Part shown: one piece after another, positions 1-64,000 of the stretch
How positions within the stretch are numbered: the first letter of the stretch is position 1
How the letters are laid out: every line of letters starts with the position of its first letter
Source of the DNA: Aphrocallistes beatrix
Taxonomy: Eukaryota; Porifera; Hexactinellida; Sceptrulophora; Aphrocallistidae
Length of the DNA: 64,000 nucleotides
Direction: 5' to 3'
Assembly (NCBI GenBank): GCA_963281255.1
Contig: OY725503.1
Coordinates: 434,001-498,000, forward strand
Program-made: the position numbers and the translations under genes
The notes under the pieces: model-generated
The model's database searches: none
Told to the model about the DNA's origin: nothing
The model's input: the letters and a program-made list of their open reading frames with translations, nothing else

Positions 1-1004
1 GTAAATTGAATAAAACTAAGAAAGCTGAATTTTTAGTCGACAATATTTCAAATAGAAGTGACGATTGGGCATATCAGTTCTACAAGATATTGAAGAATGA
101 TCAAGAGAATCAGTTTAACATCGAAGTTAGAAAACTCTATGAAAAGTTCATTTTAGGTTTCAAGCATTCAGAAATTCCTGTAGAAGACCTCGGTTTCATT
201 CGCTATCCAGTTCGTAACAGTCCATGTGGTATCTGCCTTATCATTAATATGCAAACATTTGGTGGTAAGATACCTCAGAGAAAAGGTGCTGAATTAGATG
301 TTTCTAACTTACAAAATACATTTGATAATCTAAGTTTCGAAGTACGTACATTCCCAAATCTTTCTAAATCAAATCTTATCGAAAAATTGATTTATTTTAG
401 TGAAATGGACCACAAGGATTATGGCGTCTTTTTCTGTATAATAATGTCCCACGGTAATGATAAAAATGAGATCTACACAACAGATAATGAAGCGATCAAT
501 ATCAATGAAATTCAAGATTACTTCACACCAAAGAATTGTCCTAGTCTACGTGGGAAACCAAAAATATTTATTATACAAGCATGCAGGGGTGAATCAAAGG
601 ACCGAGGACAACCTGAGATACCTGATACACTCAATCCACCCAGTACACCTAGTACACCTAAAATACCTGCTCGAACTAGCGGAAGTATTTCTCATGATGA
701 AAATCTAAGTTCAAAAGATTCTGATATTCCACTTTCTGAAAGAACCATGGAGAAAGTTGCAACCCACGTTGATTTCTATATCGCACATGCTACTTTTCAT
801 GGATATGTATCCTATCGAAGCCGGTACAAGGGGAGCGTCTTTATCAGTACTTTATGTGAAGTACTACAAGTCGAAAAATACAACCATCATTTCAGTGATA
901 TCATGATAGAAGTACGTAAAAGAGTCGCAATGATAGATCATTATGCTTATCTTCAATGTCCAGAAGGAATTGATACGTTGAGAAAGCAACTGTTTATATT
1001 TTAA
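1..1004 (+). CDS. ROC-COR-CARD-caspase fusion protein, copy 1 (3' part only)
   Basis: This is the C-terminal part of a gene cut by the left window edge. The frame is open from base 3, and the first bases match the inside of copy 2 at about 7,330, so TTG at base 6 is an internal Leu codon, not a start. What remains is the second half of a CARD-like helical domain (about residues 1-45) and a whole caspase domain. The p20 part has the catalytic His in SHGND (codon 450-452) and the catalytic Cys in QACRGE (codon 582-584). After a Pro/Thr/Ser-rich linker, the p10 part keeps the pocket loop GYVSYR, whose Arg normally binds the substrate P1 Asp. All visible catalytic parts are present, so it should be an active Asp-specific protease. 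The ROC and COR domains are inferred from copies 2 and 3. The protein ends in LFIF, close to LFLF in the other copies. Confidence 0.85.
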   Translation, partial: KLNKTKKAEFLVDNISNRSDDWAYQFYKILKNDQENQFNIEVRKLYEKFILGFKHSEIPVEDLGFIRYPVRNSPCGICLIINMQTFGGKIPQRKGAELDVSNLQNTFDNLSFEVRTFPNLSKSNLIEKLIYFSEMDHKDYGVFFCIIMSHGNDKNEIYTTDNEAININEIQDYFTPKNCPSLRGKPKIFIIQACRGESKDRGQPEIPDTLNPPSTPSTPKIPARTSGSISHDENLSSKDSDIPLSERTMEKVATHVDFYIAHATFHGYVSYRSRYKGSVFISTLCEVLQVEKYNHHFSDIMIEVRKRVAMIDHYAYLQCPEGIDTLRKQLFIF

Positions 1005-1138
1005 CCCATTTCCTTTGGGTTGTTTTCATTAGTATAGACATTAGTTTTAGTCATTTACTCAGGAGAACTTCTCTATATAGAATACTATTATTCATTTCTA
1101 GAGTATGTCTACCGTATTATTATATTATTATATTATTG

Positions 1139-1205
1139 ATACAAACGCGCTTCGCTTGCTTGTGCTCCGCGGCTGGCGGACACTTTGTGTCCGCCAGAGG
1201 CGCTT
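1139..1205. repeat. GC-rich hairpin repeat, family S
   Basis: A dispersed GC-rich unit containing the palindrome GGCGGACACTTTGTGTCCGCC split as two 9 bp arms around TTT, preceded by a second self-complementary block rich in GCGCGCTTCGCTTGC. Related copies lie at 16,494-16,552, 17,783-17,826, 23,683-23,741 and, inverted, 40,841-40,892. It stands out against the AT-rich surroundings. It could be the tail of a SINE or a MITE core; I cannot classify it. Confidence 0.6.
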
Positions 1206-1287
1206 TATGGGTCACATTGATTAATTACGGAAATAACATCCCTAAATACGTCTGTCCTACTGTTATAATCAACACCATTTTTTCGAC

Positions 1288-1445
1288 GCGCCTAGACTCA
1301 TTTTTATATAGCAATTTGATATATGTTTTGTGCCACGCGCCTAAGTAGGCGTATGCCGCGCGCCTAAATCATACGCTTAATTATGATCCATGGGATCAAA
1401 TACGCACCTCTAGGCGCGCCCAGTACGCGTGGATGAAAGCCTGAC
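1288..1445. repeat. Dispersed repeat rich in AGGCGCG
   Basis: About 150 bp with repeated AGGCGCG/CGCGCCTA boxes and the block CAGTACGCGTGGATGAAAG. An inverted copy lies at about 41,325-41,460. The unit ends exactly where the RRP9 pseudogene homology begins to show. Confidence 0.55.
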
Positions 1446-2365
1446 TGGAATGGAGCGCACAAATTCCATACGCTTCTTGCTGTTGCTGGGAATCACCCGC
1501 CAAATCTTCACCATTCCGCCATTAGCCCCGGACAGCGCCAGGTCTGAGTTTGGAACAGCGCAACTGCTGACACCCCCGTGTCCCTCCCCCACGAAGAGAG
1601 GTCTCTTCTTGTCCACTGCACACAGACACAGACTCCCGCACTGAGTGCCTGCGAGGAACACGTCTCTGTCCAGGAAGTAACGCAGTCGACAGCCGAGGAG
1701 CGGACTGGAACCTGAGCTGGGTCTCTTCTGGGATCTTCCACACCCTGAGAGACCTGTCCAGGCCGCCTGACGTCACTGCCTCCCCGCGGACAGACTCAAT
1801 TCCTGTGATGGAGACTCGTGTCCGTAGAGTCTCTATATACGTCAGAGATTCTGCATTCCAGTTTGACAGTTGACAGCTGTACAGGTCACTGCTACCCTTG
1901 CGGAAACTAACACCTGTCACTGGCTTCTTGCACCTCTGAAGGTGTGAACGTGCCACACGTCTCCACATTCCACAGCTCCTGTCCGAGGAGAGGAGAGGAT
2001 GCGTCTGGAGTGGAACAGAGGAAGGTTGGACTTGATTGGGATCATTGAAAGTTCCCAGTCTAGTCCCGGCACTGAGGTCCCAATGGATCAGCGCGGCCTC
2101 CTTGCAAGCAGAGAGGAAGCTCTTCTCATCCGGGACAGCGCCAGGGAGGTAATGGGACCTCTGTGCGCCCCTAGACAGGAAGAGGGGAGGACAACTCGTG
2201 GCACAGCTACCCGTGTGCTCCATTGCCTCTAGCTCAGTCCCGTCTGCTGTCCCTCCGAGCTCTGCGAGCTCTGACAAGTAAGCTTGACTAGCCACAGCCT
2301 CTTCTCTTGGGAGGTCTCCTACGCTCTGAGAGCAACAGCACCGCTGGGTTCTTCCCACCTTCGCT
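1410..2365 (-). pseudogene. RRP9: RRP9 (U3 snoRNP 55 kDa WD40 protein) pseudogene, copy 1
   Basis: RRP9 (U3-55K) is a WD-repeat protein of the U3 snoRNP used in 18S rRNA processing. Translated pieces in several minus-strand frames follow the order of RRP9: ALIHWDLSAGTRLGTF, VTGVSFRKGSSDLYS, SLTYIETL, AVTSGGLDRSLRVWKIPEET, then KKRPLF and NGGMVKIWRV. These match the family pattern (for example VRVWKIPEES and SKKRPLAL in vertebrate RRP9). The frame changes at least twice, near 1,530 and 1,660, and blades are missing or scrambled, so no full WD40 propeller can be made. No introns are visible. A very similar copy lies at 9,165-10,110, after the second caspase gene. The DNA is clearly richer in GC than its flanks. 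Confidence 0.75.
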
Positions 2366-2640
2366 AGTGCTATTAGTTGTAGCTATAATTGGAATCAGTG
2401 GCGGTGCCAGAGCGTTTGTGATGCCCGGGCCTGTCCAAAACTCAATTAAAGATATATAATATGCGTAATATTTCCATTAATTTTGGTAGAGGTGGTTTGT
2501 TAGTAATTTCACAAATTTTGGTAGACATTTAACTAAATAATTAGAATCCAAAACAAATACATTCCAAAACTACGCATATATGTTGCTTATGACATTATTA
2601 ATGTCGTAGATGGGATTACAATTGTGATTCTTTAAAAATC

Positions 2641-2800
2641 GTAATTCCTCTGGTGGTGATTAGCACCTCACAGAGCGTCCTAGAGATCACCTCAGAGATG
2701 AACTCAGAGATCACCTCAAAGATCACCCCAGAGACCACCCAGAAAATCGTCCCAGGGATCACCCAGGAGAGCGCCCCGGAGGGAAAAGGTAAATATTTGT
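2641..2800 (+). repeat. Imperfect 12 bp tandem repeat (GAGATCACCTCA-like)
   Basis: A short array of degenerate GAGATCACCTCA units, open in one plus-strand frame (Ser/Thr/Glu-rich, repeating EITSE, KITPE), followed by AAAAGGTAAAT, which could be a splice donor. It may be a linker exon of the broken caspase downstream. The bases 2,940-3,030 after a TTTTTTTAG acceptor are also open (VPSKIEISHRTYELDNGK). Both are weak calls. Confidence 0.3.
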
Positions 2801-3102
2801 TTAAAATTAGTGAATTATCGATTAGATACTGCTAATGGGCTAATTTTAAGGCATCTCGCTTTTAGTTATTGGTACATAATTATTGAATTTCTTCTAAACA
2901 AATCATAAAAAAGTTTGTATTGATTTATGATTTTTTTAGTTGTTCCGAGTAAAATCGAGATCTCCCATCGCACCTACGAACTTGATAATGGGAAAGAGAA
3001 GAAAAGCTTAATCAGTATCAATAATAATTTTTAACATTTAAATACGCGACCAGTAGCCGAAACAGAGAAGAAATCGTTATTGAATTTATTCATTATTGAA
3101 TA

Positions 3103-3600
3103 TACAGTCGACTCTCGTTAACACGTACACCAAGGGACCGTGGAGATTTGAACTCCTTATCCGGAGTACGTATTAACCGAAGTACGTACATAGCCACATT
3201 TGTCCAAAATACTTGATATACATAGTGATAACTACGTGAGAGTATGGAATTGTACTTGTCAAATAGAGAACTCATTATCCATGTTGTATTAACGAGATTC
3301 GACTGTATTTTCATTGAGAAATATCTGTCTAGTATCTATCTACGTACATACTACGTACCATACTCAAAATGCTCGTAGGCACACACCTGTTCGTATTAAC
3401 CGATGTATTTAGTATTGAAAACGCACTGAAGGGGACCCACAAATCGTACTTATTATCCGATATTTCGTCTTATCCGTGTTCGCGATAACCGGAGTTCGTT
3501 TGTATATATTTTGCCATAGATTAGGTTGGGGAATCAAAACTTGTACTTCTTATCCGATTGTACTCCTTATCCGTGTTCGTATTAACGAGAGTCGACTGTA
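3103..3600. mobile_element. Composite pogo/Tigger-like MITE, family C
   Basis: It starts TA+CAGTCGACTCTCGTTAACAC at 3,103 and has two matching right ends, AACGAGATTCGACTG+TA at 3,303-3,307 and AACGAGAGTCGACTG+TA at 3,596-3,600. This looks like one complete 205 bp copy and a second partial copy sharing the left side. Repeated CCTTATCCG boxes lie inside. It interrupts the caspase remnant on either side. No coding capacity. Confidence 0.7.
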
Positions 3601-3614
3601 TTTAACCCGATTTT

Positions 3615-4255
3615 CACGAAAATAAACTTCCAAAGTGATGTAAATTTGATAAATGCACTTGCCAGGGATTTCAAATATGAAACGGATTCGTTACTTTTTG
3701 TTGCCATCTGTTCTCATGGTTGAGAAGATGACCAAATTTCTGGTATTAACGATGATCCTTCAAGGTTTGAGAAATGCCATGATTTCATCAGTATAAATAA
3801 GATCGGAAACGCATTTTCAAATCACGAGCCCCTATTCAGATAACCGAAAGTGCTTCTAATCCAAACGTGCCTAAGGCCTTGGACGAAAACTTAGAAATTG
3901 AATGCGACAGCGCTTCCCTAATTAATAATTATCCTGCGGTTGGCTAAGTGATTTTTTCTATTTATAGTCAGACCCCAAACTTGTATGGCTTCACCGCCCA
4001 AAATGGCTTAAACAGGAAATGACGCTACAAAACATCTCGCCAAGTGCGGGTTAAGACACCAGGTGGACATCCCACTTCAACCAGCGACACAGTTATTGTA
4101 TTCAACAGCGTGAAGATAGTCAGTTTTGTAAGCAGAACAAAGGGCCAATTTTCTTCGAAATGCTGCATGAGTGCGTAGTTGAACATAGAGCGAGGCACCA
4201 CTTCACTGATATTTTGACTATTAACGCCCGAAACGTCTCCAAAGTTTTTTTAATT
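3615..4255 (+). pseudogene. Caspase remnant (p20 and p10 parts)
   Basis: Plus-strand frames give a recognisable caspase in pieces. NALARDFKYETDSLLFVAICSHG corresponds to the helix, strand and catalytic His motif. It is followed at once by an in-frame TGA where copies 1-3 read on. KVLLIQTCLRPWTKT corresponds to KPKIFIIQACRGE with the Cys kept but the following Arg-Gly lost. NKGPIFFEMLHEC and RHHFTDIL correspond to the p10 segment KGSVFISTLCEV...HHFSDIM. The parts lie in different frames. A dispersed repeat (about 3,950-4,030) is inserted between p20 and p10. The sequence is distant from the three fusion copies, so it comes from another caspase, perhaps one with introns (possible 5' exons at 2,653-2,790 and 2,940-3,030). 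Confidence 0.6.
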
Positions 4256-5439
4256 AGACTAATTCGAATGCGTATTATTCGAATTTAGAATCTGATTAGC
4301 TATATCCCGTACCGTTTAGAAGTAACCATCTTCATGAATTCACCCATTTAGTACAATTTGTATGTGGAATAATGAAATGTTGAAATACTTTTGTCCCCTT
4401 GGTGTAGCTTCCAACGTTTGATATGGGGTTTTAAAAGATGGTAGATTTCGAATATTATATTTTCAGATCAATATGATAAATTTTTGTTTACTTTTGTGTA
4501 CAATCAGGGACGTAGTCACGCGTATATGCATTAACCCGACAAAAGTCATTGAACACTTCATTATTTCTCATATAAATAGTAGTAACTTTGGTATCTACAT
4601 AAAGGAAAACAGCTAAAATACAACAATTTCAAATACAAATACAATTACGTATTTGCCCCAAGCCTGCATGTGGCACGCCTGGTACTAAGAACCGAAAATG
4701 TACTTGTAAATATTTTCACTCATAATTAATTGTGCTCCATTGAAGAATTCTGATATTCAAGTTCGAATTAGAAAAATACAAAATTGCTATCAAAGGACGG
4801 CGAATATTCACACCTAACACCGATTTTGAGGCACACTAATGTGTTGCGGGACACGGTTGAGAACTGTTTTTTGAAGTGTTGGATGCTACTCACTTGTATG
4901 CGCATTTTTGTGTTGTCTGGATGGTAAATGCATTTTTGAAATATTCTTACTTAGCGCTGCACAAAATATAAATTAGAATGTTAAAAGATTGTTAATAGAA
5001 AATTGGTAAATTTCAAAGCGTAACTAACGAATTTTTATATAAGAGATTTGATATAAAGTATTTCTATGCTTTGATTGAAAATTCTGCCAAAAATAGGCCC
5101 ATTTTGATAGCATTTATGGAATATTTCTTGGTTAACATACATTTTCAGTACTGTACGTATGCCACACCTCGATACTCCAAGCAAAACCCAAATAAATTGC
5201 AAATACTTCTGTGTAGTTTTTCACGCAAACACTCCCATCTTGTCAATGTTTAATTCTTACTTCGTGCAGCGCTAAATTATATTTCAACAACATAAGTTAT
5301 TCTCAAATTTGTTCCATAGAACAATTACATCAATGAAATTAATGTTTAATTTCAAGCTCCCCCTAGTTCACAAAAGTTATCTACGGCCCTGTTAAATATT
5401 TCACGCATTCTATACTTCTTCTAGATCCAAATCTTCCAT
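4256..5439. other. Intergenic region upstream of copy 2
   Basis: No gene is supported. Bases 4,953-5,277 are bounded by inverted TTAGCGCTGCAC blocks and look like a MITE of about 320 bp. A related block is at 16,350-16,365 upstream of copy 3. The last 160 bp before the copy 2 ATG (from about 5,280, including CACAAAAGTTATCTAC and TTCTTCTAG) are also found upstream of copy 3 in inverted orientation, so the promoter region was duplicated with the gene. TTCTTCTAG could be a 5' UTR splice acceptor. Confidence 0.5.
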
Positions 5440-8286
5440 ATGAGATCAGAGAGAGGCAATGAATTCGTCTGGGAATACAAGAAGGCTTGTAAAGAAGGTA
5501 GTAGAGAGCTAAAATTTTTTAGACTGGTGATTGTGGGAGCTGAAGAAGCAGGAAAAACTTGTTTGCTGAAGGCGTTGAAAGGTCAACATTTTGATGAGAA
5601 TAAGATTTCGACTAATTTTATTGAAACGACTGGCATTACTATTATAGATCCGAATAGGGATTGGAACGAAAGTATAAACTCTACAGAACAATTACAAATT
5701 GAAGCGAAAATAGCACTAAAAACTGAATCGTTGAAATCACCTGATGCAATAGACCCAATAGACTTCTTCACAGTTTGGGATCTAGCAGAACAATCCTATC
5801 TATTCTGTATGCACTCTCTGTTCCTATCTCCTCGAGCTGTGTATATAGTTACTGTCGACCTCACTAAACGCCTTGATGAACAAGTCGTTGTTAGAGAGGA
5901 AAGGTTAGACAGAATTCAGAAGCGTGAAATAAGTGTAAGTTATCTCGAAATGATTAAATACTGGATTCAGACCATCTATTCTGTAGCAAGGTCCACTGAA
6001 AACGAAGAGTGTAAATCGAGGATTATCATTGTCTTTACCAAATCCGATGAAATAGCTGATCCTCAAGCAATAGCTGATAGTTATTTTAAGGAAATTAGAG
6101 ATTCGCTCTTTTGGAAAAGTAACTGCATGTCAATAGTAGATAAGAAATTCCACGTTGTTAGCGCAAAAGTCAGGGAACAAGAAGAAATGAAGATGTTGAA
6201 AAAAGCCATCAATGAAAACGCAACGTTAACCTGTTTTGATTTCGACCTACCTATCCGTTGGCTAGACCTTGCATTGAAGATTCTTGGGGATTCCAATCCT
6301 GTCATGGGAGAGAGAGAACTTAAGGATATCGCGGATAAAACAGGGTGTGGGATGGATTATGAACAAATTCTGGAGTTTTTCCATTCCATCGGTATGTTCT
6401 TCTTTAGGAAGAACATTTTAGTTAAATCTCTCTCAGACCTGTTAAACGTCATTTTACACATCGTTTTACCCAAATATTGTAAATATTTTCCACAAATAAA
6501 TCAACGCATTGAAAGAGCTAAGAAGGAAGCAATCCTATCAGACGATATTCTAGATGCAATTCTAGGACAAAACAACCTCCTAAGAGTTAAAACTGAGATA
6601 GTGCAGCTGTTAAAGGAGTTTGGGATTATAATTAATAGAAACTCAGAGGAATATTACGTTCCATATTTATTCAATGAAGTTATAACTATAGAACCTAGAG
6701 ACAAAGATCTAATTCTCTACCTCTACTTCCCAGATGGCCTGGTACCGACTTCTTTCTATTTCGCACTCCTATCTAGTATTAGTGATTATGACAAAACTAA
6801 GGAATCGCCAAACCATTTTATTTTTGGTTTCGATTGTGTGGAGTTCCAATGGGAAAATCTTACCTGGATCATCGATCTTTCTGACCACAAACCATATATT
6901 CGCATTATACTCAGAGGAATCGATTTCATGAATTCATGTCCTGACATTCATTCTCTAATCTTCCAACTCGAACAATGGACAGCACATATACAGAGGGAAC
7001 TAATTTTGTCTGGTAAAATTGCCCAAATTGTCCTTGAATGTCCTTGCAAAAAATTCTCGGAAAAACGTAGACCTTGCGTGTATTTTAAAGATTATTTAAC
7101 GCATTCAGTTGACGAAACCCACTTTTACTGTAGATATAAGAAGAAATATATCTCATGGGCAATTTACAATAACAAATTACACCATCCTTTCAAAAGTATT
7201 CCTCGTGAATTAGGGGAAAAGTTTGTAAAATTTAATCGAAATCAGATTTTGAAGATGTTGAAAGTGGATCCGCTCTTAAGAACACTTCACAAAAAAGGCT
7301 TAATTAGCGGAGAAGAGACAAATAGAATTCGTAAATTGAATAAAAGTGAGAAAGCTGCATTTTTAGTCGACAATATTTCAAATAGAAGAAACGATTGGGC
7401 ATATCAGTTCTACAAGATATTGAAGAAAGATGATAATCAGTCTAACGTCAAAGTTAGAGAACTATATGAATCATTCATTTTAAATTTCAAACATTCAGAA
7501 ATTCCTGAAGAAGACATCAATTTCATTCGCTATCCAATTCATAACAATCCGTGTGGTATCTGCCTTATCATTAATATGCAAACATTTAGTGGTGGGATAT
7601 CTGAGAGAGAAGGTTCTAAAATCGATGTTTCTAACTTACGAAATACATTTGATAATTTAAGTTTCAAAACAGTTGTATTCCAAGACTATTCTAAATCAAA
7701 TCTTCACAGAGAATTGAAGACTTTGAGTGCTAATTACCACAAGGATTATGACGTCTTTTTCTGTGTAATAATGTCCCATGGTAATGAGAAAAATGAGATT
7801 TGCACAACAGATAATGAAGTGATCAATATCAATGAAATTCAAGATTACTTCAAACCAAAGAATTGTCCTAGTCTACGTGGAAAACCAAAAATATTCATCA
7901 TACAAGCATGCAGGGGTGAAGCAACGGACCGAGGACAACCTGATCCCCATTCAAAGTCTCTTCCACCCGATGCACCTGTTCCAGCCGCAACATATGGTTC
8001 TCAGGGAAATTCTGATTCTCCACCTCCTGAAACGGACGAAGAGAGAGTTGAAAGCGGAGTTGATTTTTATATCGCACATGCTCCAGCATCTGAACATGAG
8101 GGAAGCATCTTTATCAGTACTTTCTGTACAGTACTACAAGCCGAAAAATTCAACCATCATTTCACTGAAATCATGACAGAAGTAGGTAGGAGAGTCACAA
8201 ACAATGAAGTAAAGAAGGCTAATGAAGTTTTTTTTCAATGTCCAGAAGCCATTGATAGGTTGAGAAAGCGGCTGTTTTTATTTTAA
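5440..8286 (+). CDS. ROC-COR-CARD-caspase fusion protein, copy 2 (948 aa)
   Basis: A single-exon gene joining a ROCO-type GTPase to a caspase. The ROC domain (about residues 25-250) has the P-loop GAEEAGKT (33-40), switch II as DLAEQ (114-118, where the usual Gly is Glu), TKSD (200-203) for guanine specificity and SAK (241-243). COR follows (about 265-600: PIRWLDLALKIL, GCGMDYEQILEFFHSIG, LYFPDGLVPTSFYFALL). Residues about 604-690 fit a CARD (LLRTLHKKGLISGEETNRI, AAFLVDNISNRRNDWAYQF). The caspase p20 has His780 (SHGNEK) and Cys824 (QACRGE). In p10, DFYIAHA runs straight into EHEGSIFIST: the GYxSxR loop kept in copies 1 and 3 is missing, so binding of P1 Asp is doubtful. The likely role is nucleotide-controlled caspase activation by CARD oligomerisation; this is inferred from domains. 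The start ATG is conserved in position upstream of copy 3. Confidence 0.9.
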   Translation: MRSERGNEFVWEYKKACKEGSRELKFFRLVIVGAEEAGKTCLLKALKGQHFDENKISTNFIETTGITIIDPNRDWNESINSTEQLQIEAKIALKTESLKSPDAIDPIDFFTVWDLAEQSYLFCMHSLFLSPRAVYIVTVDLTKRLDEQVVVREERLDRIQKREISVSYLEMIKYWIQTIYSVARSTENEECKSRIIIVFTKSDEIADPQAIADSYFKEIRDSLFWKSNCMSIVDKKFHVVSAKVREQEEMKMLKKAINENATLTCFDFDLPIRWLDLALKILGDSNPVMGERELKDIADKTGCGMDYEQILEFFHSIGMFFFRKNILVKSLSDLLNVILHIVLPKYCKYFPQINQRIERAKKEAILSDDILDAILGQNNLLRVKTEIVQLLKEFGIIINRNSEEYYVPYLFNEVITIEPRDKDLILYLYFPDGLVPTSFYFALLSSISDYDKTKESPNHFIFGFDCVEFQWENLTWIIDLSDHKPYIRIILRGIDFMNSCPDIHSLIFQLEQWTAHIQRELILSGKIAQIVLECPCKKFSEKRRPCVYFKDYLTHSVDETHFYCRYKKKYISWAIYNNKLHHPFKSIPRELGEKFVKFNRNQILKMLKVDPLLRTLHKKGLISGEETNRIRKLNKSEKAAFLVDNISNRRNDWAYQFYKILKKDDNQSNVKVRELYESFILNFKHSEIPEEDINFIRYPIHNNPCGICLIINMQTFSGGISEREGSKIDVSNLRNTFDNLSFKTVVFQDYSKSNLHRELKTLSANYHKDYDVFFCVIMSHGNEKNEICTTDNEVININEIQDYFKPKNCPSLRGKPKIFIIQACRGEATDRGQPDPHSKSLPPDAPVPAATYGSQGNSDSPPPETDEERVESGVDFYIAHAPASEHEGSIFISTFCTVLQAEKFNHHFTEIMTEVGRRVTNNEVKKANEVFFQCPEAIDRLRKRLFLF

Positions 8287-9160
8287 CCCACTTCCGTTTT
8301 CTTCATTAGTGCAGACATTAGATTTATAGTCATTTACTCAGGAGAACTTCTCTATATATAATACTAGATTCATTTCTAGAGTATACTATGTACCCACATT
8401 ATTATTCTATTCGCCTATTATTGATATAAAATGCACTCAATCTTAGATCCAGCCCGAATATCCGAATGGGACTGGGAGTTAATTACAAACTTTTATATAA
8501 ATCTCATGGGTATTGTAACTAGGGCAATGAGATCGGACATTGATCGTTCGATCACGATCCTATTTTGACAACCGAATGAGGGTCGGTAGGCCTTTTTTTC
8601 TGGATGATCGAATATCGCAATCTTTTTAGCCCAATCATTGGGATTTTTATTGTCTTCTCTCCAGATAATCATTAACTTTCTATTTTTCTATTCTGTTAGC
8701 ATTTTGAGTCTTATATAGTAGTACTAAATAATATTACGTATTCTGTTAGCCTAATTAGTTTGGTAAGTATGTATTTCGAATTTTGGTTCATACAAAATGA
8801 AGTGTCAAGTAACGAAATGTATGAAAATGATCGCAATCCTTTTTGAAATTTTGATCTTGATCGGGATCGCGATCTTTTCACGATGTCCGACATATGAACC
8901 AAATGCTGATTTTGAATCAGCAAAAAATATTATATATTATAACTCAACTTTTTTGTCTATGCAAGGAACTGGGTAATGCTAGAAACGTGAAATTACACAG
9001 GCAAATAATAATAATAATGCGTCTACGAGGGAGTCTAGGGAACCTGCTCGGTAATGAAGACCTCACCAACCGCAGAGTAATATTAATAGAAGTGTTCGAA
9101 CGTAGAAGTTCATAAAAAGTGCCGGACTAGAAAATCGTAGATAAAACCATGGTTCCCTCC
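8287..9160. other. Intergenic region with dispersed repeat pieces
   Basis: The first 120 bp match the sequence after copy 1 (TTTACTCAGGAGAACTTCTC block), marking the shared 3' flank of the duplicated genes. Bases 8,955-9,115 hold two dispersed pieces: one resembling the exon-like segment at 21,968-22,082 (ELGNARNVKL), and one (GGAACCTGCTCGGTAATGAA, 9,030-9,115) also seen at 23,630-23,690 and partly at 26,640-26,665. No gene is supported. Confidence 0.45.
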
Positions 9161-9164
9161 CACC

Positions 9165-10110
9165 ACTTCATCCCTGTTGTACGTCATCAGAATGGCATTC
9201 ACGAACCTCTCACTGGAATGGAGCGCACAAATTCCAGACGCTTCTAGCTGGGAATCACCCACCAAATCTTCACCACCCCGCCATTAGCCCTGGACAGCAC
9301 CAGGTCTGAGTTTGAACAGCGCACACTGCTGACACTCCCGTGTCCCTCCTCCACGAAGAGCGGTCTCTTCTTGTCCACTGCACACAGACAAGACTCCCGC
9401 ACTGAGTTCCTGCGAGGAACACGTCTCTGTCCCGGAAGTAACGCAGTCGACAGCCGAGGAGCGGACTGGAACATGAGCTGGGTCTCTTCTGGGATCTTCC
9501 ACACCCTGAGAGACCTGTCCAAGCCGCCTGACGTCACTGCCTCCCCGCGGACAGACTCAATTCCTGTGATGGAGACTCGTGTCCGTAGAGAGTCTCTATA
9601 TACGTCAGAGATTCTGCATTCCACAGTTTGACAGTTGACAGCTGTACAGGTCACTGCTACCCTTGCGGAAACTAACACCTGTCACTGTCTTCTTGTCACC
9701 TCTGAAGGTGTGAACGTGCCCACACGTCTCCACATTCCACAGCTCCTGTCCGAGGAGAGGAGAGGATGCGTCTGGAGTGGAACAGAGGAAGGTTGGACTT
9801 GATTGGGATCATTGAAAGTTCCCAGTCTAGTCCCGGCACTGAGGTCCAATGGATCAGCGGGGCCTCTTTGCAAGCAGAGAGGAAGCTCTTCTCATCGGGG
9901 ACAGCGGCAGGGAGGTGATGGGACCTCTGTGCGCCCCTAGACAGGAAGACAACTCGTGGCACAGCTTCCCCGTGTGCTCCATTGCCTCTTGCTCAGTCCC
10001 GTCTGCTATCGCTATCTCAAGTAAGCTTGGCTGGCCACATCCTCTTCTCTTGGGGGGTCTCCTAGCCCTGATAGTAACAGCACCGCTGGTTTCTTCCCAC
10101 CCTTCCTTCC
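9165..10110 (-). pseudogene. RRP9: RRP9 (U3 snoRNP WD40 protein) pseudogene, copy 2
   Basis: This is nearly identical to the copy at 1,410-2,365 and lies in the same relative place, after and opposite to a fusion caspase gene. The frames give TRVSITGIESVRGEAVTSGG, RSLRVWKIPEET, KKRPLFVEEGH, VVKIWWVIPS and, further on, RFVNAILMTYNRDEVVGGNH, which extends the match to the C-terminal RRP9 segment (LVGFINSL). Frameshifts occur near 9,210, 9,420, 9,700 and 9,860. Most breaks differ in detail from copy 1 by single bases, so decay continued after the duplication. Not expected to make a protein. Confidence 0.75.
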
Positions 10111-10122
10111 AGCTGTATCTTT

Positions 10123-10269
10123 AGCATACATGCCAACCTGAGCCATTATAAAAGCGGGACGCGGCGTTGAATTTCGCGGGACATGGCGGGACGCATTAGA
10201 AAAGTATTATACATAGAATACAAAAAAGCAGGACGTCCCGCCAAAAACGATACATTTGGCAAGTATGCT
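10123..10269. mobile_element. MITE with TIR GCATACATGCCAAC
   Basis: A 147 bp element with imperfect inverted ends GCATACATGCCAAC and (inverted) GCATACTTGCCAAA, rich in GCGGGAC/GTCCCGC boxes. A second, complete member lies at 30,218-30,415 in ATPAF2 intron 1, and an internal fragment at 52,693-52,799. It abuts the end of the RRP9 homology. Confidence 0.65.
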
Positions 10270-10531
10270 TTAGGAGTGTCTGCATCTGACTCAGGGAGAG
10301 AGTCGCTATCGATTTCTTCGTCCAGATCTTATCTTATCTATCTGATCGGTTTAGCATCGCATCCTTCTTCTTCGAACCCTCACTCACTGGAAGGAAGAAG
10401 GATCGCTTCCTACGTTTCGGCATTGCTGACTCGGTTCTATAAAGCTCTCTACTCCCAAGTCAGATGACGTTACATTATTAGGAGAATCTTACTGAATATA
10501 AAGCATTAATATCAATGGTGTCAAATTTAAA

Positions 10532-10704
10532 TATAGTCGACTCCGCTTAATAGGGCCACATCGGTCAGAGGACATTTTGCCCTGATTAAGCGGAGAACCC
10601 TATTAACCGAAAATATATCGTATTAACTTCTATTTGTGAGAGCTATTCCGTCCTGCCAAAAGTGCCCCGATTAAACAGGACCTTATTAAGCGGAGTCGAC
10701 TGTA
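10532..10704. mobile_element. Pogo/Tigger-like MITE, family A (copy A1)
   Basis: An almost fully palindromic element. The right end is AAGCGGAGTCGACTG+TA and the left end GTCGACTCCGCTTAATAGGG follows a degenerate start. Internal box: CGGTCAGAGGACATTTTG. Seven further copies or partial copies occur in this window. Confidence 0.75.
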
Positions 10705-10779
10705 CATACAAACCAGTTGAACACAAAATAAATGGACGATCCATATGTATAGGATTATTGGCTGGAGAGAGCACTTACA

Positions 10780-11480
10780 TGTCAGTGGGAGGGGTGGGCT
10801 ACTTCTTGGGATCTCTATGTCCATGTTGCAATAGAAGGAAGGAACAGCTTCTGGTAGGGTGCTAGTACTATCCTTTCCTGTGTTTATCAGTAGGTCGGCA
10901 TAGTGGATTGGGAGAGAGTTGGAAGGGTAGGAGGGAGGCTGAGGAGCACGATGGATGCTCTTCGTCTGCCCAACAGAGAACGGAGCTACCTGGGTATAGC
11001 TGGAGGAGGAGTTGTCAGACACTCTAGGGACGGGCCGGAAGGTTCTAATCGTGGCAAGGACGGACTCTGGCTGGATCAATCCTACGACCTCCTCAATGCT
11101 CTTATTCTTCAATTCCACTCCGTCAATCTCCAGGATATCGTCGTCAGGCCCCTTCTACCCTTCTATCACCCTAAACAGATCAAGAACTCGCCCGCTTTCT
11201 TGATGCTCCTCCTCCTTCACCAGTAGTATCCGCTTCGCGTCTTCGTTTCGATTCTGCTCGGCCGCTTGGGACAGCTGGCCTCTCCTCTCTTGTCCACCTC
11301 GATGGTCTGTTTCATCACTTCGATCCACTTCGTCTGATCCTCCTCACTTGCGGCTTGCATTGTCCATTTGCTGGTGTGGACGTTGATGATGAAAGAACGC
11401 TTCTCTCAGGAGATTTCCTGTGACCGTGTGACGTCACTCAGGAAGAGCGCTTGGAGGGCTCCTTCCCCTGATCGCTCACT
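10780..11480 (-). pseudogene. PH-PDZ protein gene fragment, frameshifted
   Basis: Read on the minus strand from 11,480 down. LSDVTRSQEI and SFIINVHTSKWTMQAASEED...WIEVMKQTIEVDK fit the last strands and C-terminal helix of a PH domain, including its conserved Trp. After a frame change comes an acidic, charged linker (AAEQNRNEDAKRILLVKEEE). A stop codon follows, then GPDDDILEIDGVELKNKSI and EEVVGLIQPESVLATIRTF, which fit the C-terminal half of a PDZ domain. The remaining tail is Ser/Pro-rich. The first half of the PDZ domain is missing. PH followed by PDZ occurs in RhoGEF/RhoGAP-type and scaffold proteins; I cannot name the parent. Frameshift, stop and missing domain parts make it a pseudogene fragment. 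Confidence 0.5.
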
Positions 11481-11518
11481 TCTCTCGACAAGTCAATATC
11501 TAGACAATCGTCCAGTTC

Positions 11519-12010
11519 TTAGTGATCCAAGAAGGGAGAGGTGCCGCTGACAGTGGGACAGTGGACCTTATTTGTGACATAACACCCTCCATTCAACCTT
11601 GGATTTCCAGCCCAGTCCACTTTCCACGCTTCCATCTCGTAACTCCAGGGCATTCTCACAGGGCCTGAACTGAAAGACACTCGGCCTTCCATTCTCTGGC
11701 CAGACCCATTGACCCGTTTATCGAACCTCCTCCTCCAGTTCTGGCACCATCCTTGGTTCCCGTTCACCTTACACGCCTGATTACGCCCCTTGGTTCCCGG
11801 CTCCCTAATTGGTTCAACTTGCACCAGGCCACATTCCAGACACTCTCCTGACAACACCCCGGGGGACCACCCATAGGGCATCCAAGCGTCGGATTCACTC
11901 AGGCCCCCATCAGGCTTGATGGTGTCGAAAGTCGGTTTCGATCCGTTGGTATTGAAAGAAGAATTCGGCGCGAGGACCCAAGCCTTACTGCTTGAGTTCC
12001 ACTGATTCAA
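11519..12010 (-). other. Unrecognised open frame of 163 codons
   Basis: A GC-rich, Trp- and Gly-rich open frame (W...LAPNSSFNTNG, GWSPGVLSGECLECGL, GGCYVTNKVHCPTVSG). I recognise no domain. It lies between the PH-PDZ fragment and the TMEM63 fragment, both dead, so it may be another inserted fragment rather than a gene. Coding status is uncertain. Confidence 0.2.
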
Positions 12011-12064
12011 ACCCCGATAATCCAGTTAAACTGAGGCAGGGCCCAACAACCAAAAGCTGGAGAA

Positions 12065-12246
12065 GTAGATATAGTTCACAAAGAAAACGCCTCATTCTGG
12101 TAAAAATGCACACTTAAACAAACTACTCAGTTGCATATTTGAAAATGTCTCGTTGTTTGATTTGTTAACACTTGAATATATCGATTTAACGAGATCAAAA
12201 CTGGTCAAGGACAGAGATGGGAATATCAGCAGCATTATTTGGAAGT
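12065..12246 (-). pseudogene. TMEM63: TMEM63 gene fragment
   Basis: About 180 bp matching 27,365-27,545 of the TMEM63 gene in this window, in the same orientation. It covers the segment around SLSLTSFDLLVKSIYSS to KCAFLPEGGVFFVNY. Small deletions break the frame. Homology stops abruptly at both ends. It is therefore a local duplicated fragment, not an exon. Confidence 0.75.
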
Positions 12247-13016
12247 AACTAATATTACCTACCATAATACACATAGAAAGTCTGGTATGAATGTTGAACT
12301 TTTGACGATGGAAAGATTTTGACTTTCATTAATGAATCTCCTAATTAATCGGTGTATGTAATCGGATAAGTTCGTATGAAAGTGGATGTTTCTGTTCCTG
12401 GAGATTTATCCCAATTAAATGGAGTGCTTGTTACAGTTAATTCAATCATAGGTGGTTACGTAACATGGAATGTGTAATTATCTAAAGCAGCCTCCACAAC
12501 ACTTATAGAGTCAATAAATTAGCGATTATAGTGTTAGGAATTTAACGCATTTCTTAACAATTCTTCGCAATTCCTTGAAACTTGTGACTCGATACTTTCA
12601 TAAAATTTAGTTACTTAATCTCTACCACCACATTAATCTAAGGATGCCAGCTATTCTTTTAAGATAGCGAGCTCCTCAAGCTAGTAACAGCTGATTTTAA
12701 ACGATCAGTAAAACAAGAGTTTGTACAGGATTATACACAAATATTCTAATTCAAGCGTAAATAACAACAATTCACAATGAAACATTGTACGTAAATAGTT
12801 CCAACAGAGAGATAGAATTGGGGAATAGGAATGTCCTTGTAGAAGAATAACACGAGTAGAAGGAGGTTAACATGAGTGAGAGAGAAGGAGAAAAAGCATG
12901 CAGGTCAGCATATACCTAGAAGAGTACATATACTCTAGAAAAAACTATAGTATTTTATATCTACAAAAGTTCTAAATCTAATGTTCTTTCACACTTATGA
13001 AGAAAACGGAAATGTG
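12247..13016. other. Spacer, no gene seen
   Basis: AT-rich sequence with no frame, repeat family or RNA gene that I can support. Bases close to 13,016 are the 3' flank of caspase copy 3 and share the TTCTCTAGAGTAT-type block with copies 1 and 2. Confidence 0.4.
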
Positions 13017-16000
13017 TTAAAATAGGAACAGCTGCTTCCTCAACCTATCAGTACTTTCTGAACATTGGAGATGCTCGTTCATATCTTTCATCAAGACTCT
13101 TCTACGAACTTCTATCATAATATCACTGAAATGACGGTTGAACTTTGCGGCTCGTAGTACTGTGCAGAAAGTACTGATAAAGATGCTCCCCTTGTCCTTG
13201 GTTCGAAAGGATATATATCCTTGTACAGTAGCATGTGCAATATAATAATCAACTTGGGTTGCAACTTTCTCCATGGCTGTTTTAGAAGGTGTAAAATCAA
13301 ATTTATTTAAATCTAGAGTTGCGTCCTGAGAAATAGTTGTTGCAGATAAAACAAGTGTTTTGGGTGAAAAAGACTTTACAGCATGGGGATCAGGTTGTCC
13401 TTGGTCCTTTGCTTGACCCCTGCATGCTTGTATGATAAATATTTTTGGTTTGCTACATAGATCAGGACAATTATTTGGTGTGAAGTAATCTTGAATTTCA
13501 TTGACATTGATCGCTTTTTCATCTTTTGTGTAAATCTCATTTTTATCATTACCGTGGGACATTATTATACAGAAAAATACATCATAATCCTTGTGATCCA
13601 TAGCACTATAATTCTTCAATTCTTTGCGAAGATTTGATTCAGATAAATCTATGAATGAAATGTTTTGAAACTCATATTATCAAATGTTTTTTCTAATTTT
13701 GAAACATCAAATTCAGAACCTTTTCTCTCAGGCATCTTACCACCAAATGTTCGCATATTAATGATAAGGCAGATACCACATGGATTGTTACGAATTGGGT
13801 ACCGAATGAAACCGATCTCTTCTACAGGAATTTCTGAATGTTTGAATTCCGAAATGAACTTTTCATATAGTTTTCTAACTTCGACGTTTGACTGATCCTC
13901 ATTATTCTTCAATATCTTGTAGAACTGATATGCCCAATTTCTTTTATTTGAAATATTGTTGACTAAAAGTTCAACTTCCTTAGTTCCACACAATTGACAA
14001 ATTTCATCTGTCTCTTTGCCGTCAATTAATCCTTTTTTGTGAAGTGGTCTTAAGAGTGGCTTCACATGCAACATCTCCCAAATCTGATCCCGATTATCTT
14101 TTACAAACTTTTCCCCTAATTCACAGGGAATTTTTTTGAAAGGATGGTGTAATTTGTTATTGTAAATTGCCCATGGGATAAATTTATTCTTATTTTTGCA
14201 GTAAAAGTGGGTTTCTTCAACTGAATGCATTAAATAATTTTTTAAATATACACAAGGTCTACGTTTTTCCGAGAATTGTTTGCAAGGACATTCAAGGACA
14301 ATTTGGGCAATTTTACCAGACAGTATCAGTTCCCTCTGTATATGTGCTGTCCATTGTTCGAGTTGGAAGATTAGAGAATGAATGTCTGTACATGAATTCA
14401 TGAAATCGATTCCTCTAACTATAATGCGGATATATGGTTTGTGGTCAGGAAGAAGATCAATGATCCAGGTAAGATTTTGCCATTGGAACTCCACACAATT
14501 GAAACCAAGTTTTGGAGAGTTCTTTGTTTTGTCACACTTGCTGATACAGAGAGATAAGAGTGCGAAATAGAAAGAAGTCGGTGCTAGGCCATCTGGGAAG
14601 TAGAGGTAGAGAACTAGATCACTGTCTTTAGGGTTTATTGGTATAACTTTAGTGAATAAATATGGAATGTTATAATATTTCTGAAAGTTCCATTTCTCTG
14701 AGTTTTTACTCAGAGAAATGAAACTTTCAGAAATATTACATTCCATACAAGTTATAATACCAAACTCCTTTAACAACTGCACTATATCAACTTTATTTAG
14801 AGAGGATCTGTTTATCATCAGAATTACATCTAGAATACGGTCTGAAAGAATTTCTTCCTCTTCACCTCTTTTTATTTCATCAAATTTTCCTGGAGATATT
14901 TCATAATAGTCATACTTATGGGGTAAAACGATGTATGAAATGACGTTTAACAGGCTTTTGAGAGATTTAACTAAAATGTTTTTCCTAAAGAAGAACACAC
15001 CAATGGAATGGAAAAACTCCAGAATTTGTGCATAATCCATTCCACACCCTGTTTCATCCGCGATCTCTTTAATTGTATTCGAATCTTGTTTCGAGTTCGT
15101 GATCCCCAATGCAAATTTTAGCCATCGGATAGGTATCTTGGAATCAAAACGGGTTATTAACTTCGCGTTTTCATAAATATTTTCCCTCAACATCTTAAAT
15201 TTTTCTCGTTCCCTGTCTTTTGCGCTTACGACGTGGAATTTCTTATCTATTATTGACATACAGTTACTTTTCCAAAAGAGAGAGTCCCTAATTTCCTTAA
15301 AATACCTAGCAGCTGTTGCTTGAGGATCAGCTATTTCATCGGATTTGGTAAAGACAATGATGATCCTCGATTTACACTCTTCATTTTCCGTGGACATTGC
15401 TACAGAATAGATGGTCTGAATCCAGAGATTAATCATTTCAAGATAACTTAGTTTTTCATCACGCTTCTCAATTCTAACTCTCCATTTATTTCTGACAATT
15501 TGTTCATTAAGGTGTTTAGTGAGGTCGACAGCAACTATATACACAGCTCGAGGAGACAGGAACAGAGATTGCATACAGAATAGATAGGATTGTCCTGCTA
15601 GATCCCAAACTGTGAAAAAGTTCATTGGGTCTATCATGTGCTCGTTTGTCCAATGTTTCTGAATTTTTCTCAACACTCGCAAATCTTCACAATCTTTATT
15701 GGAATAAAAATTTTGTTTTTGATCTGAATGGGTATTTGGACGACTATTTGAATCATCGCTAATGAATTTCTTGTTCACAGATAAATTTTTAAGAATTTTT
15801 CCATCATCCTCTTTTGAGAAATCCAACTTAGATTCATCAGACGATTTTGATGATTCTTTGAAGTTTTTTGCGATTATTTTTGCAATTATATCATCTCTAG
15901 TAGTTTGTAAATGTCCAATGAAGTCTTCACTTTTGCCCCATTCTTTGTTCGGATCAATAATACTTATGTCAGTTTTTTCAATAAAATTAGTTGAAATTTC

Positions 16001-16135
16001 TCTCTCGTCAAAACGTTCACCTTTCAACGCCTTCAGCAAACACGATTTTCCTACTCCTTCTGGTCCCACAATCATCAGTCTAAAATAATTTAGTTCTATA
16101 CTACCGTCAGCTTTAAAATTTTCATAAGCCTTCAT
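13017..16135 (-). pseudogene. ROC-COR-CARD-caspase fusion gene, copy 3, with one frameshift
   Basis: An inverted copy of the fusion gene. The first 828 codons (from ATG at 16,135) give ROC with P-loop GPEGVGKS (24-31), intact switch II DLAGQ, TKSD and SAK, then COR, CARD (KKGLIDGKETDEICQL, LLVNNISNKRNWAYQFYKIL) and the start of p20. A shift near 13,660-13,675 ends this frame at FKTFHS. The other frame then continues ISFIDLSESNLRKELK, SHGND, QACRGQ and the p10 part with pocket loop GYISFR to the end LFLF. Both halves are otherwise clean, so the shift is recent or an assembly error. ROC carries an insertion of about 80 charged residues missing from copy 2. The ATG used by copy 2 is present (about 16,178) but runs into a stop after eight codons. 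Confidence 0.8.
14661..14747. repeat. Near-perfect palindrome inside copy 3 coding sequence
   Basis: Arms 14,661-14,703 and 14,708-14,747 around a TTTT loop. It encodes the residues between IITCM and KYYNIPYLF (SESFISLSKNSEKWNF), where copy 2 has only NRNSEEYYVPYLF. The extra residues are thus explained by an inverted duplication of about 40 bp that stayed in frame. Confidence 0.85.
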
Positions 16136-16993
16136 GTATTCCTGGACTAATTAATCGCCCCTCTCTCTGATCTCATATGGAAGCTCAAGTAGGCCTAGAA
16201 GAACTATAGAATGTGTGAAATATTTATCATGGGGTGTAGATAACTTTTGTGAATGGGGGGTGACTTGAAATCAAACATAAATTTCAAATAAGACTATTCC
16301 TACTTATCGCAACTATAATTTGGAACAATGTAATTTTGAACTATTCAAGCGCTGCACAAAGTAATATTACACATTGACAAACAATTATTTGCAATTTATT
16401 TGGTTTTACTTGGTGAATCAGCTTTGCATATGCCGAGTACGGGAACTATTGCATTTAGGAATCAAAAAATATTTAATTTAATTATTATCAAAACAAGCGC
16501 GCTTCGCTTGCTTTCATTGAACGGCTGGCACACAAAGTGTCCGCCGAAGGCGTCTAGGCTCTTTGGATTGGTGATTCTTTGGATACGCAGTGTACGTGTA
16601 TACAAGTACATACTATATCTACGATTTATTGAAGAAACTGCCAAGCGTAGAAAGCTGATTTTTCGCATGTGAGAGTCTTTTGGTTATGGCTCCACTAAGT
16701 TGACAGACGAAAATGCCAACTCATCATGAAATTATGACGTCATTGTCACATTTTTTTTATAATTAGAAATTTCAGTTTTTCGACTATAACTCAGCCATTT
16801 TAAGTGATAGAAGGCTAAAATTTTAATAGAATGTGTATATGACCATTATTCACATATGCTACAATTATTATCAAAAAATGACAAAATGTCCGTCAGTTTG
16901 CAAATTACCATCTTGACAACCCAAAAATGCGCGTACACCAAGTGAGTATCGTTCAGCACGGTTGAAAGACATTTTGATACTATTTTCCCAATG
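16136..16993. other. Spacer with dispersed repeats
   Basis: Bases 16,136-16,330 are the duplicated upstream flank of the fusion caspase genes. A family S hairpin repeat lies at 16,494-16,552. Bases 16,627-16,880 are a 250 bp dispersed repeat (GTGAGAGTCTTTTGG...TATAACTCAGCCATTTTA) whose second copy is at 40,450-40,700. In both places a family S unit lies nearby. Confidence 0.55.
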
Positions 16994-17575
16994 TTACGAT
17001 TGCTTACCCAATTTTCCGAATTCTTTACTGAATGTCTTTGTTAATTCAAATTCTGTCATGTGTTTTAACTCTTCCCTATACGCTTCGAGCTTCTGGGATA
17101 CTTCGTCTAAATTGATCTCCCACATTATTTTGCGCAGACTTGTTAAATCTTTTTGAATCGAATTATTTTCTAAAAGCAATTTCATCATAATTTCAAATCC
17201 GACTTCTCCCTCATATTTTCCTAAAGAAAAAAACATATGAATTTCCTGTAATTTACTAATTGATATTTCTCTCTTTAGCATTTCGATTAAACTTCTGATA
17301 CTTTGAGTGTGGAAAGCATTAGCACATAGCCATGGGATATGTACTACTGTGTGTATTAAATACGGATTAATTGATTTCAGGGCTCGGTAGAAATGGGATG
17401 AGTCGAAGTTTTCCCATTTTTGCATTGCTCTAAGAAAGTCGATTGATTTATATTCATCACATCCATAAATGTAATCTGGTACTTGTAGTTCATTGCATAA
17501 TATTTTTATTTTTTCTGGCGGCAGTCCGATCGCAAGTATTTCCAAGTTTGTCTGTTCTTCGAACCTTTGTTCCCT
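16994..17575 (-). CDS. Death-domain-like protein, 3' exon
   Basis: A 194-codon open stretch that begins right after a good acceptor (TTTTTAATTGTTTAG) and ends in a stop, so it is taken as the last exon of a spliced gene whose earlier exons I could not find. Residues about 5-85 (NLEILAIGLPPEKIKILCNE, DEYKSIDFLRAMQKW, FYRALKSINPYLI) have the pattern of a death-fold domain: six short helices with the conserved Trp and the final aL..i...L. The rest is helical and charged. It lies 860 bp from caspase copy 3 and could be an adaptor partner. The family assignment rests on pattern only and could also be another all-helical domain. Confidence 0.45.
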   Translation of the reverse strand, partial: REQRFEEQTNLEILAIGLPPEKIKILCNELQVPDYIYGCDEYKSIDFLRAMQKWENFDSSHFYRALKSINPYLIHTVVHIPWLCANAFHTQSIRSLIEMLKREISISKLQEIHMFFSLGKYEGEVGFEIMMKLLLENNSIQKDLTSLRKIMWEINLDEVSQKLEAYREELKHMTEFELTKTFSKEFGKLGKQS

Positions 17576-17764
17576 AAACAATTAAAAAATAAGATTAAAA
17601 CTGTATACATTTATATTGATCTTATAATTTTTTAATCAAACAAAAATTTTATCCCTTTTCATTAAAGGGTTTGTATTGGAACTCAATTTTAAATTTGGAC
17701 TAGAATTAAGTGTTAAAAAGTGTAAAACTGAAATAATGCAGCTAGACAAGGTCCGATCAAATTG

Positions 17765-18290
17765 GGAATAAATTACATAGTACAAGCGCGCGCTTCGCTT
17801 GCTTGTGGACACTGCGTGTCCGCAGAGTTACCCAATGGGATACTAGAGAAAAAATACGTCGCTTTCTTGTTCTCTACTAAGTATGCTGAATTGCCATTTG
17901 TCTACAGTTACTTTAATGAAATCAGAACTGTAGCAGAAAAATTTGGTTCGTGATAAATAGAATTTACTTATCCTGATTGTGAGGTCAATTTGAATCCATA
18001 AAGTTCACATTACTAAATATTATTATACTTGAATAATCAACTAATTTCAGTCCATGTCGTTAACGACAATTAAAGTGTGTTATATATACGAGTATATAAT
18101 CAATCAATTCGATCATAAAATAACTTTTAACAATCAAACTGTAAACTCAAATTGCTGCATTATTTATATGAAATAGAGTCGTGTGAATGGCATTATAAAA
18201 GTCAGATGATTGATTAGTTCTCACATGAACCAATGAATTTCAATCACAAATAGTCCTTTTGATTGTATGCATAAGTCATAACTGTTCACA
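17765..18290. repeat. Local duplication, left arm (first part)
   Basis: Together with 21,898-22,110 this matches 23,683-24,430. Shared blocks include GACACTGCGTGTCCGCAGA, TTGTCTACAG/GGTTAC.TTAATG and ATGAACCAATGAATTTCAAT. It is broken by the transposon at 18,291-21,897. A short frame (AFLFSTKYAELPFVYSYFNEIRTVAE) is kept in both arms, but it starts in the family S repeat and I do not call it a gene. Confidence 0.7.
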
Positions 18291-21200
18291 GGTGTAATAT
18301 TTGGAAGATAAAATGGGAAAAAATTCCCAACGTAGATGAGCATTTATGTTAGCTAATTTGGACAATATGGAATAAGAATTCGTAATTCTTTAACCTCTGT
18401 GACGTCCATTTTTTGTCGCAAAAATAGCCCGCCTGTCAGGAAAAAAATTTTTTAAAAATTCCTAAAAAAGATTTTAGCTGTACTTGTCAAATATTACCAT
18501 TCACAGATTTATATTACACTATTTTTGGTGCAAATATCTTCTTTGTTTGATTATATTTTGCATTAATTTAAACTAAAAATACACATTTATTGGATAATGC
18601 CAAATTTATTCTCTGTCAGTCAGAGTATAATTTCTGCATGTCATGCAATTTTATTCACTTTGACAATTCTCTATGCCTATGTTCTAAAACTGATTTTATT
18701 GAAATAATGAGTTTAAGATACTACGTACATCTGTATTCTAATACTAACCATAAAATTATATTCTGATAACATAAAAATACAAATATGAGTATGATTTTAA
18801 GACTTCTTCATTGCATGCTATTTGGCTGTCTTGTTAATCTATTGTTATTATGTAGGAACCATATCCATACCATTTCTATATAAGTGTTACAAAAATGTAA
18901 TTCTTTATTCATTTTTCAGTAACATGTCTTCTTCATTATTAATACCAGAAAATCTCTTGAATATTTGGGATGATTACCATGTGGATTCACTGTACAAAGT
19001 ATGCCGTTTTAGTTACTATATCCGCTTATTGCCAAAAGATTTACCTAAGAAAAATTTGCGACAGCCTCTTACTAATCTGGTGATTGACAGAGCTTATAAG
19101 TTTTACAACATAGATCTTCGCGCTGAAATAATTGATCTCTTTAAGCCAAAGGTATTTTGTTGTAGTTGTACGCGTAGATCTCGGTTATCAGACTTAGGAA
19201 GTTGCAAACTTAACATACACAAATGGCATTCCGATAGATCTAATATTGAATATAACCTAAATGTCGAAATTCCATGTAACATTACTCGGAAGGCGATTCT
19301 TTGTGTCCCTACAGATCGATGCCATATATTCAAAATATACTCGTCCTCCATGAATAATCATCTCTCAAAAATCAAAACACAAGACCCTAATCCTGGTAGG
19401 CCTTTAGAACAATCTCCTGTCAGACTAATGTGCAGCAAGTGTGAAATGTCTACTGATGTCCATGATATCGACTTTTGCAAACGAGTTATGAAACGCCCAC
19501 AATCTTCTCGGCAGGCTGGAAAACATTTCGCAGAAAGGGTAGAGTCTCGTGGATACACTGAAAATCTCACTACTAACTTCCTGGTAAGTAGTCTCGAAGG
19601 TTCAGTTAGTGACAATAGCCTTATCGCACCATTTAATGCCCTATCATTACATCATCCATTCGATTCGAATACTCGATTAGCTATGGCTACAATTCCGTAT
19701 GAGTGCAAAACAGAATATTAGTAATCACGTTTTAAGCATATGCAGAAGTTAGGTCACCTTGGTTTGGGGAAAAAGTCGTATTTCGAGCTGGGTAGAATTC
19801 TTCGCAAAGAAGGAATCCATTTTCCCACGGGGGGAATAAAAGGAGCATGGGACGAAAAATGGTCAATATTTGGAGAAATATTTACTTCAGTATCCATCAA
19901 AATGATCCGTTCAGAAACACAAAACTTTGAACTGGTTCCAATGGGAATTTGTACCGATGTTGAAAGATTATTGAATATAATCACATATAAACAATGGAAC
20001 AGAATTTCGAGACTTAAAGTACAACTGGATGGCGGTAAACAATTCCTCAAGCTGTCTGTCAATATAGTTTCAATGCTTCCGAATAGTCTGTATATAGCAA
20101 ATCCTAATAGCGTTCTTTCCAACTTTGTAATCGCGATGGGTCACGCATCCGAAAATTCAGAAAACTTGCGTTCATTACTAAATTTAACATCTATTCGAAA
20201 CATCTTTAACTTGGATATTCCGATTCAAATTGCATGCGATTTTAAAGTGGCTGCTATGCTCGTTGGAATTCAGCAAGCATCCTTGCCCATTTTGTATATG
20301 GCGGAAGAATACAAAATGTACCGGAACAACTCTTCGTGCAAAAAGGTATAAGGAATTAATTAAGGATTTTCATTCAAAAACTAATAGCGTATCTCATGAA
20401 CCAATTATCAAGTGGTCAGATTCACCTATGGAAATACTTGCTCTTGCTCCTCTCCATATACTTCTTGGTCTCGTCAATCGGTTGTATGGTGTAGCTAGGC
20501 CATCTCAGAATGCGACTAACCGATATGATCGTTTACTGAATAAACAACACTGTCAAGCTTTCCAAAGATGCAAAGTACATAGTATATCGATCTGAGTACT
20601 GGGATGGCGCTCTAGAAGGTAACTCTTGCTCCCGACTTTTGGATACTTTAGATATTATACCATTCCCTAGCCAACACACCTCCTTGTTAAACGCCCTAAA
20701 TCATTAAAGATGGTAAAATACAGATGTTTGGGTCTTTTAAGAAAGCCTGGTTGGGAAGAGAGTATTTATCTATTCGGAGAATCATGGGATGCAACCGGTT
20801 TACCTTGGTCATTAAAATCGCATATACTTTCCGACCATTATATGGAATACTTCCTCCATTATGAACCTCAATTAACAGCAGGGGCAGCAATAAGTTCAGA
20901 GCAGAGCGGAGAGATGCTACATTCCAGAATACAAAATCTTTGGGATCTTAGATTTAAGACCAAGTTAGAGCACGAGCTATACCCACAGAGATTGGTTGAT
21001 TGTATGGTGACCTATAATTATAATTTACGGTGGGATAATGCAGAGAGGCTTTCTAAAGAACAGGGAAAGATATTAACTGATACTTGCAGCGACTGTCATG
21101 ATGAGGAAAGTGATATAGAAAGGGTAGAACTTCATAATTGGGATGAAGAATCTTCTGATATTGATTAACAAACTTCTTAATTATTTAAGTACATAATAGT

Positions 21201-21897
21201 ATAGATAGGTAAGTTATTGAAATGACTTGGAAATTTAACTGAAATAAGTAAATTTTAGGTTTGGTTATCTACTATATAATTAAATAGAATGATATTTGTC
21301 TGCTTCTCTGTGTTGTTTGTCTGATTTGGAGATTGAATTATGGTATATTAACTACTGTAAATATACAAGATTAATGAAAACTTTCTAGCAATTAATTCTA
21401 CAGGTAGTATGATTACCAAAGTAAAGAATTCAACATTACATTTCTCATTTGAAGAGACCTATTATGAAATACACTAATTTAATAAAGTATATTAAAAATA
21501 GTTAAATTAATTTGTTGTGGATCGAACGAACCAAAAGCTCATATTTTTCATATGTAAATACTACGGGAAATAAATTCGGCAATATCCAATAAATAGGCAT
21601 TTAAAATTTTTGCCAATATACAATATATAATCAAACAAAGAAGATATTTGCACCAAAAATAGTGTAATATAAATCTGTGAATGGTAATATTTGACAAGTA
21701 ATGCTAAAATATTTTTTAGGAATTAAAAAAACGTATTTTTTCCGGACAGGCGGACAATAATTTTGTGAAAAAAATTTTTTTGACGTCACAGAGGTTAAAG
21801 AATTCACGAATTCTTATTCCATATTGTCCAAAATGGCTAACATAAATGCTCATCTACGTTGGGAATTTTTTCCATTTTATCTTCCAAATATTACACC
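18291..21897 (+). mobile_element. DNA transposon with about 330 bp terminal inverted repeats
   Basis: The left arm (about 18,291-18,617) and right arm (about 21,567-21,897) are inverted copies of each other. They begin GGTGTAATATTTGGAAGATA and contain a hairpin-prone AT-rich stretch and GACGTC. The inside carries a transposase-like gene (18,924-21,168). The empty site is preserved at about 24,210-24,235, in a duplicated copy of the flanks, which fixes the ends to within about 15 bp. A clear target duplication is not visible. The transposon family cannot be assigned by eye. Confidence 0.8.
18924..21168 (+). pseudogene. Transposase of the 3.6 kb element, broken
   Basis: The start is ATG at 18,924 (MSSSLLIPEN), just after a TTTTTCAG acceptor-like site. 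A GT-AG intron at 19,584-19,745 joins TENLTTNFL to KLGHLGLGKKSYFELGR in phase 0. The next parts hold the likely catalytic core: VQLDGGKQFLKLSVN (first Asp), IQIACDFKVAAMLVGI (second Asp), a CPFCIW zinc-like motif, LAPLHILLG and SEQSGEMLHSR (candidate Glu). A one-base shift near 20,275 separates DFKVAAMLVGIQ from KHPCPFCIW. Further shifts occur near 20,590 and 20,700. This D-D-E reading is my inference. Similar uncharacterised proteins with DGG, CDFK and SEQ.GE..H motifs occur in cnidarian and arthropod genomes, from memory. This copy should be unable to move itself. Confidence 0.65.
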
Positions 21898-22560
21898 CGT
21901 GCATGTTTGATCCTAATGTATTGCATTATAAAATAAACGAATTTCATTGGTCAGCACAATTTGTTACGTGTGAAGTGTGAAAATTTCGCTTAGATCTTCG
22001 AACTTAATCGTAAAGTCAATATTATTCACTTCTGTGCCAAATTTTACATTTCTAGCACTTCCCAGTTCCTCAATCAATTCTGCACAAACAAAAAATAAAA
22101 AACATTGCGTTTTAATATATAAGATATTGAATAAGTAAATAAATAATATCATATCGAAATATCTCATATTAGAACAAATAAGTATTTATAACAATTTCAA
22201 ACTATTTAAGATTAGAGACTTTGAAAGAGACGTTAAATTTTGAAATTCATTCAAGTGAATTGTATAAAATTTAAAAATTGTAAACTGATTTTTACACTTT
22301 AAATCAGCAAAAAAAGTCTGTAAAAGCATTTAAGCTATTTTAAGGTTGAAATTATCTAAAGTTAGATGAATTAACTCACCTTGAATCATCAAGTTTCTCA
22401 GCCATAATACTAAATTTTGTTTTTATGCTAGAGTTGAACTTAGTTGAGTTTATTTCTCTTCCAATACACTCGTATTTATACAAATCTATCTAATGCTATA
22501 TAACTGTTGGACTAGTGGTATTCTCACTCAAACACACTTTTGATAAGATAGACAGTTTCA
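21898..22560. other. Local duplication, left arm (second part), and spacer
   Basis: Bases 21,898-22,110 match 24,218-24,420. On the minus strand they hold an exon-like segment: acceptor TTTTTTTGTTTGTGCAG followed by IEELGSARNVKFGTEV and FEDLSEIF, then a stop. The second copy (24,296-24,402) keeps the frame in part (IEELASRRDTKIGMVSND). Bases 22,170-22,560 show nothing I can support. Confidence 0.4.
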
Positions 22561-22570
22561 ATATACATAC

Positions 22571-23320
22571 TACAGGGTGAGGCATAAGTTCTGCACCAAG
22601 CTTCATTAGGCATAAAATTTCTTATACTCAAACAATCTTAGTTATTATGGTCTTTAGAGATTGTGATTCGAATATTCTCAATGATTTTAAAAGATTTTTC
22701 GAGTCTAAGACCTGGAACTGTGTTTTGTATGGTGAGTTTTGAGGAGAAAAATTGTGTCCTGGCAGACAGCGTTAAACGAGAATAAGGATCCACTGCTTCT
22801 GTAAAAAATGTCTCTATAATCGATTTTCCATGACGATTTAGCACTTAATACATTTCATTCACCTTGAAAATATTTCACAAATCCATTGAATTCATTATCA
22901 GAAACGAGATAAAGTTATTATTTCACGAGTTCAAATTAGGTACATTTTGCAAAATCACCGAAAATCTGATCCAAATGGTTCTCAATATATACTGATCTAA
23001 ACATCCTATATTTCTACAAATTTAGAGTGTTTGAGGAAAATGTGAGAGCTACTTTGTCCTAAAATTTGAAGACTCTAGAAAGATAATTTGAAAAGCAGTA
23101 GGCCCTTATTCTCGTTTAACGCTGTCTGCCAGGACACAATTTTTCTCCTCAAAACTCACCATACAAAACACAGTTCCAGGTCTTAGACTCGAAAAATCTT
23201 TCAAAATCATTGAGAATATTCGAATCACAATCTCTAAAGACCTTAATAACTAAGATTGTTTGAGTATAAGAAATTTTATGCCTAATGAAGCTTGGTGCAG
23301 AACTTATGCCTCACCCTGTA
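22571..23320. mobile_element. Foldback element with 215 bp inverted repeats
   Basis: TA flanks on both sides. Ends are CAGGGTGAGGCATAAGTTCT and its complement. Arms 22,573-22,787 and 23,104-23,318 are nearly identical and enclose a 316 bp unique AT-rich centre with no gene. The CAGGGTG end and TA target point to a mariner/Tc1-related non-autonomous element. High arm identity suggests recent activity or arm-to-arm conversion. Confidence 0.85.
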
Positions 23321-23438
23321 TAGTGGAATGTGCATATTATTAGCAACTCAGGTTAGAGTTAACCAAATCTACTCTTGGGACTTGAAAATTAACTGTTAAT
23401 TAATAGAGCAAGGTTGCTAACACGCAAACTCCACTATA
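23321..23438. mobile_element. Divergent MITE, family B (copy B6)
   Basis: TAGTGGAATGTGCATATTATTAGCAAC at the left and TTGCTAACACGCAAACTCCACTATA at the right resemble the family B ends. It directly abuts the foldback element at the shared TA. Confidence 0.55.
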
Positions 23439-23619
23439 CGTATATCTTAATCGATGTTGAAAGATTATTATTATCTTGCTATTACTGTTGTGTTAACATT
23501 TTTCAATCATTTCAGGATTTTATGAGTGGTTATATAATGCGAGTAAACCATATTAAGATTCAATACTCAATCAGTGTAGGTGGTCATAGCCCATTGGCTG
23601 CTATACTATTTTGTTCCTC

Positions 23620-24430
23620 TATGCGTCCAGGGAATCTGCTCGGCAATGAAGACCTCGCCAAGCGCAGAGCAACATTAATAGAACAAGCGCGCTTTGCTTG
23701 CTTGCGCTGCGCGGCTTGCAGACACTGCGTGTCCGCAGATTTACCCAGTGGGCGCTTGCGGATGTTAGAGAAACAATACGTCGCATTCTTGTTTTATACT
23801 AAGTACGCTGGATTGTCATTTGTCTACGGTTACATTAATGAAATCAGAACTGTAGCAGAAATTTTGTTTCGTGATAGATATAATACTTCGTATTAAGTTA
23901 ACTAATCCTGAATGTAAGCTCAATTTGAATACACACAAAGTTCACATTGCTTAAGATTATTATACTTAAATAATCAATTCCAGTCCATGTCGTTAAAAGT
24001 TATTTTATGATCGAATTGATTGATCGTAGCATATAACACACTTTAATTGTTGTTAACAATCAAATTATAGACTCAAAATAGAAGTATTCAATCATTTATA
24101 TGAAATAGAATCGTGTGAATGGCATTATAAAAGGCTGGTAATTGATTGCTTCACATAAACCAATGAATTTCAATCAAAAATAGTTTTTTTGATTGCATGC
24201 ATAAGTCATTACTATTTTATTCCAATGTATTTGCATTATAAAATAATCGAATTTGATTGGTCAGCACATTTTGTCACCTACGCATCTCGGCGAGGTGTGA
24301 ACATTTCGCTTAGATCTTCGAACTTAATCCTAGATTCATCATTTGACACCATGCCAATTTTCGTATCTCTACGACTTGCCAATTCTTCAATCAATTCGGA
24401 CAAACAAACAAAAAATCCTAGAGCATAGCA
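23620..24430. repeat. Local duplication, right arm with empty transposon site
   Basis: Matches 17,765-18,290 joined to 21,898-22,110. It contains a family S unit at 23,683-23,741. The sequence ATAAGTCATTACTATTTTAT followed by CCAATGTATTTGCATTATAA runs across the point where the other arm carries the 3.6 kb transposon. Confidence 0.7.
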
Positions 24431-24710
24431 TTCTATATACTAAGGCAATGGCACTGACCCAAAAATTGGTACCATGGATTGGTTAAATACTTCAATCCTA
24501 AAACCGCTAATTAAATAACTGTTATTATCAACTATATAATTATCTCATATTGTGAGCTCATGGTTGTTTAAATATTCATTTTGAAAATATTATGTAACCA
24601 CAATATTTATATTTACTTCACATACAACACTAGTGTATTACAATAATGTATTATTTGCTGCATATTATTTCTATTACTCATTTATAATACCTCACTTGAC
24701 AACACTAATT

Positions 24711-25005
24711 GCATAAATCAGCGCTGTCCAACAGGCGGCCCGCGTTGCCTGCTTCAATCTCCCCCTTTTTACCCAATTTAGACAAATTCTCCAAATTTCT
24801 CCATATCATGCATCTCTCGTTGGTTTTCTCGTTGGTAGGGACATATGGCTGATAGACCATGGTCCTACCAATTCTTTTCAATAGATATTAGCTTCTATTG
24901 TTCACGATACAAATTGTCCAAAATGTCTCTATCCATACCCATCCCGAGTGCACGCCCCTGTATTGTGGCCCGAAGTAAATATAGTCGGACAGCCCTGGCA
25001 TAAAT
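24711..25005. mobile_element. hAT non-autonomous element with 8 bp target duplication
   Basis: Element 24,719-24,997 (279 bp) begins CAGCGCTGTCCAAC and ends GTCGGACAGCCCTG. It is flanked on both sides by GCATAAAT. The ends and the 8 bp duplication are typical of hAT transposons. No coding capacity. Confidence 0.9.
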
Positions 25006-25430
25006 CATTATTTGGACGAGATGTCTTGTCTCGAGCCTGACTCTACTTCCAATTACAGAGGAGTAGAACACTTCATGAAGTTTTTCAATTTCCTAAAGAT
25101 AGTGCTCTTCGTGAAAATGGTATTGAGCCATTCCAAGACGTGTGAATACCACCAGAACAACAAGATCCCAAGGGTAAGTGATTTCTTAAGTAATGTAGTT
25201 AATTATTCTAGAATCATGCATATACATGTACTCAAGTTGGGTAGAAACAATTGACTGAATTTAAAAGACTAAGAAAAAGTGTTGCCTTCCCCAAATTTAG
25301 TAAATGCAATCCTCGTTACTACAAAAACGTGGGCATAAGTACCTTTTTTAATTCGGATAAGTGCAATTTATCTAAACGTGCTCCAAATTAATATCGGAAT
25401 TATCTAAACGTGCTTCAAATTAACATCGGG

Positions 25431-25489
25431 ACATTTCGCCTTTCCAACCTGACAAGCCTGCTGGTTGTCAGGTTGGAAAGGCGAAATGT
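25431..25489. repeat. Perfect 25 bp hairpin
   Basis: Arms 25,431-25,455 and 25,465-25,489 are exact complements around GCCTGCTGG. It lies in non-coding sequence and belongs to no repeat family I see in the window. Confidence 0.85.
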
Positions 25490-25634
25490 AATTTTGGCCC
25501 TTAAGATTTTCATTAGTCAACTTCAGCCGAACTGTTAGCTTATATCATGGATAAGAACATTGTAGACCAGAACTAAACATTGTAGACCAGAACGAAGTGA
25601 ATCGGGTAGGGAAGAATAGTCGTTTAACGACGAT

Positions 25635-25928
25635 CATAGGCGTAACTATATTTTTTTTTCACGGTTAGCTGGGGTGGCGAGATTTGTAAACATACGCAGG
25701 GCCGGCGCCACCAGTCCGGTTGGTCCGGTTTTAACCGGACCACTTTTAGACAAGTTTAATACAATTACTATGTAAAATAGTCCAGTTCGTGTGGTTTAAC
25801 CGGACCACTCTAAAATCCATGGCGCCGGCTATGATATATCAAACTAATGTGGCATGCCACCCCAAGTCAACATAACATTTAGGTCTGGGTGGCATGCTAC
25901 CCCTGCCACCCATGGAGTTACGCCTATG
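25635..25928. mobile_element. MITE with CATAGGCGTAACT ends, holding a nested second MITE
   Basis: Outer ends are CATAGGCGTAACT and AGTTACGCCTATG, flanked by ACGACGAT and ACAACGAT (8 bp, one mismatch). Inside, 25,697-25,833 is a separate element with ends CAGGGCCGGCGCCA and TGGCGCCGGCTATG and paired GGTCCGGTTTTAACCGGACC blocks. A diverged relative of the inner element is at about 42,252-42,384. Confidence 0.75.
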
Positions 25929-26185
25929 ACAACGATGTATCTGCATCCTCAGCAGAAATTTAAAAGATTTATTCTGGCCCTTCCCGTACTAATAGTATTC
26001 ATTTGGCATGTGCTACTATGGAGCTAGAACATTGTACACTTCTAATAAAGTTAAGACCTATATATAATGCACTAGTATTGAAACAAGAGAATAGTAAACT
26101 GGCTAAATTCAAGAACTAATTTAATATATTCTTTGTTTATTTAGTTAACTTCACAGACTAGAAGTCCAGAATGTGTGACTATATT

Positions 26186-26369
26186 CTAAGTCAAGTCTGT
26201 CCCTCAAGCTAAGTCAAGTCTATCTCTCAAGCTAAGTCAAGTCTGTCCCTCAAGCTAAGTCAAGTCTGTCCCTCAAGCTAAGTCAAGTCTATCCCTCAAG
26301 CTATTCAAGTCTCTCTCAAGCTAAGTCAAGTCTATCTCTCAAGCTAAGTCAAGTCTGTCCCTCAAGTCT
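26186..26369. repeat. Minisatellite, 23 bp unit
   Basis: About eight units of CTAAGTCAAGTCTGTCCC-TCAAG with a few C/T changes and one shortened unit. Not a CRISPR array: there are no unique spacers. Confidence 0.9.
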
Positions 26370-26738
26370 CAATATTGTGATTAACTATTCTTTTGATATT
26401 TTGTATGTATTAAGTATTAAATAATTCACTATGTGCATTAAAAACCAAATAATATATCTCATTTCAATTGTTCTGATATAATAGTTAGTTTGTCAGGGTG
26501 GGTGAATGCCTAAATTGAATTATTTACAATATCAAAATTATTGGTTTTGAAGTATTTAACCAATCCATGGTACTAATTTTTGGGTGAGTGCCATTGCCTT
26601 AGTATATAGAATGCTATGCCTAGAGTTTTAATATATAAGATTGTTCGATCGTAGAAGTTCATACTATCTCTTCGTAAACATATAAATATACACAATATAC
26701 AAAGTAATATATGCAATGGAAAACACAGAACAACAGAC

Positions 26739-29066
26739 TTAAGTGACTAGATCTGGACAAGTGTATCTGTTCTGATTTCTGTCTGGAGTAGAAAGGAGAG
26801 AAATGTCAGCAAAGGTCATGTCTGGAGAGATACGAACACACCAACAATCAAGGAAATATTTCTGTACACAGTTGCTACCTAGGCAGATTATGCATAGACA
26901 AACTGTCAGAGAGAGTACCAGACTGTTAAACACGATGAGAGACCGATACCCATTAGTTTTCCCACCTCCCACTTGTACCACTGATAAAATTAGGATGTAA
27001 ACTTGTAGCAAGATATGTGACCATATAAGGAATTTGACAGCTCGTTTATGAAGGTCGATTCCTCCCAAATACCCTGAGTGTCCATGTACATAATATAGGT
27101 TGTATTTATCCACGAAAAACTTCATGATCATGTAGAGGAGTCCACCTGCGGTTATCAACGGACAGATTGTTGAGTAGGCGATCACTATACTGATCTTAAC
27201 TAGAACCCATGCGTACTGAATACCAAAGTCGAAAGGAGTGAGAAAATTCTCTTTCGCTTTTTTCACTTCGTACATTGTTCTAGCTGACATCTTCCTGTAA
27301 AGGTATTTGACAAAGTTCGGGATTTGTAAGAGTTGGAACGCAGTGAAAAATGCACTCGTGATGGTGTAGTTCACAAAGAAAACGCCTCCTTCTGGTAAAA
27401 AGGCACACTTCAACAAACTACTCAGCTGCACAATTGAAAAAGTCTCGTTATTCGATTTGTTTACGCTTGAGTAAATCGATTTAACGAGAAGATCAAAACT
27501 GGTCAAGGACAGAGATGGGAATATCAGCAGCATTATTTGCAGGAAAAAGAACGTTTTAATAATCGCGCTTTTCTGGTTTCCAGACTTTGTCCAGTGTGAT
27601 TCCAAGTTGCAAGATTTAGAAACGAGAAGTGGGATGAATTGTGCGAACAGTATCTGCAACAGAGGAGTGGTGTATGTAGTTGTGAGCTCACGGAAAGGTT
27701 CTGTGGCTGTACTATTCATAAGATTAAACATGTCTGTAATGGCTTCATTCAAACTGTACGGGTGATTATTCACAGTAAGCAAAGTGTTTACTATGGAAAT
27801 CCCCGCGACTGGAGTTGTGAAGAATATCGTTATGACAAGCACGACGAAATTCAACATGGACCATCTCAACCACCAAATGAACTGGTTAAGACCGAGGTTT
27901 TCCCATTGGATATCGCTAGGGTGAGGGGCAATGTTAACTTTCCAGTGTTTAACACTGATATCATTGGATACACTAGAAGTTGGACGATGACAGAACAATC
28001 GTTGGTAGTGTCCTAGGATCTCCTCAACTGGGGAACCACGAGAAAATGTAACGAAGGTTATCCCGAGTGGATTTAATTCAGCTTTCTTTTTCGATATTTC
28101 CACTGAGCTTGTTAACTTTGAACTCTCGCTTGTATAATAATCGATTGCATCAACTCCATTAGAACAAACACAAACGTATTTCTTCCATCCCACCAATATC
28201 CATTCTCTTTCATTGGTTTCGTGCAAAATGTCTCGATGCAATCTCAATTTTCTCTCAGAGGTTTGAAGCTTTTCAATCGCTTTATGCAGTTTTGAAGTGT
28301 CATAGACTAGAGTGATGTCTTCCACTCCACACTCACACTCTGTTTCGATGAAATGTTTCTTATAATCTTCCTCAATCGCAGTTTTAGACGTGTGTTGTAT
28401 CATTAACGCATGTGGTGACTTCTTACCGAATTGTCTGTATCGTGCCAAAAGACGCGAATACGAAAACATCGACATCAGAGCTAACATGACATAAAAATGT
28501 GTGACGAAGGAATGCAACCACAATTTTTCATTTCCATTCTCACTCTGTGTTAAACTTGTTATCGTGGTGCGTTCGAAAATCCTCGTAATCCCCTTTCCTT
28601 CAATGTAGTTGACTGGGAGAATGAATGAACACGAAATTATTGTATAAATCGTCATTAACGTTATGAGATAGACTTCGAATCTCAAATATAAATACGCATC
28701 TAACCCACATTTCGATTTGATATCTCTAAAACTTAACCGCGCGAAATTGTACAGCCATTCAAAAGCATGTCTTTCTCTTAAAAGTGTCCTCCTATCCACA
28801 GAACTTTTCTTTGAAGGTGTGATAGAGCATATCGTACTTTCTGTCATGCTAGTAGAATGTTGATCCAACTCATTTTTAATTGAAAATATGATTGCAGACT
28901 TCCCGTATTCCCAGATAGAGAATCTTAGGAGGAGGAAGATAGAAATAAGAATTACCCATACGATCAAGTTCAGTATGAGTACAGTTGGGATTTTTCCATC
29001 TTGAAGATCGCTAGTATTAACGTAGTTTATAAAAAATGTACATGTTGTCTCGCTCATAATTTCCAT
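26739..29066 (-). CDS. TMEM63: TMEM63 (CSC1/OSCA family) mechanosensitive cation channel
   Basis: A single-exon gene of 775 residues. TMEM63 proteins are osmosensitive or mechanosensitive channels related to TMEM16 and OSCA. The order of landmarks matches: a hydrophobic N-terminal segment (about 28-48); WLYNFARLSFRDIKSKCGLDA before the second segment; FILPVNY; a cytoplasmic region with a RRM-like fold ending LNPLGITFVTFS; HPSDIQWENLGLNQFIWWLR before a membrane segment with FFTTPVAGIS; LLIFPSLSLTSFDLL; CAFLPEGGVFFVNYTITSAF; and FDFGIQYAWVLVKISI...TICPLITAGGLLYMIMKFFVDKYNLYYVHG. The length is close to vertebrate TMEM63 (about 800). The ATG at 29,066 is followed directly by the N-terminal membrane segment. 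A fragment of this gene was copied to 12,065-12,246. Confidence 0.9.
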   Translation of the reverse strand: MEIMSETTCTFFINYVNTSDLQDGKIPTVLILNLIVWVILISIFLLLRFSIWEYGKSAIIFSIKNELDQHSTSMTESTICSITPSKKSSVDRRTLLRERHAFEWLYNFARLSFRDIKSKCGLDAYLYLRFEVYLITLMTIYTIISCSFILPVNYIEGKGITRIFERTTITSLTQSENGNEKLWLHSFVTHFYVMLALMSMFSYSRLLARYRQFGKKSPHALMIQHTSKTAIEEDYKKHFIETECECGVEDITLVYDTSKLHKAIEKLQTSERKLRLHRDILHETNEREWILVGWKKYVCVCSNGVDAIDYYTSESSKLTSSVEISKKKAELNPLGITFVTFSRGSPVEEILGHYQRLFCHRPTSSVSNDISVKHWKVNIAPHPSDIQWENLGLNQFIWWLRWSMLNFVVLVITIFFTTPVAGISIVNTLLTVNNHPYSLNEAITDMFNLMNSTATEPFRELTTTYTTPLLQILFAQFIPLLVSKSCNLESHWTKSGNQKSAIIKTFFFLQIMLLIFPSLSLTSFDLLVKSIYSSVNKSNNETFSIVQLSSLLKCAFLPEGGVFFVNYTITSAFFTAFQLLQIPNFVKYLYRKMSARTMYEVKKAKENFLTPFDFGIQYAWVLVKISIVIAYSTICPLITAGGLLYMIMKFFVDKYNLYYVHGHSGYLGGIDLHKRAVKFLIWSHILLQVYILILSVVQVGGGKTNGYRSLIVFNSLVLSLTVCLCIICLGSNCVQKYFLDCWCVRISPDMTFADISLLSTPDRNQNRYTCPDLVT

Positions 29067-29938
29067 GAAACATTTTATCAGTTTAAAAAACTATTTAAGT
29101 GTTCGTGAAGAAAATGGCGATGTAACTGATTTTTAAACCTCTGCATATTACAGTGGACTGCACCTATAGCAGTGCTACCAATAAAGCTTTCTACAACTAA
29201 CAACGACTTCCACCTTGATTCTTTCATGAAATAAACGGAAATTTGAATAAACCTGTGTGGAAGCTAGTTGATGAATACATCTGTTAGAGTTGTGTTATTT
29301 TGTTGAAGATTTTTACCTCACAAAAGGAATCCTTGACATCTCTTAAGTGTATAAATGCTGTCATCAGATTAATTCTCTGAGCTTCATCTCTCAATCCTGA
29401 GTTGTTTGTTCAAATTAATCTCATTAATTGACCAATCCGATCACACATTATAATCCTATATTAGGTTTCTCGAATTCTTTGTGGCTGATACTAATAATAC
29501 ATTGGAAAGATTTGAATTCGTTTCTATTGTTGATACCTACTTAGGTTCCTTGTATTATTCTGATAAAATGTTAGAACCTTGAGGTAGCAATTATTGTGGT
29601 AAATACATGTGACAATTTGAGCCATGAATGACGGGACCATAGGCGCCGAACCCGGGGGGGGCTGGGGGGTTCGAGCCCTCCCTGGAACCCCGAAATTGTC
29701 CTTAGATTTCGAAAAGTTCGGCGCCCCTGGCCGGGACAACTCACCCTAGTGGAACATGTTCCAGTGGGACACTTGACACTATAACACCAAGTTCTTTGTA
29801 AACTGTGTTAGTTCGATAGACAATAAGCGAATGAGCCATACCAGTTTTGATTAACATAACGACAATGACCTTAACACGTTTATAAGCTTTCGACTGCCCT
29901 GATGCAATTACAGATGTATTCGTTCCATACTTGTAGTA
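29067..29938. other. Spacer with a GC-rich hairpin MITE
   Basis: This lies between two divergent genes, TMEM63 (-) and ATPAF2 (+), so it must hold both promoters. Bases 29,642-29,725 form an inverted repeat with ends GGCGCCGAAC and GTTCGGCGCC and a G-run of eight. Nothing else supported. Confidence 0.5.
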
Positions 29939-31856
29939 ATGTATCATAGAGTATTACGTCCATTCATTCCTGCACTCACTGCTTCCACTCCACACACCTT
30001 GTGTAGAAGGTGGATGGGGATGGTAGATAAGAGAGGTGTTATGAAGCGAATGTACAGAGATGTGGAATATAAAAAGGAACCATGTGGATATTCAATTCTG
30101 CTGGACAATAGACCGCTCAATACACCTAAGGTAATTGAATGGAAGGGAACTTCTAACTTTGAGGGGCTTTTATCCATAGCTAAGTTATTAGTCCGAATAT
30201 TCAAGGGAGAACATATCATGCATGCCAACTGTCCCGTTTTAAGGCGGTTTCTCTTTATGGGATAATTCTCTCTGTCCCATTTTTACATGAAATTTCCCTA
30301 TTATGTCCCGCTTTTATTGAGTCCATGCATAATACTTTTCGATTGCCTCCCGCCATGTCCCGCGAAATTCAACACCTGTCCCGCTTTTATCATGGCTCAA
30401 GTTGGCATGTATGCCATAGACTCGTGGTATTTGATATAACAGTTGTATTTCTGACTGTATAAATAAGTCAACGTTAGAATTTGTCTAATCAAGCTAGGGT
30501 ACTCTACAGGGTAACAAGCTACTGCTGCCCAGTGAAGGGTTAGCTGCTGTTATTGCTCAAGAATGGAGCCAGCAAGGAGAAGAGATTCGTCGCAACTTCA
30601 TGCATCTCCACTCTCTAGCCTGTACAGTCCTAGACAACCCAACTCATGAGTCTGACGGAGATAGAGTAGAGAATATCCTGAAGATGTTACAAGCAGAACC
30701 AGTCTGTCTGTGGACGAGTCAGCCTGAAGCTTTCGCTAAACTGCAGAAGGAGAGATGGGGTTCCCTCTTGGATTGGTTTAATCTATTCTACGGAGTGAGG
30801 AGCTTAAGTCTTTTAATTCATTTTCTCCCTTCAAAGTACAGTTGATATTGGATATAGTAATAATGCCAAGGGCAGAAAATGTTTTACCAAATTATCACTA
30901 TATCCAATATCTACAGTTTTTTCCGTTTAAACTGATTCATTAGTGAAGTCTTCAGGAACGGAAAATTCCTAGAAACTTCTACAATGAAACTGTTTAGTAT
31001 TAAGATGAAAAGTTTTGTAACAGAGGAGATAGAATTAGGGTAAACCATTGGTGTGAACACTCAATCAGCTGTTTACATCAAAATGTCTCTCATAGATAAG
31101 TTTTGTAAAATAAAAATAACCTTTGTGGGTAAGGAAGGGCAATCATGAATATCTTATTCATTCTTGACTTGTCATCCATGCAGTGTTTCCCGCCTAGCGC
31201 GCTTAGCTAGTGGAATAACGTATTTCGTTGTTAGATAACAATTTACCCGAATAAACCGCACAAAATTGCAACATTAACTCACTTTCCAATAATCCTGAGG
31301 GAAAAACGGGCATGCCTAAGTTTCGGGACGGGATCATCCCGGAAAATCTAGGTACCTAATTTCCTGGACGGGACGAGTCAAGATACCTAATTTCCGGGAC
31401 GGGACAGAAAAGGTACCTAATTTCCGGGACGGTCGTCCCGGAAATTAGGCATGCCCGGGAAAAACTATACCCATGACTCCATTGGAATTAATTTCAAGCG
31501 CCAGATGAGCATTTTAAAGTTATTTTTAGGTCTCGCTCACTCCCAGTATTGACAAATTACTCTTCGAAATCCCGCCTAATTCTCTATCTCGACTGAGAGA
31601 AGTTCTGTCAGAGAAAGACAGCTGGCGGTTAGTAGGCCTACAGTTCGGTACAGATTCCTGCAGATCTCTTGTCATAGTGTCCGCTATGCTAGAAGGAGTT
31701 ATCTCCTGTGAACAAGCGGTAGGGGCTAGTCTCCTGGAAACGGAGTTCCAGTGTGGAACGTGGGGGAAGGTAGAGTGGGGACATGGAGTGGAAGAGGCAG
31801 AATTACTCAATAGATTGTCTGCTGCAGCTGTTTTTATTAAAGCATGCGATTATTAA
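29939..31856 (+). CDS. ATPAF2: ATP synthase F1 assembly factor 2 (ATP12 family)
   Basis: ATPAF2/Atp12 is a mitochondrial matrix chaperone that binds the F1 alpha subunit. There are three exons: 29,939-30,130, 30,510-30,794 and 31,530-31,856, with GT-AG borders and phase 0 junctions, giving 267 residues (human about 289). The N-terminus (MYHRVLRPF...LCRRW) is rich in Arg and fits a mitochondrial targeting sequence. Then come RMYRDVEY..., YSILLDNRPLNTPK joined to GNKLLLPSEGLAAVIAQEW, LHSLACTVLDNPTH, LWTSQPEAFAKLQKERW, WFNLFYG joined to VSLTPSIDKLLFEIP, and AVGASLLETEFQCGTWGKVEWGHG. This matches the ATP12 pattern, including the conserved W..IEW.H-type end. Intron 1 holds a MITE (30,218-30,415) and intron 2 a repeat block (31,306-31,460). 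Confidence 0.92.
30218..30415. mobile_element. MITE with TIR CATGCCAACT in ATPAF2 intron 1
   Basis: Ends ATGCATGCCAACT and GTTGGCATGTATGCC in opposite orientation, with inner GTCCCGC boxes. This is the longest member (about 198 bp) of the family seen at 10,123-10,269 and 52,693-52,799. Confidence 0.7.
31306..31460. repeat. Tandem and palindromic repeat in ATPAF2 intron 2
   Basis: Four units built on GGTACCTAATTTCCGGGACG with small changes, closed at both ends by GGGCATGCCTAA and its complement TTAGGCATGCCC, so the whole block can fold. It looks like a MITE whose inside was amplified in tandem. Confidence 0.7.
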
Positions 31857-32198
31857 ATTATTTGTATACCACGGCCAGTTTATTAATTGGGATCTATACG
31901 AGACTGTTAGCATTACAAATCGTTAGAATTTGTACCAAGGGATTTCCTATTATCAAAATCTATTATGGCAAGAGTTATAAGGGAAATTAAGATTGAATTT
32001 CTTAACTGGAATTCGTTCGATACATGTTTGTCTCAAAGGAATGCTTTGAAATCCCCTTCTTGGGTGTACACCAATCAATCTGCACTTTGAAATTGATGGA
32101 CAGTTGTATGTTTAATACCATTTCTGTTACGCACACTCATTTTCAAAAGAGAGGTATTCTCGTTTATGAAACGAAGCACACTTGTTTCAGTTTCAAGC

Positions 32199-32390
32199 AG
32201 GGTATTATACAGCCCTCCAGAGATACGCTCCTAGTCTCAAATCCCTAAATTTCCATAGCCTAAATCGAAAATAACATTATAATACAGGGTAATTGGGTAA
32301 TATTCTGGATTTTCACGTTCCTATACACTTTGAGGCTTAAAATCATACGCCTAAAGGAGAGTTGCACTCCTAGATAATCCTTTGGTTTCA
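32199..32390. repeat. Dispersed repeat, family H
   Basis: About 190 bp beginning GGGTATTATACAGCCCTCCA and ending near CTCCTAGATAATCC. A second copy, 38,558-38,744, sits inside a family A MITE, showing that the family has moved. No inverted ends are obvious. Confidence 0.65.
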
Positions 32391-32394
32391 AAGG

Positions 32395-32539
32395 TACAGT
32401 GGAATTCGCTTATTAGCAATATTGCTCTATTAGCAACCAATCTTCAGGTCCCAGGTGAAGATTTTGTGTTAATTCTGTTCCCTTATTAGCAACAATTTTA
32501 TGAGCAAAACTCGAGTTGCTAATAAGCGATTCCACTGTA
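32395..32539. mobile_element. Pogo/Tigger-like MITE, family B (copy B1)
   Basis: TA+CAGTGGAATTCGCTTATTAG at the left, and the complement GCGATTCCACTG+TA at the right. Its right end lies 20 bp before the SDHAF2 start codon. Confidence 0.85.
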
Positions 32540-32559
32540 AGTATATTCTCTATCTAGCC

Positions 32560-32925
32560 ATGTCTCTTACATCTTGCTACCCCAGAACACTCCTGTGTAT
32601 CAGAGCATTCAGTGCACAGTCCATTTCTTCTCAGAGATCCCGTCTCACCTACCAGAGTAGGAAGAGAGGAACGCTAGAAAGTGGTCTCCTCTTGTCCACG
32701 TTTATCCACCGATTTCTTGACACTTTCTCTGAGCGTGAATTGTGTCTCTATGATCAGCTGATCAACTCTAGCGAGGTAGATGATTGGTCGATTTATTACT
32801 GGGCCACGGGGAAAGATGAAGTCCCGCCTGAATTTGATAATGACGTCATGAGAAAGCTGCAGGAACACGCGCGGAATCGAATGAGGGAAGTGCGGAATGT
32901 ACAACCACCTCTATTCAGCGCCTGA
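32560..32925 (+). CDS. SDHAF2: Succinate dehydrogenase assembly factor 2
   Basis: SDHAF2 (Sdh5/SdhE family) helps insert FAD into the SDHA subunit of complex II in the mitochondrial matrix. This 121-residue, single-exon frame has a targeting-like N-terminus (MSLTSCYPRTLLCIRAFSAQ) and then the family core: RLTYQSRKRGTLESGLLLST (with the RKRG-type motif used in flavinylation), LCLYDQLINSSEVDDWSIYY, WATG and a C-terminal helix. An upstream in-frame ATG at 32,500 falls inside a MITE, so the ATG at 32,560 is preferred. The spacing to ATPAF2 is 0.7 kb. Confidence 0.9.
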   Translation: MSLTSCYPRTLLCIRAFSAQSISSQRSRLTYQSRKRGTLESGLLLSTFIHRFLDTFSERELCLYDQLINSSEVDDWSIYYWATGKDEVPPEFDNDVMRKLQEHARNRMREVRNVQPPLFSA

Positions 32926-33866
32926 AATGATTGGTTAACGATGTTTGTGAAAAAACGCGAAATATTACTCCTTATTTCTTGGCAAAGTGGGGTAGTCCCC
33001 TGGTAAAATTTATTTCTAGTTTCTAGAGTTTCATACTCCCATCACCATCAGAATTGATCATTTTTGGAAAGTTATCGCCAATATTTGTCCAAATTTGAGA
33101 ATCTCGGCATTTTATTAAATAATTACTGTCACCTTCCAGACCCCCCAGCTAGGTGTTGAGCAGACCCTCCCTCCCTAGAAGAAAATTCTACCCCCTAAAG
33201 CAGGTTTTTTTTTTGAGGTTGAGACCTTGGTGTAACTCAGCTTAATCATGGTGTAACCACCGAAAAAATATTAACCAAATATTGCCCACGCTGCAGCGGT
33301 CGACCCAAATCGTGGGTGTAACTCCCAAAATTCGTGGTGTAATTTTTACACCACAATCGCCCTTAAAAAACCCAGCTCTAAAGGAAACATTCTTAAACCA
33401 TTTAACATGGAGGCCGACAGGTTTAGTACAATTCCTACTCTAAAAAATTCCTTATATGGAATTAACAGTGGTGTTGACATCCGTCCTGGGAAATCTACTG
33501 GATAAAATTGCATTAATTTTGGAGCAAATTCCAAATTCCATCCAAGTTCTACGCCATGTTTATAAGATCATATTTTCACACCTTTGACTTTATTATATTC
33601 ACAAGCGCGCTTCTAGAGGAAATATCCTGTCGACGTTCCCTGTCCTAAACATTTTATAAAATAAATACTGTCACCTTCCAGACCCCCCAGCTAGGTGTTG
33701 AGCAGAGTCCCTCCCCCTAAAGGAAAATTTGTCTTGTGGTTTTCCCCCTGGAAACTCGCCATACCCTCCTAGAGAAAAAATCCTGATGACTTTCCCTGTC
33801 CTATCTTCTGTATTGTTACTGAGAGATTGTTGTTTAAAATAATCTCAAATTTTAATTAGATTTACT
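32926..33866. other. Spacer with an 80 bp direct repeat
   Basis: Bases about 33,117-33,200 and 33,659-33,735 are direct copies (CTGTCACCTTCCAGACCCCCC, AGCTAGGTGTTGAGCAGA). Several GGTGTAA boxes lie between them. No gene seen; the PEX19 promoter must lie at the right end. Confidence 0.5.
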
Positions 33867-35927
33867 ATGGCTGAAGCTGGAGATAAGAACAAGAATCCAG
33901 GTAATGTCTAGGTTGAGAATTAATTGTTCCATTTTTCATTTTAAAATCTTATAATTTCAATTCTTTTTTTGGCAAAATTCTTGCAATTTGATTCGAGGCG
34001 TAAATTCTAATTGAAATTTATTTATATAATTTTGTATATTTTCAAAAATTATCGATTCGAATCTAGACGAAAGGTGTCTCGGCTAAGTTTTATTTAGTAA
34101 AAGGTGTGAAAATATGAATATACAGATTATTGTTTCTATTTTTAACACCTGCCTATATCACACAGAACTGATAGAAGAAGATATCGATGACTTACTGGAC
34201 GTGCTAAAAGAATATGACACTCCTTCCAAACCACTTTCACACCCAGTGGCAGGAGAGAAACCATCTGACCCTAGCTCCATGCTACCTCCCGGAATGGATA
34301 TGTTAGGGGAATCTTTCGACCCTTCTCATCTAGAAGAACTGAACTCCATGATGGAAGGAATGTTAGGCAAAGATCTGTTGGAAGAGTACCAAGCTTTCTC
34401 TAAGGAATTGGAGGAGAATCTACCTGACATGTTTAACCTGCAAGGATTGGAGGTAAAATCTTTATTATTTTTATTCTGTCTGTCCGTATACGCGATCCTG
34501 CGGAATCTAACAGTCCGGTTTTTACTAAATTTGGCATTGAGTTACTTTATAGTGTATATGTGCACCTTATTTTCGCGAAATTTTGTGGTTACAGGCATCT
34601 ATAAATAGGTATACAGTAAAAACTTTTTTTTATCACTCTGGTTTATCCTTACTTTCGTTTTTTTCTTACTATTTCAGAATCTTAATTATGTAAAAAATCT
34701 ATATCAATTTCCATCGTTTTTTCTTACTGTTTGAACCTGTAAAGAAATAGTAAGAAAAAACCGGTTTCGACTGTATATTCATATTTTCACGCCTTTACTA
34801 CAAAGTTTTCACTATATCCAATTTTCTGTATTATTAACAGTTCTTGTATTAAATAACTTAGTTTTTAGAGTGAACTATTCTCTCCTTACAATCTAAACGA
34901 GAATCAGCCAGCTTCTAAACCAGCTAACAAAGCTACGAGCAAAACAGCAGACGAGACGATAGAAGATCTTCACAAGAATCTAGAGTTAGCTAACTCAGTT
35001 CTTCCTCCTGACCCTCCCTGTCTACAGAAAGAGGGAGAGAATATTCTCGGAATGGTGAAGGAGTTGATGGGGGATTTGCTGTCACGAGATGTCCTGTATG
35101 GACCTTTGAGAGATCTTTCTAAGCAGTATCCGAAACTGCTCGAGGAGAGAAAGGATATGAACGGAGATGATAGAAAGAGGTACAGTCGACTCCGTTTAAT
35201 AGGGTCTCTGTTTAATCGGGCCACTTTTGGCAGAACCGGAATAACTCTCACACATAGAAGCTACTACGAAATATTTTTGGTTAATAGGGTTCTCCGCTTA
35301 ATCAGGGCAAAATGTCCTCTGACCGATGTGACCCTATTAAGCGGAGTCAACTGTATTTCAGTCCTGCCAAAAGTGACCCGATTAAACAGTGATCCTGTCA
35401 CTGGAAAATTGGTCCGCGAAAACTTTGGTCCGGGGGGCCAATTTTCCATGGAATTTTGGTCCGGGAGACCAATTTCCATGGAATTTTGGTCCGGGGGGAC
35501 CAATTTTTTCAGGGAAAATTGGTCCTCCCCTGAAAATTTTGGTCCTACTATGGACCAATTTTCCTGAAAAAAATGGTCCCCCGGGCCAAAATTTTCGTGA
35601 CAAACCTATTAAGCGGAGTCGACTGTATTTAATGAAATCCCCGTCCAAAATTACTTAACCGAAGATGAGTTAGTGAAATTATTTAGTTTTATTTCCAATA
35701 GATATACACGTCAGTACAGTATTATACAGGAAGTATGTAAGCTCTACGAGACAGAATCAAACTCAGATTCACAAGAAACAAGAAATAACAGAGAAGAGAA
35801 AATACTCAAACTCATTCAGGAACTACAGTCACTAGGACAACCACCTCCTGGGGTCATAGAAGATGGACCAGCCATTCCCAACTTCTCCCAACTACTCGAA
35901 CCGAATAATTCCTGTCATCCTCAATGA
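33867..35927 (+). CDS. PEX19: Peroxisomal biogenesis factor 19
   Basis: PEX19 is the cytosolic receptor and chaperone for peroxisomal membrane proteins. There are four exons: 33,867-33,900, 34,166-34,452, 34,869-35,179 and 35,702-35,927. Their phases join to 285 residues (human 299). The N-terminal part reads ELIEEDIDDLLDVLKEYD (the PEX3-binding region). The middle has MMEGMLGKDLLEEYQAF. The C-terminal cargo-binding helical domain reads GMVKELMGDLLSRDVLYGPL, SKQYPKLLEER, QYSIIQEVCKLYETE and KILKLIQELQSLGQPPP. The last four residues are CHPQ, a CaaX-type farnesylation box in the place of human CLIM. The third intron is filled by nested MITEs whose left end supplies the donor GT. Confidence 0.93.
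35181..35627. mobile_element. Two family A MITEs with a nested foldback element in PEX19 intron 3
   Basis: A complete family A copy (35,181-35,355) abuts a second, partial one (to 35,627). The second is split by a 207 bp element at 35,396-35,602 with ends TGTCAC and GTGACA and repeated GGACCAATTTTC palindromes. The left TA of the first copy forms the T of the intron donor GT at 35,180-35,181. Confidence 0.8.
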
Positions 35928-36863
35928 ACTGAGCTTAGTTGTAATTTTATGAATGTTTGTATTGTGGGAATATTTGAGTTAGGACAGATCCGTATTGTAT
36001 ACAGAGCTAACACAGTGATTTAACTTAGCTATTAACAGAGTCAGTCAATACTGGACTTTAATAGTATTCCGTGCTAAGTTGACTAATTCATGAATTATCA
36101 ATGAATTACTCAAAATTTGAAACTAAAATAATGAAAAAAATATTTGATATTTCGCTTAGGGACTGAGCAATGTTGAGGTATATAATATGAGCAACCTTTT
36201 AACCACTTTTGGGCATAGAATCTGTACTAATGTTTGAGATTTTGAATAATTCATAATTCTTCATCATCTTTCAATGAATTAGTCAACTTAGATTCCGTCG
36301 ATTAAATTGTGTTTTGGCTAACATTATTTTGGTAACTAATGGAATTAATGAAACTTATTTGACAAAATAATGTTATTTAAGTGTTTTTTTTCCAGAATAA
36401 CACAATTTAATTGTCAAAACAAGAGACTACAGTGGAACCTGCGAATAACTGCCACTTAAACAGTCCCATTATCGACTTCTCCATTACAATTAACTTCTAT
36501 ATAACGACCACATGTACATAACGGCCATTTTTGTCGAGTCCCTTGGGCCGTTATAGACAGGTTTCAGTATATATGACACTGAGCAATAATGCAGGGTTAA
36601 ATTTAGCGAGTAATGGCGGGACACAAAGGGAAACTATTTACATGTGAAAGAGGAACTTCTCCAATTCTTTCTCGTTATACTCTTCTTCCCAGATTCTTAA
36701 CCTCTTTTATTCGTATTTAATACAGTCGACATTGGGTTTTTTTGACAGTTTCCATGCAAATGGGGTGTAAAACCCCCGATGTCTACTGTACATAATCTAT
36801 TTTCTGTGTGAACTCTGTTCAAATCTAAAATAATCTCTATTCTACACTTATCTCCTTAGTAGC
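35928..36863. other. Spacer with two small CAGT-type MITEs
   Basis: Bases 36,428-36,570 begin TACAGTGGAACCTGCGAATA and end near CAGGTTTCAGTA, with ATAACGGCC boxes inside. Bases 36,721-36,790 are a 70 bp mini-element (TACAGTCGAC...GTCTACTGTA). Both follow the CAGT/ACTG plus TA rule. No gene. Confidence 0.6.
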
Positions 36864-38189
36864 ATGTCTGTCTCCACTAACAGTAACCATGAGTCGTTCC
36901 TCGGGAAAGTGAAAGAGGAAATAAAGTCGGAAGCTATTCAGATTAAGCAAGAAATTCTCAAAACTAAAACAGAGCCAGATTTCAATAAAGATTTAATGCG
37001 AATCAAAAACGAGAGTATAGAATCTCTTCGCTTGAAACAGGAATGCATAGAAGCCGCCAAAGTGAAAGAAGAATTGATTCCAAACCTCACTCGGAAAGAC
37101 ACAGAACCGCTTTCAGACCCAGAGCAAACGGAGAAAACTGAGATTTCCCACGGTCTCCCTAAACAAACCTCAAAACCCAGACCGAAGCGGCCCAAACGCA
37201 GTGCACTCTCCCTCGAGAAAATCGCCTCAGTCGATACTGAAGACTTATTCGTCTACAACAGCGAAAACAACACCCCTCTGAAAAAAAGAATTGCTTCCAT
37301 CCAAGAAATGAGCGCAAATGAACCGATAATTGAAACAGAAGAAGACCGATATCCGTCCGAATTCTCCGCTCAAGTCAAACGCAAGAGGAGACAGAACATT
37401 GATGTTCTTTTCGACAAGTATGATAGCGGGATCGGGATATTGAACGAAGATGGGAGTATCGATACTGATGAGACTTTCCATCAGAATAAAGTCGAAACGT
37501 TACCCGAAATACACGAAGACACAGAATTAGATATCTTACTATCTCGTCCGAAGAAGTTCAAGAGTTCTCGTGGGCTAGATAGTCTAGAGAAAAGTGAGAT
37601 CGATGCCATCACTGAGAAGTACGACTTTCTCGATCAAAGTACGAAACATTTAAGCGAGTCAGTGAGTGAGTTTGAGGATATTCAGTTGAATTGGAGTCTT
37701 TCCAAAGAGTTCACTGTTCGGATTAAGTGCAGTCGATGCGTTTATTCGTTCCAAACCAGAAACGACAGTACTTTTGAAGATGTTATCGAGCGGTTAGCGC
37801 AAAAACTCGAGGTGGATGCGAATAAGATTATGCTTACACTGAAGGATGATACAGTGTCACCCTCTGACACTCCTCTATCTATCAACCTTGAAGAGAATTC
37901 GATTGTGGATGCGATCATTCTCTCCACGGCTATTCTAACTCAGTCACAACCAGACGAACCTAAGATTAAAATAAAAATTCAGTTTTCGAAGCAGTTAGGC
38001 GGGCAAATTCCAATACTCGCGCCTTTGAATACTGAATTGAATGGAATTTTGGATCAAATTTGTGAATCGAAGAATTTCACTGAGAAATTTCAGCTCCAGT
38101 TTGACGGTGAAATACTGAACTTATCTAGCACGCTGCAAGATTATGAAATTGAAGATGACGATGTTATTGATGCCATCATGGTAACGTGA
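36864..38189 (+). CDS. NFATC2IP: NFATC2-interacting protein / Rad60-Esc2 family, tandem SUMO-like domains
   Basis: A single-exon protein of 441 residues. The family (NIP45, Rad60, Esc2) uses two SUMO-like domains to bind the SUMO E2 UBC9 and acts in nuclear genome maintenance. The first about 290 residues are charged and low in complexity (KEEIKSEAIQIKQEI, RPKRPKRSALS as a likely nuclear signal, LDILLSRPKKFKSS). SUMO-like domain 1 is about residues 278-350 (EFTVRIKCSRCVYSFQTRND, KIMLTLKDDTVSPSDTPLSI, DAIIL). SUMO-like domain 2 is about residues 368-441 (IKIKIQF, FQLQFDGEILNLSSTLQDYE, DDDVIDAIMV), and the chain ends there without a diglycine, so it is not processed like SUMO. Confidence 0.85.
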   Translation: MSVSTNSNHESFLGKVKEEIKSEAIQIKQEILKTKTEPDFNKDLMRIKNESIESLRLKQECIEAAKVKEELIPNLTRKDTEPLSDPEQTEKTEISHGLPKQTSKPRPKRPKRSALSLEKIASVDTEDLFVYNSENNTPLKKRIASIQEMSANEPIIETEEDRYPSEFSAQVKRKRRQNIDVLFDKYDSGIGILNEDGSIDTDETFHQNKVETLPEIHEDTELDILLSRPKKFKSSRGLDSLEKSEIDAITEKYDFLDQSTKHLSESVSEFEDIQLNWSLSKEFTVRIKCSRCVYSFQTRNDSTFEDVIERLAQKLEVDANKIMLTLKDDTVSPSDTPLSINLEENSIVDAIILSTAILTQSQPDEPKIKIKIQFSKQLGGQIPILAPLNTELNGILDQICESKNFTEKFQLQFDGEILNLSSTLQDYEIEDDDVIDAIMVT

Positions 38190-38446
38190 TGAAGCGTATG
38201 GAATGCACAGATAATAGAATTCACTTATCAGTTCTTAATTGAGATTTCCAATTTGATTTTACTTAAATTCGTAATAATTTGTTATTTTAATTTATTTAGA
38301 TACGAAAATGCGTCGATTCAAAATGTATTCTCCCTTGATTTGCTCTATTATCTAGTACATACAAAGTAAACAATCATATACTGGTTTTATAAACATTTGC
38401 AGTAAATAACAACAAATTAGAGAAGCTACAATCTCATTTATTCAAG

Positions 38447-38800
38447 TATAGGTGACTCCGCTTAATCGGGACACTTTGGTCTCGGATATTTTGTCCCGAT
38501 TAAGCAGAGTTCCCAATTAACCGATGAAATTTAGGATTAGCTTCTATGTATAGGAACAGGGTATTATGCAGCCTTCCAGAGATACGCTCCTAATCTAAAT
38601 TTCTAGATTTTCATACGCCTAAACCGCTAAATGGCATTATAATATTGGGTAAATTGGGTATTTTTCTGAATTTTTACGCTCCTAAACACTTTCGGGCTTA
38701 AAATCATACGCCTAAAGGAGCGTCTCTCGCTCCTAGATAATTCCTTGTATGGGAACCATTCCGTTCCTGGAGACTTGTCCCGATTAAGCGGAGTTGACTA
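38447..38800. mobile_element. Family A MITE (A4) split by a family H repeat
   Basis: The left part GTGACTCCGCTTAATCGGGAC and right part GATTAAGCGGAGTTGAC are the two ends. The family H copy at 38,558-38,744 interrupts it at TATAGGAACA, so H moved after A4 landed. Confidence 0.75.
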
Positions 38801-39304
38801 TTTTAATAATAGATTAGCTTTTGCATCAGTGTAATCATTGAAGTTTTGTCTCATGTGCAAACCACACTTCCCAAAATCTAGAAATGCTTTAGAACTGATG
38901 CACCTGTTCAACCCACAAGGACGTCTTTAGAAACTCAGCATTCTTGAATTAGAGATATTATGACTAATGAATTAGCTTTGTCCACATAATTTATTGAGCA
39001 ATTGGATATCCTGTTACAGAGAGATATCTTTTGTTTCTCTAACATGATTTCATCATCCACGTTGAATGGCAGCAAATACCATTCAAAAGTTTTAATGCTT
39101 TATTAATGATTTCAGTGCAGCTTCTAGTATAGGAGATGCCTTAGGTCATGATCGGCGTGCGACGTCCGTCCGTCTGTCTGTCTGCTCGCTCCTGGAAATT
39201 CCATTGGACCAAATTCCGCCAAATTTGGACCATTATTTATATGATGGAGATTGAACCTAGGTGCGATTTTATTAGTGTCTGCCTTAGAAAGTATAGTTAG
39301 TATC

Positions 39305-39458
39305 TACAGTACAATCAACAAGTATGCTCTATTAGCAACCAATTTTCTAGCCCCAAGTGTAGATTTTGTGTTAATTCTGTTCCCTTATTAACAACTTCGC
39401 GTATTAGCAACCATTTTGTGAGCAAAACTCGAGTTGCTAATAAGCGAATTCCACAGTA
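39305..39458. mobile_element. Family B MITE (B2)
   Basis: Internal and right-end sequence (ATTAGCAACC, GAGCAAAACTCGAGTTGC, TAAGCGAATTCCACAGTA) fits family B. The left end is rearranged. Confidence 0.65.
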
Positions 39459-39526
39459 ATTCGTTTCACTTAATATCAATTTGCTTTTTAGTTTGATTGC
39501 GTAGAGAACGAATGAACATTATAAGC

Positions 39527-39680
39527 TCAGTTAGCAGGGTTGCCGTGGGAATATAATTTCAATACCAATTCCCACAGAAACCCACATGTGGGAATACCCA
39601 TAGGTTTAAATTCATTCCTATTCCCATCCCATATGGGAATACCCACAGATTCCCATTCCCACGGCAACCCTGTCAGTTAG
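39527..39680. mobile_element. hAT MITE with perfect 8 bp target duplication
   Basis: Element 39,535-39,672 (138 bp) has ends CAGGGTTGCCGTGGGAAT and ATTCCCACGGCAACCCTG. It is flanked by TCAGTTAG on both sides. The inside repeats TGGGAATACCCA palindromes. Confidence 0.92.
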
Positions 39681-39812
39681 GGAGAGGAAGTAACCTCTTC
39701 CTAGCCGCCCACCTAATCCCATTGTAAGTTGTACATCACAGAGTATCGCTACAAACTATTTTAAGTCGTAACACAATATTCACTAAAAATTCTCGCTACT
39801 AAACCTAGAATA

Positions 39813-40169
39813 CTAAGTTTTCGCTTCTACTTCTCTCTTCCCTGTTTCCACACCGAACTCGATCTTGGTTTTAGTGAGGTGCACCAAATCGTCCGAATAA
39901 GTTCCATCTACCTTTACAATCGGCGTCCTACTCGAGACGTAGGGTTTGAGTTTACAGTCCGTAAGATCAGGAACTATGAACTGATAGATCTTCCATTTCT
40001 GGATCCGATATTTCCCGCCTTTCGACCAGAATCCTCGTGAACCGGATCCCCTCCCTTTGTAGAAGAATCTGTTCCCGCTCTTACCAGTTAAGATAATTTT
40101 CTTCTTGTGCATTTGATATCTCCTTGTTGCGTTCAGGAAAAATCCTCCAATCCAGGATAACTGAACCAT
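39813..40169 (-). CDS. MRPL41: Mitochondrial large ribosomal subunit protein mL41
   Basis: mL41 is an animal and fungal mitoribosome protein. This single-exon frame of 118 residues has a basic N-terminus (MVQLSWIGGFFLNATRRYQM), a Gly/Arg-rich segment (KSGNRFFYKGRGSGSRGFWS) and the diagnostic core YRIQKWKIYQFIVPDL followed by TDCKLKPYVSSRTP. Human MRPL41 has VPEFVVPDLTGFKLKPYVS at this place. It is slightly shorter than human (137). A C-terminal tail rich in Lys/Glu replaces the usual end. Confidence 0.88.
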   Translation of the reverse strand: MVQLSWIGGFFLNATRRYQMHKKKIILTGKSGNRFFYKGRGSGSRGFWSKGGKYRIQKWKIYQFIVPDLTDCKLKPYVSSRTPIVKVDGTYSDDLVHLTKTKIEFGVETGKREVEAKT

Positions 40170-41497
40170 TAAATAGCGCTAATTGGATATGGTAACTATG
40201 GTTACTCCTCCCTATAGTAAGTATTTAGTGACCCAAGGGATGAACTTATGTGTATAGTTTTGTATTTGCAATGGAATCAAAGTTCCCCCAAAAATGGCAA
40301 CCGCTTTTAATAAAGTAAAGATCTTTTCAATGAAATCCCTGGTTTTGATATAATTGTCCATACATTTCATTGGCGAATTGAACATGGATATCCTTACTAT
40401 TAAAACTCGATTAACGTTTATTTATATCTGTAACGAATTGATTGAAGAACCTACCAGGCACAGAAAGCTGATTTTTGGCATGTGAGAGTCTTTTGGCTAT
40501 GGCTCCACTAAGTTCTGAGCTCAAACGAAAATATCGACTCATCATAGAATTATGACGTCATTGTCACCTTTTTATAATTAGAAATTTAGTTTTTCGACTA
40601 TAACTCAGCCATTTTAGGTGATAGAAGGCTGAAATTTTAATAGAATGTGTATATTAATATACCTCACATATGATGCAACTATCATCAAAAAATGATTACG
40701 CATCACTGTGTTATAACGTCATCATTAAGCATCAAAAATTGAAAAATTGACAATTTTTGTGATTTTTCGAGCGATATCGATTATATAACAATAATTTAGA
40801 GATGTTATCTACCATATAATTAATCAATGTGTGCCTAGGCCCACAAAGTGTCCGCCAGCCGCGCAGCGCAAGCAAGCGAAGCGCGCTTGTTAATTGTAAA
40901 ATCAAACTCTGAACATAATCTATATTTTATTAGAAGATTATTCAACAATGTCGAAGAGGGATTTAAGCATGCAAATGATCAAAATATAAATAAACAAATT
41001 TCATTAATAAAGCTTGATAAGTGTTGGGTATTGAGAAACTTTTTAACGTCATTTTCACGTATTCAATCTGTTCTGCTCTAACTCTTTAATCGCGACCAAA
41101 CTACAGAAATAAACACACATGAAGTTAAGTGTGATACAGTCAGGTTGGCTTAATATGAACATTCGTTTATTATGAACTAACTCTTGGTCCCAATTCAACA
41201 GGTTCCATAGGATTTGTATTAGGTCGAGTTCGCTTAATATGAAGTCTCTCTATTATGAACAGACTTTTTGGTCCCCAAGGTGTTCATAATAAGCGACCCT
41301 GACTGTATAATCAGGCTTTCATCCAGGCGTACTGGGCGCGCCTAGAGGCGCGTATTTGGTCCCATGTATCATAATTAGGAGTATGATTTAGGCGTGCGGC
41401 ATACGCCTACTTAGGCGCGTGGCATAAAGCATCAGTCTAGGCGAAAATGGTGGCGGCCATTAAGCGTATGACTTCGGAAAGCTGGATAAAACCCTGG
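40170..41497. other. Spacer with dispersed repeats
   Basis: Bases 40,450-40,700 are the second copy of the 250 bp repeat at 16,627-16,880. An inverted family S unit is at 40,841-40,892. A CAGT-type MITE (family D, CAGTCAGGTTGGCTTAATAT ... GCGACCCTGACTG, TA flanks) is at 41,135-41,307. The AGGCGCG repeat lies at 41,325-41,460. No gene; an open stretch at 40,891-41,081 has no recognised domain. Confidence 0.55.
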
Positions 41498-44400
41498 TCA
41501 TGTTAGTTCGAAAATGTTTGTATTTTCTAACCGTTTATTTGGGTCTGAATCGATCTCACTGATTTTGCTCATCAAATCTTTAATCATCTGAGTTTGCTGC
41601 CTATCTCGAGCAGCTGCATGTAACCTATAGTACAACAATCCATTGAATTCTCTAGGAAATATTTCTTTTGTGATTCTCTTACCTTGGTGAGAGATGTTGA
41701 GAAACGGAGTTGAGTGACTTTACAAACGGTTCAAGCGAAGAGACGATCGTCGAGAGTTGAGAGTTCTCGTTTTGTAATCTCTCAAGTTCTTGCAAATGTC
41801 CTGAAAAGTAAATATATATAAAACATAAAATTTAGTGTATGCGAACAAACTACAATCGAAACTCATTAACCCGGATGGCTTGGGGGTTTTTCTTTTTATA
41901 GTAAATACCCCGAATTTTGATGGCTTCCCCGCCCAAAATGGCTTAAACCGGAAATGAAGCGACACATTCCAGCAGGGGCAACGAAGGGTTTTGATACGAA
42001 CACTAGGGGACGGTCCAAAAATTTGTTGGTATTTCCGGAATTCTTATTAACCGGAGTGATTTACATGTATTTTCCTCTGTTGAGATAAAATATCTGTTCG
42101 AATTATCCAGAATTTCGTATTAACGAAGTTCTACTGTAATAGTAATATATATTTGAATACATTATATTGGGAGTTAGGAGATATTAATGCTATTTTATTT
42201 CAATCAATTTCTGTCCATCAAAGTGAAATGCTATTCCATTAAATTCAGGACCGATGCCACTGGTCCAGTGGTACGGTTTTAGCCGCACAACTTTTCAAAA
42301 GTGCCTCCAGGTTGGTCATGTTAAACCGGATAATTTTCGGAAGTGGTCCGGTTGGTTAGGAAAAAACCGTGGCGCCGGAGTAATGACACTATTTATAATG
42401 ATTGACTCCACTTAACCGGGAAGAATCTTCCTTACCATAGAATATCTCTCTCTCGTAAGCCACCTTCGTAATCGTCTCTTCCCAATCCTAAAAATAGAAA
42501 CACTCAATTGTATATATTTTGCATGGAATTATATAAAATTGAACAAATCGTGCATTTGGGACATCAGTTGCCATGACAATTGTTAAAAATGTATTGGAAA
42601 AACAAAGAAGATTTATAAAGTCCCTTCGTTGCCTAGGAATTTTGCTGCGTCATTTCCGGTTTAAGCTATTTTTAGTAGGGAGCCACTATAGAAAAATCCC
42701 AGGTGCAAAATTAGGATTTTTAAAAGGATTTTGACAGATTACAGTGGAATTCGCTTATTAGCAATATTGCTCTATTAGCAACCAATCTTCAGGTCCCAGG
42801 TGAAGATTTTGTGTTAATTCTGTTCCCTTATTAGCAACCATTTTATGATCAAAACTCGAGTTGCTAATAAGTGAATTCCACTGTATATCCATTGTCCATA
42901 ACTGTACTGTTATACACTAGATATTGACATGGCGATGGCAGAGACACTAGATGTCACTCAATTCGCTGGGAGCTCCCAACCCGAGGAGACCATTTCTTCA
43001 CAAGATGCCAGTCTAGATTGTCAGGGTCAAGCTTGGGGGTATTTGTTTCCTCTTAGCGAGCCTTTCGACTTAGTGGAGCTGATAGAAGATAGGTATACGT
43101 TCGGACGGGATGAAAGCTGTTCCGTTTGTTTTAGAGAAGTCCCAGATCGTGTCCCTATTCCAAATTTCGCTGCTATAAGCAAAACCCATTTCGTTGTCTA
43201 CAGATATTTCCCCGATGAAGACAAGAGTAATTATGTGACTTATCTAACAGACAAATCCAGTAATGGATCTTTCGTTGATGGAGACAAAGTTGGGAAGCAC
43301 AAAAATCAAATTCTTAAAAATTTTTCTGTAATTTCACTGAGCATGAAAAAGAACAAATCATACCTTTACTACGATAAAATGGAGAATTTGAAAAGTGACA
43401 TTCCCAATCTACCTATCGAGTTGACTTCAAAGTACGCTCTGACACGAACTCTAGGCCGTGGCGCCTGTGGGGAAGTGAGGCTAGCTTTCAGAATAACGAC
43501 CGGAGAACGCTTCGCAGTGAAAATAATTGAAATAAAACGGTTCCAAAAGGACAATTCAGCCATGAAATCCGCGTTTGCTGAACTCAAAATCTTACAGAAA
43601 CTGAACCATCCTTGCATCATTAAAATATTTGATTTCTTCCAATCAGAATCGCATATTTTCATCACCCTGGAGTATATGGCCGGCGGAGAACTATTTGATA
43701 AAATTGTGAGTTTAGGGAAATTCACCGAATCTCAAGCCAAATTCACTTTCCACCAAATCCTCCTTGCAATGCGCTATCTCCATTCACAGGACATAACACA
43801 TAGAGACCTGAAACCGGAGAATATATTGCTATGCGCAAATGAAGTCGATTCCATCGTCAAGATCACTGATTTCGGGCTTAGTAGGGTAGTAGGGGAGGGC
43901 AGTTTGATGAAAACCCTTTGCGGGACCCCTTCCTACCTCGCTCCTGAAGTTATTCTAAGCGCAGAGGTGAAGGGTTACGGTCCGAAATGTGATTGTTGGA
44001 GTTTGGGAGTTATCTTATTCATTCTCCTATCCGGATACCCCCCCTTCTCTACTGAAATAAAGGAACACGCTCTTACCGACCAGATTACGAAAGGATATTA
44101 TTCATTCCCGGAGGAACATTGGTCTGAGGTTTCAGAGGAAGGGATTAGTCTCATTAAGTCGCTCCTACAGATTGACCCGGAAAACCGAATCTCGATTGAA
44201 GAAAGTTTGAATCATCCATGGTTACAAGATGAAACTATTTCCGCGAAGATTAAGGAGACATTGGGAGAGGAATTTGTGAACGAAAAAGTGGTAATTGAAC
44301 CCAGCGTGAGCAACGAAACGAGAAAAAGACCATCTGGAGACGAAAATCTGGAATTTGAAGCTAAGCGAGCAAATCTCAATCGAGACGAATCACAAATGGA

Positions 44401-47400
44401 TATTGTGTGACAGTTTGAATTCGGATCTTGAGCCAAATTGTACAGTTAGTAGATTGCTGTCATTCATTGATATTTTATTATAGTCGAATTTGATGTTGTT
44501 TATCCTGAAAATTTATTGTTGTATGATACGTCTTAAAACTCTTCCGTTAGGCGAAAATAATAATAATAATAATGATGAGGAAATATATTGGTTAATACAC
44601 TTATTTCTTAAGAATTACTCATACAGTGGAATTCGCTTATTAGCAATATTGCTCTATTAGCAACCAATCTTCAGTTCCCAGGTGAAGATTTTTGTGTTAA
44701 TTCTGTTCCCTTATTAGCAACTTCGCGTATTAGCAACCATTATATGAGCAAAACTCGAGTTCCTAATGAGCGAATTCCACTGTATATCCAATTTTATATT
44801 CTCAATTTGTTTCAATAAATGATTGCACTAACTCATTAGGAGCTACATTTTGAGTCAAGTTACTCCGAAATCCCGTACTAAAAGGTCAAATCTTGAAAAT
44901 ATAATTCAAGCCCTTTTTCCAACTGAATTTATATTAAAATTGTCGGTAGTTTGGTTCAAGAATTGTAGAGTGAAACTTAGGATTGTTATAATAGATGAGT
45001 CCGCTATACTAAATGTATGTGTCACGTATGTATAACTATTTGTGTGTAATGAATGTACCTTTTCAAATCCAGCTTTATGGGTCTGTAGTAGCTGTATCTG
45101 TTCCTGAATCAGGATCCCTTCTTTCTTGCTGTCTTTCTCAATGGACTGAGCCTATAACGTTATTAATATCAATATTCATTCTAACATTTCGAATTCATTG
45201 TTCTTAATCGAAAAGTGTCGGAGTGAAATTATCTTTATAAATTAAAGTGACACATTTTTTTAGTTCGAATATTTCAAAATTCCTTGAAAACGGGACAATT
45301 CCTCTTTAAATATTGAAATATTCGTCTCTAAAATACCCATCACTATTTGGTTATAAGAACAAATAATTTACACAAACACAAATTCTCGACGAATACTATT
45401 TCAACAATAACTTACCACTGATTCATTAGGCTGGCATTTCCTCTTCGTGAGATCTCCATGCAGCTCCTGCACTGTTTCTTTAAGGTGAATTAGACGCGTG
45501 TGAATTGCCTGTATTGAAACAGTTAATATTACACTATAATATATCGAATAATTAGAAATGTTCCATATGTGCCAAATTCGTTGAGTTCGGAAGGATTCTA
45601 CAGACACGTTTGCTACTGACAAATCTGCTAAATCTAAATAAGGATCAACAAATTTAAATTTTTGAGTAATAAACACGCGATAAGACGTCGCATATTTCCT
45701 ACTCTTATGCCAAAATATATGTTTGTATTCGCTAAGCTAAGAATTGTTGCGAAAGAAACCCGATGAATTAATGATACGCATCAACTCTCTTCGCTCGTGA
45801 TCGAATTATCAAGTAAGGTTTTGTTGATTTTTAAGGATTTCGCGGAGTATACTCCGTCCAAACTGAAATAATATTTTATCATCATCTGCCATTATAGATC
45901 TTCTCGAATTGTCAAATTTTTTTCGGAGTTTTAAGGTCTCGATACTCTGAATGCATCGTTAATGCGATAATTTATTCAGTTACAAACACTGATTACAATT
46001 CTGCTCTATGGAATTTCAGTTAATCTAACAAGTCTCGCTGATTTTCCCGCTAATAAACGTAATTAGAACAACATCGTTATTATGTGATTAACTCTGCATT
46101 ATAATTCTGGATTTTCCAGTAGCTTATCTCCTTTCCAAGGGACTAAAGCGTTTTAAGATCCTTGGCAACTTGAGAGAGTTGAGAGAGCTGAATGGTATCA
46201 GGTCAATCAAAACGCTTTCCTTTTAAGGTTGCAATGTAGAGGTGATAATTTTAACTGAGTCATGTCCAATCCATATCAACCAATAATATTCAACTTAGGA
46301 GCTGTAGTTAGAACTCAGTAATCTCATTGGTCAACACATTTTTTGTCACATTACTATATATACAGATACTTCAACTCGCGATTTTCTGAATAGCGAGATC
46401 CAGTTTTTACATACAGTTGACTCCGCTTAATAGGGTCACATCGGTCAGAGGACATTTTGCCCCGATTAAGCGGAGAACCCTATTAACCGAAAATTTGTAT
46501 TAGCTTCTATGTGTAAGAGCTATTCCGGTCCTGCCAAAAGTGGCCCGATTAAGCGGAGTCGACTGTATTTCCAATTTACAAACATTTCTTTGTCATTAAG
46601 ACTTTCTAATTTCTGCATTCTAATCAACTTTCGCCCATTCATTGTTTTAAATTTAAAAGCTAAAATCAGGAGTTTAGACACGAGATTATTTTAAAATATT
46701 TTGAAATATAAATACTCTCCACGGGATTTTGAGGTAATTTAACATAATTGTTTCTAGAGAACTTAGAGAGAACTTACTCGAATCTTCTCAGCATAGGTAA
46801 TCAATTCCTTTCTCGGGATAATGTCAGGTAGATTTGCTCCATTTGTACTATAATTGACTGAGTAGGTTACTCTACTGTCACTGGTGCCAAGGTTAGTTGC
46901 ATATGCATAGACCCCAGAGTTAGGAGAAGATGAGTGCGGGAATAGAGAGGTGTTGATGAGGGTGGGGTGGTTAGGGGTGGAAGGGTTGGAGTGTGGGTTC
47001 CAGTGATTCCCACTCGGAGCGATATCTATACTGAAAGGAATGTAGTAAATACGGTAGAACTCGGTTAGTAAATACGGTAGAACTCGGTTAGTACGTACTT
47101 CGGCTTAGTACGTACTCATTTCTCTGAACCAAAATTAATTTATTATATAGATTCCTGTGTAATATCAACTCGGTTAGTACGTACTATTTTCCGATTCTAC
47201 GTCTTATCCGAGTGTAATAACATTTCAAAACTTTTTTGAATAATCTAAAAGTTTTTTGACAGATATTTACCAAATATTCTTGATTTCTGACTGAGTTTCG
47301 GCATCCCTGGTCTCATACTCTCCTCCATAGTCTCTCAACACTGAATTCACACACCTATAATTTGTGATTAAATTTGTGTTTGTACCTATTTTCCTTATCT

Positions 47401-50400
47401 AAAGTCATAAATAATAAAAATCGTGAGTTAGCATTCAAACACTTTACATAATTAAGTACAGTATTTAGTTGGGCGAGGTTTATAACTTATAGCGTGGCAG
47501 TTGACAATAATTATTCCTAGCAACCATAGTGGAACAAGTGAATGGCGGCAGAGTTAAACAACGAGACAAGGTCTCCTTCCCAAAATAGATCTCCAATGAT
47601 CTCTTCCCTCGCCTCAAAATGGTGCCACTCCAACACTGTAATGGCGATACGGAAAGCGACAGTGGGTGACAACCACTGCTATATCTTCTGTAAAGGTGCC
47701 AATTGCAAATACGAAGATCCTACATTTTGGCGCCCAGACCAGATGGTTCTAAATGGTTCGTTTTCTCACTGGGTCACCGATGACGTCATGGCTATGTCAC
47801 GTCCTACTACACTACTGATACGAGAGTACGATTTCATTGGTCAGTTGGCAGTGCACGGAATTAAGTCTGTATTCTGCGTTCAAAAACCCGGCGAACATTC
47901 TCATTGCGGTCCCAAACTGGAGCCAAGCGGGTTCTCTTACAACCCTCAAGAGCTAATGGACGCAGGCTTGTACTTCTATAACTTCGGTTGGGACGATTTC
48001 GGAGTTCCTTCCATGCCTATGCTTTTAGATCTGGTCAGAGTGGTAGACTTCGCAGTTTCGAGAGGGAAAGTTGCGATTCACTGCCACGCAGGTTTAGGCC
48101 GTACAGGCGTCCTTATAGCCTGCTATCTCGTCTACTCGCGACGATGGGAAAGTAAGAAGTGTATTAAGCATGTGCGAGCTAGAAGACCAGATGCGTTACA
48201 GACTGTAAAGCAAGTGGAGCTGGTCTTAGAGTATAAACTGTACATGGATAACTTGTGGAAGGTTTTCCCACTGTGTGATGAACATCGATTTAGCCTTGAT
48301 GAGTTTATGAGTAATCAAGGTGAACTTTTGCATGGGGATGATTGGAAGAAACATAAGCATGTGTCTAAAATAATTTCACACCTTTGTGGAATCTTGTTGA
48401 AAGATTGTGAAAAAATATCTGACATTTCGAGGAAAAGACAGCTTAAAGTTATCCACACAGATTCGAATGAGTTTTTATCGCAAACACTACATTTTAGCAA
48501 GAAAGAATTGTCGGTAACAGAAGCTGAGATTAATAATACGGCGAATTGGGAGTTTTTAACCTCACTCGATGGAGATTTAGTTTGGGGGCTGATACTGGAT
48601 TGGATGTTCAACTTAAAAAGTCCGTGTTTACCTCAATTCGAGATCATCTCGATCAAAAATATCGTTGCGGAAAAGAATCACCCTTGGAAAGGTGTTAAAA
48701 ATGAAAATGTTCTCAACCTTGTTGAATATATATCGCACTTTTTATCTCAGATTACAGACACTTTAGAACGCGAAATGATGGCTGCAGAAATATCCCGAGT
48801 TTTAATCAAGGTACATGAAACATCCTCGTTACCCATGAAAACCTCAACACCAACGAATTCAAGAAAGATCCCATTCCTATTCTCACGGAGTTCCAATCCC
48901 AGTGCAGCCTCACCATCTACGGTACTGGACACAGAACACTTTTCAGAAGAAGAGAATATTAAGATTGTCACTGAAGCTTTTAACTCTTGTTTTGGGAGTT
49001 TTGAGTAAAACTTCTGTACTTATAAACTTGTTCCGTCACTTATTATATCAAACTATATCATTCTGATTTTAGTATGGGATATGAGGGTTCGTACGGCCGT
49101 CGGAAGCATGACTTTGTTTTCAACAACTTTCAATGAGTAAAATGGGTCAATTACAAATATACCGAACTAGAATCGCGAATTATCACTATTAAAATACATT
49201 TTTCTTGTTTCGTAAAGACATTACTTAATGCTGGGGTAAAATCTATTTATAGAAACACCAAATTTTATGGTTTTCCCGCTCAAAATGGCTTAAACTTGAA
49301 ATGGCGTAGGCTTTCGCGGGTAATTTTTTTTCGAATTACTTTAATCCAATTTTATTTAAACGCAATTATTGAAAGATAACTCACTCTCTAAATTCTTGTT
49401 TAAGATCTCTTGACGCCTAAAAGAGTGAGAAGTATTAATACTTAATCACCAACTCAGATTCAGATAGTTTGTATTACCAACCTGATCTGTTTCATACGGG
49501 TGTAGTGGGAAAGGCGAATCCAGCAACTGAATTATCTGTGAAGTTACGTGCTAGAGACATTTAGATATAGATACAATGGTTCTTTAGATAACACAGAAAA
49601 TCATTTATTAATGCGTTTATACATGAAGTATATACGTTTTATAATTGCGTTTCTTTATATGGGATATATCGTGTATTCATTCATAATTTACTTACATGGC
49701 CTAGACTGAGGAGATCAAAGGCAGCTGCATCTTTAGAGAACTGAGAACTAGCCAATAACCGTTCCTAGAATAAATGGGTGAATAATTATGTGTTTATGAC
49801 AATAATATAATATTTTTATTTGCATCAGAGTATCTTTTAAGGAATAAAAAAATATTTTTACGTTTTTGGGGGAATAAAAAAATATTTTCACGAATTCTGA
49901 ATTTATAAAAAATATATTTCCGAACAAAAAAATTCTAGATTAATAAAAAAATGTGCTTAAAAGATTTGCATGTACTCACTTCTAAAATTGGGAGTGAAGA
50001 TTGGAGAGAGATGAGTTGAGTTGCTAGCATCTGTTCTTTCTCTTCTCTCTGTCTGTAACGAATGACAGTAAATATTTGTTTATTTTAAGTAAATAAATAA
50101 CTTACTCTTTGATCTGGTTAATGAGCTCAATCTTCCTCTCTTCCAATGAGGCCTAAAGGAATGTCAAATTAGTCAATACCATTATAACCACTAATTTTTT
50201 AAGCCAATCAGATTTCAAGTTGAGAGAGTGATCATGACTAGTTTATTTGCATTGAGTTTTGTTCAATTCCGATTAACCAATCATATTCAAGTTCAGCTGC
50301 AATATTAAACCCTGCAATTTCATTGGTTAGCACATTTTGTCACGTTTTGAGGCAAGGTGTGAAAATATTAACAATCGTTAGATCAGACAAATCTACCTCA

Positions 50401-53400
50401 TACAAAGAGACTTCATGAATAAATGTGTATGTAATCATAACTTGTGTATTTACCATCAATTTATCGTACAAGTCATTAACTGCCGCTTCCTCAATATCAG
50501 CTTTGTTGATCGTTTCTTGTCTGATAGCTGAGATAGAGGCTATCGTCTCATTTGTCCTGTGTTGTAAATCTTCTAAGGACTAAAAAATGTGAAATACCAT
50601 ACGTAACTGGCACTATGATTCTATATAACCCAATTATTCCTGATGTTATCTCTCACAAAAAATGACATTTTAATTGCCTCTTAAGTGATATTGTACTTAT
50701 ATGAATTTTAATTGTGTCGCCGAATGAATGAAATTTGATGGTTCAATGCGAAATTTTACGTTGGTGATGAGTGAGGTAATTGGAATGTCAGAATCTCTTT
50801 TTGATTAGAGAGCAAGAAATTAGTTATTTTTAGCTGATAAGAAATGGTTGTCATACATTTGAGAAGACTTATGTTATAAGGATTTCCTTATAAGTCCCAT
50901 TCGATAAGGAGTGATGCTAGAGGTTTTTTGGCCGATAGAAATCGAATTTTATTCCCGTTTATTCGTTACTTACAGACATCGCTTCGTTGAGGCTAGTGTT
51001 AGTTTGGGTGTAAGCTACTTTCAGATCTGTGCACTCCACTCTCTTGTCACTAATGAGTATAATTATAAATATTATTATTATTTGTAGTACAGTCGACTCT
51101 GCTTAATAGGGTCACATTGGTCAGAGGACATTTTTACTCGATTAAGCGGAGAATCCTATTAACCGAAAATATTTTATATTAGCTTCTATGTATGAGAGCT
51201 ATTCCGGTCCTGCCAAAAGTAGCCCGATTAAGCGGTTGACCCGATTAAACAGTGACCCTATTAAACAGAGTCGACTGTATTTTAAAATGTTTTCTGTAAG
51301 AACTCACTGATCTAATTCTCTGAAGCAGTTTATGCACATCAATTCTTTCAGTGTCGTCGAAAACATAATGAATTCCTCTTCGTGTTTTTCTAAAATATTT
51401 TTTTATAACTCGAATACAATCTAACCCCAAAACAAAGAGATTGTTAAAAGATCGCTTGAAAAATCGGATTATTTACTCATTAAATAAGTCAGTCGTTAAT
51501 CACACTCACCGCATTTTCGCTTCTGTTTCTGAGTTCTCCTCTCCACCGCGACGACTTCGTGTTTCGAGAACATTTTCGCTGCGTGGATCAATCCTCTGCA
51601 ATCGTTGCACAGAGCCTGATCGCAAGTGTTACAGAAAGAAGTGGCATTCATCTGAAATGAAATTTGATAAAAATTTTTATTGATTTTCTAAGAAAACTTC
51701 ATATAAATCCGTCCATTTTTAACATTTATAGCGTCGCATAAGATAACAGTCAAGCTATTTCTCGTATTGGATATCCATTCCAGAAATTCGTTCCAACTTC
51801 CAGAATTGCCCGCCATACCTTATCAATTCTCACTACTGTGGTGAATATCTATCAATTTACTAGAACAAATTTAGAGTATGGTCTCTTCTTCTTATCGCTA
51901 AGCGATGCCTTACTAATTGAGAAACGAATGGTTACCTCTCAATGTGGTTTACTCGAGTTCTTGTTAAAATCCTGAGAGAAACTCGACAATAATAGCTGGC
52001 ATTTATGTTTTTGGGGCAAACACACTTCCTATGCGAAGCTTTTGAAAAATTCTCCGAACTTTATCAACAGAAGAAATCTGTTTTTTTCGGCATCTTATTA
52101 TAGATTATTACACGACTAGTTTTGTATTGAATTCAACTATAAACTATTTAGCTATTTTTAATGTTATTTTGTTTGTAAAAAAGGTCAAATTCGTCTGAAA
52201 AATAAATGGGCAAATTTATATATTTTTAATAAAGGTGATTAAATTTTAAAAAAATTAATATTTAACCCCAACTTGACGAGGAATGTTGAATTGAAAGTGA
52301 AAGTTAATTGAAAGTGAATTGAAATTGAAAATGAAAGTGGGGTCATTTCTATTTATACCTTTGACCCCACGTCAAATTAGGGTTAAGAGTTAATTAATGA
52401 GAACTAACCTCTTCACAATTTGCACATTCCAATATCTGGGGTTTGTTGTTAGAGACTAAGAATTGTAGAAGCAGGTCTGGTTTACTTTCAAACGCAGTGA
52501 CGTCATTCCTTGACGGAGTATCGCTATTGTAACGGGAATGGGAACTAGAGAAAACGCATTATTAACTCTAAATGGCGCTAGATCTTTGCTAACTCATTTC
52601 CGATTAAGTCATTTTGGGCGGGGAAACCTTAGGGTATTTGCTATAAATAGAAATGATCCCAGGTAATTGAAGGGATATTATTAATTAATAACACACACCG
52701 AATTTCGTGGGACATTGCGGGTAGCAATAGAGAAGTATTAGACATGGAATCCAAAAAAGCGGGACGTCCCGCCAAAAACGGGTTTAGCATATATGTACTA
52801 TATTTAGAATGACTCCACATCCCAAAGAGAAACTGTATATTTCATTATGTACTAATAATAGTACACTCATCACTGCTTGTTGTTTGTTTACTATGAATTT
52901 GTTTATCGTAGAACTTACAAGAAGTCATTATACATTAAATCAACCTATTTGTAAGGAGTTCTAATATAACATCTATCAGTACACTCCATCACTTTACACA
53001 AACGTAATACACTGCATCTGTTATAATCGTTAGACGTAGAGCTACTGTATATAACCCCGTGAACTTTTCTACTTGGCTGCCTCTCTAAGAAACAATTGAT
53101 TCGACTTCAATCTATTCTCTCAAAACATTTTTCTTTAAATTGATTTTCATATCTCTGCACTTCCATATATGGTAGTCCTTACATAGTTCTGATAAAGCTT
53201 GTTATCATTCTCATTGGAATTCACTCAAATTTTATCGTTTCTAAATCGTGTCGTTACTCAATCAGTCAAATCACAAGACACGTTTCAAAAAAGGCTTCCC
53301 TATTAAACTATTAAAATTACTTCCATGAAATCACATACAGAACATTGGACATGTGGAGACACCATATTGCATGTATATACCTTTAATTCCGCTGCATTCA

Positions 53401-53972
53401 GACTTTGAATGAGCTGGTACAAATGAGGTATAGCAATATGTTCCAAAGAGTAGAATCGTATGAAGAATAGGAATTGGATGATATTTCATGTCTTTGAATT
53501 GCTACGAAATTAGCGAATCGCATTGCTATATTTCATAATGGCACATGATGGCAAACAGGTTTAAAATCAACAACAAACTTTTTTTGTTTACAAAATTTAG
53601 TGAGAAGTAAATATAAGTTTTGTTTACGTTTAAAAGGTTAATATTGGCATTAAAATAAAATACTTACTTGCACGTGAAACAAGACATTTCATTCTCCAGT
53701 ACTCTCTGAGCGATGCAATTTGAACAGAAAGAATGGAAGCAATTCAGCAGGACTGCGTTTTCCAATTCGTTATTGCAAATATCACAAATCAAATAGTCTT
53801 TATTCTCATTCTGCAAGTGAGGCAAGTCGATTTTCGGACTGAACTCTAGCCCTAATCCGATACTGTCGTAATAAATCGGTAGTGAACTGGGAGGTTCGCG
53901 TTCTTGGATGAAATCGAACGAAATATCTCTACTGAAATGAAGGAAATTTTGTCTTTCATGCAAATGCGCCAT
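41498..53972 (-). CDS. RNF207: RING finger protein 207, 17 exons
   Basis: RNF207 is a RING/B-box protein, in vertebrates linked to HERG channel control in heart. Exons, in order: 53,972-53,668; 52,544-52,409; 51,651-51,510; 51,389-51,308; 51,049-50,974; 50,579-50,454; 50,152-50,106; 50,052-49,980; 49,764-49,696; 49,535-49,478; 47,340-47,271; 47,030-46,778; 45,508-45,416; 45,151-45,059; 42,487-42,436; 41,800-41,683; 41,651-41,498. All borders are GT-AG and all phases agree, giving 648 residues (human 634). RING: CDICNNELE...CFHSFCSNC...CFTC. B-box: ILECANCEEMNATSFCNTC and ALCNDCRGLIHAAKMFSKHE, as in RNF207. EFIMFSTTLKELMCINCFRE and long coiled-coil segments follow. A low-complexity Ser/Asn/Pro exon (47,030) lies between coiled coils. 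CHEK2 and PTPDC1 lie in its introns on the other strand. Confidence 0.9.
41851..42138. mobile_element. CAGT-type MITE, family E, in RNF207 intron
   Basis: Left TACAATCGAAACTCATTAACC and right ATTAACGAAGTTCTACTGTA. The inside includes the 70 bp dispersed block GGCTTCCCCGCCCAAAATGG seen also at about 3,960-4,030, 49,235-49,310 and (inverted) 52,600-52,670. Confidence 0.6.
42740..42885. mobile_element. Family B MITE (B3)
   Basis: Complete, 146 bp, with TA flanks and ends CAGTGGAATTCGC and GTGAATTCCACTG. It ends 43 bp before the CHEK2 start codon. Confidence 0.88.
42929..44410 (+). CDS. CHEK2: Checkpoint kinase 2
   Basis: CHK2 is a nuclear Ser/Thr kinase that relays ATM signals after DNA breaks. 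This single-exon gene encodes 493 residues. The N-terminus has a short SQ/TQ cluster (DVTQ, SSQP, SSQD) for ATM sites. The FHA domain is about 48-140 (YTFGRDESCSVCF, ISKTHFVVYR, DKSSNGSFVDGDKVG). The kinase domain is about 166-432: glycine loop GRGACGEV (about 173), FAVKII, HRDLKPENILL (catalytic Asp293), DFGLSR (Asp314), then TLCGTPSYLAPEV, with the Thr used for activation. A basic tail (RKRPSGDENLEFEAKR) is a likely nuclear signal. It lies inside RNF207 intron 14, on the opposite strand, and is flanked by family B MITEs on both sides. Confidence 0.93.
   Translation: MAMAETLDVTQFAGSSQPEETISSQDASLDCQGQAWGYLFPLSEPFDLVELIEDRYTFGRDESCSVCFREVPDRVPIPNFAAISKTHFVVYRYFPDEDKSNYVTYLTDKSSNGSFVDGDKVGKHKNQILKNFSVISLSMKKNKSYLYYDKMENLKSDIPNLPIELTSKYALTRTLGRGACGEVRLAFRITTGERFAVKIIEIKRFQKDNSAMKSAFAELKILQKLNHPCIIKIFDFFQSESHIFITLEYMAGGELFDKIVSLGKFTESQAKFTFHQILLAMRYLHSQDITHRDLKPENILLCANEVDSIVKITDFGLSRVVGEGSLMKTLCGTPSYLAPEVILSAEVKGYGPKCDCWSLGVILFILLSGYPPFSTEIKEHALTDQITKGYYSFPEEHWSEVSEEGISLIKSLLQIDPENRISIEESLNHPWLQDETISAKIKETLGEEFVNEKVVIEPSVSNETRKRPSGDENLEFEAKRANLNRDESQMDIV
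44622..44784. mobile_element. Family B MITE (B4)
   Basis: Complete copy, 163 bp, TA flanks, 210 bp after the CHEK2 stop. It includes the AACTTCGCGTATTAGCAACC segment that B1 and B3 lack. Confidence 0.88.
46412..46567. mobile_element. Family A MITE (A5)
   Basis: Complete 156 bp copy in an RNF207 intron, with TA flanks, ends CAGTTGACTCCGCTTAATAG and AAGCGGAGTCGACTG, and internal CCGGTCCTGCCAAAAGTGGC. Confidence 0.88.
47040..47215. repeat. GGTTAGTACGTACT-type repeat in RNF207 intron
   Basis: Repeated AACTCGGTTAGTA(CGTACT) boxes, with a 22 bp direct duplication at 47,048-47,090, resembling the CCTTATCCG/GTACGTATTAACCG boxes of family C elements. Probably a decayed element of that group. Confidence 0.4.
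47542..49008 (+). CDS. PTPDC1: Protein tyrosine phosphatase domain-containing 1
   Basis: PTPDC1 is a CDC14/PTP-family phosphatase linked to centrosomes and cilia in vertebrates. A single-exon gene of 488 residues. The N-terminal family motif CYIFCKGANCKYEDPTFWRP is followed by AMSRPTTLLIREYDFIGQLA, GIKSVFCVQKPGEHSHCG and FSYNPQELMDAGLYFYNFGW. The P-loop is HCHAGLGRTG (Cys181), then RPDALQTVKQVELVLEYK. The first 15 residues may be dispensable: a second Met follows at position 19. The C-terminal half is less conserved, and the chain is shorter than vertebrate PTPDC1. It lies inside RNF207 intron 10 on the opposite strand. Confidence 0.9.
   Translation: MAAELNNETRSPSQNRSPMISSLASKWCHSNTVMAIRKATVGDNHCYIFCKGANCKYEDPTFWRPDQMVLNGSFSHWVTDDVMAMSRPTTLLIREYDFIGQLAVHGIKSVFCVQKPGEHSHCGPKLEPSGFSYNPQELMDAGLYFYNFGWDDFGVPSMPMLLDLVRVVDFAVSRGKVAIHCHAGLGRTGVLIACYLVYSRRWESKKCIKHVRARRPDALQTVKQVELVLEYKLYMDNLWKVFPLCDEHRFSLDEFMSNQGELLHGDDWKKHKHVSKIISHLCGILLKDCEKISDISRKRQLKVIHTDSNEFLSQTLHFSKKELSVTEAEINNTANWEFLTSLDGDLVWGLILDWMFNLKSPCLPQFEIISIKNIVAEKNHPWKGVKNENVLNLVEYISHFLSQITDTLEREMMAAEISRVLIKVHETSSLPMKTSTPTNSRKIPFLFSRSSNPSAASPSTVLDTEHFSEEENIKIVTEAFNSCFGSFE
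51088..51279. mobile_element. Family A MITE (A6)
   Basis: TA flanks. The right end is duplicated in part (GTAGCCCGATTAAGCGG then CCGATTAAACAGTGACCC), so it is longer than A5. It lies 28 bp from exon 4 of RNF207. Confidence 0.8.
52693..52799. mobile_element. Fragment of the CATGCCAAC MITE family
   Basis: The internal part (CGAATTTCGTGGGACATTGC, AAAAAGCGGGACGTCCCGCC) matches 10,155-10,255; both ends are missing or degraded. It sits in RNF207 intron 1. Confidence 0.55.
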
Positions 53973-54844
53973 TTTCTCAATAAACTAAGCTTGATTTCAT
54001 ACTTCACACGCATATATAGCTGTCCGCTCAATGTTCAACTGAAAACCCTTAAAAGTTCGTGATTTCATGTTTATATGGATTAGCGCTACTGTGTTTAAGC
54101 CAAACTTCTTTTTATTTAGCCGAATTTCCTTTCTAAAAGTTTGGAATCAAGGTCAAATTCGTGAATTCGAAGGAAGCTATCGCGATTTTTCTCTAATCTG
54201 AAGATTCTTGATATTCTGAATCACTCTAATAGTTTCAAGCTGTACTATTTAAACGTGACTTTATATAGAAGTTCACTTCATTATTTATCACAGACATCTT
54301 GCAGACATTCATTCGTAGTGACACATGTTGTTAAAATGATAGTATACTATCAGTGTCGAACATAATATCGAAATCCAACCAAAAGTGCGAAAATGTGAGA
54401 GAACTTTTATAATTCATACATGTTGTGTCCTAGATAAACGTAGTCAGATGCCGCTTTACATACAGCTTCAGTTTTAAACGAATGTTTTCTGTTCTAAATT
54501 CTGATACAAACAAAGATCAGTTGACTCTGCTTAATAGAAGCTAATACGAAATATTTTCGGTTAATAGGGTTCTCCGCTTAATCGGGCCAAAATGTCTTCT
54601 GACCGATGTGACCCTATTAAGCGGAGTCGACTGTATTTAGATTTACCAGTAAGAGATACAGTCAACCGCTTAATCGGGACACTTTTGGCAGGACCGGAAT
54701 AGCTCTCACACATAGAAGCTAATACAAAATATTTTCGGTTAATAGGGTTCTCCGCTTAGTCAGGGCAAAATGTCCTCTGACCGATGTGACCCTATTAAGC
54801 GGAGTCGACTGTATTTAAAATAAAGTTTTAACATTTGCTTAGAA
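53973..54844. other. Divergent promoter region with two family A MITEs
   Basis: This spacer separates the RNF207 start (-) from the first IF2 gene (+). MITE A7 (54,516-54,635) is shortened at the left and A8 (54,657-54,813) is complete; they are 21 bp apart in the same orientation. A8 ends 31 bp before the ATG at 54,845. Nothing else supported. Confidence 0.65.
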
Positions 54845-56521
54845 ATGCTGCAAAGATTAAAATTATTAGAAATCCCACCTCTACTCAGCACAAACACACT
54901 TAGAAGATTCATATTTTATTCTCAAATGCAGTTTATTGAAAATAATAACTCCACCCCCAATCCTGAAAATCTCAAAATTCGCCCTCCAATTGTGTCCGTT
55001 ATGGGTCACGTGGATCATGGGAAAACGACACTGTTGGACTCGCTACGTGACACTAACGTGGCAGAAAGTGAGCCAGGACTGATTACACAACACGTCTCTT
55101 CTTTTGTGGTCAATTTCAAGGGTCGTGACGTCACGTTTATTGATACACCCGGTCATGCGGCGTTTTCTGGTATCAGAGGAATAGGCGCGAAAATTAATGA
55201 CATCACTGTATTGGTGGTTGACACGAATGAAGGCATCAAACCGCAGACACAAGAAGTGATTGATCTGATTCTCGGATATCAAATCCCAACTGTGGTGGCA
55301 CTCAACAAAATTGATCGTAAAACTTCAGACATCTCAGCCACTGAAGAGCAGTTAGTTGAGGCAGGAATCGAATTGGAAAGTTTCTATGGTTCAACCATTT
55401 CAGTGCCAATTTCTGGGTTGAAGAAATTAAACCTAGACAAGTTGGTGGAGGCGATTTTAAGAGAAGCTGAGAAACTGGAACTGCATTCTCTAGAAGGATA
55501 CAGTCTGAATGGAAAAGTATTGGATGTCTACACCAAATCAAGTATCGGAACCGTTGCAACTGTCATAGTTAAAAGAGGACTCTTAAAAACCGGCTCCGTT
55601 ATTCGGACGAAAAAGGCATGGTGTAGGGTAAGGCATTTCGAACCAGCTGAAGGGGTGGACAAATCTAAATTCGTTGACGGAGGGAAACCGGGATATCCGT
55701 TTATGGTGACAGGGTGGAGGGGCAAACCGGATCCAGATGATAATTTCTTCGAAGTTGAGAACATGAAAACTGCTAAAATCATCTTAGCTAGGAGAAATAA
55801 ACAAGTTTCAATGGATGAAAAATCAATTCATGTTGACAAAAAAGTTGCCCAGATATTCGGACAAGATCCCAGGACACTGTACATGATTATAAAAACAGAT
55901 ACAGCTGGATCACTCAACGCACTCGTCACTCTGTTAAAAAATGCGAAACCAAAAGGTGTGAAAATAGAGATAGTCACATGGGAGGTCGGACCTGTCTTGG
56001 AGTCGGATATGATATATGCTGATAATATTGGCGCCCATGTAATCGCATTCAATCTCGACCTTGATGAAAAAATAAAATTCCTAGAAAAAAACTTGAAAGT
56101 CCCTGTGTTTTGCAATAATGTGATATTCCGTATTATTGAGTATGTTAAGCGGGAATTAGAAGAGATTCTAGAACCGAGAATTGAGGAACGAATTGTAGGT
56201 GAGGCTGAAATTTTAAAACTTTTCAAACTTCCGGAAAAATTACAAGCGTCTGGATGCATCGTGAAATCTGGGACGATCGAAAAATCCGGGCTCTTTCGAG
56301 TTCGCCGAGGAAATGAAGTGATTTTCGAAGGGCACCCAGCTACTTTAAGGCACAAAAAGTCGCACATTACGAAAGTAGTGAAAGGAAGCGAGTTTGGGAT
56401 AACTTTTCCGAATTTCAATGATTGCTGGGAAGAAGATAGAGTCGTTTGCTATCAGAACTTTCCTGTTAAAGAAAGATTGGTGTGGAACCTTGATGATGGC
56501 TATGAAACAGAAACTAATTAG
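54845..56521 (+). CDS. IF2-type translation GTPase, copy 1 (mitochondrial IF2 paralogue)
   Basis: A single-exon gene of 558 residues in the IF2/IF5B GTPase family. G domain: GHVDHGKT (54-61), TQHV, DTPGHAAFSG, VALNKID, then SVPISGLKKLNL. It is followed by the domain II beta barrel (GTVATVIVKRGLLKTGSVIR), domain III (LYMIIKTDTAGSLNALVTLL) and the C-terminal C1/C2 parts (RVRRGNEVIFEGHPATLRHK). The N-terminus has Arg and no acids up to residue 30, fitting mitochondrial import. The IF2-specific N-terminal helix-turn-helix present in copy 2 is missing. Its G domain DNA is almost identical to copy 2 while the rest differs. It is either a second mitochondrial IF2 or a specialised paralogue; the function of this copy is not known. 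Confidence 0.85.
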   Translation: MLQRLKLLEIPPLLSTNTLRRFIFYSQMQFIENNNSTPNPENLKIRPPIVSVMGHVDHGKTTLLDSLRDTNVAESEPGLITQHVSSFVVNFKGRDVTFIDTPGHAAFSGIRGIGAKINDITVLVVDTNEGIKPQTQEVIDLILGYQIPTVVALNKIDRKTSDISATEEQLVEAGIELESFYGSTISVPISGLKKLNLDKLVEAILREAEKLELHSLEGYSLNGKVLDVYTKSSIGTVATVIVKRGLLKTGSVIRTKKAWCRVRHFEPAEGVDKSKFVDGGKPGYPFMVTGWRGKPDPDDNFFEVENMKTAKIILARRNKQVSMDEKSIHVDKKVAQIFGQDPRTLYMIIKTDTAGSLNALVTLLKNAKPKGVKIEIVTWEVGPVLESDMIYADNIGAHVIAFNLDLDEKIKFLEKNLKVPVFCNNVIFRIIEYVKRELEEILEPRIEERIVGEAEILKLFKLPEKLQASGCIVKSGTIEKSGLFRVRRGNEVIFEGHPATLRHKKSHITKVVKGSEFGITFPNFNDCWEEDRVVCYQNFPVKERLVWNLDDGYETETN

Positions 56522-57066
56522 AATTGTTAATTGTAACGAATTATTAAAAATATACTCAATTCTATTTATATAATCGGGATAATTAATTCTATTTTGTACC
56601 TACGTCATGAGCTATGATAGAATTTAACTTCGGGGTTGAGTTTAGCCAAATAATGGACTCCAAATTTGTACGTTTTTTGCCAACCCTGTACTTACTGCCT
56701 TTGTTTTTCCTAAAAATGTAGTAAGTAGCAAGTACAGTGGAATTCGCTTATTAGCGAGTTTTGCTCATAAAATGGTTGCTAATACGCGAAGTTGCAAATA
56801 AGGGAACAGAATTAACACAAAATCTACACCTGGGACCTGAAGATTGGTTGCTAATAGAGCAATATTGCTAATAAGCAAATTCCACTGCAAATCCATGAGC
56901 CAAGTTTGTAGTATCTGCAGTAGAAGATTTCAATTCTTTAAATCCTTAGTTTTATAATGTTAATTTAAGAAGTTGTCTCCTACCTAGGATATGTCCTTAC
57001 TTTATATATTTTCTGAATTCTCACCACTTTGCCTAGCTTTCTCACTTATTAGTTTATACGTCGCTT
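56522..57066. other. Spacer between IF2 copies with a family B MITE
   Basis: MITE B5 at 56,733-56,890 is in inverted orientation, with TA+CAGTGGAATTCGC at the left and a degraded right end (TTCCACTGCA). The rest is AT-rich and likely holds the promoter of the second IF2 gene. Confidence 0.65.
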
Positions 57067-58881
57067 ATGCACCGAAGTTTAGCTCAAATTATTCAAAAAA
57101 ATAAAAATATTTACACAAGAACGATAAAAAAATCTGCTCTTAAAGAAGTAGAAAATTTGTATTCAAAACCGAATTTGAGAGTAGAAAAGTTTGCAAGAAA
57201 GATTAATGTCCCGGTTAGAAAAGTTCTCCACATCCTTTCAAGATTCGAAATCCGTGAGTACAACCGCATGACAAGACTATTCCACCCAGAATTAAGACTT
57301 GTCACAGACCATTTAGGCATTTTACACCAAACCACTCCATTCACCACATGCCCTCGCCCCCCAATTGTGTCCGTTATGGGTCACGTGGATCATGGGAAAA
57401 CGACACTATTGGACTCGCTACGTGACACTAACGTGGCAGAAAGTGAGCCCGGACTGATCACGCAACACGTCTCTTCTTTTGTGGTCAATTTCAAGGGCCG
57501 TGACGTCACGTTTATTGATACACCCGGTCATGCGGCGTTTTCAGGTATTCGAGGCCGAGGTGCGAAAATTAATGACGTCACAGTTTTAGTTGTTGATTGC
57601 TGCGAAGGCGTTCGTTCTCAGACGAGAGAAGTTATTGATCTAATTAAGAAGTATGAAATTCCTTGTGTGGTCGCCCTCAATAAGATCGACAGAGCGAACG
57701 CGGATGTGTCTAGGACAGAGCAAGAGCTGTTTGAGAATGGAGTTGAGTTGGTAAAGTTTGATGGGAACATTCCTTCTGTGGAGATATCAGCACTGAAACG
57801 AATTAATCTTGATAACCTAGTGAGAGAAATTATTTCGGAAGCGGATAACCTCAATTTAGAAGCAGACGTAGATACAAACGCATTCGGATTCGTGTTGGAG
57901 ACGAAGAAGTGTCCAACTTTCGGGGGTCTGTCCACCATCTTACCTCTCCAGGGGAAAATCCGTATACGAACGATCATAAACTCGGGCTTAAATTTCTGCT
58001 CAGTCCGTAATATATTTCTACCGTCTGGGGGCCAAGCGGAAGAGATCTCCCCGGGGTACCCTTGTACCATTTCCGGGTGGAAACGGGGCCTGCCTAAAGC
58101 TGGACTCCGATTTATAAATACCCCGGGTTTCAAAATAGCTGCTCGAATGTCCAAAAAACCTCCACTTCAAATTCCGAAACGTTTAAAAGAGAAAAAGTTG
58201 AAAACGAAAGTTTTGAGAGATAACAACGAAGTGACGGAGATAAAAGGCGATAAGGGTACACTGTGTCTGATCTTAAAATCGGACACAGAAGGTTCAAAAG
58301 AAGCACTCGAAAATATCTTAACTTCCACAACCCCAGAAAATTTGAGAATACAACTCTTCTCCTCCAAAGTTGGAGACATCACTGTCACAGATATCAGGTG
58401 TGCCAAGGCACTGAATGCACATGTCCTGGGTTATAATGTTAAACTCCACTTTGGAGCAGAAAAAGAATTGAAACAGACAAAGATCCCAATTTTCACACAT
58501 AACATCGTATATAGGATTATCGATTACGTACGCGAGGAGCTAACGAAAATGTTAGAACCAACTCTTTCTGAGAAACATGTTGGATTCGCAGAGATTATTT
58601 CCGGGCCATCACAACTTGATTTCACACCTCCGTATAAGTGTAAGCTGTTAGAAGGAAGGATTGATAGACAGCAGCGTTTTCGGATTATTTCGACGGACGG
58701 AGTAGTGAGGTATGATGGCGAACTTCGGGAAATAGAATCTGGAGGAGATTCTATCAAACCCGGCGGCGAATTCGAGATACGATTTGAATTCTACGGCGAA
58801 TACGATTTGACAGATCGCGTTGAGTGTTACGAAATAATCGAGAGTAGCACTCAATTAGTTTGGAGTACTAACACAGACTAA
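57067..58881 (+). CDS. MTIF2: Mitochondrial translation initiation factor IF-2, copy 2
   Basis: A single-exon gene of 604 residues. mtIF2 places fMet-tRNA on the mitochondrial ribosome. The N-terminus (MHRSLAQIIQKNKNIYTRTI) looks like a targeting sequence. Residues about 38-70 (VEKFARKINVPVRKVLHILS) form the IF2 N-terminal helix-turn-helix motif. G domain: GHVDHGKT (105-112), TQHV, DTPGHAAFSGIRGRGA, VALNKID. Domain II is diverged. Domain III reads LCLILKSDTEGSKEALENIL. The C-terminal domain ends CKLLEGRIDRQQRFRIISTD, GEFEIRFEFYGEYD and YEIIE. Of the two copies this one keeps the usual domain set and is the better candidate for the true mtIF2, though its barrel region is less typical than that of copy 1. 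Confidence 0.85.
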   Translation: MHRSLAQIIQKNKNIYTRTIKKSALKEVENLYSKPNLRVEKFARKINVPVRKVLHILSRFEIREYNRMTRLFHPELRLVTDHLGILHQTTPFTTCPRPPIVSVMGHVDHGKTTLLDSLRDTNVAESEPGLITQHVSSFVVNFKGRDVTFIDTPGHAAFSGIRGRGAKINDVTVLVVDCCEGVRSQTREVIDLIKKYEIPCVVALNKIDRANADVSRTEQELFENGVELVKFDGNIPSVEISALKRINLDNLVREIISEADNLNLEADVDTNAFGFVLETKKCPTFGGLSTILPLQGKIRIRTIINSGLNFCSVRNIFLPSGGQAEEISPGYPCTISGWKRGLPKAGLRFINTPGFKIAARMSKKPPLQIPKRLKEKKLKTKVLRDNNEVTEIKGDKGTLCLILKSDTEGSKEALENILTSTTPENLRIQLFSSKVGDITVTDIRCAKALNAHVLGYNVKLHFGAEKELKQTKIPIFTHNIVYRIIDYVREELTKMLEPTLSEKHVGFAEIISGPSQLDFTPPYKCKLLEGRIDRQQRFRIISTDGVVRYDGELREIESGGDSIKPGGEFEIRFEFYGEYDLTDRVECYEIIESSTQLVWSTNTD

Positions 58882-59593
58882 TAATTAATGTTTGTTTGTT
58901 TGTTTGTTTGTTCAAATTAATGATTATGATTATAGAAGTTTCATACACTTTATACTTATAACTTTTCAATCCGTTTTGATTCAAATAATTCTGCTATCAT
59001 TTCTATCGATTTTTATGCAAGGAATCTACTTCATTCGTGGACGGTTCTATTCAATAGAGCGATTATCATAATCTATGTACACTAAACGTAAAACAAAATT
59101 GTATTATCTACAAATTATCTACAAAGTTGTTGAATATGTTCAACTTTATCGACACGATTGCATTCGCTACATTTTATTGTCATCATCATATACCATACAA
59201 GAACAATTCTAGATAGTGTCTTGTGCAGTGAACTTCTCCATGTGCATTCGGCCATGAGAGACATCTATGGCAAAAGTCATGTTTGGTCTCGTAACGCATG
59301 TAAATTGATTTAAATTGAGTATTTTAGAACAAAAATGATCTCTAACACTTTTATTTTTAGATAATTTTATCAAAAAAACTTCATTTTTACATCCAGCTAA
59401 GTTAAAGTTGAGTTATATTTTATTAATAAAACAAGTACAGTATTTATAATGATGATCACAAATATACAAAGTTAGTCACATCACATGACAAGAAGCTTAA
59501 ACCAAGTAACTACAATGTTGGTATCAATGTCATGAGGGATATTATACTAAAAACTATATACACACAAAAGTATCTGGGGGTGGTAGGGGCAAA
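58882..59593. other. Spacer between convergent genes
   Basis: A TGTT microsatellite of about six units begins at 58,888. The rest is AT-rich 3' flank of the IF2 gene and of the Ig/TSP1 gene, with no gene, repeat family or RNA that I can support. Confidence 0.5.
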
Positions 59594-62500
59594 TTAGAGT
59601 CCCCTCCTGAAACACGTTTGGCAGCAGTCCATACGTATGTAGTAGGGATAGGCGTTGCAGTTCCCTAAGTAGTCGATTAAAGCGTTACAAAATTCTTCGC
59701 TTATCGAATCACGGCACTGGCTGCAAGGCGGTACATCACATCTTATTTCAGTAGGCGGTTTAAACAGCTCGTTACATTCCACATCACTCACTTGGTTGCT
59801 AGTGATCGTTGAAACGCATTGAACAACCCTACGCCTGAATGAGGGGCCGCAATTCGCTGAACATCGTCCGAACGGAAATGCATTCCATCTGAACGGACGG
59901 TTGCACCGTATACCGAGGGGCCCACATCTATCCATGCTGTCCGGCTTTGGTCGCAATCTGCTGCAATCCGTCTCGTCATCACTTACCACGTTATTACAAA
60001 AGCAGTCCACACTTCTTGTCCGCCTACCTCGATGGCAAGTTGTATCTGAACAGTCACTCCACTGTCCTATAACCCATTCACAGCCCTCGCATGGTACTGG
60101 GGCTGGTAAACCCAATCGGTCGCAGACACTAGTCGCGACAGAGGTAGCAGCGGCTCCATTCCTACTTTCCTGGCAAATCGTCCTCCCAGCGCTCTCATCA
60201 CAAATATATTCATAGTCGAAATGCTCAATGTCGGTAGATGCAGCATCCGCTTGACCACACACGCTGGTAACCTGACACGTATAACGACCAACTTCGCTCA
60301 CTCCCACATTCGACACAGTTAGCGTGCTCATCCCATTAGGAATGTTATCCACAATACTGTATCTTCCCTGTTGGTTACTAATGGTACTTGCTTGGTAAAG
60401 CCATTCGAATGTGAAGTCTGGGATGTTGCTTCTTTCCAGGGAACAAGTCAGTTGGAAGCTGTTCTGGTTGTATAAACAGATCTGTGAGCCTATTTGTGCG
60501 GAGTTGGTTGTGCTTCCTTGATTACATTGGGCTGAACCTTCAACTATTGCTGGCGAGGGGAAAGTTATCCTCGACTCTGGGATATTACTGACTCCGAAAA
60601 TGTTTTCCGTTCTCGCTGTTATGACTGTCTGACAGGTTATCTCGAATTCTCCCTCTTCGAAGATGAAACAGTTCTCGTTAGGCGCTGGTTGTTGGACGGA
60701 ATTGAGTACGACCAGGTCTTCTCGGAACTCGAAGTCTGCGGGGATAGGATCTGGAAAACCGCCGATCCAACATGCGGTAATCCTCAGACGCCGGTCAGTC
60801 GGGATGATAAAATCCTGTCCGATCTCTCCCTCTCCATCCGTTTCAGTCCCGGTTAGAACACGGATTATCGGAGGACCTCCCACTCTGGTAGTTACGTTCG
60901 TACTTTCTCCAAACTGGTTCGTCGCCTGGACGAGGTAGTCTCCGTACTGGGAGCGGTCCAAGTTCGAAATCTGGAGCGTCCCAATGTTCCCGTTCACTAG
61001 CTGACGAATGTTACTCGAAGTTGGAAGCGGTCCGAAGGGCCCATTCGTTGTACTCCTGTAGTACCAGGTGAAAGTCCTCCCGGGCTGTCCTTCCAGATCA
61101 GTGGCTGCCAAACTGACAGTGCCTCCGTCGGAAATACTGATCTGAGCCCCCACGTTTACTGTCCGAGACTGCCCGGATCCTATTGTAGGCGGGAAAGTAA
61201 GTTCTCCGTCGATTCTTGGCCCTCGACCGACAACAGATAAAGCCGCGTCGTTTCCCGCGCTATTGGATGCCTCTGCCCTGTAAGTTCCGAAGGTGTTACT
61301 CCCGACCGGAAACGACAAAGTACTGTCCGTGAATCCTTGCGCGTTCAGTTGGCTCGTGATTGTATAAGTTCCATCGTTCACAACTGGTATAAATGACGTC
61401 CCCCCTGGTGGGATTCTAAACCATCTAATGGCGCTAGCTTCTCTTCCCGCTATATCATTAGCAGTGATGGTGACAACATCTCCAACAGTGGATTCGAACA
61501 ATTCCCCTATCCTTCCGCTGCCGTCTGTATTAATGGTATTTTCATCACCAGCATCTATAGTCGGCGGTAGAATGGTCGTACTTTGGGTGACAGTAGAAGT
61601 TGCGGAGGTCGATCCGAATACGTTGCTGGTTGTTGCAGTGTATGTACCAAAGTCGCTCGTTCTTGCGGACTGAATGGTTAGTGTGCTGACTCCATCTCCT
61701 AATGCCGTTATGTATCCAGGGGTTGAGGGTGTTATTATAGAACCATCTGAACCTCTCCATGTGATGGAGCCCTGGGGATACCCACTAGCTATCCTAGCTT
61801 CAATTGTCACACTGGCACCTTCTGAAGCTTCGAAGGATTCTCCGATCTGACCGCTTCCAGACGCGAATTGCAAACTACTTCCGACGAGATTGGCACATTC
61901 CTCATTACCAAACTGGTTACTAATCTCAGCAAAGTAGTAGCCTAGAGCTGCGTTTTCCAAGTTGAAAAAGTTTATAGTCCCCACTTCGTTCGCTGGAGTG
62001 TTTGTGCTCGTGTATCGACTGTCAGGGCTAGATCTAGCACCGTTTTCCGTGCGGGAATAACTCCAGGAAACTGTGCCGTGTGGAACCCCGTTTATATCCC
62101 TCGCTCTAATCGAAAATTGATTCGCATTCACCGTGTCAAAGTACCCAGCACTATCCACCACAGCTCCGTTATTAACTGCGGTCACTGCGTTTCCACTTCT
62201 ACAGGTGCTCGCTCCTCCAACCAAAGATGTAGCTGCATCATCTGGCGTTAAACCATTTGTTGCGGTTGCTCTATATGTTCCCCTATCTCCCGATTGAACC
62301 CCGTTGATGGTTAGCGTTGAACGGCTTTGTCCGGACGTAATAACGAATCGACCTCCACTAACGACATTCGTTACTCCTCCATTATCCACGCGTTGCCATT
62401 GAAAATTGCTCGAAGGGAATCCTTCCGTATCCACAGCCACGATATTGATGGTCTGGTCAATGGCGCCGTTAAATGAAGACCCAATATCACCACTCCCCAC

Positions 62501-63754
62501 AACCGCAACCCCACTCCCTTCCCGAATACTGGGACTCCTCCCAACTAGTGAAGAGGCCGGCACGTGGCTACCATGAACATTCGTCGCAGTCGCTCTATAA
62601 TAGCCAAGACGGGCATCTTGTATGTTGGAAATAGTCAATGTACTTTCAGCTCCACTTCCGGCGTTGGCTGAACCTGAAATGGTTATGTCGAGGTCATTTT
62701 GGCTTACTGCTGTGTATGGGCCTAACGGATTACGTGAAAACGACCAAGCTATGTCGGCGCTTGGGTTAGAAATCTGATCTTCCGCGAGGATGCTAACTGT
62801 ATCTCCGAACGTGATGGCCCGATCTGCTCCCACCCTAAACGAGGCACTATCCGATTGTCCACTTCCTTCGGTGATAAATGGTGCAACGCCCTGGGTTATG
62901 AACGCCGATGCGCTATCTGTTCCGTGTTCGTTCGTGGCTTCTGCGGTGTATTCTCCTAAATGAACGCCGGTGATTCCCTGTATGTTTAAAATGCTAGTTC
63001 CATCCTGAGGAGTCTCGATTGTTACCCCAGCTAGGGAGCTCGGTAGCCCCACTCGACTTGAGGAACCTTCAGCTGTGAAATACCATTGAATGCCACCTCT
63101 AGGCTCACCAATCAAATCTGTAGCATTGATGATGATGGTGTTGGTGCTGTCTATCCTAGTTTGGAATGTTGTCCCCAGTAGGCCGTATAGCGTGTTGCTA
63201 CTCTGTTCTGTTACTTGGTTTAGTTCTGCTAAGTTGGGTGGAGTCCCTCCGGAAAACAAAACTGTGGAGAACGCACTGTCGTTTCGCTCCAACTCTGGGA
63301 GAGATATCGTATATATGTACTGTCCACTACAAGTAGTTGTCCCCTCGGTAATTACAAGAAAATCTCCGGGCTGTACTTTTGTAATTTGGCTACAAATTAG
63401 AGGTGAAATGCCATCATCAAGGACAAAGGAAAATGGAGGTTCTAAGCCGAGTGGGAAACTTGAGAAAATAATATCGACAGGGGTGCTTGATCCCTCTGGT
63501 ATAAACTGAAACCTTTCTTGTCGTTCACCCAGGCCGTTTAAGGCGATTTCATCCGGCTGAAACTGTAGTGTTATACTACTCCCTGTTGGCCCTCTCCAAT
63601 TCCCACCAAAATGAAATTGTTGCGAACTAACTTCCGTGTCAACAAGGTTTTCGGTCCCCCTTATAATGAAGTTGTCGGTTACAGGTCCAACTGCACTGAT
63701 TTGTAAAGCAAACAAAGCTGTTAAGGCAATAAGGCCTTTGATCAAATGTTGCAT
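59594..63754 (-). CDS. Secreted Ig-repeat, TSP1 and PLAC domain matrix protein (papilin/ADAMTSL/hemicentin-like)
   Basis: A 1,386-residue, single-exon protein. Residues 1-22 (HLIKGLIALTALFALQISA) form a signal peptide. After a unique N-terminal region (about 25-190), seven or eight Ig-like I-set repeats of about 100 residues run to about 1,080. Each has the core Trp (IQWYF, IAWSF, FQWQR, VSWSY, ITWRG, IRWFR, FTWYY) and a Tyr motif YxAxxxN (YTAEATN, YRATATN, YTATTSN, YLVQATN), with Ala instead of the disulfide Cys. The last Ig repeat has Cys (LTCSLERS, YTCQVTS). Two TSP1-like repeats follow (CEWVIGQWSDCSDTTCHRGR; WNAFPFGRCSANCGPSFRRR), then a PLAC domain (CRDSISEEFCNAL...MDCCQTC). No membrane anchor. 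It is likely an extracellular matrix component. The architecture has no exact match in my memory. Confidence 0.85.
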   Translation of the reverse strand: MQHLIKGLIALTALFALQISAVGPVTDNFIIRGTENLVDTEVSSQQFHFGGNWRGPTGSSITLQFQPDEIALNGLGERQERFQFIPEGSSTPVDIIFSSFPLGLEPPFSFVLDDGISPLICSQITKVQPGDFLVITEGTTTCSGQYIYTISLPELERNDSAFSTVLFSGGTPPNLAELNQVTEQSSNTLYGLLGTTFQTRIDSTNTIIINATDLIGEPRGGIQWYFTAEGSSSRVGLPSSLAGVTIETPQDGTSILNIQGITGVHLGEYTAEATNEHGTDSASAFITQGVAPFITEGSGQSDSASFRVGADRAITFGDTVSILAEDQISNPSADIAWSFSRNPLGPYTAVSQNDLDITISGSANAGSGAESTLTISNIQDARLGYYRATATNVHGSHVPASSLVGRSPSIREGSGVAVVGSGDIGSSFNGAIDQTINIVAVDTEGFPSSNFQWQRVDNGGVTNVVSGGRFVITSGQSRSTLTINGVQSGDRGTYRATATNGLTPDDAATSLVGGASTCRSGNAVTAVNNGAVVDSAGYFDTVNANQFSIRARDINGVPHGTVSWSYSRTENGARSSPDSRYTSTNTPANEVGTINFFNLENAALGYYFAEISNQFGNEECANLVGSSLQFASGSGQIGESFEASEGASVTIEARIASGYPQGSITWRGSDGSIITPSTPGYITALGDGVSTLTIQSARTSDFGTYTATTSNVFGSTSATSTVTQSTTILPPTIDAGDENTINTDGSGRIGELFESTVGDVVTITANDIAGREASAIRWFRIPPGGTSFIPVVNDGTYTITSQLNAQGFTDSTLSFPVGSNTFGTYRAEASNSAGNDAALSVVGRGPRIDGELTFPPTIGSGQSRTVNVGAQISISDGGTVSLAATDLEGQPGRTFTWYYRSTTNGPFGPLPTSSNIRQLVNGNIGTLQISNLDRSQYGDYLVQATNQFGESTNVTTRVGGPPIIRVLTGTETDGEGEIGQDFIIPTDRRLRITACWIGGFPDPIPADFEFREDLVVLNSVQQPAPNENCFIFEEGEFEITCQTVITARTENIFGVSNIPESRITFPSPAIVEGSAQCNQGSTTNSAQIGSQICLYNQNSFQLTCSLERSNIPDFTFEWLYQASTISNQQGRYSIVDNIPNGMSTLTVSNVGVSEVGRYTCQVTSVCGQADAASTDIEHFDYEYICDESAGRTICQESRNGAAATSVATSVCDRLGLPAPVPCEGCEWVIGQWSDCSDTTCHRGRRTRSVDCFCNNVVSDDETDCSRLRPKPDSMDRCGPLGIRCNRPFRWNAFPFGRCSANCGPSFRRRVVQCVSTITSNQVSDVECNELFKPPTEIRCDVPPCSQCRDSISEEFCNALIDYLGNCNAYPYYIRMDCCQTCFRRGL

Positions 63755-64000
63755 TTCTTACCGATTCAAGTATCCAAATTATTTTCAGTATAGTATATTC
63801 TTTGGAGTAACTCCACAATATACAGTGATACATATTTATAATTTATTCAGAAACTGTTCGTACTATGCTCAACTCAAGTCTATTAACATTGTTAATAATG
63901 TTAGTTGAAATTACATAGGCCTGATTGCACTTCGCTGATTAGTTTCTGGTTTCTGCACCCGCAGCCTACATGAAACTGTTTGGAAGTATCGAGTATATGG
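63755..64000. promoter_or_regulatory. Upstream region of the Ig/TSP1 gene
   Basis: Sequence before the start codon of the gene at 63,754 (-). AT-rich with no motif that I can name; it must include the 5' UTR and possibly the promoter. Confidence 0.3.

Follow-up and report, generated by a model that had tools for sequence, protein, structure and literature searches.

A family of ROC-to-caspase genes in the sponge Aphrocallistes beatrix and an apparently damaged member of it

Can an animal protein carry in one chain both a caspase and the GTPase switch that would control it? The question is raised by a frame of 948 codons on the forward strand (5440..8286) of the window, the stretch of 64,000 nucleotides from the sponge Aphrocallistes beatrix analysed here. 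A first-pass annotation had read this frame as ROC, COR, CARD and caspase domains joined in that order, and had presented it as a GTPase-controlled caspase in which GTP-dependent dimerisation of ROC-COR would bring caspases together.

Domains of the window frame

The open reading frame list and the Pfam scan agree with that annotation on the frame itself: it is uninterrupted, and its coordinates, its motifs and its catalytic residues His780 and Cys824 are exactly as given there. The profile check that the annotation had proposed came out for three of the four domains. Peptidase_C14 (2.2e-45), Roc (7.5e-10) and CARD (1.3e-7) all score above the curated Pfam cut-offs, whereas COR has no match in the 948-residue protein. 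The same scan of the frame contains neither a NACHT domain nor leucine-rich repeats.

The ROC GTPase domain covers residues 28-262 (5521..6225, forward strand, as are all features of this gene). Its G1, G3, G4 and G5 motifs were located, namely the P-loop GAEEAGKT (residues 33-40, 5536..5559), a switch II motif DLAEQ that carries Glu117 instead of glycine (residues 114-118, 5779..5793; also placed by alignment), the G4 motif TKSD (residues 200-203, 6037..6048), and the G5 motif SAK (residues 241-243, 6160..6168). At the other end of the protein, the caspase domain (residues 706-944, 7555..8271) finds its closest solved structures in caspase-3 chains, with a best E-value of 1.4e-24. It retains the His-Cys dyad of caspases, with His780 at 7777..7779 in an SHG motif and Cys824 at 7909..7911 within QACRG.

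The CARD occupies residues 594-667 (7219..7440), scoring 32.0 bits against a Pfam cut-off of 23.9, and 3.4e-9 when scanned as an isolated piece. The annotation had expected a death fold at residues 604-690; checked by sequence alone, this expectation is borne out by the Pfam CARD match here and by CARD matches in 6 of the 8 family members scanned (the window gene included, E up to 5). Compared with solved structures, the family CARD profile matches a designed protein (4.2e-4) and the CARD chains of cIAP1 (0.0015) and MDA5 (0.0029). There are nine CARD matches genome-wide, five of them within the ROC-caspase family described below. The CARD loci outside the family include one on contig C10 and two on C8. 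In another CARD frame, of which the 817 of 1199 codons lying in L061 were scanned, the CARD is present and neither NACHT nor NB-ARC was found.

The stretch of about 330 residues between ROC and CARD (about residues 263-590, 6226..7209) requires more care. COR-A matches one of eight family COR regions (the window gene being among the eight and L046 left out), that of L035, whose score of 21.3 bits falls short of the 35.3 cut-off. When a family profile of ROC (without its P-loop) plus COR is compared with five other ROCO frames found in the genome, the two match along 310 columns (hhalign 98.7%, E 2.7e-16), collinear from the DxxG motif up to and including IPTSFYFALLS. Against the profile of these ROCO frames, the COR part by itself reaches an E-value of 0.004 with a probability of 8.5%, and the CARD an E-value of 0.18 with a probability of 0.3%. 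Among solved structures, the COR profile matches no COR; its six matches are all calcium-channel beta subunits, with E-values of 0.16 or worse. The combined ROC and COR profile matches LRRK2 chains through the ROC segment (best 6.3e-7), and also bacterial Roco chains, again through ROC only. Because of its position between ROC and CARD and its collinearity with the other ROCO frames, the stretch is likely a COR domain; this identity is less firm than those of ROC, CARD and caspase, and weak when the stretch is taken on its own.

The family across the genome

Relatives were sought in the genome (28 contigs, 100.5 Mb) by a protein search with the window frame and by Pfam scans. Caspase domains gave 58 matches with E up to 0.001; the best 30 of these 58 were taken as loci, and wider regions were taken for 20. 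Since 48 of the 63 candidates of the protein search were scored, the family counts are lower bounds. A ROC-to-caspase arrangement is present at no fewer than ten loci. At eight of these it lies in a single frame (the window gene, L031, L032, L033, L034, L035, L037 and L038), and at two the frame is broken inside the caspase (L046 and a copy at 13.0-16.1 kb of the window). An eleventh locus, on C7 at about 4,236,672-4,237,831, is a degraded remnant whose three matches contain 1, 7 and 7 stops.

The domain order proposed by the annotation, its COR part being less firm, recurs in the family and is common to all eight single-frame loci, which are spread over five contigs; the aligned rows are collinear with the window protein and 32-73% identical to it. 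That two separate genes share a frame by accident, or that the assembly has joined them, is hardly credible when the same order recurs in one frame at eight such loci. A chance reading frame or artefact can likewise be ruled out, given these collinear relatives and the stop-free frame compared with the simulations described below. The ROC-to-caspase family is real and unusual. As for a prokaryotic source of ROC-COR, a pattern-based scan of prokaryote genomes matched 103 stretches and confirmed none, with distant relatives still possible.

Four of the ten family loci lie within 31 kb on C17. In the window, one of them appears at 1..1004 (forward strand) as the caspase 3' end of the next family member, L032, whose whole frame has 1013 codons. 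On the reverse strand, 13649..16150 encodes the ROC-COR-CARD part and the start of the caspase of another member. The rest of this caspase, with its His and Cys motifs, lies in a different, overlapping frame (13017..13676, reverse strand), and this copy is therefore frameshifted.

The family also varies ahead of ROC. L031, in which the searched motifs are intact, carries there a NACHT domain (6.3e-10) and a weak LRR_4 match below cut-off (8.8e-4). L035 carries two caspase-like stretches, one over the cut-off (4.4e-5) and one below it (6.4e-4); the corresponding parts of L038 have no Pfam match. In the genome as a whole, NACHT has at least 94 matches (94 of 176 candidates scored), and NB-ARC has none at E 0.001 (a single model run in six frames, with all 14 candidates scored). 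The CARD, caspase, NACHT and immunoglobulin domains are what one would expect of an animal genome. Upstream of the 13-16 kb member, an open frame at 16994..17581 (reverse strand) is a candidate 5' exon. A similar frame lies upstream of L033, the two being about 50% identical over 115 residues; thus the candidate exon adjoins 2 of the 4 cluster copies. Its frame looks helical by eye, and a Pfam scan of it found no family. The first methionine lies only three residues before the first P-loop glycine in L032, L037 and L046, and after that glycine in L034; because it is so near or past the P-loop in these members, a further exon probably lies upstream in the family.

The caspases of the family also belong together in a tree built from caspase-3 and 28 caspases from this genome (L013 and L016 having been dropped for stops). 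The eight single-frame ROC caspases fall on one side of a branch with support of 99/98, recovered in 98% of 200 bootstrap trees. They stand beside caspase-3 with support of 94/83, and their grouping with it is left open.

State and fate of the window copy

Three features of the window gene were overlooked in the first-pass annotation: a glycine-to-glutamate change in switch II, the loss of an arginine from the substrate pocket, and a shifted 5' end. The glycine of the DxxG motif senses the gamma phosphate. It is replaced by Glu117 in the window copy and kept in 8 of 8 other alignment rows as well as in the 13-16 kb copy. In caspase-3, R64, Q161 and R207 form the Asp-binding S1 pocket, with R207 binding the P1 Asp. 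A gap of 7 residues (21 bases) located by alignment at 8095..8100 takes out the arginine equivalent to R207, which is present in caspase-3 and in all 27 other caspases scored (28 of 30 loci scored, out of the 58 caspase matches). The equivalents of R64 and Q161 are kept, together with the catalytic His and Cys, but with the R207 equivalent gone the Asp-binding pocket of the window caspase is incomplete.

The third feature lies at 5405..5460 (forward strand). An acceptor-like sequence, TTCTTCTAG, ends at 5424 and is followed by an AG run that is 2 bases shorter (after 5447) than in three neighbouring copies; the acceptor-like site itself is conserved. Here a stop closes the frame that L032 keeps open, and the ATG at 5440 opens the ROC frame, shifted. 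As the 5' end of the window copy is shifted in this way, this ATG need not be the native start. The 13-16 kb copy carries a TAA of its own in the corresponding 5' region. Further upstream, the window gene is preceded by no more than faint protein-level traces of the upstream exon of L033 (E 0.006 and 1.8). At the DNA level this part matches L033 solely at 4876-5126 (75% over 258 bases), and dispersed repeats lie at 3900-4520.

Both the switch and the protease of the window copy thus appear damaged, and this copy is a poor exemplar of the family. The annotation's picture of it as a working GTPase-controlled caspase is not supported: of all the copies compared, no other has lost the switch II glycine or the S1 arginine. 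The reading that we favour, and consider fairly probable, is that about ten related genes of this genome chain ROC-COR, CARD and caspase, that the intact members (L031, L032, L033 and L037 were treated as such) would be sensor-proteases, and that the window copy would be an atypical or decaying one. With the substrate-pocket arginine and the switch II glycine gone, the window protein would probably fail to cut ordinary Asp substrates.

What has become of the window copy can be read in three other ways, which overlap with the reading that we favour. The strongest of these, a serious possibility that we nevertheless place short of probable, is a recent pseudogene: it would have lost its upstream part or had it interrupted, undergone a frame shift at its 5' end, and suffered damage to switch and protease, leaving only relatives such as L031 and L033 functional. 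The two-base loss by the conserved acceptor-like site, the switch II and S1 changes, the remains of the upstream region described above, and the broken frames of the 13.0-16.1 kb copy and L046 all point this way. Against it, there is an in-frame ATG at 5440, and the 948 codons have stayed free of stops despite 228 substitutions in 2427 compared sites on the window branch. When a 1042-codon frame (that of L033) was evolved neutrally to the divergence of this branch, about 10.5 stops were expected and none of 5000 runs remained stop-free; it is therefore probable that, for the greater part of its history, the window frame was translated and under selection.

The constraint on ROC plus COR also argues against a pseudogene. 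When L032, L033 and the window gene are compared with one another, ROC plus COR has a dN/dS of 0.56-0.68 with 95% intervals below 1, and CARD plus caspase one of 0.83-1.13 with intervals that include 1. Pairwise comparisons that involve the 13-16 kb copy give 0.56-0.68 for ROC, 0.79-0.83 for COR and 1.26-1.58 for CARD. Estimated separately for each branch, the dN/dS of the caspase part is 1.48 in the window copy, 1.35 in L032, the motifs of which are intact, and 0.65 in L033. Since its value is like that of L032, the window branch does not stand out. Caspase values near 1 may reflect relaxed constraint or an arms race, two causes that are not separable here.

A second way to read the window copy is as a working pseudoprotease or decoy, which would bind intact members through CARD or ROC-COR and dampen them, much as c-FLIP dampens caspase-8. 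The frame has been kept, the loss in the caspase sits in the substrate pocket, L032, a single-frame relative, directly adjoins the window gene, and L035 too bears weak caspase-like stretches. We nevertheless regard this role as unlikely, as His and Cys are kept and the 5' shift suggests decay. Finally, the window protein could be fully active with an altered specificity, another residue standing in for the lost arginine. The retained equivalents of R64, Q161, His and Cys would allow for this, but an arginine kept in every other scored caspase and in caspase-3 makes it quite improbable. In the window copy, a complete frame with His and Cys in place is as compatible with a working protein as with recent decay.

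A proposed sensor-switch-protease and its known counterparts

In the reading that we favour, the intact members would be intracellular single-chain sensor-switch-proteases of defence or cell death. The variable front region, with NACHT and weak LRR in L031 and caspase-like stretches in L035, would do the sensing, and the nucleotide state of ROC-COR would set whether the protein is a monomer or a dimer. Dimerisation, together with CARD contacts, would then bring two caspase domains together and activate them by proximity. The direction of the switch would be opposite to that proposed in the first-pass annotation. As described in a review of ROCO proteins, CtRoco forms dimers in the absence of nucleotide and is mostly a monomer in the presence of GTP (PMC6337361), and dimerisation driven by GTP would not correspond to known ROCO behaviour. 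By the same comparison, GTP would be predicted to hold the caspases apart, and hydrolysis or nucleotide loss to activate them.

CARD caspases of the apoptosome and inflammasome carry their CARD directly before the caspase and are activated by induced proximity. There, however, the switch (Apaf-1 or an NLR) is a separate protein, whereas in the sponge family it is part of the same chain. MASL1 is a ROCO protein with an architecture of the kinase- or death-domain type. The family shares the ROC-COR core with MASL1, LRRK1, LRRK2 and DAPK1, of which DAPK1 couples the core to a death-fold domain; by contrast, LRRK proteins and DAPK1 carry a kinase or death domain, as described in the sections of the review that treat them (PMC6337361). 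The word caspase is absent from this review of animal ROCO proteins.

The annotation had known of no described protein with this domain order, a statement that holds in part. The exact animal order ROC-COR-CARD-caspase did not turn up in searches of the text of open-access papers. On the other hand, ROC-COR-caspase proteins are known from bacteria, where a section on bacterial ROC-COR proteins lists a caspase among at least 24 C-terminal domains (PMC8195603). These LRR-AP-GTPase(ROC)-COR conflict proteins resemble the sponge family in having a C-terminal effector after ROC-COR, multiple paralogs per genome, and a proposed role in defence. Unlike it, they are bacterial and have N-terminal leucine-rich repeats, and the section mentions no CARD, which the sponge family has in between (PMC8195603). 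In the section concerned, ROCO proteins of brown algae and other SAR organisms are likewise candidate immune receptors with ROC-COR ending in a peptidase, but this is IPR009003 and not a caspase, and no CARD is reported in that section (PMC11378527). The word caspase is absent from the text of that study. An animal parallel comes from another sponge, Dysidea avara, for which the legend of an NLR figure lists COR and CASc and may include a relative of L031; these proteins are centred on NACHT-LRR, their domain order is absent from the text, and the window frame, in contrast, has no NACHT (PMC12909245). Parts of the architecture are described elsewhere in animals, with CARD-caspase genes in Trichoplax (PMC6321704) and Aplysia proteins that combine TIR, ROC and COR (PMC9334734), as far as the passages on these genes go.

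A broader proposal, which we put forward tentatively and hold to be doubtful as it stands, is that death or defence receptors of this lineage are single chains composed of a sensor (NACHT-LRR or another), a ROCO switch, a CARD and an executioner-like caspase. Each would amount to an apoptosome or inflammasome complete in itself, with GTP and not ATP as its gate. They would form a small diversified family in a genome with no detectable NB-ARC protein, and some copies would be pseudoprotease regulators. If the intact members work, the caspase would be under the direct control of a ROCO GTPase cycle within one molecule. This would provide a clean biochemical system for studying how ROCO proteins, the family of LRRK2, relay their nucleotide state to an effector. 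It would also mean that a death pathway in animals can do without a separate adaptor, and it would be a parallel to the bacterial ROC-COR-caspase conflict systems.

Other features of the window

Dispersed repeats at window positions 3900-4520 separate the two tandem members of the ROC-caspase family, and copies of these repeats are numerous genome-wide (40 of 2732 candidates scored). Further along, two neighbouring plus-strand frames (54824-56521 and 57037-58881) each encode both EF-Tu-type GTPase and IF-2 domains; they are followed on the minus strand by a GC-rich frame of 1387 codons (59594-63757) that codes for multiple I-set immunoglobulin and thrombospondin type 1 domains.

Caspase, NACHT and NB-ARC domains across the genome

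Outside the family, caspases are found in other architectures. Three loci (L043, L047, and L048) encode a caspase followed in the same frame by NHL repeats (563-586 codons), and an 897-codon frame at L044 (2237-4927, + strand, locus coordinates as for all L-numbered loci) joins an immunoglobulin domain to a caspase. On contig C17, 21 caspase matches are densely clustered at about 338-389 kb, some 30 kb from L033, the nearest family member. NACHT matches number at least 94 in the genome (94 of 176 candidates scored), many within frames of about 1100-1190 codons, while NB-ARC had no match anywhere in the genome at E 0.001.

Variation within the ROC-caspase family

In L035 (1283-7201, +; 1973 codons), ROC-COR-caspase is preceded by two caspase-like stretches, an arrangement resembling a tandem pseudocaspase. 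L037 (2121-6209, +) harbors a long array of IQSDP-type repeats between the P-loop and switch II; the array is far shorter in its close relative L046. L031 (1800-7016, +) combines NACHT, weak LRR, ROC, COR-like, CARD, and caspase regions in a single frame of 1739 codons, and the motifs searched for in it are intact. L031 is a better exemplar of the family than the window gene.
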